Below are positions 1-64,000 of a stretch of DNA of 64,000 bases, piece by piece (position 1 is the first letter of the stretch; each line of letters begins with the position of its first letter). Both the position numbers and the translations under genes were made by a program. The stretch is from Henckelia pumila. Taxonomy: Eukaryota; Streptophyta; Magnoliopsida; Lamiales; Gesneriaceae. The DNA lies in contig NC_133121.1 of the NCBI RefSeq assembly GCF_033568475.1, positions 52,985,905-53,049,904 of the forward strand. Direction: 5' to 3'. The notes under the pieces were generated by a model. It saw only the letters and a list, made by a program, of their open reading frames with translations. It made no database searches and was not told where the DNA came from.

Positions 1-43
1 CTCGATCTTCCCCGCTCACTCTACTTCAAACCAAGAACTTATC

Positions 44-55
44 GCTCTGATACCA
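44..55 (-). other. Primer binding site (tRNA-iMet type) of a minus-strand gypsy element
   Basis: On the minus strand this reads TGGTATCAGAGC, the usual complement of the 3' end of initiator tRNA-Met in plant LTR retrotransposons. It lies 5 bases from the LTR that starts at 61. The element body therefore runs leftwards out of the window. Confidence 0.85.
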
Positions 56-60
56 CTTAA

Positions 61-2127
61 TGTGAGACCTCGGTTCTAAAAATATAAACTTGGATTAAAC
101 AATAATTAAGCATACAAGATCCAAGATTTAAAAGCATTAAAGAATTTTTTTTAAAACAGTGCTCGCTCGATCGGTAAAACATTACCGATCGAGCATGCCA
201 TCTATTCCAAGTCTCTACCGAGACTTAACAAAGGCCCCCGCTCGATTGGTAAAATCTTACCGATCGAGCGGACACAAAATGCCCAACTTTCTGCCTCAGC
301 TCAGAGGTTCTCGCTCGATCGGTAATAATCAACCGATCGAGCGGCACAATTCTGCAAAAAAGAAAACGGAAATTCTCTCCTCCTCATGCAACACAACACC
401 TCCAATCTCAATAAACAACATGCATAACTCACTCCAATCGACATGGATAATCCAATACAAGGTAGTTCTAGAGTCGTACAATAATCGAACTAGTAGAACA
501 TGAATCAATTCTAAGTTCTACAATTCCACGCTAAATAAATACAAACAAGTTCAAATAATATGATCGACTTCTAAACACCAAGGCCTCACTCTATCAACTC
601 GACCACCTAGCCATGTGATCTCTGACTTGGTCCTGCCCCACCTGTTGCCAAGTACACATACAAAACAAGACAACAGTCGGATAATCCAGTGAGAAATATA
701 TTTCCAGTAAAAGAGACAAAACATGCATGTCAATTAATATATCAACTCGCGATATACAAACATCAACAATGCAATTCAAAGAGACTCTAATATGAAATGC
801 ATGCCTTTAAAATCTGGGATTATCAAGTCTGGATAATCAAAAGGTAAAGGTTCTCTGATTTTTTTGGGATCCCGAGGACAAAATATCACCAACACACCGA
901 CTCTCCCGATCGAGGTGGACGGTGCATATTTTACTCCTCAAGACTCTGGGCATCTATAGAGAGTGTTTCTCGACAATTGGTTAAAATTCTGCTCACCAAT
1001 GTCACTCAACTATAGTCCATAGAACAACTAACTCTTCTGGGCCTATCTTGCCCGTAAACAAAGGTAATTGGCTCAATATGAATGAAATGAAATTCATAAC
1101 TCATTAAACTAAATTCAAGTAAAACAAATAAAATGCAAGTATGTGATTCTTTGGAACACTTGAATCAAGTCGGATTCGAGTTATTTGTTCCATTCTATTC
1201 TACGTCATCTTTTACCTCTTCTTTGATTGACGTAGCTGCAATCCAGACAAGCTACAAGCACAAAAGGCTCAATCAAACATCATTCGATTCAAGTCAAAGA
1301 ATAACGTAACCTCGATACTAAACCTTGATCAATTCTTCAACGATTCGAATTCTGTCAATTTTGGACTCCACGATCTGCAATTGAATCTAAAAGGAGATAT
1401 AAAATAATTTCAATGTCAATCCATCCAATTCAAACCATTCAAACTCAATTCCAACTCCTAAATCCAAAATCTCATCAATAAAAATGATTGATATACCAAA
1501 ACTAAAACTGGCGGCATAACAGCTATATTCTGATCAAACCGAAAATACAGACAGCATAAAGTTGATCCAATAACTCAATAACTATCTCAAAAACAACAAA
1601 CACAACTCAACAAATCAAATCTCCAAAATCCTCATTTTCGAATTATGCATCCAAAAATCATAACATACCCGAACGACGCTTTATTTAAAAACTGACTGAG
1701 AATAATCGATAAGAACTACCTCAAGAACAACATACTCGAAACTTAGTCGATTCTAAAAACATCCGAAAAATGAATTATAACTGATCGGAGAAATACTTAC
1801 TATAGAACGAAGCTCTCGTAGCCGGGATCGCTAATCTTCCTTCAAAAATAAATTCTAACGGACGGATCGAGCAGAAACTGAAATCACAAAGCTTGAAGAA
1901 ATCTTGGAGCGCCTTCAATGGAGGAAGACAGCTTGGAGGGGAAGGAAAATGAAGGAGAAAATTCAAATCCAAGCTTAAATATCTAATAAAGTACATATAT
2001 GCATTTTAGACCCTAAAAAATCTGAAATTTGCAAAATAGACCCTGATCAAAAACAAGTCGGCTCTTGAACTCTGTAATCTCTTATTATCTCAAATAAAAT
2101 CAATTAAGATAAATTTGGGGCGTTACA
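61..2127 (-). mobile_element. 5' LTR of a minus-strand Ty3/gypsy element
   Basis: On the plus strand the block starts TGTGAGACCTCGG and ends GGGGCGTTACA. Read on the minus strand it starts TGTAACGCCCC and ends ACCGAGGTCTCACA, a TG...CA LTR of about 2.07 kb. The PBS at 44-55 makes it the 5' LTR; gag-pol would lie to the left, outside the window. Its 3' end resembles that of the LTR ending at 9057, so the two families are related. Short ORFs inside it are not credible genes. Confidence 0.75.
165..343. repeat. Three GC-rich inverted repeats inside an LTR
   Basis: Three near-perfect hairpins, each with 12-14 base arms built on GCTCGATCGGTAA / TTACCGATCGAGC, lie at 165-194, 239-270 and 312-343, about 73 bases apart. 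They stand out in AT-rich sequence. In LTR sense they lie close to the 3' end. Confidence 0.85.
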
Positions 2128-4712
2128 CTGAGTCTTTGCCTTTGAGTAGATGGAAAGTATTTAGCAGATTAGACAGAAAAGATGAAATACAAATTTGAGG
2201 AAATAAGATTGAATTCTATCATATAAAATTGAGGTACTACAGTTAACAGCTGATTGAATTCGTGCAATGATTAAACAATAAAAATGATTAGATATTTATG
2301 ATATGAGTTTCAGAAAGTAAGATTTCTTTTATTTCAGTACTGGATATATCTCAAGATGAAAGTAGAAGAATGCCGGAAGAATTCTAGTCGATGTACTGAA
2401 TTAGTATAAAACTAACCTAGAATTGACAGATATGTCAGTGGTTAGATTATACAGCAATTATTCAGATTAAAGATTCCGACCTTTCTACGAAATGAAAGGA
2501 GTTTTAGATAGAGTGGTGTTTAGTACGAAGGTCTTATGACAACTCGTATAGAAGAGCACTACTTAAGCTGAAGAACTCTAGAAACAGCTAGAATATTAAG
2601 TAGAGAAGAATTATCCTAGTACCTAAATAATGATTATTAATTCTACGACAATAAGTTAAGTCAAAAATACGATATTCGACTATTGTCTATTGAGAATTAA
2701 TAGATAAACTCATATCAATAGAAAATAAGAAAAATCAGTTACAGTTGAGTCTTCTCTTCAATTTTCCTGAAGCTATTACATCATAGAAATCATGATTTTT
2801 GAATCTCTTGATATCGATTCTGAGGTTTTTGGTATTTGACCTCGATCGATTTTGATTGACTCTTATTTCTTTGCTAGAGTCTGATTTGATTTCTTTTGTT
2901 TTGGAGTTTTATGATGCAAGTGAGGTGGTCTCACTTAGCAGATGTTTTCATTCAAAATATATCATTTTGGATGACCTTGATTTAAGCCAGTTCCTTTGAG
3001 TCGAGATTCGAGAATTGTTGATCATTTAATGTACATATTCAGTGTATTTTGAAGTTTTGGCTAGTAACTGATAGAAATTTGGATATAGAGTAGCAGCAAT
3101 ATTTATGGGTTGATTGCATGATTTGCTAGTAATTGGGACATAGAAAGAAGAATTAGATGACTGCTTGATCGATTGAGTACAGATCTGTATTGTTTGTACT
3201 TGAGTTTATAAATAGATACTCACACAATCAGAATTGTTGCAATCCCAGCTAAGCTAGATTGGTTTAGAAAGATGAAAGCAACATCGATATGAGATCAAGC
3301 AATTAGAAGTAGATTGAGAATGCCAGATTCAGATATAAGACAAGAAAGCATATCAGAGTAGATGAATTTTGCGGTGAACAATCGTTGGCTTGTGTCAAAT
3401 ATTCTAAAAATGGAATATCAGATTCTGAAAGAGACAGATTACAAAAGAGTTATATTCATCACGTTGTTTGAAAATGTATGAATTGCATGTATGAATTACA
3501 TGAAAATAAGTATTGGTGAAAGAAAATGAAAGCAGATATGACAGAATTGAAATTTCCAATACTAAATTGTCTGTAGAAGAAACAGAAAAAAAAAAAACAG
3601 ATGGTTTATGTAACAGATTAGTTACTTAAGAGTTGCAACAAGATCAACTGTTCAAAACTACTCAAATCGTCGGGATTTTGCGATTTAGCTTGTAGTAGAT
3701 TTCGATAGATTCAAGAATATGCTATATTAGATATGATACAGATATAAGAGATAGTTGTTAAGAAGTTAACAAGATGATAAGATTACAGGAATTATTGAAG
3801 TCTATAGTCGAGATAGAGACTTTAGATTTGTTTTCTAGATGGTGGCATTGATTGGCAGATGTTCTGAGTGTTTGGTTGTATGAGATTTCATTATGCCATC
3901 CTCCGATTAGTGGACTATTAGATGTGATTATCCAGATTTTCGAGGATATACTCAGAACTATAGTACTAGATTCGGTACGAGCTGATTGATTTTCTGCCAC
4001 TTGATTACTATAATTCCTGTGATAGCTATCTGATAGATATATATACAGTGTTTTGTTTATCAGATGATAAGAAAAACATAATTGTATTTATATTGAAACG
4101 ATATCTCAGAAGTATCAGCTATCAGATCAGATATGATTTAAGAAAAGATAGAGAATGTGAAGATTGATCCGAACAGAATAAGAAGAAAGCAGAGTTAGCA
4201 GAATAAGAATATAGACAGATTTTGATCTGTGAACAGAATGATCAGCAAGAAAATTCGTCTCAGAGCACTATCCAATTTAGAAATAGATTTCAAAAGTGAA
4301 TCAATAATTGATTCTTGTGAGTATTTAATCTAGCTTATGGATTAATACTCAATATAGAATTTTCAGATATATAAAATGTGATCCATATGCATAAGCTGAA
4401 GAACATCAGCTATAATATGTTATATGAATTCAATCAGAAACAGCAGAAGCCAATAAGATTGTGAGTTAAGCAGAATAGCAGATGCAGATTTTGATCTAGA
4501 GAAAGATCAGCTCAGATATAAGTTGACTCAGTGATTAAAGAACAATGAGAATAGATATGATTGCAGAAGCAATCAAAAAGAAGAATAATATAAGATATAA
4601 GAACAGATATCTAAAGCCCACAGAATTGAAGTAAGTATTACTTCAGTTAGCTATACAGCTTACGAGGTTCAATAATAAGATCGAATGCGATTTCGATGAT
4701 GAAATCATTCCT
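2128..4712 (+). mobile_element. Decayed internal region of a plus-strand gypsy element
   Basis: No open frame longer than about 80 codons is present and I cannot recognise any domain. The assignment rests on position: a purine-rich tract and an LTR start follow directly at 4713-4727. The minus-strand element ending at 2127 appears to have inserted into this older one. Confidence 0.45.
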
Positions 4713-4726
4713 TAGAGGGAAAGAAT
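4713..4726 (+). other. Polypurine tract of the plus-strand gypsy element
   Basis: The sequence TAGAGGGAAAGAAT lies immediately before an LTR-like start (TTTAAGGCCCG, probably a decayed TGTAAGGCCCG). This is the expected position of the plus-strand priming tract. Confidence 0.55.
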
Positions 4727-6176
4727 TTTAAGGCCCGAAAATATTAAGAATTAATTACGAAATGTATTATTTAAATTTAGGAATTGAGAAAATATGAATT
4801 TGAGAATTTAAAAAATTAGAAATTTAATTTCGGGTCGAAAATATTTAATTTGAGGATTTTTGAATTTTAAGATTTTAATATCCAAAATTCATAAATTAAA
4901 AGAATAAAATATTGAAATTGAATATTTATGGGATTTAAGATTCAAATGTTGAGTTTGGAATTAACAAGAATTTAATGTGAGGATGAAATCCGAGCAGAGA
5001 CCGATTTGCAAATATTGAGAAGTTCAAGGACTAAAATGTGATAAGGTTCGAAATTATTTAATTTAAATCCAAAAATATTTAATTTGAGAATATTTAGAGT
5101 TTAGAATTAAATTTTAATATTTTAAATTATTTAGGATTGAATTGAATTAATTCGCTTGTCCGGGGACTGATTTGCAATTATGACATAGTTCAAGGACTAA
5201 ACTGCAAATAGGTAAATATATATCTACTTTCACTTAGCAATTCACGTGGGAATCAGAATCTCAGCCAAAAAAAAAACAGATTACACGAGAGAAAGGGTTC
5301 CAATCCATTTTTTTAATCATTTCAAGCTTCAATATCTTTTGATCCGCCTGGTAGAATTTTCGATTGATCATATATTTGCGATCACAGTTCCGAGTGCTAC
5401 GTTTTGAAGTAAGTTTTATGATGTTTTACCATGTTTTAATTTTAAGATTTTGTTAGCATTAATATTTGATTGTATAAACATGTTCTAGTATATACGACGA
5501 TAGCATATCTTAGACGGATCGAAAAAAGATCATCGTTTGGACATGTTTTCGATTTTTGAAAGATTTATCAGAAATCTGAAAATTATGGGTTATTGATCAC
5601 GTGTATAACTTGATAAATTGGTGATGATATTGAATTTAACTGCTTGTTAAGAAGATGTTAATGCCTTTGCGATTTCCGATTTTGATCCGTTACGCCGTCG
5701 GTTTGAATTCCGATTATGGGATCAAGTTGTTAGATTGTTTGAGCCTAAATATGAATGAAATGATATGGAAAGCTCATATTAAATTATATATCAATGCATT
5801 TAAGATTTTAATTGCAAGATATCGATTTCGAGTCGGCGAGCTCGAGTTGTTTGAAATGGAATTAAAGCTTGAATCAAATTGAGCTTGAACAGTAGTCATG
5901 AGATTGAACAGAATTGAATGACAGATTTAGCTAGCTTGAAGTTAATCAGTATTTGCAAGACTTTGCAACGATTCCAGATGTTTGAATCAAGATTAAAGGT
6001 ATGAATAGATATTAAATAATATGGGAAGAACAACTCGAGATCATTTTGATTATCGAGTTTCCTAAAATCACATACTTATCTATTTAAGTGCTCTTATGTA
6101 ATTTACTTGTTATTGTTGCTTTGAATGATTATTGAATTGTGTGTTCAAGATTTTTATCAGTATTTGTATGATTTAA

Positions 6177-8019
6177 TGTTGGAAAACGGTCGTCAGATCA
6201 ATCAGAATTGATACCCGGTGCAGCGGAAGTTTTAAAATTTTATATGGAACGATTCCATATCATGGGTATCAAAACTTTACGATTAAATTGTGCGTGTAAA
6301 AATTAAATAACAATTAAATTTTTACCTTGAATCTCGAAACGAGATTATGGAAACCAACAGATAACTCTGCTCTTGTTGTATATCCCATGAACTGATGGAC
6401 GAACAATTCTTCAATCAGGTCCACGAACAGAATTCGAATCCCTCTGATAGATTGCACTAGAAAATCTATCAGAAGTTTCTACAAAGAGAATTAACGAATT
6501 TGATCCGTTAATCCAGACTGCAAATTCGAAATTCACAGACTGGATTTCAGAGAGAAAAACACAGAGAGGGGGGGCGGCCACTCTAGGTCTCAAAAAACTA
6601 GTGTTCGAAAATTATGAGACTTGTATCTAATTTCTGCACTGCAATAACTTATTTATAATGTGGGCTGCTAACAGCTTAGGGCCCATTAGTCATAAGTTAA
6701 AGCCTGACAAGCAAAGCCTGCATATTCAGAAATTAATATAAAATATATCGTGACTCAGATTGATAAACCAATTTCACCAATGTGCACAGAAACCATTTCT
6801 GCATCTTTTAAAGTCAAGATAAATTTTCTGAATTCGAATTCAGTGATTTCCAAAAATGCCCATCCCTATGTCATTTTAGGAAATCTTACTCTTCTACTCT
6901 GATATAAGAAGTCCTACTTCTTTGTTCATTAAATTTAACTCTTTAAATTTAACTATCTCAACGGGAATTAGAAATCCATTACTTGTGTGACCCTCAATGG
7001 TTCAGGGATACATCTAGCCGTGGGCTCACAACTCCTTGTGACTCGGAACAACAATTTCCGACTTTCCCATCGAATCATGGTAAGAGCGCCTAGCAACATC
7101 GCCCCATGATTCCCTAGGTATCACTGATAGTGCCTGCAAGAACCAATAGATTTTGGTTAGCGTACAGTACGGTCCCTTCATCCATATATCCCGATCGAAT
7201 CAACAACCATTGGTAAATCGAGAGTCGTTCGAGATTCGATAACTATGCAATGCATCTTGAAGATCAAATAGTGACATCGCATGTGCTACTAAGAAACCAT
7301 TTCTTAAAACACATCATGTACTCTGGCCAGAGATTCGTCACACTAATATCTCCTCAGATTGCATAGGATATCCACACTCGCAAGTATGTGGTGAATCCTT
7401 GACAACAAAGCATCGACTCCTATATGTGTCGTAACTGTACCCAATCCTGACACCTGATGACCCCAATAGAGTCGGTAAACGAGTCAAAATACAGTACTAG
7501 CATATAGAGTCTCAATGCTGTTTCAAGTAGTAAGGACTAATGGTGTACAACCAAAACCGCGGACTTTTTCTACTCGATAAGTGATAACCACTTGGAAAGT
7601 CCGGATAGGGTAGTTCGATCATTCATCGTATGAATATCCATTTGCATGCTTTGAACATCTCTATGTTCCATACCAATGAAACGTGGTACTCGGCATCGCA
7701 AATGCTAGTCTCAATCTCGAGCGATCCTTATCCTTATTAACGGACGGCTCAATCGACTAGGAACTGTTTAGAATATACAGTGACTATAAGATGTGTTTCA
7801 TGATAGCCATCCCCATGTGCCACCACATCTTACATACACTATAGTATATTCAAGGTCTTCATCTAAACATCTTATAGTATGTCACAACATAATAATATGA
7901 TAAAAGATAAAGTAAATGCCATTATAAAAGTGTAAATTATATTAAACAAAAGATTGTTTATACATAGAGTCATAAAAGCCCTTAGCCACAAGTTGGCTCA
8001 CCGGGCACCCACTCTTTCA
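6177..8019. mobile_element. Solo LTR (1843 bp) with perfect target duplication
   Basis: The block starts TGTTGGAAAACGG and ends CACTCTTTCA. It is flanked on both sides by the 5-base duplication TTTAA (6172-6176 and 8020-8024). No PBS, polypurine tract or coding region is attached, so it is a solo LTR left by LTR-LTR recombination. It looks copia-like but I cannot prove the class. It sits inside the older gypsy LTR. Confidence 0.85.
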
Positions 8020-8917
8020 TTTAATGCATCAAGATTATGTTGCATTCATCTTGAACCCTACCTTAAAAAGCATAGAGGGCAGATTGGCCTAGATTGCAAA
8101 ATGACGTTTGGAGAACTATAGTTGCGTGGCATGGATTGTAGATTTGCTTACAGAGCTAGATGACTCACTATAGTTGCACAAAATTCAGGGGAATTAAGAT
8201 ATTTGACACCACCTTGATTGGGAGAGTCGGTGGTTAGTTAAATATTTTATTCCCCGGGATCCCAAGAACCGAAATTTGATTGTTATGGCATATAGATTAA
8301 TTATGCTTAAATGATCTATATGCATGTCGTTCATACTGAGATTTATTCTCACCGGAGTTATCCGGCTGTTGCTTTGTTTGTATGTGTGCATTTCATCAGG
8401 TTGGGCAGGAGCTGGTCAGACTTGACAGGGATAGCTCGAGAATGAAAGATTAGATGTGGTGACTCAGGTTAAGAAGTAGATTTTGCTGTTAAATACATGT
8501 TTAGAAGATGTTTAGAAGATGTTAGATTAGTTGAGATTTGAAACTATTCTTGAACTTCTTGTTATATTGTACTTTGAAAACATGTATAAGATTCTGATAC
8601 TTTGAGCTTCATGTTCTACCTTGAATCATGTGTTTAGATCATCTTAGAATTGATTTGAGATTATTAAATGTGGGTACACATCAGAAATGCATGGGACAAC
8701 TCTATTTAACATGCTAGTAACTTTGAAATTTGTTGTAGTCTTTGGTAATTTTTGTAAATTTCTGCACCGACCCATCTTGGGAGAATGAGAATAACTTTTT
8801 ACTGAATATTCCGATTAGAGTGAGGTTGGAGGCATTGGAAATCTAAGACAGATATCTACAACTTTCATGTTGAGCATGTTACCAAATTCTGTGTGCATGT
8901 GTTCGGTCAGAGCAACT

Positions 8918-8952
8918 CTCGCTCAAGCGCATGTAGAGAGCGCTCGAGCGAG
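8918..8952. repeat. GC-rich hairpin near an LTR 3' end
   Basis: Thirteen-base arms, CTCGCTCAAGCGC and GCGCTCGAGCGAG, with one mismatch flank a 9-base loop. The position near the LTR 3' end matches that of the hairpin array at 165-343, but the arm sequence differs. Confidence 0.75.
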
Positions 8953-9057
8953 GCACCTTGTTTAAAAAAAAAATTAGTTGTTTGATTCTTTTGTATACTT
9001 GTACACATTATTATTGAAGGTGTTTAATAATTGAGATTAGAACCCGAGGTCCTCACA

Positions 9058-9623
9058 GTACCTCTTGGTTAAGAGTCAGATTCTTTGAAGAACACAATGT
9101 GTTGTCGATTCCCAAACCATCTACGGAAAATGTATCCAGACTGATTGAAGAAAATCTCAGTGGGACAACTGATCAGATGACTGAGCTAGAAATTGTGCTC
9201 CCAAATAAAGTGGAACTCTTATCTGGTCCAGTTCCTACAAAAGGTTCAACACATGTTGAAACTTCCTCCAATCTAAGGCCGGAACTACAGAGAGGTCTTG
9301 AAACAATTCCAGAGGTATCTCTCACCAAAATTGATGAACTTATGCAATCAGTCACAAAGGAAATTGAGACAGGGACAACATAACAAGTTGAAGTGGAAGA
9401 ACATAGGTAGCATTTGAGAGAGCTTTTCAGAAGAACTTAGGTAAATTTTGAAAATTTTGTTAAGAAAATCTGAGAAGTGCTTCTTAAAAGCACGCCAAAA
9501 AACTATCGTAGTAAGCCACATATTGAGATAGTGAAATTTGCAGAAGATCGGTCAGTTCAAGATCCTATCTCTCCATACATTGGAATCTCCTATGAGAACA
9601 TGTAAAACATGAAAATAGGAAAC
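9058..9623 (+). pseudogene. Unassigned coding-like remnant
   Basis: One frame is open from the LTR edge to a stop at 9381-9383 (about 108 codons). It reads like a polar, Glu/Thr/Ser-rich protein segment (IPKPSTENVSRLIEENLSG...), but has no ATG in frame near its start. A further protein-like stretch with stops follows to about 9600. I recognise no domain. It may be an exon fragment of a host gene or an old element. It is flanked by retrotransposon edges on both sides. Confidence 0.3.
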
Positions 9624-12600
9624 TGAGACGACTCTAACTACTATTAAATAAAAAAATAAAAAAAAACACGGGATTTAAAAAAATTTGGCATGACCTATTT
9701 GTTTGAATAACAAACCACCTATCACAAACATCAGTTAAATATAAACCTCAACCCGAGGAAAATATTGCGCATAAGGCATATATAAACAGTAACTAGTTCG
9801 ACGCCAGATGAATAGGAAAATAAATAGTGTTTACATGCCAACATAATTTCAGGGAATAACACATTCTACTACTAGAAGGAAGACAATTTACTACAGTAGT
9901 TACTTATTACAATAACATAGTGCGTAAATGAAAAGAGCAGCAACGGTCGAGGGCGTGACGCCGAACACCTACGAACCCTGGAAATCCTGCCCCGCAACCT
10001 CGTCTGCATACTCACCTGCACCAAGCATAGTAGTGAGCCTAAAAGCCCAGCAAGGTTTAAAAAATACGGCAAGGGTTCAAAATAATGCATGGTACTAAAA
10101 ATAGTACTAAGTATACGATGAAAGTTCACGCGAAGAGGGGAAAAGTCATAACATGCCCGAAGTAAGAACAATATCAATATGCGATGAAAATAAAAACACA
10201 TGCATGATTCATTTATCCTTTACTTTTACTTTTGAATTTAGATCCTCAATTGTGAATATGATTTTGATCGATCAATGCTATAGTATACAATGCCGGCAAG
10301 GATGCCGAGATTTCTCCCGTTAAACACCACATTGCCCCTCTGAATTTGGTAGGGATGCCGAGATTTTTCCCGTTAAACACCGTACTACACGTCTGAATTT
10401 GGTAGGGATGCCGGGATGTCTCACGTTAAAAACCGTACTACACGCCTCATTTGGCAAGTGAGCTAGGGCATCCCCCGACCCATCATTGCACATCTAAGTC
10501 ACAACCAATTCACCTCATACTTTAACTTTTCATTCATTTAATTTTTTCTCATTTCAACTTATACTTAATCATGCATTCTTTAATTAAATCTTCGGGGCTA
10601 GAATATTAAATAAATTTGAAGTCACATACGTGAATAATGAGCGTTGAATAATTTAAACGACATGAACTCAAAAGATAGCATGACCTAAAATTTTATGGAT
10701 GATTGGAGTGTGGAGGGGGACCCACGACTTAAGGGCTTTTATTGATGCTAAGTTTACACTCCATAATGGCCTACTCAAGCGGTTGGCCCGCATGACCCAT
10801 AACTTGGCTTATATTAATCCAAAAGGCTTCTCATTTGAACTGGAACCACAAAAACATCTTAAAATTTATCTATGACCAGAATTCATATTTTTATAATGAA
10901 CCAAACGGCCCAAACAATTTAAATTCCCGGACAGCCCATAAATGAAAAAAATCTGCTCACGTCACCTAACTTAGAACACACCTAACTTAATCGATTCATA
11001 ACCGAAATAAGCCCAATTTTCACCGAAATGATCCTAACATCACATATATTTAAAAAGTTAGAGGCAGCCCCTGTACAGACCTCAAAAACCGACCCTATCA
11101 GACCTGTTTCCCCAAGACATGACGCGATGGTAAAAATTCTGTTTTGGCCAACTTGAAACTATGGACTCCCGAGCTCATCCCTCAACCTATTGCACCTCAA
11201 AAACCTATGAGAACAACTAGTAAACATGCCTAGACAACCATCTAGGGCCCTTGAACAAGGCCTTAGCCCGACGCTACCTTACCTCTCCCTTTTTTCCCAA
11301 AACATTAGCCCAACGCCTTCCAAAACACTACTAAACGATCACCCAACTTAGTTGTCCCATTACCTGCCCTATAGCCCATCTCTAACACATCCAAATACAC
11401 ATGTTTAACCCCATTAACATCCCATGGAATCCCCTCAACTCCATTCATCCATTCACACAAAATTTCCAATTCAAACGCCACAAACTCAATACGATTCGCA
11501 ACATTTCAACGCATAAATAAAATGTGACTTGTGTAATAATATGAGAGGCTTAAAACCAATCAAACACACATGAAAATGGGTTGGAAACTTCATTATACAA
11601 TCTGATTTTTCATTCAAATCACCAAAATTTCATTTGGATGAAAGTAAATTACCCTTTCAAGATCAATATGCAAGCTAGCCATAAAAAATCCAAAAAATCA
11701 ATCCCAAGACCTCTACCCCCTATTGAGACCGAACACATACACACACATTTAACCAAAAATTCTGAAAATTTGAGATTAAGAAGAAGAGTGCCAAGAAATA
11801 TATATTCTATGCTTGGGTTTAAAATCGGAAGGAAGTTTCTTGCCTTAAATCTTGAAAAAGGAACAAGAGGGAGAGATGGCTAAGCACACACACACGGCTG
11901 GAGCTGGACACCTTCCAAGGTGTACTCCACGGCGGCAGCTGGGCTGAGAGGGCGGTCGGCGGCTGAGAGAAGTGGAGAAATGGGGCGGCCGATGTGTTCT
12001 TGAGGAGGAGGGTGAAGTTGGCGTGAGGGAGAGGGAAAATGGAGAGAGTGGTGGCTAGGAAGTGTTTAGATTGCTAGGTTTTGATTTTTGGTATGATATT
12101 TTAAGTATAGTTGTGTATAGGTGTGAGTGTGTGAGAGTTGTAAAAGTACATAATGTGCTATTTAACTAATTAAAGTGCTAGTTTAGGTTTTACAACTTTG
12201 TCTTGTAGGATTGCCTCTATTTTAAATTTCTAAGTCTAGAATCTTTAAATTTAAATGCCAAGAATAAAATTTCACAAGTCCGGGTCCAAAAAAAAGATAA
12301 TTTGGGAAATTTAAAGAATTACGCGCAAAAATGCGCTTACACGATTTTTTTTCTCTACATGAAAAATCTAAAATAAAGGTTTTATTTTATTTTCTTCAAT
12401 TCTCATGAATTTTAGGTCACCTAAATTTAAAATTAAGGATTTTCCCGCCATGTCCGCCCTTGCCACGCGCCAAAGCCGGAAGTCACAAATACAAGCATTT
12501 CAAGCAATTAAATTTAAATATCATCACAAATAAATTCTAAGGAGATTTAAACCATTTAAATTACCATGAATTTTAGAAATTTAAAAATTAAAGCTAATTT

Positions 12601-12638
12601 TAGGCATGGAATTTAATTTATGGAATTTGGGCGTCACA
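9624..12638 (-). mobile_element. 3' LTR of the Tekay-type element (3015 bp)
   Basis: In element sense it starts TGTGACGCCC at 12638, just after the polypurine tract, and ends GTCGTCTCA at 9624. It aligns by eye with 20851-21897 over about 1 kb, including three tandem copies of a roughly 60-base unit (GGTAGGGATGCCGAGATTT...) near 10300-10440. A GC-richer leader-like part lies around 11880-12060. I see no gene in it. Confidence 0.85.
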
Positions 12639-12652
12639 ATTCCTCCCTCCCT
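12639..12652 (-). other. Polypurine tract of the Tekay-type element
   Basis: On the minus strand this reads AGGGAGGGAGGAAT directly before the LTR start TGTGACGCCC. Confidence 0.85.
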
Positions 12653-12675
12653 AAAAATAAATTTCGTCCTCAAAA

Positions 12676-13851
12676 TTAAAGCTTACCGAAGAGCTCTGGG
12701 TAGCGAGTCCTGATGTCAGCCTCTGACTCCCAAGTAGCTTCCTCATCTGTATGGTACAACCATCGAACCTTGACCATTGGTATCGTCTTTTTGCGAAGCC
12801 TCATCTCTTGCCTTTCAAGGATCCGATTGGGTCTCTTTTCATATGTCATGTGAGGAGATAACCGAAGAGGTTCACAACCGAGCACATGGGACGGATTCGA
12901 GATGTACTTTCTCAACATCGACACGTGGAAGACATTATAAACTCCATCAAGGCTAGGTGGCAAGGCCACTCTATAAGCCAATGTCCCTACCCTATCCAAT
13001 ATCTCGAAAGGTCCAACGAACCTCGGTGCAAACTTCCCTTTCTTGTAAAACCTCATCATGCCTTTCATAGGAGCTACTCGGACAAACACATGGTCTCCCA
13101 CTGAAAATTCCAAGTCTCTCCTCCTATGATCAGCTTAACTCTTTTGTCTGCTCTGAGCGGTCCTCATCCTGTCGCGGATCTTGGATACAACCTCTGCTGT
13201 CTGCTGTACAATATTCAGCCTTAATTCCAATCTCTCACCGGCATCGGTCCACAACACCGCTGATCTACACATTCTGCCATACAATGCCTTATATGGTGCC
13301 ATACCGATAGTGGCCTGATAACTGTTATTATACGCAAACTCCACCAAAGGTAATCTTGACTCCCAACTGCCCTGAAATTCAATAGCACAAGCCCTCAAAA
13401 GATCCTCTAATGTCTGGATCACCCTCTCAGACTGCCCATCTGTCTGGAGGTGAAATGATGTGCTAAATAGAAGCTTCGTCCCCAAAGCTGCATGAAGACT
13501 CCTCCAAAACGACGAAGTGAATCGTGGATCTCAGTCAGACACTATGGAGACAGAGATTCCATGAAGCCTAACTATCTCACGGATGTACAACTCCGCATAC
13601 TGAGCCATGGAGTACGTTGTCCTCACCGGTAAAAAGTGTGCTGACTTTGTGAGGCGGTCTACAATAACCCATATGGCATTCGAATTCCTCACCGACCTTG
13701 GCAACCCCACTACAAAGTCCATCGTAACATTCTCCAATTTCCACTCGAGAATAGGGAGTGGCTTGAGCAAACCAGCGGGTCTCTGATGTTCCGCCTTAAC
13801 CTGTTGGCATGTCAGGCACTCGGCTACGAATCGGAAAATATCTCGCTTCAT
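12676..13851 (-). pseudogene. Integrase and chromodomain of the Tekay-type element
   Basis: Three frame segments read as one chromovirus integrase. The segment from 13851 has the Cys pair of the zinc-binding region (CLTCQQ) and the first catalytic Asp (MDFVVGLP). Its VSD (second Asp) is followed by a TGA near 13528-13530. The segment from 13485 carries LQTDGQSERVIQTLED with the catalytic Glu. The last segment (13113-12676) has the GPF/Y-type region (KFAPRFVGPFEILDRVG) and a chromodomain (VKVRWLYHTDEEATWESEADI). A stop at about 13132-13134 separates these two segments. Chromodomains of this kind direct integration towards particular chromatin. The zinc-finger start lies upstream at 13885-14124. 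Confidence 0.85.
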
Positions 13852-13884
13852 GCCCGACCACCAATATAACTGCTGAAGATCACG

Positions 13885-16083
13885 TTACATCTTCGTACTC
13901 CCTGGGTGGATGGAGTACGACAATGCATGGGATTCTGACATGATCGTAGCTCGCAACGATCCACCTGCGGGCACCCAAAACCGACCTCTAAACTTCACAA
14001 TCCCATCAACCACTGAATATAAGCCACTACCTCTCTCCTTGTCTTTCTGCCTCCACTTGCTCAACTGCGCATCATTAACTTTCTCAGCACGGATGCAGTC
14101 AAATAGTGTGGTCCCCACTGTCAATTAAGATAGTCGGGGCGCTCTACCCCCGACATAAAACTCCAAGTCAAACCTCTGGATCTCATACCTCAAAGGTCTA
14201 GCCACTGACAAGGAGGAAATCACTGCTGCTTTCCTTCTCAATGCTTCTGCAACGACATTAGCTTTACCCGGATGGTAACTAATGTCGCAGTAATAGTCCT
14301 TCACCAACTCAAGCCATCTCCGTTGCCTCATATTCAACTCCTTCTGCGTGAAGAAGTACTTGAGGATCTTATGGTCCGTAAAGATCTTGCACTTTTCCCC
14401 ATAGAGATAGTCCCTCCAAATCTTAAGTGCGAAAACTACGGCGGCCAACTCCAAATCATGATTTGGGTAATTCTTCTCATGCCCCTTCAACTGTCTAGAT
14501 GCATAGGCAATCACTTTCTCCCGCTGCATAAGAACTGCTCCTAGTCCCAACTTAGAAGCATCGGTGTATACAACAAAATCTCCTTGCCCTGATGGCATGG
14601 CTAAAACTGGCGCTGACGTGAGAGCTTTTTTCAATACGTCAAAGCTCTCTTGACACTCCCAACTCCAATCAAACTTAGCATTCTTTTTGGTCAATGCGGT
14701 CAAGAGCACTGCAATGGAGAAAAAGCCCTTGATGAACTTCCTATAGTAGCCTGCCAAACCAAGGAAGCTGCGAATCTTCGATGAATTACTAGGTATATCC
14801 CACTCTTTCACTACTTGAACCTTACAGGGATGAAACTCTACACCACTCTTGGAGATTACATGACCCAAGAATGCTACCCTCTCTAACCAAAAATCACACT
14901 TGTCAAACTTAGCAAACAATCTCCGATCTCGAAGCACCTCAAGAACTGTCCTCAAATGCTGAGCGTGCTCCACTCGGTCCTTGGAGTAGATAAGGATGTT
15001 ATCGATGAAGACAATGACAAATCGATCCAAGTACGGCTGAAAAACACGGTTCATGAGATCCATGAAGACCGCGGGCGCATTTGTCAACCCGAATGGCATC
15101 ACAAGGAACTCGTAGTGGCCGTAACGAGTCCTAAACGCTGTCTTGAACACATCTGACTCCTTCAACTTCAACTGCTGATAACCGGAACGAAGATCAATCT
15201 TCGAGAATACAGAGGCTCCTTGTAACTGATTGAAGAGGTCCTCAATCCTGGGCAGTGGGTACTTGTTCTTCAAAGTCACTCCATTCAACTCCCGGCAATC
15301 AATACACAATCTTAGGCTCCCATCCTTCTTCTTCACAAAGATAATTGGTTCTCCACATGGAGAGAAACTAGGGCGTATAAAACCCTTATCTAGCAACTCT
15401 TATATCTGCTCTTTCAACTCCTTCATCTCCGTAGGTGCCAACCTGTATGGTGCCTTAGAAATTGGCACCGTACCCGGGACCAAATCTATAGAGAACTCAA
15501 CTTCTCTATCGGGCGGAAGACCTGCAACGTCGTCCGGAAACACATCTCCAAAATCTCGAACTACATCCACATTCGTAATCACGGGTCTAACTGGAAACTC
15601 TGTCAGGGTCAAGCTAGCCAAAAACGACTCACATCCCTCCAAAATAAGTTGTCTGGCCTGTAGAGAAGATATGATCTTGGCCTTCCTCCAACTCTTGGCT
15701 GCCTCAAACCAGAAAGGTTCCACACCTTCCGGTCTAACCAACACCGATCTCCGCTGAAAGTCAATAATCACTGCATTCTTCACCATCCAATCCATCCCAA
15801 GAATCAGATCGAACTCGGGCATGGGCAAAATTACCAGGTCTGCATCCACCGTCTGACCCTGTAAGATAAGTTCAAGACCCCTGACTAAGCTCCTGGTGGA
15901 CAAATCTTCCCCTGACGGAATAGTAACCGAGAATCCCACCAATAGATCCTCTCGCCGAATACCCCACTTGAGCACAAATTCCTCAGAAATAAAAGAATGT
16001 GTAGCCCCTGAGTCTAATAATGTCTTGGTGGCTACACCAGCTACTAAGATCCTCCCTACAAAACCACAGTTACAACGCAACAT
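13885..16083 (-). pseudogene. Protease, reverse transcriptase and RNase H of the Tekay-type element
   Basis: Protease (16083-15400) has the LLDSGATHSFIS active site and ILGMDWM. A TAA at 15397-15399 breaks the frame in the linker just before [10 protein letters not shown]. Reverse transcriptase follows. Its catalytic box reads FIDN at 15009-14998 where the family has FIDD, so the second aspartate is lost. RNase H follows ([20 protein letters not shown], and a final AEAL in place of ADAL). The frame stops at 14125, and an integrase N-terminal piece follows at 14124-13885. Length and order fit a gypsy polyprotein. The protein cannot be made intact and the RT would be inactive. Confidence 0.88.
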
Positions 16084-16089
16084 TCGGAT

Positions 16090-16588
16090 TTCCTAACCAC
16101 AAGTTATAACGATGCTATTCTTAGTGCAATCATCTTCGAACTCTTAAGCATGCAACTAATAGCCAAATAAGTCATACAATAACATGCAAATCTTAAGCAA
16201 GTTCTCAATGATCTCATGGGTATTTAACACTTAGTAAAACAAAATTCTCAACTATAAGGCTCACCAACATAGACCCACAATAAATTCAATGATATCGATT
16301 TAACTTACAAACTCAAAGCATTAACTGTGATCAGGGTGGTATCAGGGTCGGCCTCCTTGGCCTGCATCACGAAGACTCGCCCAGTCGCGGGCCTCCTAGC
16401 CTCCGGGCAATCAGCTATGACATGTTCTGGTTTCTTGCACTTGTAGCAAACTCCTGCTCCCATCAAGCACTTTCAAAAATGGGCCTTGTGGAAATTCCTG
16501 CATATCGGCTTCTCCCCAACAATGGGAGGAGCGGGTCTCGGGGCCTGATGCCCCTGAGGTCTCTGGGCATGATGCCCCTGAGGTCTAA
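16090..16588 (-). pseudogene. C-terminal part of gag with CCHC zinc knuckle (Tekay-type element)
   Basis: On the minus strand the stretch around 16460-16415 reads CYKCKKPEHVIADC, a CX2CX4HX4C knuckle that binds genomic RNA in Gag. It is followed by a region rich in Arg, Pro and Gly leading into protease. It is separated from the N-terminal part of gag by the solo LTR at 16589-19837. Confidence 0.75.
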
Positions 16589-19500
16589 TGTGACGTCCCG
16601 TATTTTAAAACATTTAACAAAAGAGTTGCGGAAAAAGAGTGAGAAAATTTTTCAAAACTTATTAAACTATGCAGGGAGTGCATCACACTAACTCCAAAAG
16701 AGTTTAAAATAAAAATTTATAACAATAAAACTCGTGACTGAACGTTCATGAAGTCAAGAAAATACTGATGCAACCCTACAACAAATACCTTCTAAAATAC
16801 GACACGTCGAAACCTACTACTAATATTTGAATGGGGTAAGGAATTGTGAGTTACTATAAACAAACTACTACATCAAATACATTTCAAATAATCGAGGAAC
16901 TTCCATAACGAATATCAAACTAAAATGGACATTTAAAAGACGAAACATTTGAATCCCTTTAAACTCAGCATTTAAAATCATGACGATGAAATAATAAAAT
17001 CATTACTTTTAAACATCATACATAAATATTGTAATAACATGATATAAATAAACATATGTAAATATTTTTCTTTAAAAACATCAGAGCTTCAGAACTGTCG
17101 TGCCAAGCAGTGTCTTCGCCTCTTGGGCTCTTCAGCCGTGCTACCAAAGCTTTTTAATTCAAAAATGCTAAACCATCTGCACCATTCAAGTATAGTGAGT
17201 CTAAAGGACTCAGCAAGATTAAAATATACATCTCGATGTCATTATAGTTTCAAAATATCTTAAACTTAATGACTTGAACATACATATCATGATACCTTGA
17301 ACTTGAAGAACTTTAACGTAAACATCATGGAACTTTAAACTTAAAATCTTGAACATGAACTTCAAAAGTCTTAAAAGATGCAAGAAACTTAAACATGGAC
17401 ATCAACTTACTTAACTTTAAATCTTGAAAATAGACTTCATGCATATTCTTAAAACATTAACATTTCATTATTAACTAAACTTTTTCACTTAACATCTAAT
17501 AAATAAAATCATGCAAATTGGACATACAATTATCCATGAACATAACATAAAAACTTATCATTTTGGGGTGATTAATTATGTGAAATTGTGGCAACCATCA
17601 TAATGGGCACATTCATAGTTCCTGTTGATCAACAAGCATATGGCATTAAGCCTCATAACATTCGTTCTTTGGAAAGGCCCTCTCTGGAGCTCATCCCGGA
17701 GCACCAGTCCTGTGTACTTATCTGTCTCATGAGCCATGTTTGGAAAGGCCCTCTTCGGAGCCCAAACCAGAGCACCAATCCCGTGTTTGCCACCACAAAG
17801 ACACATAAGACATCAAAATATTTTCATGCATCAACATATCATATCATGCTTCATCTTAACATCATTCAATCATGCCTCATCAACGATCTTATCATTTCAT
17901 CATAACTTTCATCATTCATCATATCATTTCATTCATTATGAAGCATCATTGTTTCATCGTAACTTCCGTCATAAATTTCATTTCATGAACATAAAACTTT
18001 ACTCAATAACTTCATGCATGTCATAGATGATAAAAATCATACTTCATATTGAACATAGGTTTCATGAATGATACTTAGACATTACATGCATCACATAACG
18101 TAATCGATCCACGTAAGTCGTTCTTTTTGTTCTTGACTTAAAACTTGAAACTTTTTGCATAGAAATTCTTAAATATATTTTAGAAGCCTTAAAAGATAAT
18201 AACCATGAATTAAGGACCCAAAAATCAAAACATAAGAAAATTAATTTGAAGCTACAGCGCTCCAGCGCTATAAGAGAGGCGCTGGGGCGCTATACTTGCG
18301 CATTGTCAGCTCTGCTGCACTGCCGTTTCTATGCATTCCCACTGATATTTCGAGTTCTTGCACCCAGAATTTGAAAAAGTGGTAAACATAAAAGGTTTAG
18401 ATCTTGATCTTCTCTTTCTAATGCCGAAAACCTCACCTTAATTGGATTTTGCAGTAAAACGTTATGCGCATTCTCCCGAGATTTGTCACATACGGAAATT
18501 CAAAACACTCGACACACTTCGGGGCAATGTTGACCAATCTTTTAAAATTATTTTGACAAAACTCAAAACATGAAAGTTGTAGATAAATAATTTAGTTTTC
18601 AAATAGAATTGGCCTCATATCATTTGGATCACTGCACTAATTTTTATCCTCAAAATCATAACAAGTATAGGTAATCCGGTGCCACCGAACACAACTTCAA
18701 CACTTCAAACTTCAAACTTCAAACATAAACTTCTTTTACACAAAGTCCTAACTACATAAATCATCAAAACTCATTTTCTTGTAATTGAACAAGGGTTAAC
18801 TAACTTCAAACACTAAGATTTTAAATGATTTTTCTACAGAACCTTTAAACCGTAACTACCATCAAAATTGCTCAACTTCATCAAAATCTCAAAAATTAAT
18901 TTTTTTTTTCAATCAAACATCAGTTTCTCATATTTAAAACTTCCAATAACATCATAATTTTCAAAATATTTATTATTTTCTACACACCTATCAAAAACTT
19001 GTCAAGAACGACCACGCTTCACAATTTCAACAATTCATAACTTGATACTCGTAATTTCATGTTTCTTCAAAATCATAAACCATTAAAACATGCCCATCAA
19101 CATACATTTTGATATTAAAATAATTATAATCTTGAATGGGTTTCAAAATCTTAAAATACTTGTTGAAAATCTTGACTTGAATGAAGGTTGAGATTATTCG
19201 GGACTTCGTCAACGAGCTAAACCTTGAACGAATGAAAGATGTGGAAGCTATGAAAACTTGGATCTTGAAGAAAACATGGAGAAGTAAGGGAATAGGAATA
19301 AGGAAGGAACCGTAGGGAAACTAAGGAAGAAGGTGGAGAAATGATAAGGTAGAGGGGGAAGAAACGTGTAAAAAGGAGATGAGGAAGTCAAAAGGGGAGA
19401 CAAACCATTTAATAATGGGGTAGGGGTTTGTTAAGTGTAGTAATCAAACATTAATATGTAACAGGTGTTACTACTTAAAACGTAGTCCAACCATCACGCC

Positions 19501-19837
19501 TGAAACCGAGTTATAAAATTTCTTTTCTCAACTTGCACGTTAAAAACATATCAATATCATAATTAAAATACTCGCAGAATTATTTTCTACAATAACGATC
19601 ATAGGCTAGTCTCGTATTCTCATTCCAGAATCAATTTTTATAAAATCATTTAACACAACAAATAAACATATATTTTAATACATGAAACATCAACTTTTAA
19701 ATTATTTACACGACACATAAGATCATTTAAATAACAATAGCGTTTAAATCATAAATAATCAAATGAAATAACTTAAAATTCATTTAAAATTCCTTTAATA
19801 AATCAAGAATAGATTTATGGATTTTCTGGATATTACA
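16589..19837 (-). mobile_element. Solo LTR (3249 bp) inserted in gag, with perfect target duplication
   Basis: The block is bounded by TG and CA (plus strand TGTGACGTCCCG ... GGATATTACA) and flanked by the 5-base duplication TCTAA at 16584-16588 and 19838-19842. Read on the minus strand it starts TGTAATATCC, a common gypsy LTR start. No internal region remains. Joining the flanks restores gag continuity, so this insertion is younger than the host element. Short ORFs in it (for example 17588-17905) have no recognisable content. Confidence 0.88.
18256..18291. repeat. GC-rich hairpin in the solo LTR
   Basis: Thirteen-base arms, AGCGCTCCAGCGC and GCGCTGGGGCGCT, with one mismatch flank a 10-base loop in otherwise AT-rich sequence. 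Confidence 0.75.
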
Positions 19838-20671
19838 TCTAAAGGGTCCCTGCTACCGTGGTGGTCCAATGTACGGCCTCTTGTCGTGCTGCTGCTGCTG
19901 GCCATGTGCTGGGAATGGCCTCTTACCCTGCGCCTCAACGCTGATGTCCCTTAACGTCTGCTCAGACCTCAAAGCTCATCTGAGCACAGAAGCATAGTCA
20001 GCTGGCTCCGCCATGAGTACATCCGGACGGATAGCGGGTCGCAGTCCAACAATGAAGTGCTGGAGCTTCTCTGCCTCATCGTCTCCAATCAGAGGCACAA
20101 AGTGGAAACCCCTCTCAAACTTCACTACAAACTCAGCCACTGATAGATCTCCCTGTCGTAGGCTCAAAGACTCTGTCTTCAACCGAGCCCTCACATCTGC
20201 GGTAAAGTACTTCTCGAATAAGTGTCTCCTAAACTCGGCCCAAGGCAGGGTAGTCGTATCCACTGTCTTCTCAACTCCCTCCCACCAGAGGGAAACATCA
20301 TCCCAGAGATGAAAGACGGCACAACGAACTCGATCCGGGTCTCCCAACTACATATACCGGAAGATCACCTCAAGTGAACGGATCCATCCCTCTGCTACAA
20401 GCGGGTCAGTAGTGCCAGAAAAATCCTTCGGGTTCATCTTCCTAAACTGCTCATAAACAGTCCCAAGCCCAGTACTCGGAGCGTCCACATGTCGCTCAAG
20501 GATACGGGCTAAGCCAGCTAGCACTAAGTCCCAACATCCGCGGCTGGTGGAGGTGGAGGTGGAGGTGGAGGTGGAGGTGGAGGTAGAGGGTGCCGGGGAG
20601 GAGGCTTTAAAGCACGATCGCGACGAGGGGCTATCTGTATGCAAGTCCAAATTCCAAGGTTCAAATTCCAT
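19838..20671 (-). pseudogene. N-terminal part of gag (Tekay-type element)
   Basis: On the minus strand the segment from 20671 starts MEFEPWNLD and includes a Ser/Thr run from a GGAGGT-type microsatellite (about 20545-20586), then [24 protein letters not shown], typical of chromovirus Gag. A TAG at about 20345-20347 interrupts it. It continues as LGDPDRVRCAVFHLWDDVSLWWEGV... to 19976, the capsid-like retrotrans_gag region. Another stop is at 19973-19975. It is non-functional. Confidence 0.8.
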
Positions 20672-20836
20672 GACTTAAGAGTCCTTTAAAATTTTAAGTG
20701 CTCAAGAACTTTAAAACTCTTACTTCTAACATTAGAACAATCAAAGGTAACAAAAACTTAAATCTTACAGACTATGAGGCGAGATCTCCCGAGTCCCAGC
20801 GTTCGGAGGTAGGCACAACCCAAAACCAGTGACCGT

Positions 20837-20848
20837 GCTCTGATACCA
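20837..20848 (-). other. Primer binding site (tRNA-iMet type) of the Tekay-type element
   Basis: On the minus strand this reads TGGTATCAGAGC and lies 2 bases from the LTR start at 20851. Confidence 0.9.
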
Positions 20849-20850
20849 AT

Positions 20851-21897
20851 TGAGATAACTCTAACTACTATTAAATAAAAAATAAATAAAGAAAAACACG
20901 GGATTTAAAAAAAAATTGGCATGACCTATTTGTTTGAATAACAAACCACCTGTCACAAACAGCAGTTTAATATAAACCTCAACCCGAGGAAAATATCGCG
21001 CATAAGGCATACATAAACAGTAACTAGTTCGACCCGAGACGAATAGGAAAATAAATAGTGTTTACATGCCAACATAATTGCAAGGAATAACACATCCTGC
21101 TACTAGAAGGAAGACAATTTACTACAGTAGTTACTTATTACAATAACATAGTGCGGAAATGAAAAGAGCGGCAACGGTCGAGGGCATGCCTCCGAACACC
21201 TACGGACCCTGGAAATCCTGCCCCGCAGCCTCGTCTGCATACTCATCTGTACTAAGCATAGTAGTGAGCCTAAAATCCCAGCAAGGTTTAAACAATACGG
21301 CAAGTGTTCAAAATAATGCATCGTACTAAAAATAGTACTAAGTATATGATGAAAGTTCGCGCGAAGAGGGGAAAAGTCATAACATGCTCGAAGTAAGAAC
21401 AATAGCAATATGCGATGAAAATAAAAACACATGCATGATTCATTTATCATTTACTTTTACTTTTGAATTTAGATCCTCAATTATAACTATGATTTTGATC
21501 GATCAATGGCAATAGTATACAATGTCGGCAAGGATGCCGAGATTTCTCACGTTAAAAACCACATTGCCCCTTTGAATTTGGTAGGGATTCCGAGATTTCT
21601 CCCGTTAAACACCGTACTACACGTTTGAATTTGGTAGGGATGTCGGGATGTCTCCCGTTAAACACCGTACTACATGTCTCATTTGGCAAGTGAGTCAGGG
21701 CATCCCCCGACCCATCATTGCATGTCTAAGTTACAACCAATTCACCTCATACTTTAACTTTTAATTCATTTAACTTTTTCTCATTTCATCTTATACTTAA
21801 TCATGCATTCCTTAATTAAAACTTCAGGGCTAGAATATTAAATAAATTTGAAGTCACACACGCAAATAAATGGGTGTTAAATAATTTAAACGACATT
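20851..21897 (-). mobile_element. Truncated 5' LTR of the Tekay-type element
   Basis: It aligns with 9624-10663 and then stops abruptly after AAACGACAT. A new TG-starting sequence begins at 21898. The remaining 2 kb of the LTR is not found to the right inside this window, so it was lost or displaced. Confidence 0.8.
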
Positions 21898-22170
21898 GTG
21901 AAACTCGGTTCTCAAAACTCGACTCAAAGACTAAATAAAGAAATCCGGAATAAAAATAATAATATTAATCCAACATATTTGGCGACGCAAAATCTTACAT
22001 TTGGCGACGCAAAAGCACCTCGCCAAATGAAATTTTTTTTTTAAAAAAAACTAGCAGGTCTGCGCTACATTTCTAGCGCTTCTGCGCTAGAAACTAGCGC
22101 ATAATGCGCTACTCACTAGCGCAAACGCGCTAGTGAGGGGTTGATAAGGGGCGCGCATATGCTCGATTCT
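21898..22170 (-). mobile_element. LTR end fragment of a further gypsy family, with hairpins
   Basis: The start TGTGAAACTCGGTTCTC resembles the first bases of the LTR at 61 (TGTGAGACCTCGGTTCT). The layout is also the same: an AT-rich stretch, an A run, then a GC-rich inverted-repeat cluster. The right boundary is approximate. Confidence 0.5.
22061..22137. repeat. Cluster of TAGCGC-type hairpins
   Basis: Perfect hairpins lie at 22095-22111 (arms TAGCGCAT/ATGCGCTA) and 22112-22137 (arms CTCACTAGCGC/GCGCTAGTGAG, 4-base loop). An imperfect one precedes them. Confidence 0.85.
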
Positions 22171-23660
22171 TCAAACGAACCCAAAATCTCTGCCATGTTG
22201 CACTTTTGCGGGGAAAAATAGGCGCATCTGCGGCCTTTCATTTCTCAAATCTCTGTAAAATCACGCATATGCTCAAAAATCAAACGCATCTGCTCAAATA
22301 CAATTTCAAGTCGGATCTCAAATATCGAAAATAATCGACAAGTTTACGGAGGAAAAGTAACAAGAAGAGACGGAAAAAGTAATTACGGAGATGCAAGTTT
22401 ACAAAATTACTGGAGCTGATACATATATCCAAATCCAATCTTCACCGTTCACAATGCAGTTTGGGATGTTTTAAAGCTGCTGTCAAAATTTCAGCTCAAT
22501 CCGACGGCTAGAACTCAAATTATGATTTTTTTTCAAGAATGCTGCGCGAGCTGGATGCGCTGTAGCGCACCCGCTCCCGGAACCGGCGCACCCGCGCCCT
22601 GTAGCTCTTATTTTGAGAAAATTATTGGCGATCAGCGCCCCTGCACCCTAGGAAAGCGCACCCGCACCCTGGAACCCAAAAACGCGACGCACCCGCGTCT
22701 GACGTGTCGTATTTTTGAAAACTTTTAGTCTCGAACTTTAAAAGGACTCTTTGGCATATATCAGATTATTATCGAGGGTTTTCATTAGTTTTTGAAGGCT
22801 AGAGACGGCTATAGACCTAAGAAAAAGGAGAAGAAGCATTCTTGGTACGAAGACGGACGAAACGACTACCGGAGACGGAGAAGCATCATCTACTTTCGTT
22901 TTTATTTCATTCTTTCTCCTAATTTTTGAATGATGTTCAAGAACATGCTTTGTTTGATTTGTATTTTCATTATGAACTAATTCTTTTGTCTAGTGGGATG
23001 ACGTAGCTTGACTTGAAACCATGTTTTTGATATTTTGATTGATATATTAGAATTATTCATTCGGTTTATTTGTGTTTTCCTGAATTGATTTCTTCAATTT
23101 ATTGGTCATAGATTGAATGATATTTTATTTAGAATCTATCACTCGAGAGAGGAGATTTTGAATACGACATAAGAAAATACATCTTTGGTGTTTATATTGT
23201 TCGAGAGGCATATAACTCCATAGAAGTCATAGAAGAATTCTTGTGCTATTTACCGGATTTAATAATTGAACTTTGATAGAGATATTGAGTTTGCTATTGA
23301 ATACGAATTTCTGCTTGACACTCGAGAGAGGTAGTAGAAAATAATAGGAATTCTTGGCTAATAAACTAGAAGAATTTATGATATAGATTTCTTTATGAAT
23401 TAACTTGGTGGATGGTTAAGTGATGTCGAACCTCTAGAATTTGTCTCTCATTGAATTTTCGTCTTGCGAACTCGTCGTTAATTAATTTTATTTATTGCAA
23501 AATTTAGTTTGATATAACTCAAATCATTCTCGTAGCTCTACATAGGATTAAGATTTGATTAGTTGCAAATATTCAATATAATATCATTTTATTCATTCTC
23601 TGTGGGATCGACTTGGACTCATTTTCTATATTAAAACTTGACACCGTGCACTTGCGGGCA
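22171..23660 (+). mobile_element. 3' part of an Athila/Tat-like LTR
   Basis: The region ends with a stretch typical of LTR 3' ends in plant Athila/Tat-type elements (CTCTGTGGGATCGACTTGG, then CACCGTGCACTTGCGGGCA at 23642-23660). Upstream are GC-rich repeats of the GCGCACCCGC kind (22550-22710). No PBS follows; LINE sequence begins almost at once. I see no gene. The left boundary is approximate. Confidence 0.5.
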
Positions 23661-23675
23661 CAAAATTACGAAACA

Positions 23676-26279
23676 ACCCCAGATGCACAGAGATGGGCTG
23701 ACTTCAGGCCGATTAGCTTATGTAATGTTAGCAATAAAATCATTACTAAGTTAATAACTTTACGGTTGAATCAGTTATTGCCGAAGATTATTTCTCCTTC
23801 ACAGAGTGGATATGTTGCAGGGCGCGCTATTTCGGATAATATTCTGCTTGCTTAGGAGATGGTTCACCACTTGAATTACCGGTCGAGAGGGGGAACATTA
23901 TTATGAAATTGGATATGGACAAAGCTTATGATAGTGTCCAGTGGGATTTTCTATATTAGATGTTGAGAGCCGTTGGTTTTTCAGAGGAGGTCTGTCAAGT
24001 CATTCTTCTATGTGTCAATAACTGTTGGTTTTCTGTTACAATCAACGGTTCTCTCTCGGGCTTCTTCCATTCAAACAGAGGTCTCATGCAAGGGGACCCA
24101 ATTTCTCCTTCTCTGTTTGAGATTGCTGTTGAATATTTGTTTCGAGGATTGGATAATTTATTTTCTCAGAACAGAATTCTCAACTACAGTATGGGTCTCT
24201 CCTTCAGGTTATCTCATTTAGCCTATGCGGATGATATTATAATTTTCACTAATGGCTCTACTCGTGGGATTAAAATCCTTCGGAACTTCTTATATCATTA
24301 TGAACAGTGTTCTGGGCAACTTATCAGTAATGCTAAGAGTGTTATTATCACTGCCAGCAATTGTCCGCCTCAGAGGAAAGGGAATTATCATGGTATTACT
24401 GGTTTTGGGGAGGGGTCTCTTCCTATTCAGTACTTGGGTGCCCCAGTTTTCCTAGGTCCGAGGAATACCTCTTATTTCTCCCATATTATTGTCAGTGCTA
24501 GCAAGAAACTTCAAGGATGGAATACGCAGATACTGTCTTTTGGCAGTAGGCTGGTGCTTATCAAGAGTGTACTTTGTCCTATGCCTATATATCTTTTCCA
24601 GGTTCTGCAGCCTCCTGGAACTGTCCTTCACAGGTTCGAGATGTTATGCGCTAAATTCCTTTGTGAAGCGAAGGAGGATGCTAGAAAAATCCATTGGATT
24701 TCTTGGGAGAAAATCTTTCTTCCAATTTCGAAAGGCGGTTTGGGTATTTGTAGGCTCAAGGATTCGGTGACGGCTTTCTCCATAAAACTTTGGGTGCGAT
24801 TCAGATCAGTGGTTTCGCTTTGGAGCAGGTTCTTGATAATGAGATACTGTAAATCTGCTCCTCCAGCTGCAGTTCGGCCTATGCAGAATATATCTCCCAC
24901 TTGAAGGCGGATGATGAAGATTAGAGATAAAGTTGAACAAGGAATTGATTGGAGAATTGGTGGTGGGCAGGTCAGCTTCTGGTTTGACTCTTGGCTATCG
25001 GATGGACCCCTGTCATCTTCGACTCCTATTCAGGGGTAGCCGTCTAAGCTAGTGGATTGGTTTTTGGATTATCGTAAATGGAATCTTGCTCGGTTACTGA
25101 TGGTGGTTCCTCCGGATGTTGCTCATCGGATTATGGATGTTCTTGTTCATCCAGTCTTGAAGGACATGGCAATCTGGAAATATTCAGAGAATGGTAGATT
25201 TTTTGTTAAATCTGTCTGGGAGTTAATACGTCATAGACATACTGAAATTGATTGGCTTAGGGGATGTTGGTCCAAGTTATTTAAGCCGTCTGTTTCTATT
25301 TTCTGCTGGATGTGGTTCTTCAAGAGAATTCTTGTGGATGATATACTTAAGTCGAGAGGGATTGCGATGGCTTCGGTTTGTCAAGGCTGTCATAATGAAG
25401 AATCTTTTAATCACCTATTTTTTGGGTGTGTTTCCGCTGTTGGCGTCTGGCAGTATTTTGCTAGGATTTTTCAAGTTCAAAACTACCACAATTTTCGGAA
25501 TTGGAAGATGTCTGATGATTGGAGTAAAGCTGGTCATGTCAGGGAAATTATTCCATTCCTTATAATCTGGTTTCTCTGGAAGGCCAGAAACGATCACAAG
25601 TATAAGGGAAACAATATTAATTCGGCTAGGATTATTTTGCACATTAATGAGTTTATTTTATCTACTGGTCGTGCAGGGTTGATGAAGGCCAAAAATTGGA
25701 CTAGGTTCGAGGACATTGCCAAATCCTTGGGGCTGAATTATAATATTTCGAGAGCTACCACCATTAGGACAGTTCGATGGTTGGCCCCTGAGATCAGTTA
25801 TTTCAAGTTGAATACGGATGGTTGCTCAAAAACTGGAGGGGAATCTGGCATTGGTGGAAATATCAGAGATCATTCTGACTGTCCTGGCATTTCATGATTC
25901 GATTGGAGTTGGTTCTAACACTCGAGCAGAATTACTTGTTATACTTCGGGGTTTACAGGTGTGCAAGTTGTACAACTTGTTTCATCTGTGGCTGGAAGTG
26001 GACTCCTTGGCGGCATTAGCAATTATAGAGGATTATTATTTTTCTTGGGAACTCAATAGGATTTTGACTCAGATTCAAGAAATTCTTAATTCGTCAGAGG
26101 TCCGAAAATCTCATGTCTACAGAGAAGCAAATGCAACGGTAGATGAATTGGCTAATCTTGGATGGGAGTTGGGTTCGGCGATTTTACATCCGCAAAATGT
26201 CAATGGTAGACTTAAAGGGATTTGTAGATTGGATAAATCGGGTCTTCCTTATCTTAGGATTAAAGCTGTCTTTACTTAA
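23676..26279 (+). pseudogene. LINE ORF2: reverse transcriptase, zf-RVT and RNase H, broken
   Basis: The RT core reads KLDMDKAYDSVQWDF, GLMQGDPISPSLF and LAYADDIIIF, with the catalytic YADD box intact (about 24224-24235). A cysteine/histidine motif, VCQGCHNEESFNHLFFGC (around 25376-25430), is the reverse-transcriptase zinc-binding domain common in plant LINEs. RNase H begins KLNTDGCSKTGG (about 25806) and continues after a frameshift near 25890 with NTRAEL, LEVDS and VYREANATVDELA. Stops occur at 23854-23856, 23957-23959, 24902-24904 and 25037-25039, with a frameshift near 23880. It cannot encode an active protein. Confidence 0.85.
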
Positions 26280-26385
26280 TTACTTGCTTTATTTGGTTTT
26301 TGGTTAAATTCTTACTTTAATTAAACTGTCTTTACTTAATTACTTGCTTTATTTGGCTTTTGGTTTAATTCTTACTTTAATTCGG
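26266..26385 (+). repeat. 60-bp tandem duplication in the LINE 3' UTR
   Basis: Units 26266-26325 and 26326-26385 begin CTGTCTTTACTTAATTACTT and differ at only a few bases. Confidence 0.9.
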
Positions 26386-26496
26386 CTTTTGTAATTTTTC
26401 GAGAGGTCTTGGTATAGTCCTCCTCTCTTGTATTTCTTTTTTATTCTAATAAACATGTAGGAATTCGCCAAATCCCCCGCCATAACAGGCGGTGTT

Positions 26497-26500
<4 letters not shown>

Positions 26501-26547
<47 letters not shown>
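26501..26547. repeat. (TA)n microsatellite
   Basis: About 23 uninterrupted AT dinucleotides at the likely 3' tail of the LINE. Confidence 0.95.
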
Positions 26548-26552
<5 letters not shown>

Positions 26553-26820
26553 TTTTATTGTTAATATCAACCCATCTCACAAAAATAAATTCATGAATCC
26601 TTATGTGAACCTATTCTTAGAATTCGATCTTCTCTGTTCTTAATAGTAAACAATTTATCATTGACCTGGCTAGGCTTGACCAGAATTGAAGAAATGATTC
26701 AAGGAAATATTATGAATGATCACGCAGGATAACGTTGGCTGGACTCAAAATTCACACATATCTAACATATAAAACTCAAAACTGAAAGAAAATTAAATTT
26801 GAAATTCAAAGAATTCAATA

Positions 26821-26846
26821 TTTTTTATTTTTATTTTTATTTTATC
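26821..26846 (-). terminator. Possible poly(A) signal region of the RING gene
   Basis: On the minus strand the T-rich tract reads as repeated AATAAAAAT, about 240 bases after the stop codon at 27079. The position suits a plant near-upstream element. Which hexamer is used cannot be told. Confidence 0.35.
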
Positions 26847-27078
26847 AGAGTAACAAGACTGTTATCGCCACCTCCAGATAAGCCACAGCTAATAGAAGGC
26901 AATACAAGCATTTCCCCATCACAGAATGGGTACACTTACTATCTACGTACAGTTATATGAACTACATTATCAACTCCCAATTCCAGTTTTCTTATCTCTA
27001 CTCCTGCTTCTAACAAAATTTGACGAAACTCATGTGTCGTCCTCCGACGGACGGTGCCTATAGATTCGAGGAAAAGTT

Positions 27079-30000
27079 TTATGTTTCACCAGTGGCACAT
27101 GGAATGCAAGTAGGATATTTTGATTGGTCCTCAGGAGTAATTCTTTGCAGGCAACTGTCATGAAACGTATGCCCACAAGGAAGAACAGCAACAGCTGGGG
27201 GAGCAGCAGGCTGATATACTGGGCCTTCTGCTGTGAACACGAGATCTCTTTTGCACAACAAGCACTTGTATCCACATGACTTAGGAGTTCCATCAAAACC
27301 TACAAACATGTGCACAAGCTTACAGGATTGTGACAATCATTATATTAGAGGATCAGATACAGCTATGATGCCTGTTCATGTTATGCAACCACTCTAGTGG
27401 AAATTATAGGTGCATCTAAGGTTTGAAATGATCAACATGATGGCGACACTGTTTCCTCTACTTTCTATTCAAATGTATCTATAAATTAACATATTATTTT
27501 TCACGTCTATTCCACCATGGAGAGAGAGGTGATTACGCTATTTGTTGGGCATAACCTAGAGGAGATTCTCTTGAAAATAAAAATGCATTCTTCTTTCTTT
27601 TTTTCTGGACACACTATCGCACCTTGCTATGACTCAGAATTTGGGATATAGGTACAAAGAAACCAACGGCTACACCTAATGAACTAACTCCATGAACTTA
27701 TAGAACTTGAAGTTATAGCAATTTATGCACATGAGCTCTACTTGTGTAATGTGAACAAAACTACCCGATAAAAATTGAAATCGAATTGATATATATTTTC
27801 TGAAGAAGATGAAAATTGCCAATCATTTTGATAGATGTAAGCAAGAGGTGAATACTAACGAAAGAAAAGCTCTCAAGAACATGCAAGCAATTTAACCACA
27901 TATCATAGCAATAAATTTTGAGGCACAGACTCCCAAGAACAAACTGGGTAGTCACACACCATTTAAGTTAGTCAAAATTTGATACCAATCACACAATTGA
28001 AGTACATTAATAATCTCAGTCCTATGTTGGAGGAGGAGTAACGACAATCAAAGAGACAGAAAGGAGACCTACCTTGAAATTTTATATGAGAAGAGGCAGA
28101 GGGTATTTGAGCTGGAGTTGGAACTGGAGCAGGAGACAACTTCCTTGGCTGGACTGCTGGCCCATGAATGATTGGTCCAGGAAATATCTTTCTACGCTGA
28201 TTTGGGCGAGTGACAGTAGAATTTTCAGTAGCAGCTCTTTTCACATACCGATGATGAGGAGTAGGAAAAGCCTGGGGCCGAGCTCCAAATTGTGCAGCTG
28301 GATCAAAATAACCTAAAAACAGGGAAAATTCCCCAGCCATAATAACAGAGGTTGCAGTTAGAATCGACAGGCAGCCTATAAGGAACCAAAAATGTAAGCA
28401 AAAAAATGTACAAGTTAGTTATAAGATGATACCACTGGTATAACTACCTTTAGGAAAATCCTTGGATAAATGTGATGGCATAATAGGAACATGTTGGCCT
28501 AGATTTGCAAACGACAAGGCAAATTAAATAAAATATTCAAAATTGAAAGCAAATGGCATGAAAAAGTAGCAAATTTGAAGATTTCAGCAATAATTACCCA
28601 AGGGTACCGTATGGCCAAGGTGATTAACCTGGGGATCCAAACCTGACTGAGAAGGGCCTGGCACATACAGAATGAATTATACCCATTCGGGTATATCCTT
28701 CTTTCTAAAGTAAAGGGAAACAAAAAGTATGGAACTGAATAGAAAATACTGACAGAAAATATAGGTCTTAGCACATGGGTTCACGTAACCTGAATTATTT
28801 ACAAAAATTTCATGCCAAATAAGACTAGACAGAACCTAATGAACCTATTCGTTACTGGGCTTAGTTGGACGTGTTTCTTTCTTACACCAAGATACACATT
28901 GACATATGATAATCAACTTGCATATAATATAATATTTATAATCATATGACTAAATTGCATAGTATCTGCTCTTCATTTTTCCTGTCTTTAAGAGTGTCAT
29001 CCAACCGTGCAGCTTAGAATCTAAAAATGTATTGATGCGAATCATGTGATTAGGTCACCATATGTTCTTGCATGTGAAGACATTTGGAGTAGTGGTACTT
29101 GTAGATCAATGGAAATTGACCAACCAACAAATAATCAAGCTTTTCATTCTGCTTGCGCTGATGGTGATTTTCACAAATAAATGCGTATAAACGAAGACTA
29201 AACACATGCACACAGTCCCACTAATTCAGAATACACACGCTCACCAGCTCTAGTAGCAGCAACGTCAATAGGTTGAACCCCAAGCCTCCTCGGGAATGGA
29301 TTAGAAACAACGGGCTGGAACGTACTGCCTTTCGAAACTGGAAACCCTCTTCTCCAAGGGTACAATTGATACCCATGAGCTTCAGTAGCACCAACATTTT
29401 GAGGAGAAAATAGCTGTCCTGAGAAGAACAGGCACCCATTTACATTTAATTATTTTAAGCATATGCATGTTAAAAAAGCATACTTAAACTCGATAACTAC
29501 AATCAAAGTTGTAAGTTTTAGTCAAATCATCACTTTTTATCAAGCCATCTAGAAAAGTAGCTATTGTTCACTCTGTCAATAGAAACATGATACTTAGATT
29601 CCTAAGCGAGATAAACTACAGCTCTAGGTGCTCAGCAGAAAGTAATAAAACTAGACAAGTACTTTGCAAAGAAAATATGGACCATGCAACTTCTCATAGC
29701 TGCAGCTTTTTAATTGGCTAGGCGAAGACCTACCTTAATTTTAAGGGATTTAAATGAAGACGTAAGGATCATATGATATTTTTTTCACAGAGAAACTAAA
29801 TCTCTCCTTCACAAATTAACTCCCATCGCTTTAAATCTCAATGGGAATGTTATATTTCCCAAACAATCTATACAAACTCTACTAACAATTTATTTTTGAG
29901 GATGTTTCACCAGAATTCATAAAAGTTCCTGAAATTTTATCCAAGTTTCATTGATTATTTAAAATTTAAGAGTATTTGTCTATTCTACCATTCATCTATG

Positions 30001-33000
30001 CAATATCGCCCTTTAGACAGCAAAAACTTCGTTACAAGACAAGAAGTCAATAATTCTCAAATGCTAAATCCTTCAAAATATTCACGCATTAGGTAGCATC
30101 AATATTGTATGAAGTTTTAATAAACATTTATTTATATCATGGTTGTTTTTCAAAGTACCGAATGAGGCATCCAGAAAAGTTCTAATAATACCCCTGAATA
30201 AAGACACCATCAAGTCCGGCTAGATATGTGAGTGGTAATCCCAAAATGTGAAGGGGCGGGCTGCGAACATCACGACCCAATGAAATAGAAGGATAATGGT
30301 AATACCTCGTCCCATATTGAAATATCATGAATGGGCTTATGAGGACGTAAAATGAAAAAGCCTACTTGTGGTGGTGTAAAATTATGCAGGAGCGTGATAA
30401 GGACATTCTACTTGTGGTGGTCTAAAAATTTGCAGGAGCGTGATAAGGACATCATGGTCCAACAGAGCGTTGGGATATATAATGGTAACATCTAGCTACA
30501 TACACAGTTTATTTCGTGAAGTGAGGATAGATATGAAGTGAATGCTAGCAAAACCAATCTGCGTACAGTTTCGCCTAGGGCATGGCATAACGGCTTACTT
30601 TTTCATTTGATACATATATAAATATATAATTGCACTTAATTTTGAAATGGCTTAACTTTGTATGGAAAATTCCATTGTTCTTTTCTAACTCAAAATTCAA
30701 AATCAAAATTTTGTGCACTTCAAAATTCCCATTATTTAAAGTTCTGAAATATACATAGACCAATATTTGATAACTTAATCTGAATAAGGGCTTCTCAATA
30801 GTCCACCTATCCAAAATATGAGTTAGATACTAGAGGTACTGATTGACATACACACAGATTTATTACTTAAAAACAGACAGCAAATCGAGATGAAGTAGAA
30901 ATAAGCTTACCAGTTGGTTGAAGACTTGTTTGAAAAGAACCGATATTAGCAGCATTTGTTGAGGAACCTTCTGTAATTGAAGCTACATTTCCTGATAAAG
31001 GGCATAAAAATAATGCAGAAGTGAAACCACTGATTCATAGTTGAGACACTCAAAACTGTATTGTGTAGCCAATATTACAAAATCATATCGTTTATTAGCA
31101 AAATTTGGCTAAAAATGACATAGATTCCTTACCATGTGGGTCAACACTCACTGGGAAAGGAACGTCAGCAATTTGAGTTTGTCTACCACCTGGTAATGGA
31201 ATCAATGTTCGTGCATAAAAGTGCAGGTTAAAGAATTTCAGACAAGCTAAAAGTTCTAGGATAGACTGTCATACTAGTTCTATATGTGGAATCAATTTTC
31301 CTGCATAAAAGTGTCGGGGCAAAGAATTTCAGACAAGCTAAAAATTCTAGGATAGACTGTCATACTAGTTCTATATGTTGACAAGACAAATTTTCTCCCC
31401 ATCTGTTTCTGAGATCAAGTTTTCTTTAAATTGATAACATGAAAGCATAAAATTCAGAATTAACATCACCAAAAAATTTTATTAAACTTCACCGCAGATA
31501 ACTCGAGTATGATGGTTCATTCAAATTTAGCTGTATCTGTCAACTTTGGAGCCTATCAGAGAACTTTTCGTATTTAAAGAAAATGCAGAAATGGTGTTTC
31601 TTTAAATGTATCTATGTTTATGTGGTGTGATATATTTCCTTCAATAATTATAGAAAAACATATGGATAATAGGCTTGGTTGTTTGATAAAAGAATTATAC
31701 CAAATGAATTACATCCTTAATTTCAGATAGGGCTTTCCATCACAACGATAAAAAAGATTAAATAAAAGGCAAATTAAGTGGCATCAGAAGACTCTAAATT
31801 GTACAGTAAAGAGTCCTTGAACTTGAATACAGCAAAATTAAAGTGATTGTTATGACTCACGCAATTGTGAATGCCTGATGGAGTTTCCTTGATGCCAGTC
31901 AATAGGGGATGTTGAACACAATTCTGGTGAGACACTAATGGAACTTTTTCCAGAATAATTCTGTTGATGGACAGGCACTGGTTGACTAGTAAAATAAGTG
32001 GGCTTGGTTAGTTGTGACTCCAAGAGTGATGGCACAGCATATCCAGGATGAGAAATGAAAGGTCTACTATAAGGCGATGTCAAAGGATTCTGATCATGTC
32101 GCAAACCTGAACTACGATCAGAACTGAAAGAAAAATCCCTCTGTACATTAACCTGTGGAATCCATGAACTGGAGCATGGGTTAGATCCTATCAAGCAATT
32201 GGCACCAGTAGTAAGCCCACCACCTTCACAAATGGATGCCGTGCTGACCACATTTGACAATGCACCACCATTAAACTGTAATCTTGGACTTGGAGCACTA
32301 TCCGTGGATTGAGCAAGATTCAAGGGGTACCCTGCAGTTTTCCGAGCATGATAAGCGTGATGTGGAGAGAAATCCACTTCCTCTAATTTACTGGAAATTT
32401 CCTGAGCACTAAAATTGACATTGGATCTGATTTCCGGACAACCTCCAATACCAAGTCTCAGAAAACTCCCATCACCTATTCCTGGGCGACCAAATTGAAG
32501 AGCAGTGGGATTCCTATCATTCTCATTTCCTTTTTCGCTAGCATTCTCGACATGTGGTAGCATAGCTGTCCTGCATCCTGAATTAGAAAAGCTTCCGGGG
32601 ATCTGGGACTTGTTAGCTTTAGCTTCTGGTTTACACGGCCAAGCAAGATTATTTGAGGCAGTCTCCTCTCTAATTTGAGTGAAATTCATGCCCAATTGTG
32701 ATTTGTTATAGTCTGCATTCCCCACAGGATGAGACATCTCTGATACTCTAAGGAACTTGTATGCGTCACTTCCAACATCAACCAAATTTGCGTCGGTTTT
32801 GGAAACTACTGAACCATTAAATTGTGTAATACCAACAATCATATTGCTTTCATTATCATACTGATTTTGGTGGGACTGGCAAGTTACTTCTTTGCCCTGC
32901 CGTGGAAACTGAACATAATCCAGATGCATCTGACCAACATCAGCACCGCCACTGGGCTTAATGGTTAGGTCAAGCTCGCAGTGCCCTTCCATTGGACCGG

Positions 33001-33031
33001 TCAAAGTAGGCTTTTGGTCCTCAGATATCAT
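27079..33031 (-). CDS. Host RING-H2 zinc-finger protein (probable E3 ubiquitin ligase), eight coding exons
   Basis: I spliced this by eye. Coding exons on the minus strand are 33031-31861, 31189-31133, 30991-30911, 29418-29245, 28657-28598, 28498-28448, 28312-28073 and 27299-27079. Every intron is GT-AG and phase 1, and the joined frame is open for 684 codons. The start MISEDQKPTLTG follows a probable splice acceptor at 33045-33046, so the leader holds at least one intron. The long first exon (390 codons) is Ser/Asn/Gly-rich and looks disordered. It has LDLTI at residues 20-24, which resembles an EAR repression motif. The C terminus is a RING-H2 finger: C624-X2-C627-X25-C653-X-H655-X2-H658-X2-C661-X14-C676-X2-C679. 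Such fingers usually bind an E2 enzyme. Substrate and symbol are unknown to me. It is the only apparently intact multi-exon host gene here. Confidence 0.85.
30362..30453. repeat. 46-bp tandem duplication in an intron of the RING gene
   Basis: Units 30362-30407 and 30408-30453 both start CTACTTGTGGTGGT and end GATAAGGACAT(T/C). They lie in a stretch (about 30200-30540) that looks like a small inserted element in the intron between the third and fourth coding exons. Confidence 0.8.
31199..31379. repeat. 90-bp tandem duplication in the first coding-region intron
   Basis: Units starting at 31199 and 31289 share GCATAAAAGTG, AAAGAATTTCAGACAAGCTA and TAGGATAGACTGTCATACTA with few differences. The first unit starts 8 bases from the splice acceptor of the second coding exon. 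Confidence 0.88.
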
Positions 33032-33043
33032 TTTTAAGTGCAA

Positions 33044-34300
33044 TCTAAACACAATAATGGAAGTAAATCTTTGTCACTATCACATTTCATGGGAATCAAA
33101 TGTATAAATAAGGGAGTGATGGCTCAGGAACGCAAAAAATATTAAACAGAATCTCTTAACGGACTAATATGATTTTTTCTACTGTCAATTGCTCAACAAT
33201 TTTGAGCAACATTTAGGTGATATTAACTTAGACAGATAGAGTCACATGAGAGGAAAGAGTAGTTAAACTAATAACTTTAGAAAGATTAGGTCAAACAATT
33301 CTGAAAAAATGTCAATTGTTCTAGAATGTAACAAGTGATACTCGGAATCGAAATTACTTAAAGCCCACCAACCAAAACAAGGAATTTTCAGCGCAAGCAC
33401 AAAAATTGGGTGTTCGCCCTTCTTCACATTCCCGGTATTTATGAAAGGATCATTTGGATAATTTTGAGTTAAAAAGTATGATGCAGCAATCGCAATTGCA
33501 CATATATCTATGCCGACCTAATTGGGTATTGAAACAAACACCAGAACAAAAACCAGGTGTTTCAAAACAGACCGTGTCAATGCCGCAATCCCATTTTATG
33601 AACAAAAATATTACGTACAAAAAAGACTCATAGTACATCAAAAGAATACAAAGGAAAGTGACCAAGAAATAGTGAAAATCTTCAATAAATACCACATGCA
33701 ATCCCACCATCCCCACAAAAGGCGAGAGAGAAAACCAGCTAGGAATTCAAAATAAAACATCAAGAAACCAGCTAATGTCTACCTGGAACACTTAAAAAGT
33801 GATATTAACCCAAGGAGTTCCGAAGATCAGAAAACTCTCAATCAATGGAAACCTTGAACCCCTCTGGATTTTACCTCAAAACAGAAAAAATAAAAATCAC
33901 AATCAGAATCGAATCACACAAAAAAAGAAAAAAAGAAACACCAATCGCACACGGTAACAACAAATTAACACATCAATTGACTAATCCTAAAACCCCATAC
34001 ATAATCTTGCAAAATATTTGGAAATGGGCGGCTGAATTCACACAGAGGAGATAGGAAATTTAATATTAGTGGGGTGGATTTTTGATCGGTGGAATTAATC
34101 TGAAAAGGATGATATAAGAAAGAGAGAGAGAGTGAGTGAGTGAGAAAGGAGCAGGCTTATTTTGGCGGTTAGGGGTGCGACTTTTAAAGGGTTCGGTCGC
34201 TTGTTGGGGTCCACGTTGCCATTTCTCGTGCCACGTGTCCGTCTGAGGGAGCTATCTGTGCTGACGTGTAACTATGTTGGTGAAAAAGTTCATTGGGTGT
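33044..34300 (-). promoter_or_regulatory. Leader and promoter region of the RING gene
   Basis: Possible leader donors on the minus strand are CCAG|GTAGAC (33781-33782) and TGAG|GTAAAA (33873-33874), which would pair with the acceptor at 33045-33046. A GA/CT-rich tract at about 34108-34145 is typical of plant 5' UTRs. A G-box core CACGTG lies at 34232-34237 and an ACGT element (TGACGTGT) at about 34262-34269. The transcription start is not fixed. Confidence 0.45.
34232..34237. promoter_or_regulatory. G-box (CACGTG)
   Basis: The core sits in the context GCCACGTGTC, which matches G-box/ABRE sites bound by bZIP and bHLH factors. It is 1.2 kb upstream of the RING start codon. Confidence 0.45.
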
Positions 34301-35002
34301 GCGTGTAAATTTCATTTTTTTAATTTAATTAATTATATATATATACACAAATCTATTCTATTGATTTCGATTATACGAAGAAATTATTTGTTAAAGATTG
34401 ATATTTTATTTCCCAAATAACCCTTGATTAATATACTATAAATACAAAATTTCCCATTGAAATATCTTCATTTGATAGAAATCAAAGAAATTAATTATTA
34501 TAATATTAAACACAAATATGATAAATCAAATCGTTTCACATTTTAATTTTATGAGAAGAATTTATGTCGGACCCTATTTATAAATACAATTATTTTTTAT
34601 ATTAAAAATATATTTTTTTTTACTATAGATATGAACTCTGATTAAAAATTTTCGCGAACAAAAATTTGTGATATTGTCTCAGGACAGACTTGTTCTATAT
34701 TAGAACATTGTGGTCGTAATACGTATAATAATTAATATTACAAATGCTCACGATATCAATTGTTAAAACTAAAATTGAATGTTGTATTGACGTTTTTTTT
34801 ACATACTACATTAAATCGACGAATAATTGGTTAATGAGATCCTACCTTTAGCTATTGCTCAAATCATGGATCTAATGATTTATATTTTAACACATAAGCA
34901 TCATTAATATTGGAGAGGTGATGTGACAAATCATTGAATCATTAGATTTATAATTAAGGTAATACCCGTAAGGTAGGTTGAACTCAACCATAATTGAATG
35001 TT
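34301..35002. other. AT-rich intergenic sequence without visible genes
   Basis: This stretch is strongly AT-rich with short AT microsatellites (for example 34330-34345). I see no coding region, RNA gene or element end. Confidence 0.6.
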
Positions 35003-35481
35003 AAAAAAAAATAATATTATGAATGATAGACTATTTAATCTAAAAATTTTAAAATATTAATAAAAAATACGATTGAATTTAAACAAAATCTGCTAAAAAT
35101 AGAAAATAACATTTTCTCTCTCAAAATTCTAAGGATATTGGAGACATTAGCAATAAATTTAAAAATATATTATTAAGATATGATTGAATTTAAAATTATA
35201 GATAAAAATAATTGAAGGGTAAAAAAAATAATATTATGAATGATAGACTATTTAATCTAAAAATTTTAAAATATTGATAAAAAATACGATTGAATTTAAA
35301 CAAAATTTAAATAGTCTTTTTCGTGATCAAACAAAATTTAATTTTTTTAATATATATGAAGTTGTTTTATCTATATGCATATATACATATACGCAACATG
35401 GATTAAAAAAAATGATATTATGATTGATAAACTATTTAATATAAAAAATTTAAAATATAGATAAAATACAATTGATGTTAT
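35003..35481. repeat. Three dispersed copies of a roughly 90-bp AT-rich repeat
   Basis: Copies begin near 35003, 35218 and 35400. They share AATAATATTATGAATGATAG and GACTATTTAATCTAAAAATT; the third copy is more diverged. Confidence 0.8.
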
Positions 35482-36098
35482 GATCGGTAGTGCGTGTAAA
35501 GGGGAGGTGAATACACCACTTTGAAATTTTTTTCGCCTTTGTAAGATGAGTTCAGTCATGAGCACAACTGAACTACTTGATTCTTTCTTGGCTGTTAATG
35601 TCAATCAACCAACAGATATTATCTGCGAAATACAATCGACTGACAAATTGAATACTAATATAAAATCTTGACTAAAATGAAAATAACACAGAGAATGTTT
35701 TCGGATATTCGGAGATGAATACTCTTACGTTATCCCTTCTTTCACTTGGAAGGATTCACTAGAAGATTTGAGTAATACAACTATTTGTAACACCCCAATT
35801 CAGTTAAGGACTTAACACTGTCTTTGACTGAAACTTCTAGTATACAACTCAATACAGTACACAGTCCTCGATTGGTTTACAATACACGAATGAAATACTT
35901 GAATAACTTAGCACAAAAATGATATTTAAATGATCGTGTATGTAACTTGAAAGAGTGTCCCATTTCAATTGTTGTGAACTTGTGATTTTGAGAACTCGAC
36001 TGAAATTTTGATAGCTTGAATGCGTAGAGTGTCGGAGAAGGTTCTTGAAATGATATTTTGTAGTATCCCGACTCTTAATTAAGTTAATCTACTGCCTA
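35482..36098. other. Unclassified element-like sequence
   Basis: The motif GTAAAGGGGAGGTGAATACA (35498-35517) resembles sequences seen in plant copia elements, but no LTR edge or open frame is visible. The stretch ends where the CACTA terminus begins. Confidence 0.3.
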
Positions 36099-36385
36099 CA
36101 CTACAACAAAAATAATTTTTCATAATGCGCAAATCGCTTTTCCGCAGCGTGCATCGTACGTTGCACAATAAAAAGCTGTTGAAAGTCATGGACAATCGAC
36201 AGCATGCAAAGCACGCTACGGAAACCGACATCAACAACGCGCAAATCATGTCACGGAAATATTATTGATGGCGGGCAAAGCACGCCGCAGAAACATTATT
36301 TACGGAGCGCTTTGCGTGCCACGAAAAAATTACTGACGACGTGTTTTGCACGCTGCGAAAACATTTGTAACACAAACATGCACGC
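36099..36385. mobile_element. Terminal fragment of a CACTA (En/Spm-type) DNA transposon
   Basis: It starts CACTACAACAAAAA, the canonical plant CACTA terminal inverted repeat. Subterminal repeats in both orientations follow, variants of GCAAAGCACGC / GCGCTTTGCGTG (about 36140-36355), where the transposase binds in this family. The matching opposite end is not visible, so this is a fragment. Confidence 0.75.
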
Positions 36386-37267
36386 TGTTGATTTGTATTT
36401 TTTTATATATTTAATTTATTGTGAAAGGAATATTAATTCCTTAATAATCTTTGCCTTAAGTGTAATTATTATATTAAATTTTGCCTTCTAGACAAAAGAT
36501 TTGATATGATAGGTTAAATATTTACGTGCTATTATCGAAAATATTGAGATAGATATTTGCCTAGATTAAATATTATCTTGATAAGGAATTTATGTGTATC
36601 ATGATTATTAAATATTATCAAGATATATTTAAAAGGGTCATGTTCCTAACAAAGACTTGTTTCCTTATTTGTGTAGGACTCTACAAGAAAATCTTTTCTA
36701 TGCTTGGACTCTCATCTATAAGAAAAGATTTCTGCGCACAAACAATCAAGATCTCAGAAGAGAATTCGCTGCACTTTCAGAAAAAAATCAAGTTGAAGAA
36801 TTCGAAAATTTCTGAAGAATATTTTTGTAGCCGTCGTTGCTGCTTTCCTCGCGTTGCCGTTGGTGTTAGAGATATCGGAGACAACATTTAGTGCATAGTG
36901 TTGTTCGAAGATCTTTTTTGTTTCTCCAAGTTTTGGCATACGGAAGTTGCATCTATTTATTTTATACTCTGATTGTTTAGGATGCAAGTTTGATTTTTCA
37001 GCTTTTTGAGAAATTTAGGATTTAATAACTTTTCGTAAAAAATCACTAGTATTGCTTTGTAAGACTGATCTATTCTTTTCTAGTGATTCTTTAGTCCTAA
37101 GGCACCCACACGAGTTTTTATACTCGTGCAAAATAAATTTCTTATGTTATTTTTTTTTTGATTATTCGTGTTTTATTAATTCTGCTGCATGTTGTATCTG
37201 GGGTTGTAACATCGTGGACAACACGATCTCTACACGAGTTTAAGATAAACCGCAATTATACCTTACA
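36386..37267 (+). mobile_element. Probable 5' LTR of a Ty1/copia (SIRE-like) element
   Basis: The proposed LTR starts TGTTGATTTG and ends ACCTTACA at 37267, followed by a decayed iMet PBS (37270-37280, TGGCATTAGAG) and then gag. The 3' edge is better supported than the 5' edge. Confidence 0.5.
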
Positions 37268-37335
37268 AGTGGCATTAGAGACAACTCTTGACTTTACTAA
37301 TAGAGATTCTGGTTATTTCTGTTTGTAGGTTTATC

Positions 37336-39250
37336 ATGGACGTATCGGTGGCTAACGTCACACTTCGACAACCGGAAGTCAATAAGTCAGATTTATGTGA
37401 AGATTCAATTTCTTTGATCATCCAGAAGTTTGAAGATTATTTGAAAAGAATAAACAAATAGAAATTTGAACAACAATTTAAGCACCCTAGTTTTCCTGCT
37501 CCTGAAAATCTATTGAGGGTGTCACCTACTCGAGAACCATCTCGACCAAGGTATGTTGTTAATTATGAATCTAATACCAAGAATTTTGATTTTGTATAAT
37601 GCAGAGAATGCAATGGATATGGACACCATGCAATTGAATGTGCAAATCGACTCCACAAAGGTATGACTATTTCCTTGAGTGATGATGACTCTGACAGAGA
37701 TCAAGAACAAAATGATGAAGAAGATCATACCTCCCTGGCTGCATTGTTGAAAGAAAATAGGTATTTTCAAGTCAACCCACTGGGTGTTGCCTCCGGTGTT
37801 GCAACACCAGGCCAAAACACCAGTGAAAAACCAGTTTTCTTGAATAAATCTACTCTTGGTAATTTTGGTGATCAGGAAGCTGTCAGTGATGATATAACTC
37901 TAGAGTGTATATAGGAACTTTATGAAGAGTTGTATGCTGATTGGATCAAACGGAACAAGTTGAACACAAATCTCTCTAAAGAAAATTGTGATTTGAAGTC
38001 TGTCATGGCCAAGCTTGAAGTGATTCTAGGCAAGAAAGATTCAGAATTGTGCAAGGTTAAGGGGGAGCTTGAAAAAGAAACTCTAACACTTGTTGAATTT
38101 AATTTATGTACATCCAAGATTGATTCTATACTTATAATGGGTAAATATGGTAAGGCTGGTCTGGAGTTAGAAAACAGAGTGTTTGAAGTTGGAGAATCAT
38201 CAAAACCCACTGTCGCCCCGCCATTCAAGAATACTCCATCAAAAGAGTGTGTTCCTCCTCAAAATCCAAAGTAATGGAATCGTTATTTTATGTGTCATTG
38301 CTGTTTCAAACCAGATCACATCAGGTCTTTTTGTTTTAAGCTTAGGCATGACTACATGTATTGGGAGTCAAAGCTGATGTTTCCCCCCATGTTGCACAAC
38401 ACCAGGCGCAACACCTCCAACAACAGACCCACAGTGAAGAAAATTTGGGTTCCAAAGTTTAAATTTCAGTGCTTTGTTGTTTATACTTTGTTGAAAACTA
38501 ACACTGCAGGTCACTAGTACTTCAATAGTGGAAGCTCACGCCACATTACAGGTTCGAAAGAACATCTCATGGACTATATTGAACAAATAAGTGACAAAGT
38601 GACTTATAGAGGTGGTGCAAAAATAAGGTTTGTTGGCAAAAGAACACTGAATATGGAAGGACTCCTAAAGCTTCACAATGTGCTACATGTCAAGGGACTA
38701 AACTCAAACTTGATTTCCATTAGTCAATTGCATGATAATGATTTTCATGTCAAGTTTGATAAAAATACTTGTGAAGTTTTTGATAATGCTAACATATGTT
38801 TTATGATAGGTACAAGATTAGAAGGCAATTGTTATCAACTTGGAGAGGAACTTGCCTACAAACATGAAAATTTTGATGATCTTGATTTTTGGCACCAAAA
38901 GTTGGGCCATGCAAATTTCAAGACAATGAAAAATCAGTGCAAGTATGAAGCTGTTCGAGGTATGCCTATTTTGAATTCTGGAGTTCCATATGTTTATGGT
39001 GCATGCCGAAAAGGTACGGAAACTTGCGTGTTGCACCCCGTGTTACAACACTTTGGGACAACACGATGCCTTGAACTTTTGCATATCGATTTAATGGGTC
39101 CTATGAAACTGGAAAGCTATGGAGGTAAGAAGTACTCTTTTGTGTGCGTTGATGACTTCTCGTAAGATTCATTAGAGAGAAGTCGGATATTTTTTATGTT
39201 TTTAAGAATTTACTCACAAAGATTAATAACCTGCATAACTTGAAGGTTGA
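37336..39250 (+). pseudogene. Ty1/copia gag-protease-integrase fragment
   Basis: An ATG at 37336 starts a gag-like frame (MDVSVANVTLRQPEVNK) with stops. Two CCHC knuckles are visible: CRECNGYGHHAIEC (37600-37641) and CHCCFKPDHIRSFC (about 38293-38334). Protease reads YFNSGSSRHITG, preceded by a TAG (38517-38519). Asn replaces the catalytic Asp. The pre-integrase motif FWHQKLGHANF and integrase start LLHIDLMGPMKLESYGGKKYSFVCVDDFS follow, then a stop at 39163-39165. After a small gap RFIREKSDIFYVFKNLLTKINN continues to about 39248, where unrelated gypsy sequence begins. Reverse transcriptase is not in the window. Confidence 0.8.
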
Positions 39251-40063
39251 AGAATCGACGAGGTCGATTTGTTGAGATCAATCAGTGATTATTAGGGCAT
39301 AGCAAATCGAGAATACTTGGATAGTATTTTGTTGCATAGTGCTTAAGGGAAAACTAATATTGATTCCAGCAATTGCTTAGTGATAGAAATTGTATACACG
39401 GGTTGAGTAACGGAAAGGATCAAGTTTCTGCTTCATGTAGGAGTTGTCTAACAATGATATCAAGGGTGTCAACCGAACATTTTGATGAAGTGTTTCTGTG
39501 ATGACATCTAAGTACACCATGGTGTTTGGGATCCGACAAGTGTTTGGAAACGCTAATGGACATTAGTAAGGAGACATTAGTTGTCTGATTGTGATATGTG
39601 ACATTAGCTAGGATCTAGTTCTTGAGATCTAGAAGGTTGTGTCACTAATCTTTCAGCGAGTGATGCGCGATGTCTCTAGAATGACCGAGATAGTCGATGA
39701 TCGACATAGTAGCCCACGAAGTTTACCTTTGGGATTGGAGACTTCGAAAAATTGTGACGAATCGAATTCGTTCTTTCCAGTCAGTGAGTCACAACTGTGA
39801 GGACTGTTTGTCAAGGATATTGCGTTTCGACAATTGACAATGGTCGGATGCATGATTAGGTAGCTAGTGATGATGGAGTCATCAGAGACTCCGAGGTGAG
39901 TTATATCGATTGCAGTGACTGTCGAGTTTCGAGACGGTATAGGAAGCATTTTCACATACCGGTGTACTGTGGAATATCCAAGTCGAGCATTTTGGATGGG
40001 AGCTTGCCTTAGTCTTGATGTGTGTACAGTGAATGCAAGCATGTATAACTATCAGGAGGATGT
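39251..40063 (+). repeat. 813-bp direct repeat, copy A
   Basis: It matches 44499-45311 with the same length and scattered substitutions. Both end TATCAGGAGGATGT. Copy A then continues CTATCGAATAAAAC, while copy B is interrupted there by the LOG-carrying array. Confidence 0.9.
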
Positions 40064-40598
40064 CTATCGAATAAAACTTATGGGTAAAGTAACCTATCGT
40101 TGAGACGATAAAGTCATGGGAGGTGCGATGATTTTCATTGCGACATTTGCGTGGCTTCACAGGTGAATAGTAAGGAGATGACTTAGCGTCAAGATTTTCA
40201 AGTGATGATAGTTTTCATCAGGGCACAATATTGAGTTATATTGAGAAACGTGAACTGAGGTTAGTATTAGACTTGGTGGTCTGAGTTTCTAGTAATGCTT
40301 TAGAAGCTTGTTGTTGCTTCAGGGGAGCATAGGAGGAATGAACCAGTCTGGAAATCGTGAGAAACAGTTACGTTGAAGTATAACCAGGTGTCGATCGAAT
40401 TATCTTGAGGAGAGATTCGAGTATACTATGACAAGAGCAGCGTTAGGGTGAGTGTTTCCTAATTATAAGTGTTCTGCACCCAGTATGGTCGAGGAACCAG
40501 ATAATGATTTGACAATGGTGTGAACCAGTTGGGGTTTAATATGTTATCGAGCTTTTACCCTAGATTTTAAGGACAAAATCTTTTATGAGGGGGGAGAA
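39251..40598 (+). mobile_element. Decayed 3' internal region (copy A) of a gypsy element
   Basis: No intact frame remains. It ends with a polypurine tract (GAGGGGGGAGAA, about 40587-40598) next to an LTR start. The first 813 bases (39251-40063) are repeated at 44499-45311. Confidence 0.6.
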
Positions 40599-40753
40599 TG
40601 TAGTGACCCGTATCCAGAATTTACGTTTAATGAGTAATTAATCATAGGATCATGTTGGGATTAAGTAAAACATGATTAAGAAAATTACAAATGGATTAAC
40701 GAAGTCCAGAAATAGATCCAAGACATCCGAAAATAGTCCTAAGGGTCGAGCAA

Positions 40754-41077
40754 GATCGGACGCTCCGGTCTGGGATCGGACCATCCGAAGAGGCTATGTT
40801 TGGGAGCTAGTTCGGAGGATGCAAGCAGTTCGGACGCTCCAAAGTCAGGATCGGATGATCCGAACTGGAGAAAGGGCACGTGTGTTCGTAGCATCGTATG
40901 GGTGACATCACGGATGACGTAATATTGAGTTTGGATGATCCGAAGGGACATATCGGACCATCCGAACAGTGTATGGGACAGGTGTATCGTTGCATGCGAT
41001 TGGTTGGACGCGTGGCGGAGATCGGACGATCAGATGGGCGATCGGACAGTCCAAAGTCATGATCGGACGATCCGATC
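40754..41077. repeat. Array of about nine imperfect palindromes upstream of the LTR TATA box
   Basis: Variants of GATCGGACGATCCGAA recur, for example at 40774, 40851, 40951 and 41021, and as an exact palindrome with 7-base arms at 41061-41077 (GATCGGACGATCCGATC). The last copy ends 6 bases before the TATA box, so the array lies in the U3 promoter region. Confidence 0.85.
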
Positions 41078-41083
41078 GTGCTC

Positions 41084-41090
41084 TATAAAT
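41084..41090 (+). promoter_or_regulatory. TATA box of the gypsy LTR
   Basis: TATAAAT lies in the context GCTCTATAAATAACGG, about 35 bases before a CT-rich stretch that probably begins the transcript. Confidence 0.65.
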
Positions 41091-42128
41091 AACGGGCCGA
41101 GGAGTTCATTTCAACTCGCTCCTCTCCTCTCTTCTCTCTCAATTCCTTAGCCTTCTAGCTTAGATCTAGGGAATTCTAGGCATCTTATTGGGAATCTGGA
41201 AGTAGCGGAGCGATCCCGGCGTCGTAGCAGAGCTGTGCCTAAGTTTTGAGGCAGTCGCCATCAGTGGGCTGACGACGGACGCAAGTATAGTTATGGTCTC
41301 CTTAAATTATTTAGGAGTATTTATTATCTTATTTAAGAATTTTAGAGCTTAATGAATGATGCATGAGTAATTTGAATTGTAGAGTTGATGATAGGCTTGG
41401 AACCTACACTGGGACTGCTAGAACTGTATGTAGTAAGGTACGTAAGTACTGACTGAGATTGCCAGCGGATATGCATTCTTATATGTTGAATTTATGTGTT
41501 TGCATGTTATTGTTATGTGGCATGTGCATATCATATTGTGCCTGTATATCTTTTGAGCTGATCCAGTTAGGGTTGCTCAGCCCTGTTGGGACGTTTTGAT
41601 GTCGAGTACCCTTGCGGCCTACGGGCTTAGCGAGGTACTGGAATCTAGGGGACTCCATGGTCCGCGTCCGAGATTTGGGAGTGAGTGGTCGCGCACAGTG
41701 GTTAGCGACCCTGATGTGACGAGCTCATGTCCCAGGCACCAGTCTGAGCAGTTTGTATACAGTTATCCCATATATGAATACCCTGTCATTTGCATGCATC
41801 ATATTTGTATGTTTATCTGTATTTGCGTATTGATCTTAGAGCTCACATCCAGTATTTTCTGTGTATCTGGACACCCCATTCGACGGGACAGGTGTAGGTA
41901 CAGGATTGAGCAACAGGAGCTGGGAGAGGCCAGTAACCCTTGAAGACAGCAAAATTAGCTGAAGGTTTTATTTAAGTTTATTCGATTGGGTTGTATAATC
42001 GAATTTGTTTAACCGGTTGTATTCTGTCGGTGTGCTTGTATTTAAGTCTTCCACAGCAATTTATTTAATTCATGCTTAATTATGCTCTAAACTCTGATTA
42101 GGTAGTGGATCCGGGATAGGTCGCTACA

Positions 42129-44498
42129 TTTATGGTATCAGAGCTGGATTCAATAGACTTGAGAGATAGTAATAAGACTTTTGGTTTATCCTTGTAGGAT
42201 TGATGAGACCATGGAAGAGATGATGATGTGGCGATTAGGTTGCCCGAAGACCTTCATCATCGGCATGATTTTTGAAGATTTTGTTTATGGGATTCCAGCA
42301 AGTACGGACAGGTGCGATGGATCGTGTCCGAGTTTTCGAGACTTCTACTCATTTGGATCCTAGCTTTGGATCGAGTACCGGATGCCAGAGGCAGTGGCAG
42401 AGGATTGGTTGGGACGCACTTGATGTTTGCATCTGTACAGTCCATACAATGATGACACTATTCTGAAGATCCTCCAATCGTAGTTGGAGAGATTGTCATA
42501 TAGGCCCTCACCATAAAATTCCTCAAGTGGCTAAGGCATGACTGGTTGTGAACGTAAGGTCATTAAATTCATGCAGAACATGGTTTTGCCGGCATTCTTG
42601 TATCGATGCTTTGGGTAGGCACACGAGAAACTTCATGTTCAAAATCATGAATTAGTTACAAGAAGAACGCTGACGGTAGATCGTGAGCAGAAGAGGTAGA
42701 CTGACATGCACTGATGCAGAGGATAGTTGGTTAGCAAGCACGTACCGCTTCTCCGGATGTCTTTGTAGGAGGACGGATAGAGAGATTTGGTGAGAAGTAC
42801 GCTAGCATTGATGCGTGTGTCTATTAGAAGCTTCATGCTCAAGAAACGAAGACGAGTACGATGATTTTAAATACTGTATTGTTGTAATTGTAAACAATAT
42901 TTCAGTTGTAATGAATCATCAGACTCCGGTTGTATCACTTCAAGATGTCTGTTGTACATTTCGTTGTATTATGAATACTATATGTATTACATGGGATTGT
43001 AATAAAGAAATTGTACATAACTTGAAGTAATGACACGTGTATTATTTATCCAGTAATTCGTAATGATTGCAAGTGATTTTGCTAAGTTTGGCATGATGAT
43101 TAGTTGATTAGTGTTCAACTGTTATCACTCATAGGTTTTGAGTAAGCCGATTGTAACTGATTTACATGGGGTTAGTCTACATGTTTTTCTAGGATTGACC
43201 TAATTAGTCGTTTGACTTGGTTAGTGCCAGTGATGAGGCGATTCATCTGGAGGCATGGAAATATTGTTCGGTTTGGAACTTTGGGCTTTCTTCTAGGTTG
43301 TTTCCTTAGAATTGTAGTCTGTCTGACCTTTGTAAGGTCGAGACTGGTGATGATGGGATTTCATCAGGATGCCAGATCAAGTATATGTAGAGAGTTGTGG
43401 ACTATGACCATGACTAGACGTGATGGATGAGAGTCTTTGTACTTCAGAGAATTACCTGGGAGCCTTTGTGCTTCAGGAGATGGCAGTGTAAAAGCTAATA
43501 AGTCTAGGGATTTGGCGACAGTCACGACGGGGTATGACCTTGGATTGGATATCAGGTTTGATATCATTGGGTAGATATCATCTGGTGCATCAGACATATC
43601 AGTGGGAGTGTTCGGCTATGAGGACCAGTCTTGGAGGGATTCCTTTGACAAGTGTATACTCTGAGCAGATGGGTTTTGACCTACGGGATATTACTAGACG
43701 AGTAGATCTAGTAGGTAGACGAATTTCTACCAGCAATGACTAGGGATTTTCATCAGGGTTATGTTTAGGACTTCTTTGTGATAGGAGTTATCCAAGATAC
43801 TGTATGGAATGTTGTTTCGAGACTTCGACTCTAATAGGATAATTGCTTCATGGTGATTGACTTCATCAGTAATGGATTATATCAGATGCTAAAGATTGTA
43901 CAAAACTAATTGAGGCGTGAGGAAAGCGTGGCCTATACCCGTGAATCCTTGGTGGTTGTCCAGGTGGGTTCGAGGTAAGCTAACTGTGTCTTAAACTGTT
44001 ACACAGTCTTAGCGAGGGATATAATCAGGAGTGTGTCCAGTGATAGTGGAGATCTTTGGGATTGGATTTTAACTTTCGGACCTTACGAGCCTTGGCGTTC
44101 ATTTTGAATGAATGAGGCAAGAGATATTGAGTCCAAGAATAGCGCTAAATACTTTCTGATGTTTTTAGAGTTGGGACGCATGATTCTTTATGGAATGAAA
44201 ATGATCTAGGTTGATAGATCACGATCATTTCTTGGGTTAGTTCGCCTTAATATTCGATTCCAGTGTATGAGATAGCTGTCAGTAGAAAGACGCAAAATTG
44301 TGCCAATAGACTACTAATAGCTATTGTCTGACTATCGAGTATAGCTGTGTTGAAACCAGGGTGATTGAGTATTCCAAGTGTGGGAAGTAGTAGACTTGTG
44401 GCAGCCGAGTCAAGATTATTGATCGAGCCACGTAGGTCTAGATGATCAAATGGCGGTCTGATTTTAATTTCACTGTCAAGCTAAGTGTGAGCCACAGT
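42129..44498 (+). mobile_element. PBS and decayed gag-pol of the gypsy element (copy B)
   Basis: The PBS TGGTATCAGAGCTGG is at 42133-42147. The following 2.3 kb has only short frames. A gag-like segment may lie near 42300-42470, but I cannot read a domain with confidence. Confidence 0.55.
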
Positions 44499-45311
44499 AG
44501 AATCGACGAGGTCAATTTGTTGAGATCAATCAGTGATTATTAGGGCATTAACGAATCAAGAATACTTGGATAGTATTTTGTTGCATAGTGCTTAAGGGAA
44601 AACTAATATTGATTCCACCAATTGCTTAGTGATAGCAATTGTATACTCGGGTTGAGTAACGGAAGGGATCAAGTTTCTGCTTCATGTAGGAGTTGTCTAA
44701 CAACGATATCAAGGGTGTCAACGAACATTTTGATGAAGTGTTTCTGTGATGACATCTAAGTATACCGTGGTGTTTGGGATTCGACAAGTGTTTGAAAACG
44801 CTAATGGACATTAGTAAGGAGACATTAGATGTCTGATCGTGATATCTGAAATTAGCTAGGATCTAGTTCTCGAGATCTAGCAGGTTGTGTCACTAATATT
44901 TTAGCGAGTGATGCGCGATGTCTCTGGAATGACCGAGATAGTCGATGATAGATTTAGTAGCCCACGAAGTTTACCTTTGGGATTGAAGAATTCGCAAAAT
45001 TGTGACGAATCGAATTCGTTCTTTCCAGTCAGTGAGTCACAACAGTGAGGACTGTTTGTCAATGATATTGCGTTTCGACAATTGAAAATGGTCGGATGCG
45101 TGATTAGGTAGCTAGTGATGATTGAGTCATTAGAGACTCCGAGGTGAGTTATATCGATTGTAGTGACTATCGAGTTTCGAGATTGTATAGGAAGCGTTTC
45201 CACATGCCGGTGTGCTGTGGAATATCCAAGTCGAGCATTTTGGATGGGAGCTTGCATTAGTCTTGATGTGTGCACAGTGAATGCAAGTATGTATAACTAT
45301 CAGGAGGATGT
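44499..45311 (+). repeat. 813-bp direct repeat, copy B, cut by the LOG-carrying array
   Basis: It is equal in length to copy A and is interrupted after GGATGT by the LTR start TGATGAAAC at 45312. The last bases, GATGT (45307-45311), are the likely left target duplication of the array. Confidence 0.85.
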
Positions 45312-45885
45312 TGATGAAACTTAAAATTTGTAATTATTTATATGTTAAAAGGTGTTTTTAAAATTAAAGTTTCATTAAAATTATGAAGTTGTATTATTTT
45401 AGTGTTATGTGTTTATATTTAAATATCTTACTAAAAATGTTGTATTTTATGTTTTGCGCAGGTTTGGTAAAAATAAAATTACTCAAGCTACAAAGGTCAT
45501 ATTGAAGTAATCTCAAATCTTGTAGAATCACAAAAGAGGCATCTTCAACTTTGTAGAAGACAAGAAATTCCAAAAACCTCATTAAGATGATCAAAATAAT
45601 CAAACATCAAAATGGAGACAGATTTACTTTTACTATGACCAGCTTGTAGTAAAAATATCATAACTATTTCACTTTTTACCCAAAATAGGTGAATTATATG
45701 TCCAAACACATCTAAACAAAATATCCTACATGTTCTATGTTTAATGAAAAGGCTGAATCGGTGGTCTAAGGCATCAAACATGCCAATTACAGTTGGGTCA
45801 TGGTATTGACATTCAAGGAGACAAGCACCCACCAACTTTACTATTTCACATTTAATGAGCCTTGGACTCTTGCTTTCATTTGGCC

Positions 45886-45894
45886 TATAAATAG
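45886..45894 (+). promoter_or_regulatory. TATA box of LTR 1
   Basis: TATAAATAG in an LTR, 57 bases before an AATAAA signal. Equivalent positions are 54465 in LTR 2 (changed to TATAAATTG) and 63116 in LTR 3 (unchanged). Confidence 0.65.
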
Positions 45895-46393
45895 ATGTGT
45901 TGTATAAGCTTTGTAGTGTGCAAAAGTGTAGAGAAATTCCTCACTTGTAAAATAAATATTGTGTGTGTAATAATAAGAGTTTGAGTGTGCATATTTCTCC
46001 AAGTTTAAGTATGAAATTTCTTTTATCCTTACTCTTGAGTATTATGTTCATGGCAAGCTAAATCATTTTATGTCAAGGTGAAAAGGTTTCATTGTTGGTC
46101 AAGTAAGATTATTTATATTTTGTATATTCTTTCTTTTTCTATTTTTTTATTTTGTTTTACTAATTGATCTTTATTTGTAGGTATAATTTGGATGATTTAT
46201 TGTTATCTATTTACATCAAATACTTGGTACTTTGAATGTGATTACCTTGATTTGTTGTCTAATATGATACAATAAATACTACAATAATTATATATTATAA
46301 ATATATGTATCAATTTATAATAAAGTCATATATATTATTTAGACAATAGCGTGGCTCTGCAGGTTGTTCTAAATAATATATTGTGATTTGATC

Positions 46394-46522
46394 TAAATTT
46401 ACTTTCTCGCAACTAACATTTATTTTCTCGCAACTAACATTTAATTTCCGCAATGAACATTTACTTTCCGCAACTAACATTTACATTTCCGCAACTAACA
46501 TTTACTTTATCGCATCTAACAT
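46394..46522 (+). repeat. Minisatellite of about 20-22 bp in LTR 1
   Basis: Six variants of ATTTACTTTCCGCAACTAAC follow one another. On both sides lie two copies of a longer unit with TAGCGTGGCTCTGC (46322-46398 and 46525-46600). The same arrangement recurs at about 54970-55100 in LTR 2 and 63620-63750 in LTR 3. Confidence 0.88.
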
Positions 46523-47118
46523 AAAAAGTCATATATTTTATTTAGACGATAGCGTGGCTCTGCCGGTTGTTGAAATGAAATATGGTGATTTGATCTAACA
46601 TTTACTTTTATGTAAATTTATATTTATGCACTTATATATATATTATGAGTACCATATATTAATTATCGGTTAATCTGATCTTAATATAGTGGGAACTATA
46701 TTATATGATATATTTGTTTAAATATTTAATGGATCTTTTATGTTTATATTTATGCATTTATATATATATTATGGGTACCATATATTAAATATCGGTTAAT
46801 ATGAATTTAATATAGTGAGAACTATATTATATGATATATTTGTTTAAATATTTCATTGTTCTTTTATGTTTATTCTTATTTTAGTTTCTTTTATTTATTT
46901 TTGTTAAGCAATCTTAAATAAACCAACAATGAACCTTTGAAGCCTTGACAATTTTATAATTTATGTATTTGAAGTTTTATAATAATATTTCCATCTATAA
47001 TATATCATTGCTAAAATTAAACTTACAGCATCCTCTCCGTGGATCGATCTCGTACTCACGAGTATATTGCAGACAACCTACACTTGGGTGAATTAAAATT
47101 TAAGTTGTAGCAAGTTTT

Positions 47119-47136
47119 TGGCGCCGTTGCCGAGGA
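47119..47136 (+). other. Primer binding site (tRNA-Asp type), unit 1
   Basis: TGGCGCCGTTGCCGAGGA follows the LTR end by 6 bases. It nearly complements the 3' end of plant tRNA-Asp and is characteristic of Athila-type elements. A GAG|GTATAA splice-donor-like site lies just after it (GT at 47138-47139). Confidence 0.85.
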
Positions 47137-47257
47137 GGTATAAATTAAGTTTAATTTTTGTTATTTATGTAAATAGTTTGTTGTTTTTAATTGTATGATT
47201 GTTTGGAGTCGTAAATAAAGTGGTAGACTTGTTCGAGTATCAGAAAATATTTTAAAC

Positions 47258-49314
47258 ATGGAGGATAATTCTAATAATCAAGATGATAATAATAATAATA
47301 ATAATAATAATCAAGAACATGAACAACCAAGAACACTTAGGCACCATATGAATCCAATAAGAACTAGTACACCATCTTGTTTAGTTTTTCCTCCTGATGC
47401 GTCTAATTTCAATTTTAAACCTCAAATCATTCAACTTTTACCAAATTTTCATGGCCTAGATTCTGAAAATCCATATTTGCATTTAAGAGAATTTGAGGAG
47501 GTTTGCAACACTTATAATGATCAAAATTGTAGCATGGATATTGTTCGATTAAAGATTTTCCCTTTTTATTTAAAAGATAAAGCTAAAACATGGTTGCAAA
47601 ATTTGAGATCAAGTTCAATAAGATCATGAGAAGAAATGCAACAACAATTTCTAAAAAAGTTTTTTCCTTCCCATAGAACAAACTCTTTTAAAAGACAAAT
47701 TACAACTTTTTCTCAAAAACAAGGGGAAACATTTTATCAATGTTGGGATAGATATAAAGAGTTACTTAATACATGCACACATCATGGTTTTGAAATATGG
47801 AGGATAGTTTCTCACTTTTATGAAGGTTTAATACCTAAAGATAGGCAAATGATAGAATTCATGTGTAATGAAACTTTTGAAGATAAAAACACAAATGAAG
47901 CTATGGAATATTTGGAGTCATTAGCAGAAAATTCTCAAAATTGGGATAATATAGGCTCAATTGAACCACCAAGTAAAACCAATAATTCAACAAATGGGGT
48001 TGGTATTTACCATCTTAAAGATGATGTAGATATTCAAGCCAAACTTGCATCTTTAGTAAAAAAAATTGAGTAATTAGAAATGAAAAAGAGTGATCAATTA
48101 AAAAGTGTTCAAGAAATTGTTTATCATATATGTGATACACATGATCATCTTACAAAAAATTGTCCTACTTTGCCATCATTTAAAGAATGTCTCCATGAAC
48201 AAGCCAATTATGTTAACAATTTTAAAAAACCAACATTAGATCATTTTTCACAAACATATAATCATGGTTGGAGAAATCATCCTAATTTTAGTTGGAGGAA
48301 CGATAATAATGCACAACTTTCACAGCAACATTTTCAAAATAATCAAAATCATCAAGGTTATGCTCCTTATATCCCACCTCCAAGAAACATTTTGAAGATG
48401 AAATTCATGAATACATTCAAAAGCAAGAGTCTATCAATATTCAAAACATTCAATCTATGAATGATTTGAAAGAAACTCTTGCAAAATTTGCATCTGCACT
48501 TAATATTCATGAAAAAGAAAAATTTTCATCTCAACCACAACCTAATCCTAAAAATCAAGAAAAATTTGATCAAGTAAAAGCTGTTATTACTCTTAGATGT
48601 GGTAAAATAGTTATTGATCCATATAGTGATGAAAACAAAGATCAATTAAACTCAAAGAGTAAGGATTCAAATCCTGATACTTTTGAGAAAGATGATGCTT
48701 TGGTTCCTAATAATAAGAAAGTTGATGATAAATTATCTGAAGTAATATGTGAGTCAAATAAACCTGTTCCTTTTCCTCATGCATTAGTTAATAATAAAAA
48801 AAAAAATAATTATGATATTTATGAAGTTTTTAAACAAGTAAAAATCAATATTCCATTATTATATGCTATTAAACAAGTTTCTTCTTATGCAAAGTTTTTA
48901 AAAGATTTATGTACTGTGAAAAAACAATTGCATGTAAAGAAGAAAGCATTTTTAACTGAGCAGGTAAGTTCTATTATTCAAAATAATTCTACTTTGAAAT
49001 ATAAAGATCCTGGTTGTCCAACAATTTCATGTATTATTGGAAAAAATAAAATTAAAAAAGCTTTGTTAGATTTGGGAGCAAGTGCGAATTTACTTCCTTA
49101 TTCAGTTTATGAAAAACTTAACTTGGGAGATTTAAAACCTACATCTGTCACTCTTTTACTAGCCGATAGGTTAATCAAAATACCTAGAGGTATCGTAGAA
49201 GATGTTTTAGTTCAAGTCGATAAGTTCATATATCCTGTGCATAATGAAATTCCAGTAATATTGGGACGTCCATTTCTCGCAACTTCAAATGCTTTAATTA
49301 ATTGTCGAAATTGA
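47258..49314 (+). pseudogene. Gag and protease of unit 1, broken
   Basis: The frame starts MEDNSNNQDD with an Asn run from an AAT microsatellite. It includes a retrotrans_gag region (LKDKAKTWLQNL, FLKKFFPSHRTNSFKRQI, CWDRYKELLNTC) and a linker that is Asn/Gln/His-rich. Protease has LLDLGASANLLPYSVYEKL and PVILGRPFLAT. Breaks are a TGA at 47627-47629 (unit 2 has TGG here), a TAA at 48071-48073, a frameshift near 48390 shared with unit 2, and a 36-base deletion in protease after KFIYPV (near 49238) absent from unit 2. Gag would form the particle that packages RNA. This copy cannot make it whole. Confidence 0.85.
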
Positions 49315-49655
49315 ATAATGAAATTATCTTTTGGAAATATGACTTTAGAACTTAATGTGTTCAATTTAAGTAAACAACCATGTATTATTGAAGATGAAGA
49401 TGATAATGCAATAGAAACTATCATGGAAGAATGTTAACAAGAAAACTTAAATCAACAATCTGATGTTAGTTTAGTGGAAAATTTTGATTCGGAAAATATT
49501 TTTGAATCAAAATTATTTGAAGAAAACAATCAACTTGAAGAAGAAAAAGAAAATGTAGTAGCCGGTCATTTATCAAAAATAATTTCTGAATCATCTCAAA
49601 ATTAAATACCAATAAATAAAAAAATTTCGGATGATCAACTATTTTATGCTACATT
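49315..49655 (+). other. Deletion junction replacing reverse transcriptase and RNase H, unit 1
   Basis: Protease is followed by about 250 bases of acidic, Glu/Asn-rich coding remnant and then VVAGHLSKI (about 49554-49580). That matches the last residues of an Athila RNase H (ADHLS type). No reverse transcriptase motif, YxDD box or RNase H core exists between. Unit 2 has the same junction. Confidence 0.8.
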
Positions 49656-50884
49656 ATGCCTTGGTTTGCTAATATTGTAAATTTTCTTGTGACAAATAAA
49701 ATGTCTTCTCATTGGAGTTCACAAGATAAAAATAAATTCTTGAAAGAGGTAAAAAAAATTAATTGGGATGATCCTTATTTGTTTAAGTATTGTCCTGATC
49801 AAAATTTTCGACGATGCATACCCGACAATGAGGTAAGTAATGTCATTCTGAGGCATGTGGAGGTCATTTTTCATCAAACAAAACAACTGCAAAAATCTTT
49901 CAATGTGGATTTTATTGGCCTTCTTTATTCAAAGATACAAATTCATTTTGCAAATCTTGTGAAAATTGTCAGAAAATGGGTTTAATTTCAAAACGAAACA
50001 TGATACCTTTAAATTTAATCATGATTATTGAAATATTTGACAGTTGGGGAATAGATTTTATGAGTTCATTCCCATTATCTTTTGGATTTACTTATATTTT
50101 AGTGGTTGTCGATTATGTTTCAAAATGGATTGAAGCAATTGCATGTAGAACTAATGATCATAAAGTTGTGATAAAATTTTTGAAAGAAAATATTTTTAGT
50201 CGATTTGGAATACCTAGAGCTATAATAAGTGATGGGGAAAGTCATTTTATAAATAAATCATTTTCTTCGTTGTTAAGAAAATATGGTATTACACATAAAG
50301 TTTCTACTCCATATCACCCTCAAACGAATGGTCAGGTTGAACTTGCAAATAAAGAAATAAAACAAAATTTGGAAAAAACGGTCAACCCAAATCGAAAAGA
50401 TTGGTCTTTAAGATTAAGTGATGCATTATGGGCATATAGAACTGCATTTAAAACATCATTGGGGATGTCACCATATAGATTAGTTTTTGGTAAGCATTGT
50501 CATCTACCTGTTGAAATTGAACATAAAGCTTATTGGGCTATTAAAGCATTTAATACTAATTTAGATGATGCATCTAAATTAAGAAAATTGCAATTGAATG
50601 AACTAAAAGAATTAAGAAATGATGCATATGAAAATGCAAAGATTTATAAAGATAAAACAAAAGCCTTTCATGATAAAAATATTATGAGAAAATCTTTTGA
50701 AATTGGACAAAAAGTTTTACTTTATAATTCTCGCTTGCATTTGTTTCCAGGAAAACTTAGATCGCGATGGTCCGGACCATTTATTGTTAAATTTTTCTAT
50801 CCTCATGGTGCTGTTGATGCTGAAAATCCTAAAAATAATAATGTATTTAAAGTTAATGGTCAAAGACTTAAACCATTTTTATAA
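49656..50884 (+). pseudogene. Integrase of unit 1, nearly complete core
   Basis: The N-terminal zinc-binding part (49656-49985) is frameshifted. The core frame at 49976-50884 reads [10 protein letters not shown] (first Asp), IISDGESHF (second Asp) and [16 protein letters not shown] (catalytic Glu), so the DDE triad is present. The C-terminal domain continues to GQRLKPFL, where TAA replaces the AAA codon of unit 2. No chromodomain is present, as expected for Athila. Whether the core is active without its zinc domain is doubtful. Confidence 0.85.
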
Positions 50885-50950
50885 AATGAAATTCTTAATG
50901 ATGAGTTTATGTCTTTATCTGATCCAAATTAACTATTACTTATATTTTCA

Positions 50951-50967
50951 TTTTGTTTTTTTTGCAG
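50951..50967 (+). promoter_or_regulatory. Splice-acceptor-like site before the accessory ORFs
   Basis: A T-rich tract ending TTTTGCAG lies about 120 bases upstream of the zinc-finger ORF and is kept in unit 2 (AG at 59614-59615). Together with the donor-like site after the PBS it could give a spliced subgenomic RNA, as reported for envelope-class plant retroelements. This is inference. Confidence 0.35.
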
Positions 50968-51084
50968 AATTGAGTTCACTACTCGGTTAAGTGGCGGATA
51001 ACGGTACTTCGTGACTACTTTTATTTGGTTTTTTTTTTCAATTTCCCACAATAATTGAATATATATATATATATATATATTAAT

Positions 51085-51656
51085 ATGGATGTTTGTATTT
51101 TTAATCTTCGTAAATATTTTCGTGGTATAGTTGATAATAAGTTGAAAAATATTTATAAAGCTAGATGCGAAAGATTACGTTTACTTATGTCGTATAATAT
51201 TCTTGATGATATTCGCTTTATTATTGAAGCAAATATTCGACTTGATGGGGAAGCAAGTAAGATCATTATCAAAAAAATGCCTGGATTTGGAAAAAGTATT
51301 TATGCTAAAAAACGTTGAGCTAAAAATATAGGTGTATGTTACAAATGTGCTAGGTGGACTTGTCACGGACATGTAGGAATGTTGGAATGACATCCGCAAA
51401 TAGAGAAGATAAAAAATTATTCATTAGGAATGTGCTGAGTAAAGAACCATTGGATCCACTTCCAATGTCTCTTGAGACGCATTCCAGTGGATACGTGCAA
51501 AATGAACTTCTTAAACTGTGGACAAAATTTTTTTATGAGAGGGATCATTATATAGATTGTCTTGCATTTAATGTGGATCCCGTATGTCATCTATCAGAAG
51601 AATTGGGTATTTCAACTCCAACGAGAAGAGATAGATGGTACTACCCCCGATGGTAA
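51085..51656 (+). pseudogene. Broken ORF resembling plant-virus cysteine-rich nucleic-acid-binding protein, unit 1
   Basis: The frame begins MDVCIFNLRKYF. An N-terminal part of about 70 residues leads to a glycine/lysine turn (GFGKS) and a basic stretch, then CYKCARWTCHGH. The basic cluster directly before a CX2C finger is the signature of the small cysteine-rich proteins of carlaviruses and relatives (Viral_NABP family), which bind nucleic acid and can act against RNA silencing. A further stretch of about 90 residues (LSKEPLDPLPMSLETHSSGY ... RRDRWYYPRW) is unknown to me. A TGA at 51316-51318 and a one-base deletion near 51372, which removes the last Cys of the finger, break it. Similarity is by motif only. 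Confidence 0.5.
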
Positions 51657-51729
51657 CGTATATATTTCACTTTTTATGTGTGTATGTTTTCTACTATTCA
51701 TATTTTGACTTTTCGTACAATTTTTTTTC

Positions 51730-51736
51730 TATAAAT
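51730..51736 (+). promoter_or_regulatory. Possible TATA box of the LOG gene, unit 1
   Basis: TATAAAT lies 69 bases upstream of the LOG ATG, followed by a GA-rich leader (GAGAGTGAGAGAGAAATTGA). The same element is at 60379-60385 in unit 2. It may be the captured promoter or leader of the source gene. Confidence 0.35.
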
Positions 51737-51798
51737 GCATGCTTAAATTTTCTTTACATATTGAAAAAAAGAGAGTGAGAGAGAAATTGAGAAAAAAA

Positions 51799-52437
51799 AT
51801 GGCAGGTTCTTCTTCACAAAAATTAAAAAATATTTGTGTCTTTTGTGGTTCTAATAATGGAAAGAATGAAATATTTGTTGATGCAGCAATTAATCTTGGA
51901 AAAAAGTTTTCAGAGAGAAAAATTCACTTGGTATATGGAGGAGGCAATATTGGGTTAATGAGATCTATTTCAACAGCAGCTCATCTTGGAGGTAGTCAGG
52001 TTTTGGGTATTATTCCTACAGCTTTAGCTGAAGGAAATATTACAGGTGTTACGGTTGGGGAAGAGTTGAAAGTTTCATCAATGTACGAGAGAATAACTAA
52101 AATGATAGATAATTCTGATGCTTTTATTGCCTTACCAGGTGGTTTTGGTACTTTAGAAGAAATTTTTCATGTTGTTTCTTGGGCACAACTTAATATTCAT
52201 AATAAACTCATTGGCTTGTTGAATATCAATAACTATTATGATGGTTTGTTGACTTTTCTTGATGTAGCTGTGGAACAAAATTTCATTTTAGAAAATTCAC
52301 GAAGGATGCTCATCTCTGCTTCGAATGACGACCAATTAATTGATGATCTCCAAGCTTTTGTTCATCAACCTAATTCAGCTATAACAAATATCAATTGGTC
52401 TCAACCAACCAGTAAGAAAAGGAAACTGGATCATTGA
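51799..52437 (+). CDS. LOG-like: LOG-type cytokinin riboside 5'-monophosphate phosphoribohydrolase, captured by the retroelement, unit 1
   Basis: LOG enzymes release active cytokinin base and ribose 5-phosphate from cytokinin nucleotides in one step, in cytosol and nucleus. This 212-residue ORF has the family architecture: NICVFCGS at the start, GGGNIGLM (47-54), R98 in the region before ALPGG, the signature PGGFGTLEE (113-121), then SWAQLNIH and GLLNINNYYDGLL. Length matches plant LOGs. The end, KKRKL (206-210), is basic and NLS-like. Plant LOG genes have several introns; this one has none, so it was probably captured from an mRNA. I chose the ATG at 51799, not the in-frame one at 51739, because MAGSSSQKLK is kept in unit 2 and family proteins start shortly before the CVFCGS strand. 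One oddity: R55 follows GLM, where the family usually has Gly, in both copies. Activity is unproven. Confidence 0.9.
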   Translation: MAGSSSQKLKNICVFCGSNNGKNEIFVDAAINLGKKFSERKIHLVYGGGNIGLMRSISTAAHLGGSQVLGIIPTALAEGNITGVTVGEELKVSSMYERITKMIDNSDAFIALPGGFGTLEEIFHVVSWAQLNIHNKLIGLLNINNYYDGLLTFLDVAVEQNFILENSRRMLISASNDDQLIDDLQAFVHQPNSAITNINWSQPTSKKRKLDH

Positions 52438-53878
52438 TTCAACATGTCACGAAATGGTTTGTGTTTGTTCTTCATCTTCAATAAATTCCAGGTGATATCT
52501 CTTTCATCATGTACTCTTTATTTTTCTTTAAAAAGAAAAACTAAAAACAATGTCATATTTAGGTTTGGGGGAGGGTTTATCTCTAAAAAAAAAAATTATT
52601 ATTAAATTTTTTTTTTAAAAAAATGATTGTTATAATAATATTTATTTTTCTTTTTCAATGGCAGAGTAAGGAGCGAAAAACTCCTGACACGCATTAGTTT
52701 TTATTTATCATATTATCACAATAGATTAGATTTTAATATTCCGTATATATTTAAATTGCAAACTACTACGAAAATATAGTCTTTTTGTATATATGTTTGT
52801 TCACACTTCTTTTTATCAATTTAATAGAAAATATATAATTGATGGGATATAAGTTATAAATAATATATAATTGTGTGTTTTCAAATAAAATATTTTCTAA
52901 AACTTTTATGAATATATAGTTAAAGTGATATTGATTGAATGAATAATAACATGTATAATTGAAGGAATTAAATTGTAAAAGTGCAATCTATACTCACATA
53001 AATTTTGTGAGTGAGAGGTGAGAATTGAGAAAAGAACTTATAAGCTTTTATTGATTATTAAGAAATTGTTGATTACTAAATTAAACCCATTTTGAAAAAA
53101 AAAAATATTGTGCATATAAAAATTGACTGCAAAGTTGTTTGAAGTTTGATTGTAATGATGTAGAGTATTAATATCACTACTATAGTTCTCATGGTAAATT
53201 TTTAATAGATTTACCTCATAAATAAATAAATAAACTCTAATTAGAAAAAAAAAAGAGAAGAAAAAATGTTACATATTCAAAGTTTATTGTAGTTATTTGG
53301 TTTTGTAAAAACAACTTTGCAGCCAAGTGCAAAAAGAAAAAAAAACAAAAAAAAAACATTGAAAAAAACAAAAAAAACAAAATGAGTTTATTCTTTGTAA
53401 ATTATCCTATCTTATTTTCAATATTAGGTTATTTTATTGTTTGCTTTACATATTAGCCATTTTCAATAAGTGTATAATTTTCTTCCAACTCCATGAGTGA
53501 AAACAGTATATATGAAATATCATAACCCGAGAAAATATGAAGTTGAAACTTTTACATTAAAATTCCTGATGATATATATGTTATGAAAATGATTTTTATT
53601 ATCATTTTGATTATATTTTTCTCAATGTTTTTAGAAAATATTTATATAAAAAATTATATATATTAAATATTTTGATATTGTGTGAAATATATATGTATAA
53701 CCCATCCAATTATATATTAATATATTAGTTGATAACAAGATTTATAAATAAACATATGATCTCATTACAAGTGTGTTTTAAAATGTTAAAGTTTGCAAAT
53801 TTGAATATATATATTAAGGAATAAAAATCTAACTTGTGATTTTATGATATTTTATTACTAGGGGACTAGTAATTAGCC
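52438..53878 (+). other. AT-rich 3' non-coding region of unit 1
   Basis: It holds AATAAA at 52480-52485 shortly after the LOG stop, a second polypurine-like tract at 52562-52575 (GGTTTGGGGGAGGG), a small hairpin (AGGAG...CTCCT near 52670-52690) and A-rich runs at 53095-53390. I see no further gene. Confidence 0.7.
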
Positions 53879-53890
53879 GGTTTGGGGGTG
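53879..53890 (+). other. Polypurine tract, unit 1
   Basis: GGTTTGGGGGTG directly precedes the LTR start TGATGAAAC. The same tract is at 62529-62540. Confidence 0.8.
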
Positions 53891-55702
53891 TGATGAAACT
53901 TAAAATTTGTAATTATTTATATGTTAAAAAGTGTGTTTTAAAATTAAAGTTTCATTAAAATTATGAAGTTGTATTATTTTAGTGTTACGTGTTTATATTT
54001 AAATATTTTACTAAAAATGTTGTATTTTATGTTTTGCGCAGGTTTGGTAAAAATAAAATTACTCAAGCTACAAAGGTCATATTGGAGTAATCTCAAATCC
54101 TGTAGAATCACAAAAGAGGCATCTTCAACTTTGTAGAAGACAAAAAATTCCAAAAACCTCATTAAGATGATCAAAATAATCAAACATCAAAATGGAGACA
54201 GATTTACTTTTACTATGACCAGCTTGTAGTACAAATATCATAACTATGTCACCTTTTACCCAAAATAGGTGAGTTATATGTCCAAACACATCTAAACAAA
54301 ATATCCTACGTATTCTATGTTGAATGAAAAGACTGAATCGGTGGTCTATGGCATCAAACATGCCAATTAAAGTTGGGTCATGGTATTGACATTCAAGGAG
54401 ACAAGCACCCACCAACTTTACTATTTCACATTTAATGAGCCTTGGACTCTGCTCTCATTTGACCTATAAATTGATGTGTTGTATAAGCTTTGTAGTATGC
54501 AAAAGTGTAAAGAAATTCCTCACTTGTAAAATAAATATTGTGTGTGTAATAATAAGATTTTGAGTGTGCATATTTCTCCAAGTTTAAGTACGAAAGTTCT
54601 TTTATCCTTACTCTTGAGTCTTATGTTCATGGCAAGCTAAATCTTTTTATGTCTAGGTGAAAAGGATTCATTGTTGGTCAAGTAAGATTGTTTATATTTT
54701 GTATATTCTTTCTTTTTCTATTTTTTATTTTGTTTTACTAATTGATCTTTATTTGTAGGTATAATTTGGATGATTTATTGTTATCTATTTACATCAAATA
54801 CTTGGTACCTTAAATGTGGTTACCTTGATTTGTTGTCTAATATGATACAATAAATACTACAATAATTATATACTATAAATATATGTATCAATTATAATAA
54901 AGTCATATATATTATTTAGACAATAGTGTGGCTCTGCCGGTTGTTCTAAATAATATATTGTGATTTGATCTAACATTTATTTTCTCGCAACTAACATTTA
55001 CTTTCTCGCAAATAACATTTACTTTCCGCAATTAACATTTACTTTCCGCAACTAACATTTACATTTCCGCAACTAACATTTACTTTATCGCATCTAACAT
55101 AAAAAGTCATATATTTTATTTAGACGATAGCGTGGCTCTGCCGGTTGTTTAAATGAAATATGGTGATTTGATCTAACATTTACTTTTATGTAAATTTATA
55201 TTTATGCACTTATATATATATATATATATATTATGAGTACCATATATTAATTATCGGTTTATCTGATCTTAATATAGTGGAAACTATATTATATGATATA
55301 TTTGTTTAAATATTTAATTGTTCCTTTATGTTTATATTTATTCATTTATATATATATTATGGTTACCATGTATTAAATATCGGTTAATCTGAATTTAATA
55401 TAGTGAGAAATATATTATATAATATATTTGTTTAAATATTTCATTGTTCTTTTATGTTTATTCTTATTTTAGTTTTTTTTTTATTTATTTTTGTTAAGCA
55501 ATCTTAAATAAACCAACAATGAACCTTTGAAGCCTTGACAATTTTATAATTTGTGTATTTGAAGTTTTATAATAATATTTCCATCTATAATATATCATTG
55601 CTAAAATTAAACTTACAGCATCCTCTCCGTGGATCGATCTCGTACTCACGAGTATATTGCAGACAACCTACACTTGGGTGAATTACAATTTAAGTTGTAT
55701 CA
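53891..55702 (+). mobile_element. LTR 2 of the LOG-carrying array (shared)
   Basis: A polypurine tract precedes it and a PBS follows it, so it serves as 3' LTR of unit 1 and 5' LTR of unit 2. Length is 1812 bp. It starts TGATGAAACTTAAAATTTG and ends TTGTATCA. Its (TA)n run near 55210 is longer than in LTR 1. Confidence 0.9.
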
Positions 55703-55708
55703 TGTTTT

Positions 55709-55726
55709 TGGCGCCGTTGCCGGGGA
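55709..55726 (+). other. Primer binding site (tRNA-Asp type), unit 2
   Basis: TGGCGCCGTTGCCGGGGA differs from unit 1 by one base and is the more usual Athila form. Confidence 0.88.
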
Positions 55727-55856
55727 GGTATAAATTAAGTTTAATTTTTGTTATTTATGTTATTTATGTAAATAGTATGCTGTTTTTAATTGTATGATTG
55801 TTTGGAGTCGTTAAAATAGTGGTAGACTTGTTCGAGTATCTGAAAATATTTTAAAC

Positions 55857-57951
55857 ATGGAGGATAATTCTAATAATCAAGATGATAATAATAATAATAA
55901 TCAAGAACATGAACAACCAAGAACACTTAGGCACCATATGAATCCAATAAGAACTAGTACACCATCTTGTTTAGTTTTTCCTCCTGATGCGTCTAATTTC
56001 AATTTTAAACCTCAAATCATTCAAATTTTACCAAATTTTCATGGCCTAGATTCTGAAAATCCATATTTGCATTTAAGAGAATTTGAGGAGGTTTGCAACA
56101 CTTATAATGATCAAAATTGTAGCATGGATATTGTTCAATTAAAGCTTTTCCCTTTTTCTTTAAAAGATAAAGCTAAAACATGGTTGCAAAATTTGAGATC
56201 AAGTTCAATAAGATCATGGGAAGAAATGCAACAACAATTTCTAAAAAAGTTTTTCCCTTCCCATAGAACAAACTCTTTTAAAAGACAAATTACAACTTTT
56301 TCTCAAAAACAAGGGGAAACATTTTATCAATGTTGGGATAGATATAAAGAGTTACTTAATACATGCCCACATCATGGTTCTGAAATATGGAGGATAGTTT
56401 CTCACTTTTATGAAGTTTTAATACCTAAAGATAGGCAAATGATATAATTCATGTGTAATGGAACTTTTGAAGATAAAAACCCAAATGAAGCTATGGAATA
56501 TTTGGAGTCATTAGCAGAAAATGCTCAAAATTGAAATAATATAGGCTCAATTGAACCACCAAGTAAAACCAATAATTTAACAAATGGTGTTGGTATTTAC
56601 CATCTTAAAGATAATGTAGATATTCAAGCCAAACTTGCATATTTAGCAAGAAAAATTGAGTCATTAGAAATGAAAAAGAGTGATCAATTAAAAAGTGTTC
56701 AAGAAATTATTTTTCATATATGTGATACACATGATCATCTTACAAAAAATTGTCCTACTTTGCCTTCATTTAAAGAATGTCTCCATGAACAAGCCAATTA
56801 TGTTAACAATTTTAAAAAACCAATATTAGATCCTTTTTCACAAACATATAATCCTGGTTGGAGAAATCATCCTAATTTTAGTTGGAGGAACGATAATAAT
56901 GCACAACTTTCACAACAACCTTTTCAAAATAACCAAAATCATCAATGCTATGCTCCTTATATCCCACCTCCAAGAAATATTTTGAAGATGAAATTCACGA
57001 ATACATTCAAAAGCAAGAGTCTATCAATATTCAAAACATTCAATCTATGAATGATTTGAAAGAAACTCTTGCAAAATTTGCATCTGCACTTAATATTCAT
57101 GAAAAAGGAAAATTTTCATCTCAACCACAACCTAATCCTAAGAATCAAGAAAATTTTGATCAAGTAAAAGCTGTTATTACTCTTAGAAGTGGTAAAATAG
57201 TTAATGATCCATATAGTGATGAAAACAAAGATCAATTAAACTCAAAGAGTAAGGATTCAAATACTGATACTTTTGAGAAAGATGATGCTTTGGTTCCTAA
57301 TAATAAGAAAGTTGATGATAAATTATCTGAAGTAATATGTGAGTCAAATAAACATGTTCTTTTTCCTCATGCATTAGTTAATAATAAAAAATATAAAAAA
57401 TAAAAAATGATTATGATATTTATGAAGTTTATAAACAAGTAAAAATCAATATTCCATTATTAGATGCTATTAAACAAGTGCCTTCTTATGCAAAGTTTTT
57501 AAAAGATTTATGTACTGTTAAAAGACAATTGCATGTAAATAAGAAAACATTTTTAACTGAGCAGGTAAGTTCTATTATTCAAAATAATTCTACTTTGAAA
57601 TATAAAGATCCTGGTTGTCCAACAATTTCATGTATTATTGGAAAAAATAAAATTAAAAAAGCTTTGTTAGATTTGGGAGCAAGTGTGAATTTACTTTCTT
57701 ATTCAGTTTATGAAAAACTTAACTTGGGAGATTTAAAACCTACATCTGTCACTCTTTTACTAGCCGATAGGTCAATCAAAATACCTAGATGTATCATAAA
57801 AGATGTGTTAGTTCAAGTCGATAAATTCATATATCCTGTGGATTTTATTGTCTTGAATACACAACCAATAGAAGTGCATAATGAAATTCCAGTAATATTG
57901 GGACGTCCATTTCTCGCAACTTCAAATGCTTTAATTAATTGTCGAAATTGA
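55857..57951 (+). pseudogene. Gag and protease of unit 2, broken
   Basis: It is open from ATG 55857 for 196 codons, beyond the place where unit 1 stops (SIRSWEEMQQQF is intact here). It is then broken by TAA at 56445-56447, TGA at about 56533, the frameshift shared with unit 1 (near 56975) and a stop near 57401. Protease (LLDLGASVNLLSYSVYEKL ... PVILGRPFLAT) keeps the 12 residues after KFIYPV that unit 1 has lost. The Asn run is shorter (5 versus 8). Shared and private lesions together show an ancestor already frameshifted before the tandem duplication. Confidence 0.85.
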
Positions 57952-58300
57952 ATAATGAAATTATCTTTTGGAAATATGACTTTAGAACTTAATGTGTTCA
58001 ATTTAAGTAAACAACCATGTATTATTGAAGATGAAGATGATAATGCAATATAAACTATCATGGAAGAATGTCAACAACAAAACTTAAATCAATAATCCGA
58101 TGTTTGTTTAGTGGAAAATATTGATTCGGAAAATATTTTTAATCAAAATTATTTGAAGAAAACAATCAACTTGAAGAAGAAAAAGAAAATGTAGTAGCCG
58201 ATCATTTATCAAAAATAATTTCTGAATCATCTCAAAATAAAATACCAATAAATAAAAATTTTCCGGATGATCGACTATTTTATGCTACTACTATGCCTTG
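57952..58300 (+). other. Deletion junction replacing reverse transcriptase and RNase H, unit 2
   Basis: It has the same structure as in unit 1: acidic remnant, then VVADHLSKI (about 58191-58217), the residual end of RNase H, leading straight into the integrase N-terminal region. No RT is present. Confidence 0.8.
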
Positions 58301-59581
58301 GTTTGCTAATATTGTAAATTTTCTTGTGACAAATAAAATGTCTTCTCATTGGAGTTCACAAGATAAAAATAAATTCTTGAAAAAGGTAACAAAAATTTAT
58401 TGGGATAATCCTTATTTGTTTAAGTATTGTCCTGATCAAATTTTCGACGATGCATGCCCGACAATGAGGTAAGTAATGTCATTAAATTTTGTCATTCTGA
58501 GGCATGTGGAGGCCATTTTTCGTCAAAGAAAACATCTGCAAAAATCTTTTAATGTAAATTTTATTGGCCTTCTTTATTCAAAGCTACGCATTCATTTTAC
58601 AAATCTTGTGAATATTGTCAGAAAATGGGTTCAATTTCAAAACAAAACATGATTCCTTTAAATCCAATCATGATTATTGAAATATTTGACAGTTGGGGAA
58701 TAGATTTTATGGGTCCATTCCCATTATCTTTTGAATTTACTTATATTTTAGTGGCTGTCGATTATGTTTCAAAATGGATTGAAGCAATTGCATGTAGAAC
58801 TAATGATCATAAAGTTGTGATAAAATTTTTGAAAGAAAATATTTTTAGTCGATTTGGAATACCTAGAGCTATAATAAGTTATGGGGGAAGTCATTTTATA
58901 AATAAATCATTTTCTTCGTTGTTAAGAAAATATGATATTACACATAAAGTTTCTACTCCATATCACCCTCAAACGAATGGTCAGATTGAACTTGCAAATA
59001 AAGAAATAAAACAAATTTTGGAAAAAACGGTCAATCCAAATCGAAAAGATTGATCATTAAAATTAAGTGATGCATTATGGGCATATAGAACTGCATTTAA
59101 AACATCATTGGAGATGTCACCATATAGATTAGTTTTTGGTAAGCATTGTCATCTACCTGTTGAAATTGAACATAAAGCTTATTGGGCTATTAAAGCATTT
59201 AATACTAATTTAGATGATGCATCTAAATTAAGAAAATTGCAATTAAATGAACTAGAAGAATTAAGAAATGATGCATATGAAAATGCAAAGATTTATAAAG
59301 ATAAAACAAAAGTCTTTCATGATAATTATATTATGAGAAAATCTTTTGAAATTGGACAAAAAGTTTTACTTTATAATTCTCGCTTGCATTTGTTTTCAGG
59401 AAAACTTAGATCGCGATGGTCCAGACCATTTATTGTTAAATTTTTCTATCCTCATGGTGCTGTTGATGCTGAAAATCCTAAAAATAATAATGTATTTAAA
59501 GTTAATGGTCAAAGACTTAAACCATTTTTAAAAAATGAAATTCTTAATGATGAGTTTATGTCTTTATCTGATCCAAATTAA
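58301..59581 (+). pseudogene. Integrase of unit 2, broken
   Basis: The N-terminal zinc-binding part is frameshifted (58300-58625). The core reads [10 protein letters not shown], then IISYGGSHF, where Tyr replaces the second catalytic Asp. A TGA at 59051-59053 replaces the Trp codon of unit 1. The C-terminal part continues to 59581, beyond the unit 1 stop. It cannot be active. Confidence 0.85.
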
Positions 59582-59735
59582 CTATTACTTATATTTTCAT
59601 TTTGTTTTTTTGCAGAATTGAGTTCACTTCTCGGTTAAGTGGCGGATAACGGTACTTCGTGACTATTTTATTCGATTTTTTTTTCAATTTTCCACAATAA
59701 TTGAATGAATATATATATATATATATATTAATATT

Positions 59736-60305
59736 GATGTTTGTATTTTTAATATTCGTAAATATTTTTGTGGTATAGCTGATAATAAGTTGAAAAATAT
59801 TTATAAAGCAAGATGCGAGAGATTACGTTTACTTATGTCGTATAATATTCCTGATGATATTCGCTTTATTATTGAAGCAAAGGTTCGACTTGATGGGAAA
59901 GCAAGTAAGATCATTATCAAACAAATGCCTTGATTTGGAAAAAGTACTTATGCTAAAAAACGTAGAGCTAAAAATATAGGTGAATGTTACAAATGTGCTA
60001 GGTGGACTTGTCACGGACATTGTAGGATTGTTGGAATGACATACACAAACAGAGAAGATAAAATATTATTCATTAGGAATGGGCTGAGTAAAGAACCATT
60101 GGATCCACTTCCAATGTCTCTTGAAACACATTCCAGTGGATACGTGCAAAATGAACTTCTTAAACTGTGGACAAAATTTCTTTATGAGAGGGATCATTAT
60201 ATAGATTGTTTTGCATTTAATGTGGATTCCGTATGTCGTCTATCAGAAGAATTGGGTATTTCAACTCCAACGAGAAGAGATAGATGGTACTACCCCCGAT
60301 GGTAA
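59736..60305 (+). pseudogene. Broken ORF resembling plant-virus cysteine-rich nucleic-acid-binding protein, unit 2
   Basis: It corresponds to 51085-51656. The start codon is changed (ATG to ATT) and a TGA at 59931-59933 interrupts it before the finger. The basic stretch and finger are intact here (KKRRAKNIGECYKC, then CHGHC), followed by the same unknown C-terminal part, ending RRDRWYYPRW. The lesions differ from those of unit 1, so the ancestor had an open frame through the finger. Confidence 0.5.
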
Positions 60306-60452
60306 CGTATATATTTCACTTTTTATGTGTGTATGTTTTCTACTATTCATATTTTGACTTTTCGTACAATTGTTTTTCTATAAATGCATGCTTAAATTTT
60401 CTTTACATATTGAAAAAAAAAAGAGTGTGAGAGAGAAATTGAGAAAAAAAAA

Positions 60453-61091
60453 ATGGCAGGATCTTCTTCACAAAAATTGAAAAATATTTGTGTCTTTTGT
60501 GGTTCTAATACTGGAAAGAATGTAATATTTGTTGATGCAGCAATTAATCTTGAAAAAAAGTTAGCAGAGAGAAAAATTCACTTTGTATATCTAGGAGGCA
60601 ATATTGGGTTAATGAGATCTATTTCAACAGCAGCTCATCTTAGAGGTAGTCAGGTTTTGAGTATTATTCCTACAGCTTTAGCTGAAGGAAATATTACAGG
60701 TGTTACGGTTGGGGAAGAGTTGAAATTTTCATCAATGTACGAGAGAATAACTAAAATGATAGATAATTCTGATGCTTTTATTGCCTTACCAGGTGGTTTT
60801 GGTGCTTTAGAAGAAATTTTTCATGTTGTTTCTTGGGCACAACTTAATATTCATAATAAACCCATTGGCTTGTTGAATATCAATAACTATTATGATGGTT
60901 TGTTGAATTTTCTTGATGTAGCTGTGGAACAAAATTTCATTTCAGAAAATTCACGAAGGATGCTCATCTCTGCTTCGAATGACGACCAATTAATTGATGA
61001 TCTCCAAGCTTTTGTTCATCAACCTGATTCGGCTATAACAAATATCAGTTGGTCTCAACCAACCAATAAGAAAAGGAAACTGGATCATTGA
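60453..61091 (+). CDS. LOG-like: LOG-type cytokinin riboside 5'-monophosphate phosphoribohydrolase, captured, unit 2 (probably impaired)
   Basis: This second copy has the same 212-codon length and is open from ATG to TGA. It differs from the unit 1 protein at about 17 residues. Several changes hit conserved positions: G47L in the GGGxxG loop, G64R, G70S and T118A in the signature, which becomes PGGFGALEE. R98 and E121 remain. These changes make full activity unlikely. Only about three of the DNA differences are silent, which fits drift without conserving selection since duplication. The leader with TATAAAT (60379-60385) and the downstream AATAAA are as in unit 1. Confidence 0.88.
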   Translation: MAGSSSQKLKNICVFCGSNTGKNVIFVDAAINLEKKLAERKIHFVYLGGNIGLMRSISTAAHLRGSQVLSIIPTALAEGNITGVTVGEELKFSSMYERITKMIDNSDAFIALPGGFGALEEIFHVVSWAQLNIHNKPIGLLNINNYYDGLLNFLDVAVEQNFISENSRRMLISASNDDQLIDDLQAFVHQPDSAITNISWSQPTNKKRKLDH

Positions 61092-62528
61092 TTCAACATG
61101 TCACGAAATGGTTTGTGTTTGTTCCTCATCTTCAATAAATTCTAGGTGATATCTCTTTCATCATGTACTCTTTATTTTTCTTTAAAAAGAAAAACTAAAA
61201 ACAATGTCATATTCAGGTTTGGGGGAGGGTTTATCTCTAAAAAAAAATATTAAAATTTCAAAAAAAAAAAATATATTGCTATAATAATATTTATTTTTCT
61301 TTTTCAATGGCAGAGTAAGGAGCAAAAAACTCCTGACATGCATTAGTTTTTATTTATCATATTATCACAATAGATTAGATTTTAATATTCCGTATATATT
61401 TAAATTTCAAACTACTAAAAAAATAAAGTCTTTTTGTATATATATTTGTCACACTTCTTTTTATCAATTTAATAGAAAATATATAATTGATGGGATATAA
61501 GTTATAAATAATATATAATTGTGTGTTTTCAAATAACATATTTTCTAAAACTTTTATGAATATATAGTTAAAGTGATATTTATTGAATGAATAATAACAT
61601 GTATAATTAAAGGAATTAAATTGTAAAAGTGCAATCTATACTCACATAAATTTTGTGAGTGAGAGGTGAGAATTGAGAAAACAACTTATAAGCTTTTATT
61701 GATTATTAAGAAATTGTTGATTACTAGATTAAACCCATTTTGAAAAAAAAAATTGTACATATAAAAATTGACTGCAAAGTTGTTTGAAGTTTGATTGTAA
61801 TGATGTAGAGTATTAATATCACTACTATAGTTCTCATATTAAATTTTTAATAGATTTACCTCATAAATAAATAAATAAACTTTGAATTAGAAAAAAAAGA
61901 GAAGAAAAAATGTTACATATTCAAAGTTTATTGTAGTTATTTGGTTTTGTAAAAACAAATTTGCAGCCAAGTGCAAAAAAAAAAAAAAAAACAAAAAAAA
62001 AAACATTGAAAAAAAAAACAAAAAAAATGGGTTTATTCTTTGTAAATTATCCTATCTTATTTTTAATATTAGGTTATTTGATTGTCTGCTATACATATTA
62101 GCCATTTTCAATAAGTGTATAATTTCTTCCAACTCCATGAGTGAAAAACAGCTATATATGAAATATCATAACCCGAGAGAATATGGAGTTGAGACTTTTA
62201 CATTAAAATTCCTGATGATATACATGTTATGAAAATGATTTCTATTATCATTTGATTATATTTTTCTCAAAGTTTTTAGAAAATATTTATATAAAAAATT
62301 ATATATATTTAATATTTTGATATTGTGTGAAATATATATGTTATAACCCATCCAATTATATATTAATATATTAGTTGATAATAAGATTTATAAATAAACA
62401 TATGATCTCCTTACAAGTGTGTTTTAAAATGTTAAAGTTTGCAAATTTGAATATATATATATATTAAGGAATAAAAATCTAACTTGTGATTTTATGATAT
62501 TTTATTACTAAGGGACTAGTAATTAGTC
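61092..62528 (+). other. AT-rich 3' non-coding region of unit 2
   Basis: It matches 52438-53878 in order, with a second polypurine-like tract at 61216-61229 and longer A runs near 61975-62030. I see no further gene. Confidence 0.7.
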
Positions 62529-62540
62529 GGTTTGGGGGTG
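62529..62540 (+). other. Polypurine tract, unit 2
   Basis: GGTTTGGGGGTG lies directly before the third LTR. Confidence 0.8.
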
Positions 62541-64000
62541 TGATGAAACTTAAAATTTGTATTTATTTATATGTTAAAAAGTGTGTTTTAAAATTAAAGT
62601 TTCATTAAAATTATGAAGTTGTATTATTTTAGTGTTACGTGTTTATATTTAAATATTTTACTAAAAATGTTGTATTTTATGTTTTGCGCAGGTTTGGTAA
62701 AAATAAAATTACTCAAGCTACAAAGGTCATATTGGAGTAATATCAAATCCTGTAGAATCACAAAAGAGGCATCTTCAACTTTGTAGAAGACAAGAAATTC
62801 CAAAAACCTCATTAAGATGATCAAAATAATCAAACATTAAAATGGAGACAGATTTATTTTTACTATGACTAGCTTGTAGTTCAAATATCATAACCATTTC
62901 ATATTTTACCCAAAATAGGTGAGTTATATGTCCAAACACATCTACACAAAATATCATACGTGTTCTATGTTGAATGGAAAGGCTGAATCGGTGGTCTAAG
63001 GCATCAAACATGCCAATTAAAGTTGGGTCATGTTATTGAAATTCAAGGAGACAAGAACCCACCAACTTTACTATTTCATATTTAATGAGCCTTGGACTCT
63101 TGCTCTCATTTGGCCTATAAATAGATGAGTTGTATAAGCTTTGTAGTGTGCAAAAGTGTAGAAAAATTTCTCACTTGTAAAATAAATATTGTGTGTGTAA
63201 TAATAAGAGTTTGAGTGTGCATATTTCTTCAAGTTTAAGTATGAAATTTCTTTTATCCTTACTCTTGAGTGTTATGTTCATGGCAAGCTAAATCCTTTTA
63301 TGTCAAGGTGAAAAGGTTTCATTGTTGGTCAAGTAAGATTGTTTATATTTTGTATATTCTTTCTTTTTCTATTTTTTATTTTGTTTTACTAATTGATCTT
63401 TATTTGTAGGTATAATTTGGATGATTTATTGTTATCTATTTACATCAAATACTTGGTACCTTGAACGTGGATACCTTGATTTGTTGTCTAATATGATACA
63501 ATAAATACTACAATAATTATATACTATAAATATATGTATCAATTTATAATAAAGTCATATATATTATTTAGACAATAGCGTGGCTCTGCCGGTTGTTCTA
63601 AATAATATATTGTGATTTGATCTAACATTTACTTTCTCGCAACTAACATTTACTTTCTCGCAACTAACATTTAATTTCCGCAATTAACATTTACTTTTCG
63701 CAACTAACATTTACATTTCCGCAACTAACATTTACTTTATCGCATCTAACATAAAAAGCCATATATTTTATTTAGAAGATAGCGTGGCTCTGCTGGTTGT
63801 TTAAATGAAATATGGTGATTTGATCAAACATTTACTTTTATATAAATTTATATTTATGCACTTATATATATATTATGGGTACCATATATTAATTATCGGT
63901 TAATCTGATCTTAATATAGTGGGAACTATATTATATGATATATTTGTTTAAATATTTAATTATTCTTTTATGTTTATATTTATTCATTTATATATATATT
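62541..64000 (+). mobile_element. LTR 3 of the LOG-carrying array, cut by the window end
   Basis: It starts TGATGAAACTTAAAATTTG and matches LTR 1 and LTR 2 through the minisatellite (63620-63750). TATAAATAG is at 63116-63124. About 350 more bases are expected beyond the window. Whether another unit follows cannot be seen. Confidence 0.9.

What the first reader, a model, noticed from the sequence alone, without database searches (positions are those of the whole stretch)
51799..52437. Cytokinin-activating LOG gene carried inside an LTR retrotransposon
An intronless 212-codon ORF with the LOG signature PGGFGTLEE lies between integrase and the 3' LTR of an Athila-like element, on the element's coding strand. 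A second copy sits at the same place in the next unit. I know of no described plant retrotransposon that carries a hormone-activating enzyme as an accessory gene. If expressed from the LTR, it could raise local cytokinin and promote division of the cells in which the element lives.
Basis: partly seen in the sequence, partly recalled or inferred. Interest (0 to 1): 0.93.

Follow-up and report, generated by a model that had tools for sequence, protein, structure and literature searches.

The report
Retrotransposon-borne LOG-like gene with viral-type partner
A plant jumping element carries a copy of a hormone-enzyme gene next to a virus-type zinc-finger gene; relatives of the pair occur in several flowering-plant groups, but the enzyme's binding pocket has been rebuilt, so it may no longer do the hormone gene's original job.

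Summary
The ORF is real: window 51799-52437 (+) encodes a 212-aa LOG-family protein in an LTR element; a second copy lies at 60453-61091. It is no chance insertion: the order integrase, carlavirus-type zinc-finger protein (NABP), LOG recurs in annotated Citrus and Primulina proteins, and NABP-LOG in Orobanche and Acer. In my tree 43 element-type LOGs form one side of a branch (96/93) against 10 others, suggesting one old capture. LOG-type (YgdH) domains in gypsy elements of Citrus and poplar are already in print (PMC9289625), so the novelty claim fails. The cytokinin claim is doubtful. Of 124 element relatives outside Citrus, 115 lost the pocket Lys and all 115 also lost the pocket Glu, while catalytic Arg and Glu are mostly kept (110 and 112 of 115); 8 of 8 Citrus rows lack the catalytic Glu. 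Many relatives end in a basic patch plus LxLxL (98 of 117), resembling a nuclear signal plus an EAR repression motif. The window's copies are a degenerate sub-branch: no reverse transcriptase, no LxLxL, no detectable purifying selection between them, a broken motif in copy 2. Best reading: a LOG-derived, possibly nuclear accessory protein of changed specificity.

The parts
45312..47112 (+). LTR 1 (5' LTR of unit 1), TGATGA...TAGCA
47119..47138 (+). primer binding site TGGCGCCGTTGCCGAGGAGG (tRNA-Asp type, recalled)
47258..48460 (+). gag region of unit 1, broken into three ORFs (PF03732 in 47636-48073)
48457..49314 (+). end of gag and protease-like region (no Pfam hit; part of it matches the N-terminal part of Primulina P0155)
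49656..50884 (+). integrase (PF00665 in 49976-50884); no RT found between protease-like region and integrase
50949..50967 (+). 3' splice-acceptor-like tract (T-rich, ends TTTGCAG) between integrase and NABP, also in unit 2; judged by eye only
51087..51656 (+). NABP gene of unit 1 (carlavirus-type zinc-finger protein by comparison with unit 2), frameshifted and stop-bearing
51799..52437 (+). LOG-like gene, copy 1, 212 aa, ends KKRKLDH
53879..53890 (+). polypurine tract GGTTTGGGGGTG
53891..55702 (+). LTR 2, shared by both units
55857..59581 (+). gag, protease-like and integrase region of unit 2, interrupted by stops
59709..60305 (+). NABP gene of unit 2, one in-frame stop between pieces 59709-59930 and 59934-60302; second piece PF01623 26.9 bits (cut-off 20.9)
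60453..61091 (+). LOG-like gene, copy 2, 212 aa, motif PGGFGALEE
62541..64000 (+). LTR 3 (cut by the window end)

Best explanation
The ORF is an accessory gene of a Ty3/gypsy (probably Athila-like) retrotransposon lineage, in the env position downstream of integrase and of a second accessory gene, a carlavirus-type nucleic-acid-binding zinc-finger protein (NABP). It descends from a plant LOG gene captured probably once, long ago, presumably as an intronless cDNA, and is now found in element or NABP context in several eudicot groups. Shown by sequence: LOG fold, catalytic Arg and Glu kept in most members, a remodelled base/prenyl pocket (Lys to Ile/Met/Leu together with Glu to His/Gln in nearly all of the changed members), and in most listed relatives a C-terminal basic patch plus LxLxL. 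Inferred: the protein is nuclear and binds or hydrolyses a nucleotide other than the usual cytokinin ribotides, and in tail-bearing members it recruits the TOPLESS co-repressor through the EAR-like tail, working with NABP (a likely silencing suppressor or transcription regulator) to make the host cell permissive for the element. The window's two copies belong to a sub-branch that lost LxLxL, lie in RT-less units and are decaying; copy 2 is probably inactive.
Against: No activity, localisation or TOPLESS binding was tested. The catalytic pair is conserved, which fits an active enzyme; the changed residues may only shift, not end, activity on cytokinin ribotides. The 120 listed LOG relatives are the top of 7717 above threshold (7998 scored), so the sample is chosen by likeness to the window. 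Only 10 canonical or outgroup LOGs were in the tree and several are broken gene models. Element context is read from automatic annotations in a few genera; for the many Reevesia, Diplodiscus, Populus and metagenome copies it is inferred from their place in the tree. None of the 119 NABP hits is named as a virus protein: the tie to carlaviruses rests on the Pfam profiles, and in P0125, P0140, P0141 and P0162 the PF01623 score is just below its cut-off (17.1-20.5 of 20.9). The window copies lack LxLxL, so the EAR part does not apply to them.
Confidence: 0.55

Rival explanations
1. The element LOG is a genuine cytokinin-activating enzyme expressed from the LTR, raising cytokinin in the cells where the element is active.
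For: LOG fold; catalytic Arg and Glu kept in 110 and 112 of the 115 pocket-changed relatives and in both window copies; the Acer/Xanthoceras-type rows, grouped by having Lys-99, also keep Glu-124, His-96, Met-95 and Trp-128 in 9 of 9.
Against: Both window copies lost the pocket Lys and Glu, as did 115 of 124 relatives outside Citrus; Citrus rows lost the catalytic Glu in 8 of 8. NCBIfam's cytokinin phosphoribohydrolase equivalog is not reached (110.3 of 300 bits), but that model serves prokaryotes and no canonical plant LOG was run as a control.
Confidence: 0.25
2. The LOG ORF has no function for the element: a host gene fragment captured once and dragged along (transduplication).
For: dN/dS between the window copies is not below 1 (1.67, bootstrap lower bound 0.62); the Citrus rows lost the catalytic motif.
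Against: Full-length ORFs ending in LxLxL persist in 20 of 25 representatives under 80% identical, and R98, E121 and G117 are kept in 110, 112 and 115 of 115 sequences, which drift would not be expected to preserve.
Confidence: 0.12
3. A chance processed-pseudogene insertion confined to this array.
For: Only two copies in the window, in one tandem array; the window's own genome could not be searched.
Against: The same integrase-NABP-LOG order occurs in other genera; the nearest annotated LOG relative is element-borne in Primulina (P0126).
Confidence: 0.02

Closest known systems
Ty3/gypsy elements with a YgdH (LOG-type) domain in Citrus and Populus (PMC9289625, citing Steinbauerova et al. 2011)
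   Same: LOG-type domain inside gypsy LTR retrotransposons; the Citrus proteins fetched here fall on the same side of the tree as the window's LOG.
   Different: The section and passages read do not mention the NABP partner, the pocket changes, the LxLxL tail, or LOG in Lamiales elements.
Plant LOG enzymes (AtLOG3 2a33, AtLOG8 1ydh)
   Different: Pocket Lys and Glu replaced; most listed element relatives add a C-terminal basic + LxLxL tail; carried on a retrotransposon.
Carlavirus-type NABP / cysteine-rich proteins
   Same: The element's second accessory gene matches PF01623 above its cut-off in unit 2, with a basic AKKRRA stretch and Cys-rich finger.
   Different: About 180 aa in many of the relatives, encoded by a retrotransposon and not an RNA virus; direction of transfer unknown.
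Phalaenopsis gypsy elements with an AlkB m6A demethylase (PMC9289625)
   Same: A captured host-type enzyme kept as an extra ORF by a gypsy lineage.
   Different: Different enzyme; activity was shown there in vitro, none is shown here.

Membership tests
LOG (cytokinin riboside 5'-monophosphate phosphoribohydrolase) | LOG/TIGR00730 fold and family profile | tested here: met
LOG (cytokinin riboside 5'-monophosphate phosphoribohydrolase) | PGGxGTxxE motif with catalytic Arg and Glu | tested here: met
   Copy 1: R98, PGGFGTLEE, E121. Copy 2 keeps R98 and E121 but T118 is Ala, so the motif is not met there
LOG (cytokinin riboside 5'-monophosphate phosphoribohydrolase) | Base/prenyl pocket residues equal to CgLOG/AtLOG3 (Met96, His97, Lys100, Glu125, Trp129) | tested here: not met
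   Met and Trp kept; His to Tyr, Lys to Ile, Glu to His in both copies (roles from PMC4979012)
LOG (cytokinin riboside 5'-monophosphate phosphoribohydrolase) | Release of free cytokinin from iPRMP/tZRMP | not testable with these tools
   needs an enzyme assay
Ty3/gypsy LTR retrotransposon | LTRs, PBS, polypurine tract, gag and integrase | tested here: met
Ty3/gypsy LTR retrotransposon | RT and RNase H (autonomy) | tested here: not met
   RT/RNase H parts of the Citrus and Primulina proteins find no match in either unit at E 1e-5, only another element at about 14.3-15.3 kb: non-autonomous derivative
Ty3/gypsy LTR retrotransposon | Target-site duplication | tested here: inconclusive
   Left edge at 45311/45312; right end lies outside the window
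Athila lineage | Position in an RT/RH/INT tree | not tested
   no RT in the units; no reference integrase set held; PBS type recalled only
Carlavirus-type NABP (PF01623) | Family profile above curated cut-off | tested here: met
   unit 2 piece 59934-60302: 26.9 bits, cut-off 20.9; PF05515 20.2 bits is below its cut-off of 23; the first unit 2 piece and two unit 1 pieces gave no hit
EAR-motif protein | LxLxL motif | tested here: not met
   absent from the tail of the window's copies (KKRKLDH); at the C-terminus of 98 of 117 single-domain proteins

The most novel reading that the evidence does not exclude
A lineage of gypsy retrotransposons spread over eudicots carries a two-gene effector module where retroviruses keep env: a carlavirus-type zinc-finger NABP, and a LOG-derived nuclear protein whose nucleotide pocket has been re-tooled and which gained an EAR (LxLxL) tail to recruit TOPLESS, so that the element manipulates host transcription or silencing as pathogen effectors do. 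In Citrus the enzyme part is dead and only the fold and tail remain.
Probability: 0.35. Interest if true: 0.92.

Novelty: new variant of a known kind. Interest (0 to 1): 0.72.

Why it matters
Extra ORFs in plant LTR retrotransposons are common but few have a known role. Here one is tied to a named host enzyme family, with a paired pocket change, a conserved candidate co-repressor tail and a virus-type partner gene, each of which makes a direct bench prediction. It would also give a case where a retroelement and plant RNA viruses share an accessory gene, and a warning that 'LOG-like' genes in eudicot annotations can be transposon genes rather than cytokinin enzymes.

Tried and rejected
Chance processed-pseudogene insertion: rejected, since the gene order recurs in other genera.

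'No described retrotransposon carries LOG': rejected by PMC9289625.

Purifying selection between the two window copies: not detected (LOG dN/dS 1.67; integrase 1.15; protease region 1.04; gag piece 1.57; NABP piece 0.94; few changes, wide errors).

Viral-contig scans: P0001 gave no relative; alignment A1 gave 4 distant loci at 32-43% identity, not followed.

The window's own genome: eight requests to the genome search did not complete, so copy number and further copies are unknown. The host species was not determined.

Literature for NABP in retrotransposons: 'carlavirus' + 'nucleic acid binding protein' + 'retrotransposon' gave 0 papers; PF01623/PF05515/Carla_C4/Viral_NABP gave 2 papers, unrelated by title. 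Held library only. Other searches for LOG in retrotransposons.

In one search the 21 'tailed' representatives were picked by a pattern that fixes Leu at -5, so only the 20-of-25 and 98-of-117 counts are used.

Full report
WHAT IS THERE. Window 51799-52437 (+) is an open 212-codon ORF of the LOG family (PF03641 123 bits; TIGR00730 167.7 bits, cut-off 96.35). A second 212-aa copy lies at 60453-61091, 96.7% identical in DNA. They lie in two units that share LTRs: LTR1 45312-47112, LTR2 53891-55702, LTR3 from 62541 to the window end. LTR1 and LTR2 are each followed by a TGGCGCCGTTGCCG primer site, and GGTTTGGGGGTG precedes LTR2 and LTR3. LTR1-LTR2 divergence is 3.2%, LTR1-LTR3 and LTR2-LTR3 3.7% over the part in the window, and the internals 3.5% (LTR limits there a few bases wider), so the parts are of similar age. 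Gag (PF03732) and integrase (PF00665) are recognised. Reverse transcriptase was not found: RT- or RNase H-bearing Citrus and Primulina proteins match integrase and LOG in both units, but their RT/RNase H parts match only another element at about 14.3-15.3 kb. The units therefore look non-autonomous.

A SECOND ACCESSORY GENE. Between integrase and LOG each unit holds a degenerate ORF; unit 2 reads AKKRRAKNIGECYKCARWTC. The piece 59934-60302 matches PF01623 (carlavirus nucleic-acid-binding protein) with 26.9 bits against a cut-off of 20.9, and PF05515 with 20.2 bits, below its cut-off of 23; the other unit 2 piece and two unit 1 pieces (51055-51315, 51354-51653) gave no hit. A search with the Orobanche relative gave 119 proteins; 118 carry PF01623 in the precomputed column, and five (P0241, P0251, P0265, P0286, P0287, from Orobanche gracilis, O. 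hederae and Acer yangbiense) also carry a LOG-family domain. None is named as a virus protein, so the tie to carlaviruses rests on the profiles. A T-rich TTTGCAG acceptor-like tract precedes NABP in both units; a spliced env-like mRNA is an inference.

LOG IS CARRIED BY THE ELEMENT ELSEWHERE. A search restricted to long proteins gave 49 hits. Among them LOG is annotated in one protein with integrase, RT, RNase H or gag domains in Primulina eburnea, P. tabacum, Citrus sinensis and Citrus x changshan-huyou, and with NABP in Orobanche gracilis, Citrus x changshan-huyou and Primulina eburnea. Ten of the 49 were rescanned; in P0140, P0155 and P0162 the order is integrase, NABP, LOG, though PF01623 is above its cut-off only in P0155 of these three (21.1; the others 20.1 and 20.0 of 20.9). 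Others of the 49 are ordinary LOGs, bacterial or fungal proteins, or fusions with unrelated host domains, probably gene-model errors. P0003 (Xanthoceras) and P0129 (Acer) have gag/pol-like stretches beside LOG, judged by eye. The window's nearest LOG relatives are P0002 (84%) and Primulina P0126 (85% over 164 residues).

HISTORY. In a tree of 53 rows (80%-identity representatives of 144) the 43 element-type LOGs are one side of a branch against 10 canonical or outgroup LOGs, support 98/100, or 96/93 with the trait columns and tail left out. Acer and Xanthoceras branch first; Citrus, Primulina, Orobanche and the rest form a group at 99/96. One capture is the simplest reading, though canonical sampling is thin, three outgroup rows have long branches, and 'element-type' is shown by gene neighbours only for the rows named above.

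WHAT CHANGED IN THE PROTEIN. In CgLOG, Arg99 and Glu122 are catalytic, Met96, Lys100 and Glu121 hold the base, and Met96, His97, Lys100, Glu125 and Trp129 are proposed to hold the prenyl group; alanine replacement of the AMP-contact and catalytic residues, S19A excepted, nearly abolished activity (PMC4979012, passages; I did not see its figure, so not which mutants are in it). One search took 144 rows: 10 canonical or outgroup, 8 Citrus, 2 window and 124 others, which were divided by the residue at position 99 into 9 with Lys and 115 without (Ile 40, Met 39, Leu 36). Glu at the Glu125 position is absent from all 115 (His 54, Gln 57, others 4) and present in all 9 and all 10; the catalytic pair is kept in 110 and 112 of the 115. 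On the 53-row tree each change needs one step, and the two go together: 37 of 37 rows without Lys lack Glu, 16 of 16 with Lys have it. In the 8 Citrus rows the catalytic Glu is Ala in all 8 and the second motif Gly is Asp in all 8; yet of 16 Citrus proteins printed, 9 still end in KKYKL(D/N)L.LRL.

THE TAIL. 98 of 117 single-domain proteins (the window's copy 1 among the 117), and 20 of 25 representatives under 80% identity, end in LxLxL, mostly after a basic patch. LxLxL is one of the two EAR consensus patterns (PMC9956375, abstract in search listing). That it recruits TOPLESS here, and that KKRK is a nuclear signal, are inferences. Full-length canonical tails were not compared. The window's copies end KKRKLDH without LxLxL; as Citrus has the tail, the window's branch probably lost it.

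HOW IT MIGHT WORK. I favour a nuclear, nucleotide-binding accessory protein of changed specificity, paired with NABP. Carlavirus CRP/NABPs suppress RNA silencing, and CVB p12 acts as a transcription factor and causes hyperplasia (PMC12172455 passages; PVM CRP in PMC10219291 passages). An element under small-RNA silencing would gain from both. This is inference from family knowledge; nothing here measures activity.

PRIOR KNOWLEDGE. YgdH in gypsy elements of two Citrus species and poplar is in print (PMC9289625, section 12 read), citing Steinbauerova et al. 2011 (not held). PMC7264820, PMC6317226 and PMC11963269, searched for YgdH and cytokinin, hold neither word in the main text. I found no paper on NABP in retrotransposons in the held library. 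New here, within those limits: the NABP-LOG pair, the paired pocket change, the tail, and LOG in elements of Primulina and beside NABP in Orobanche and Acer.

Noticed in passing
59709-60305 and 51087-51656: Carlavirus-type NABP gene inside a retrotransposon, with relatives in Orobanche, Xanthoceras, Acer and Striga annotations and many metagenome contigs; direction of gene transfer between virus and element unknown.
   Followed up: partly
44499-45311 and 39251-40063: A 0.81 kb repeat (94%) whose second copy ends exactly where LTR1 begins: the array appears to have inserted into a copy of this repeat; a copia-type gag_pre-integrs ORF lies just upstream of the first copy (38569-39165).
   Followed up: partly
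9621-10663 and 20848-21896: 1.05 kb direct repeats (93%) flanking a minus-strand gypsy pol (protease 15400-16083, RT/RNase H 14125-15396): probably the LTRs of another element.
   Followed up: partly
23960-26279: Plus-strand LINE-type ORFs (RVT_1 in 23960-24904, zf-RVT in 25052-25897).
   Followed up: no
P0130, P0131, P0136, P0140 (Citrus): Citrus element LOGs share a dead catalytic motif (PGD...LEA) while 9 of 16 Citrus proteins printed keep the KKYKLDLTLRL-type tail: a candidate pseudoenzyme kept by a transposon.
   Followed up: partly
one search hits named LOGL10 (Populus) or LOG3-like (Primulina): Public annotations name element-type LOGs as ordinary cytokinin enzymes, which may mislead LOG family counts.
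   Followed up: no
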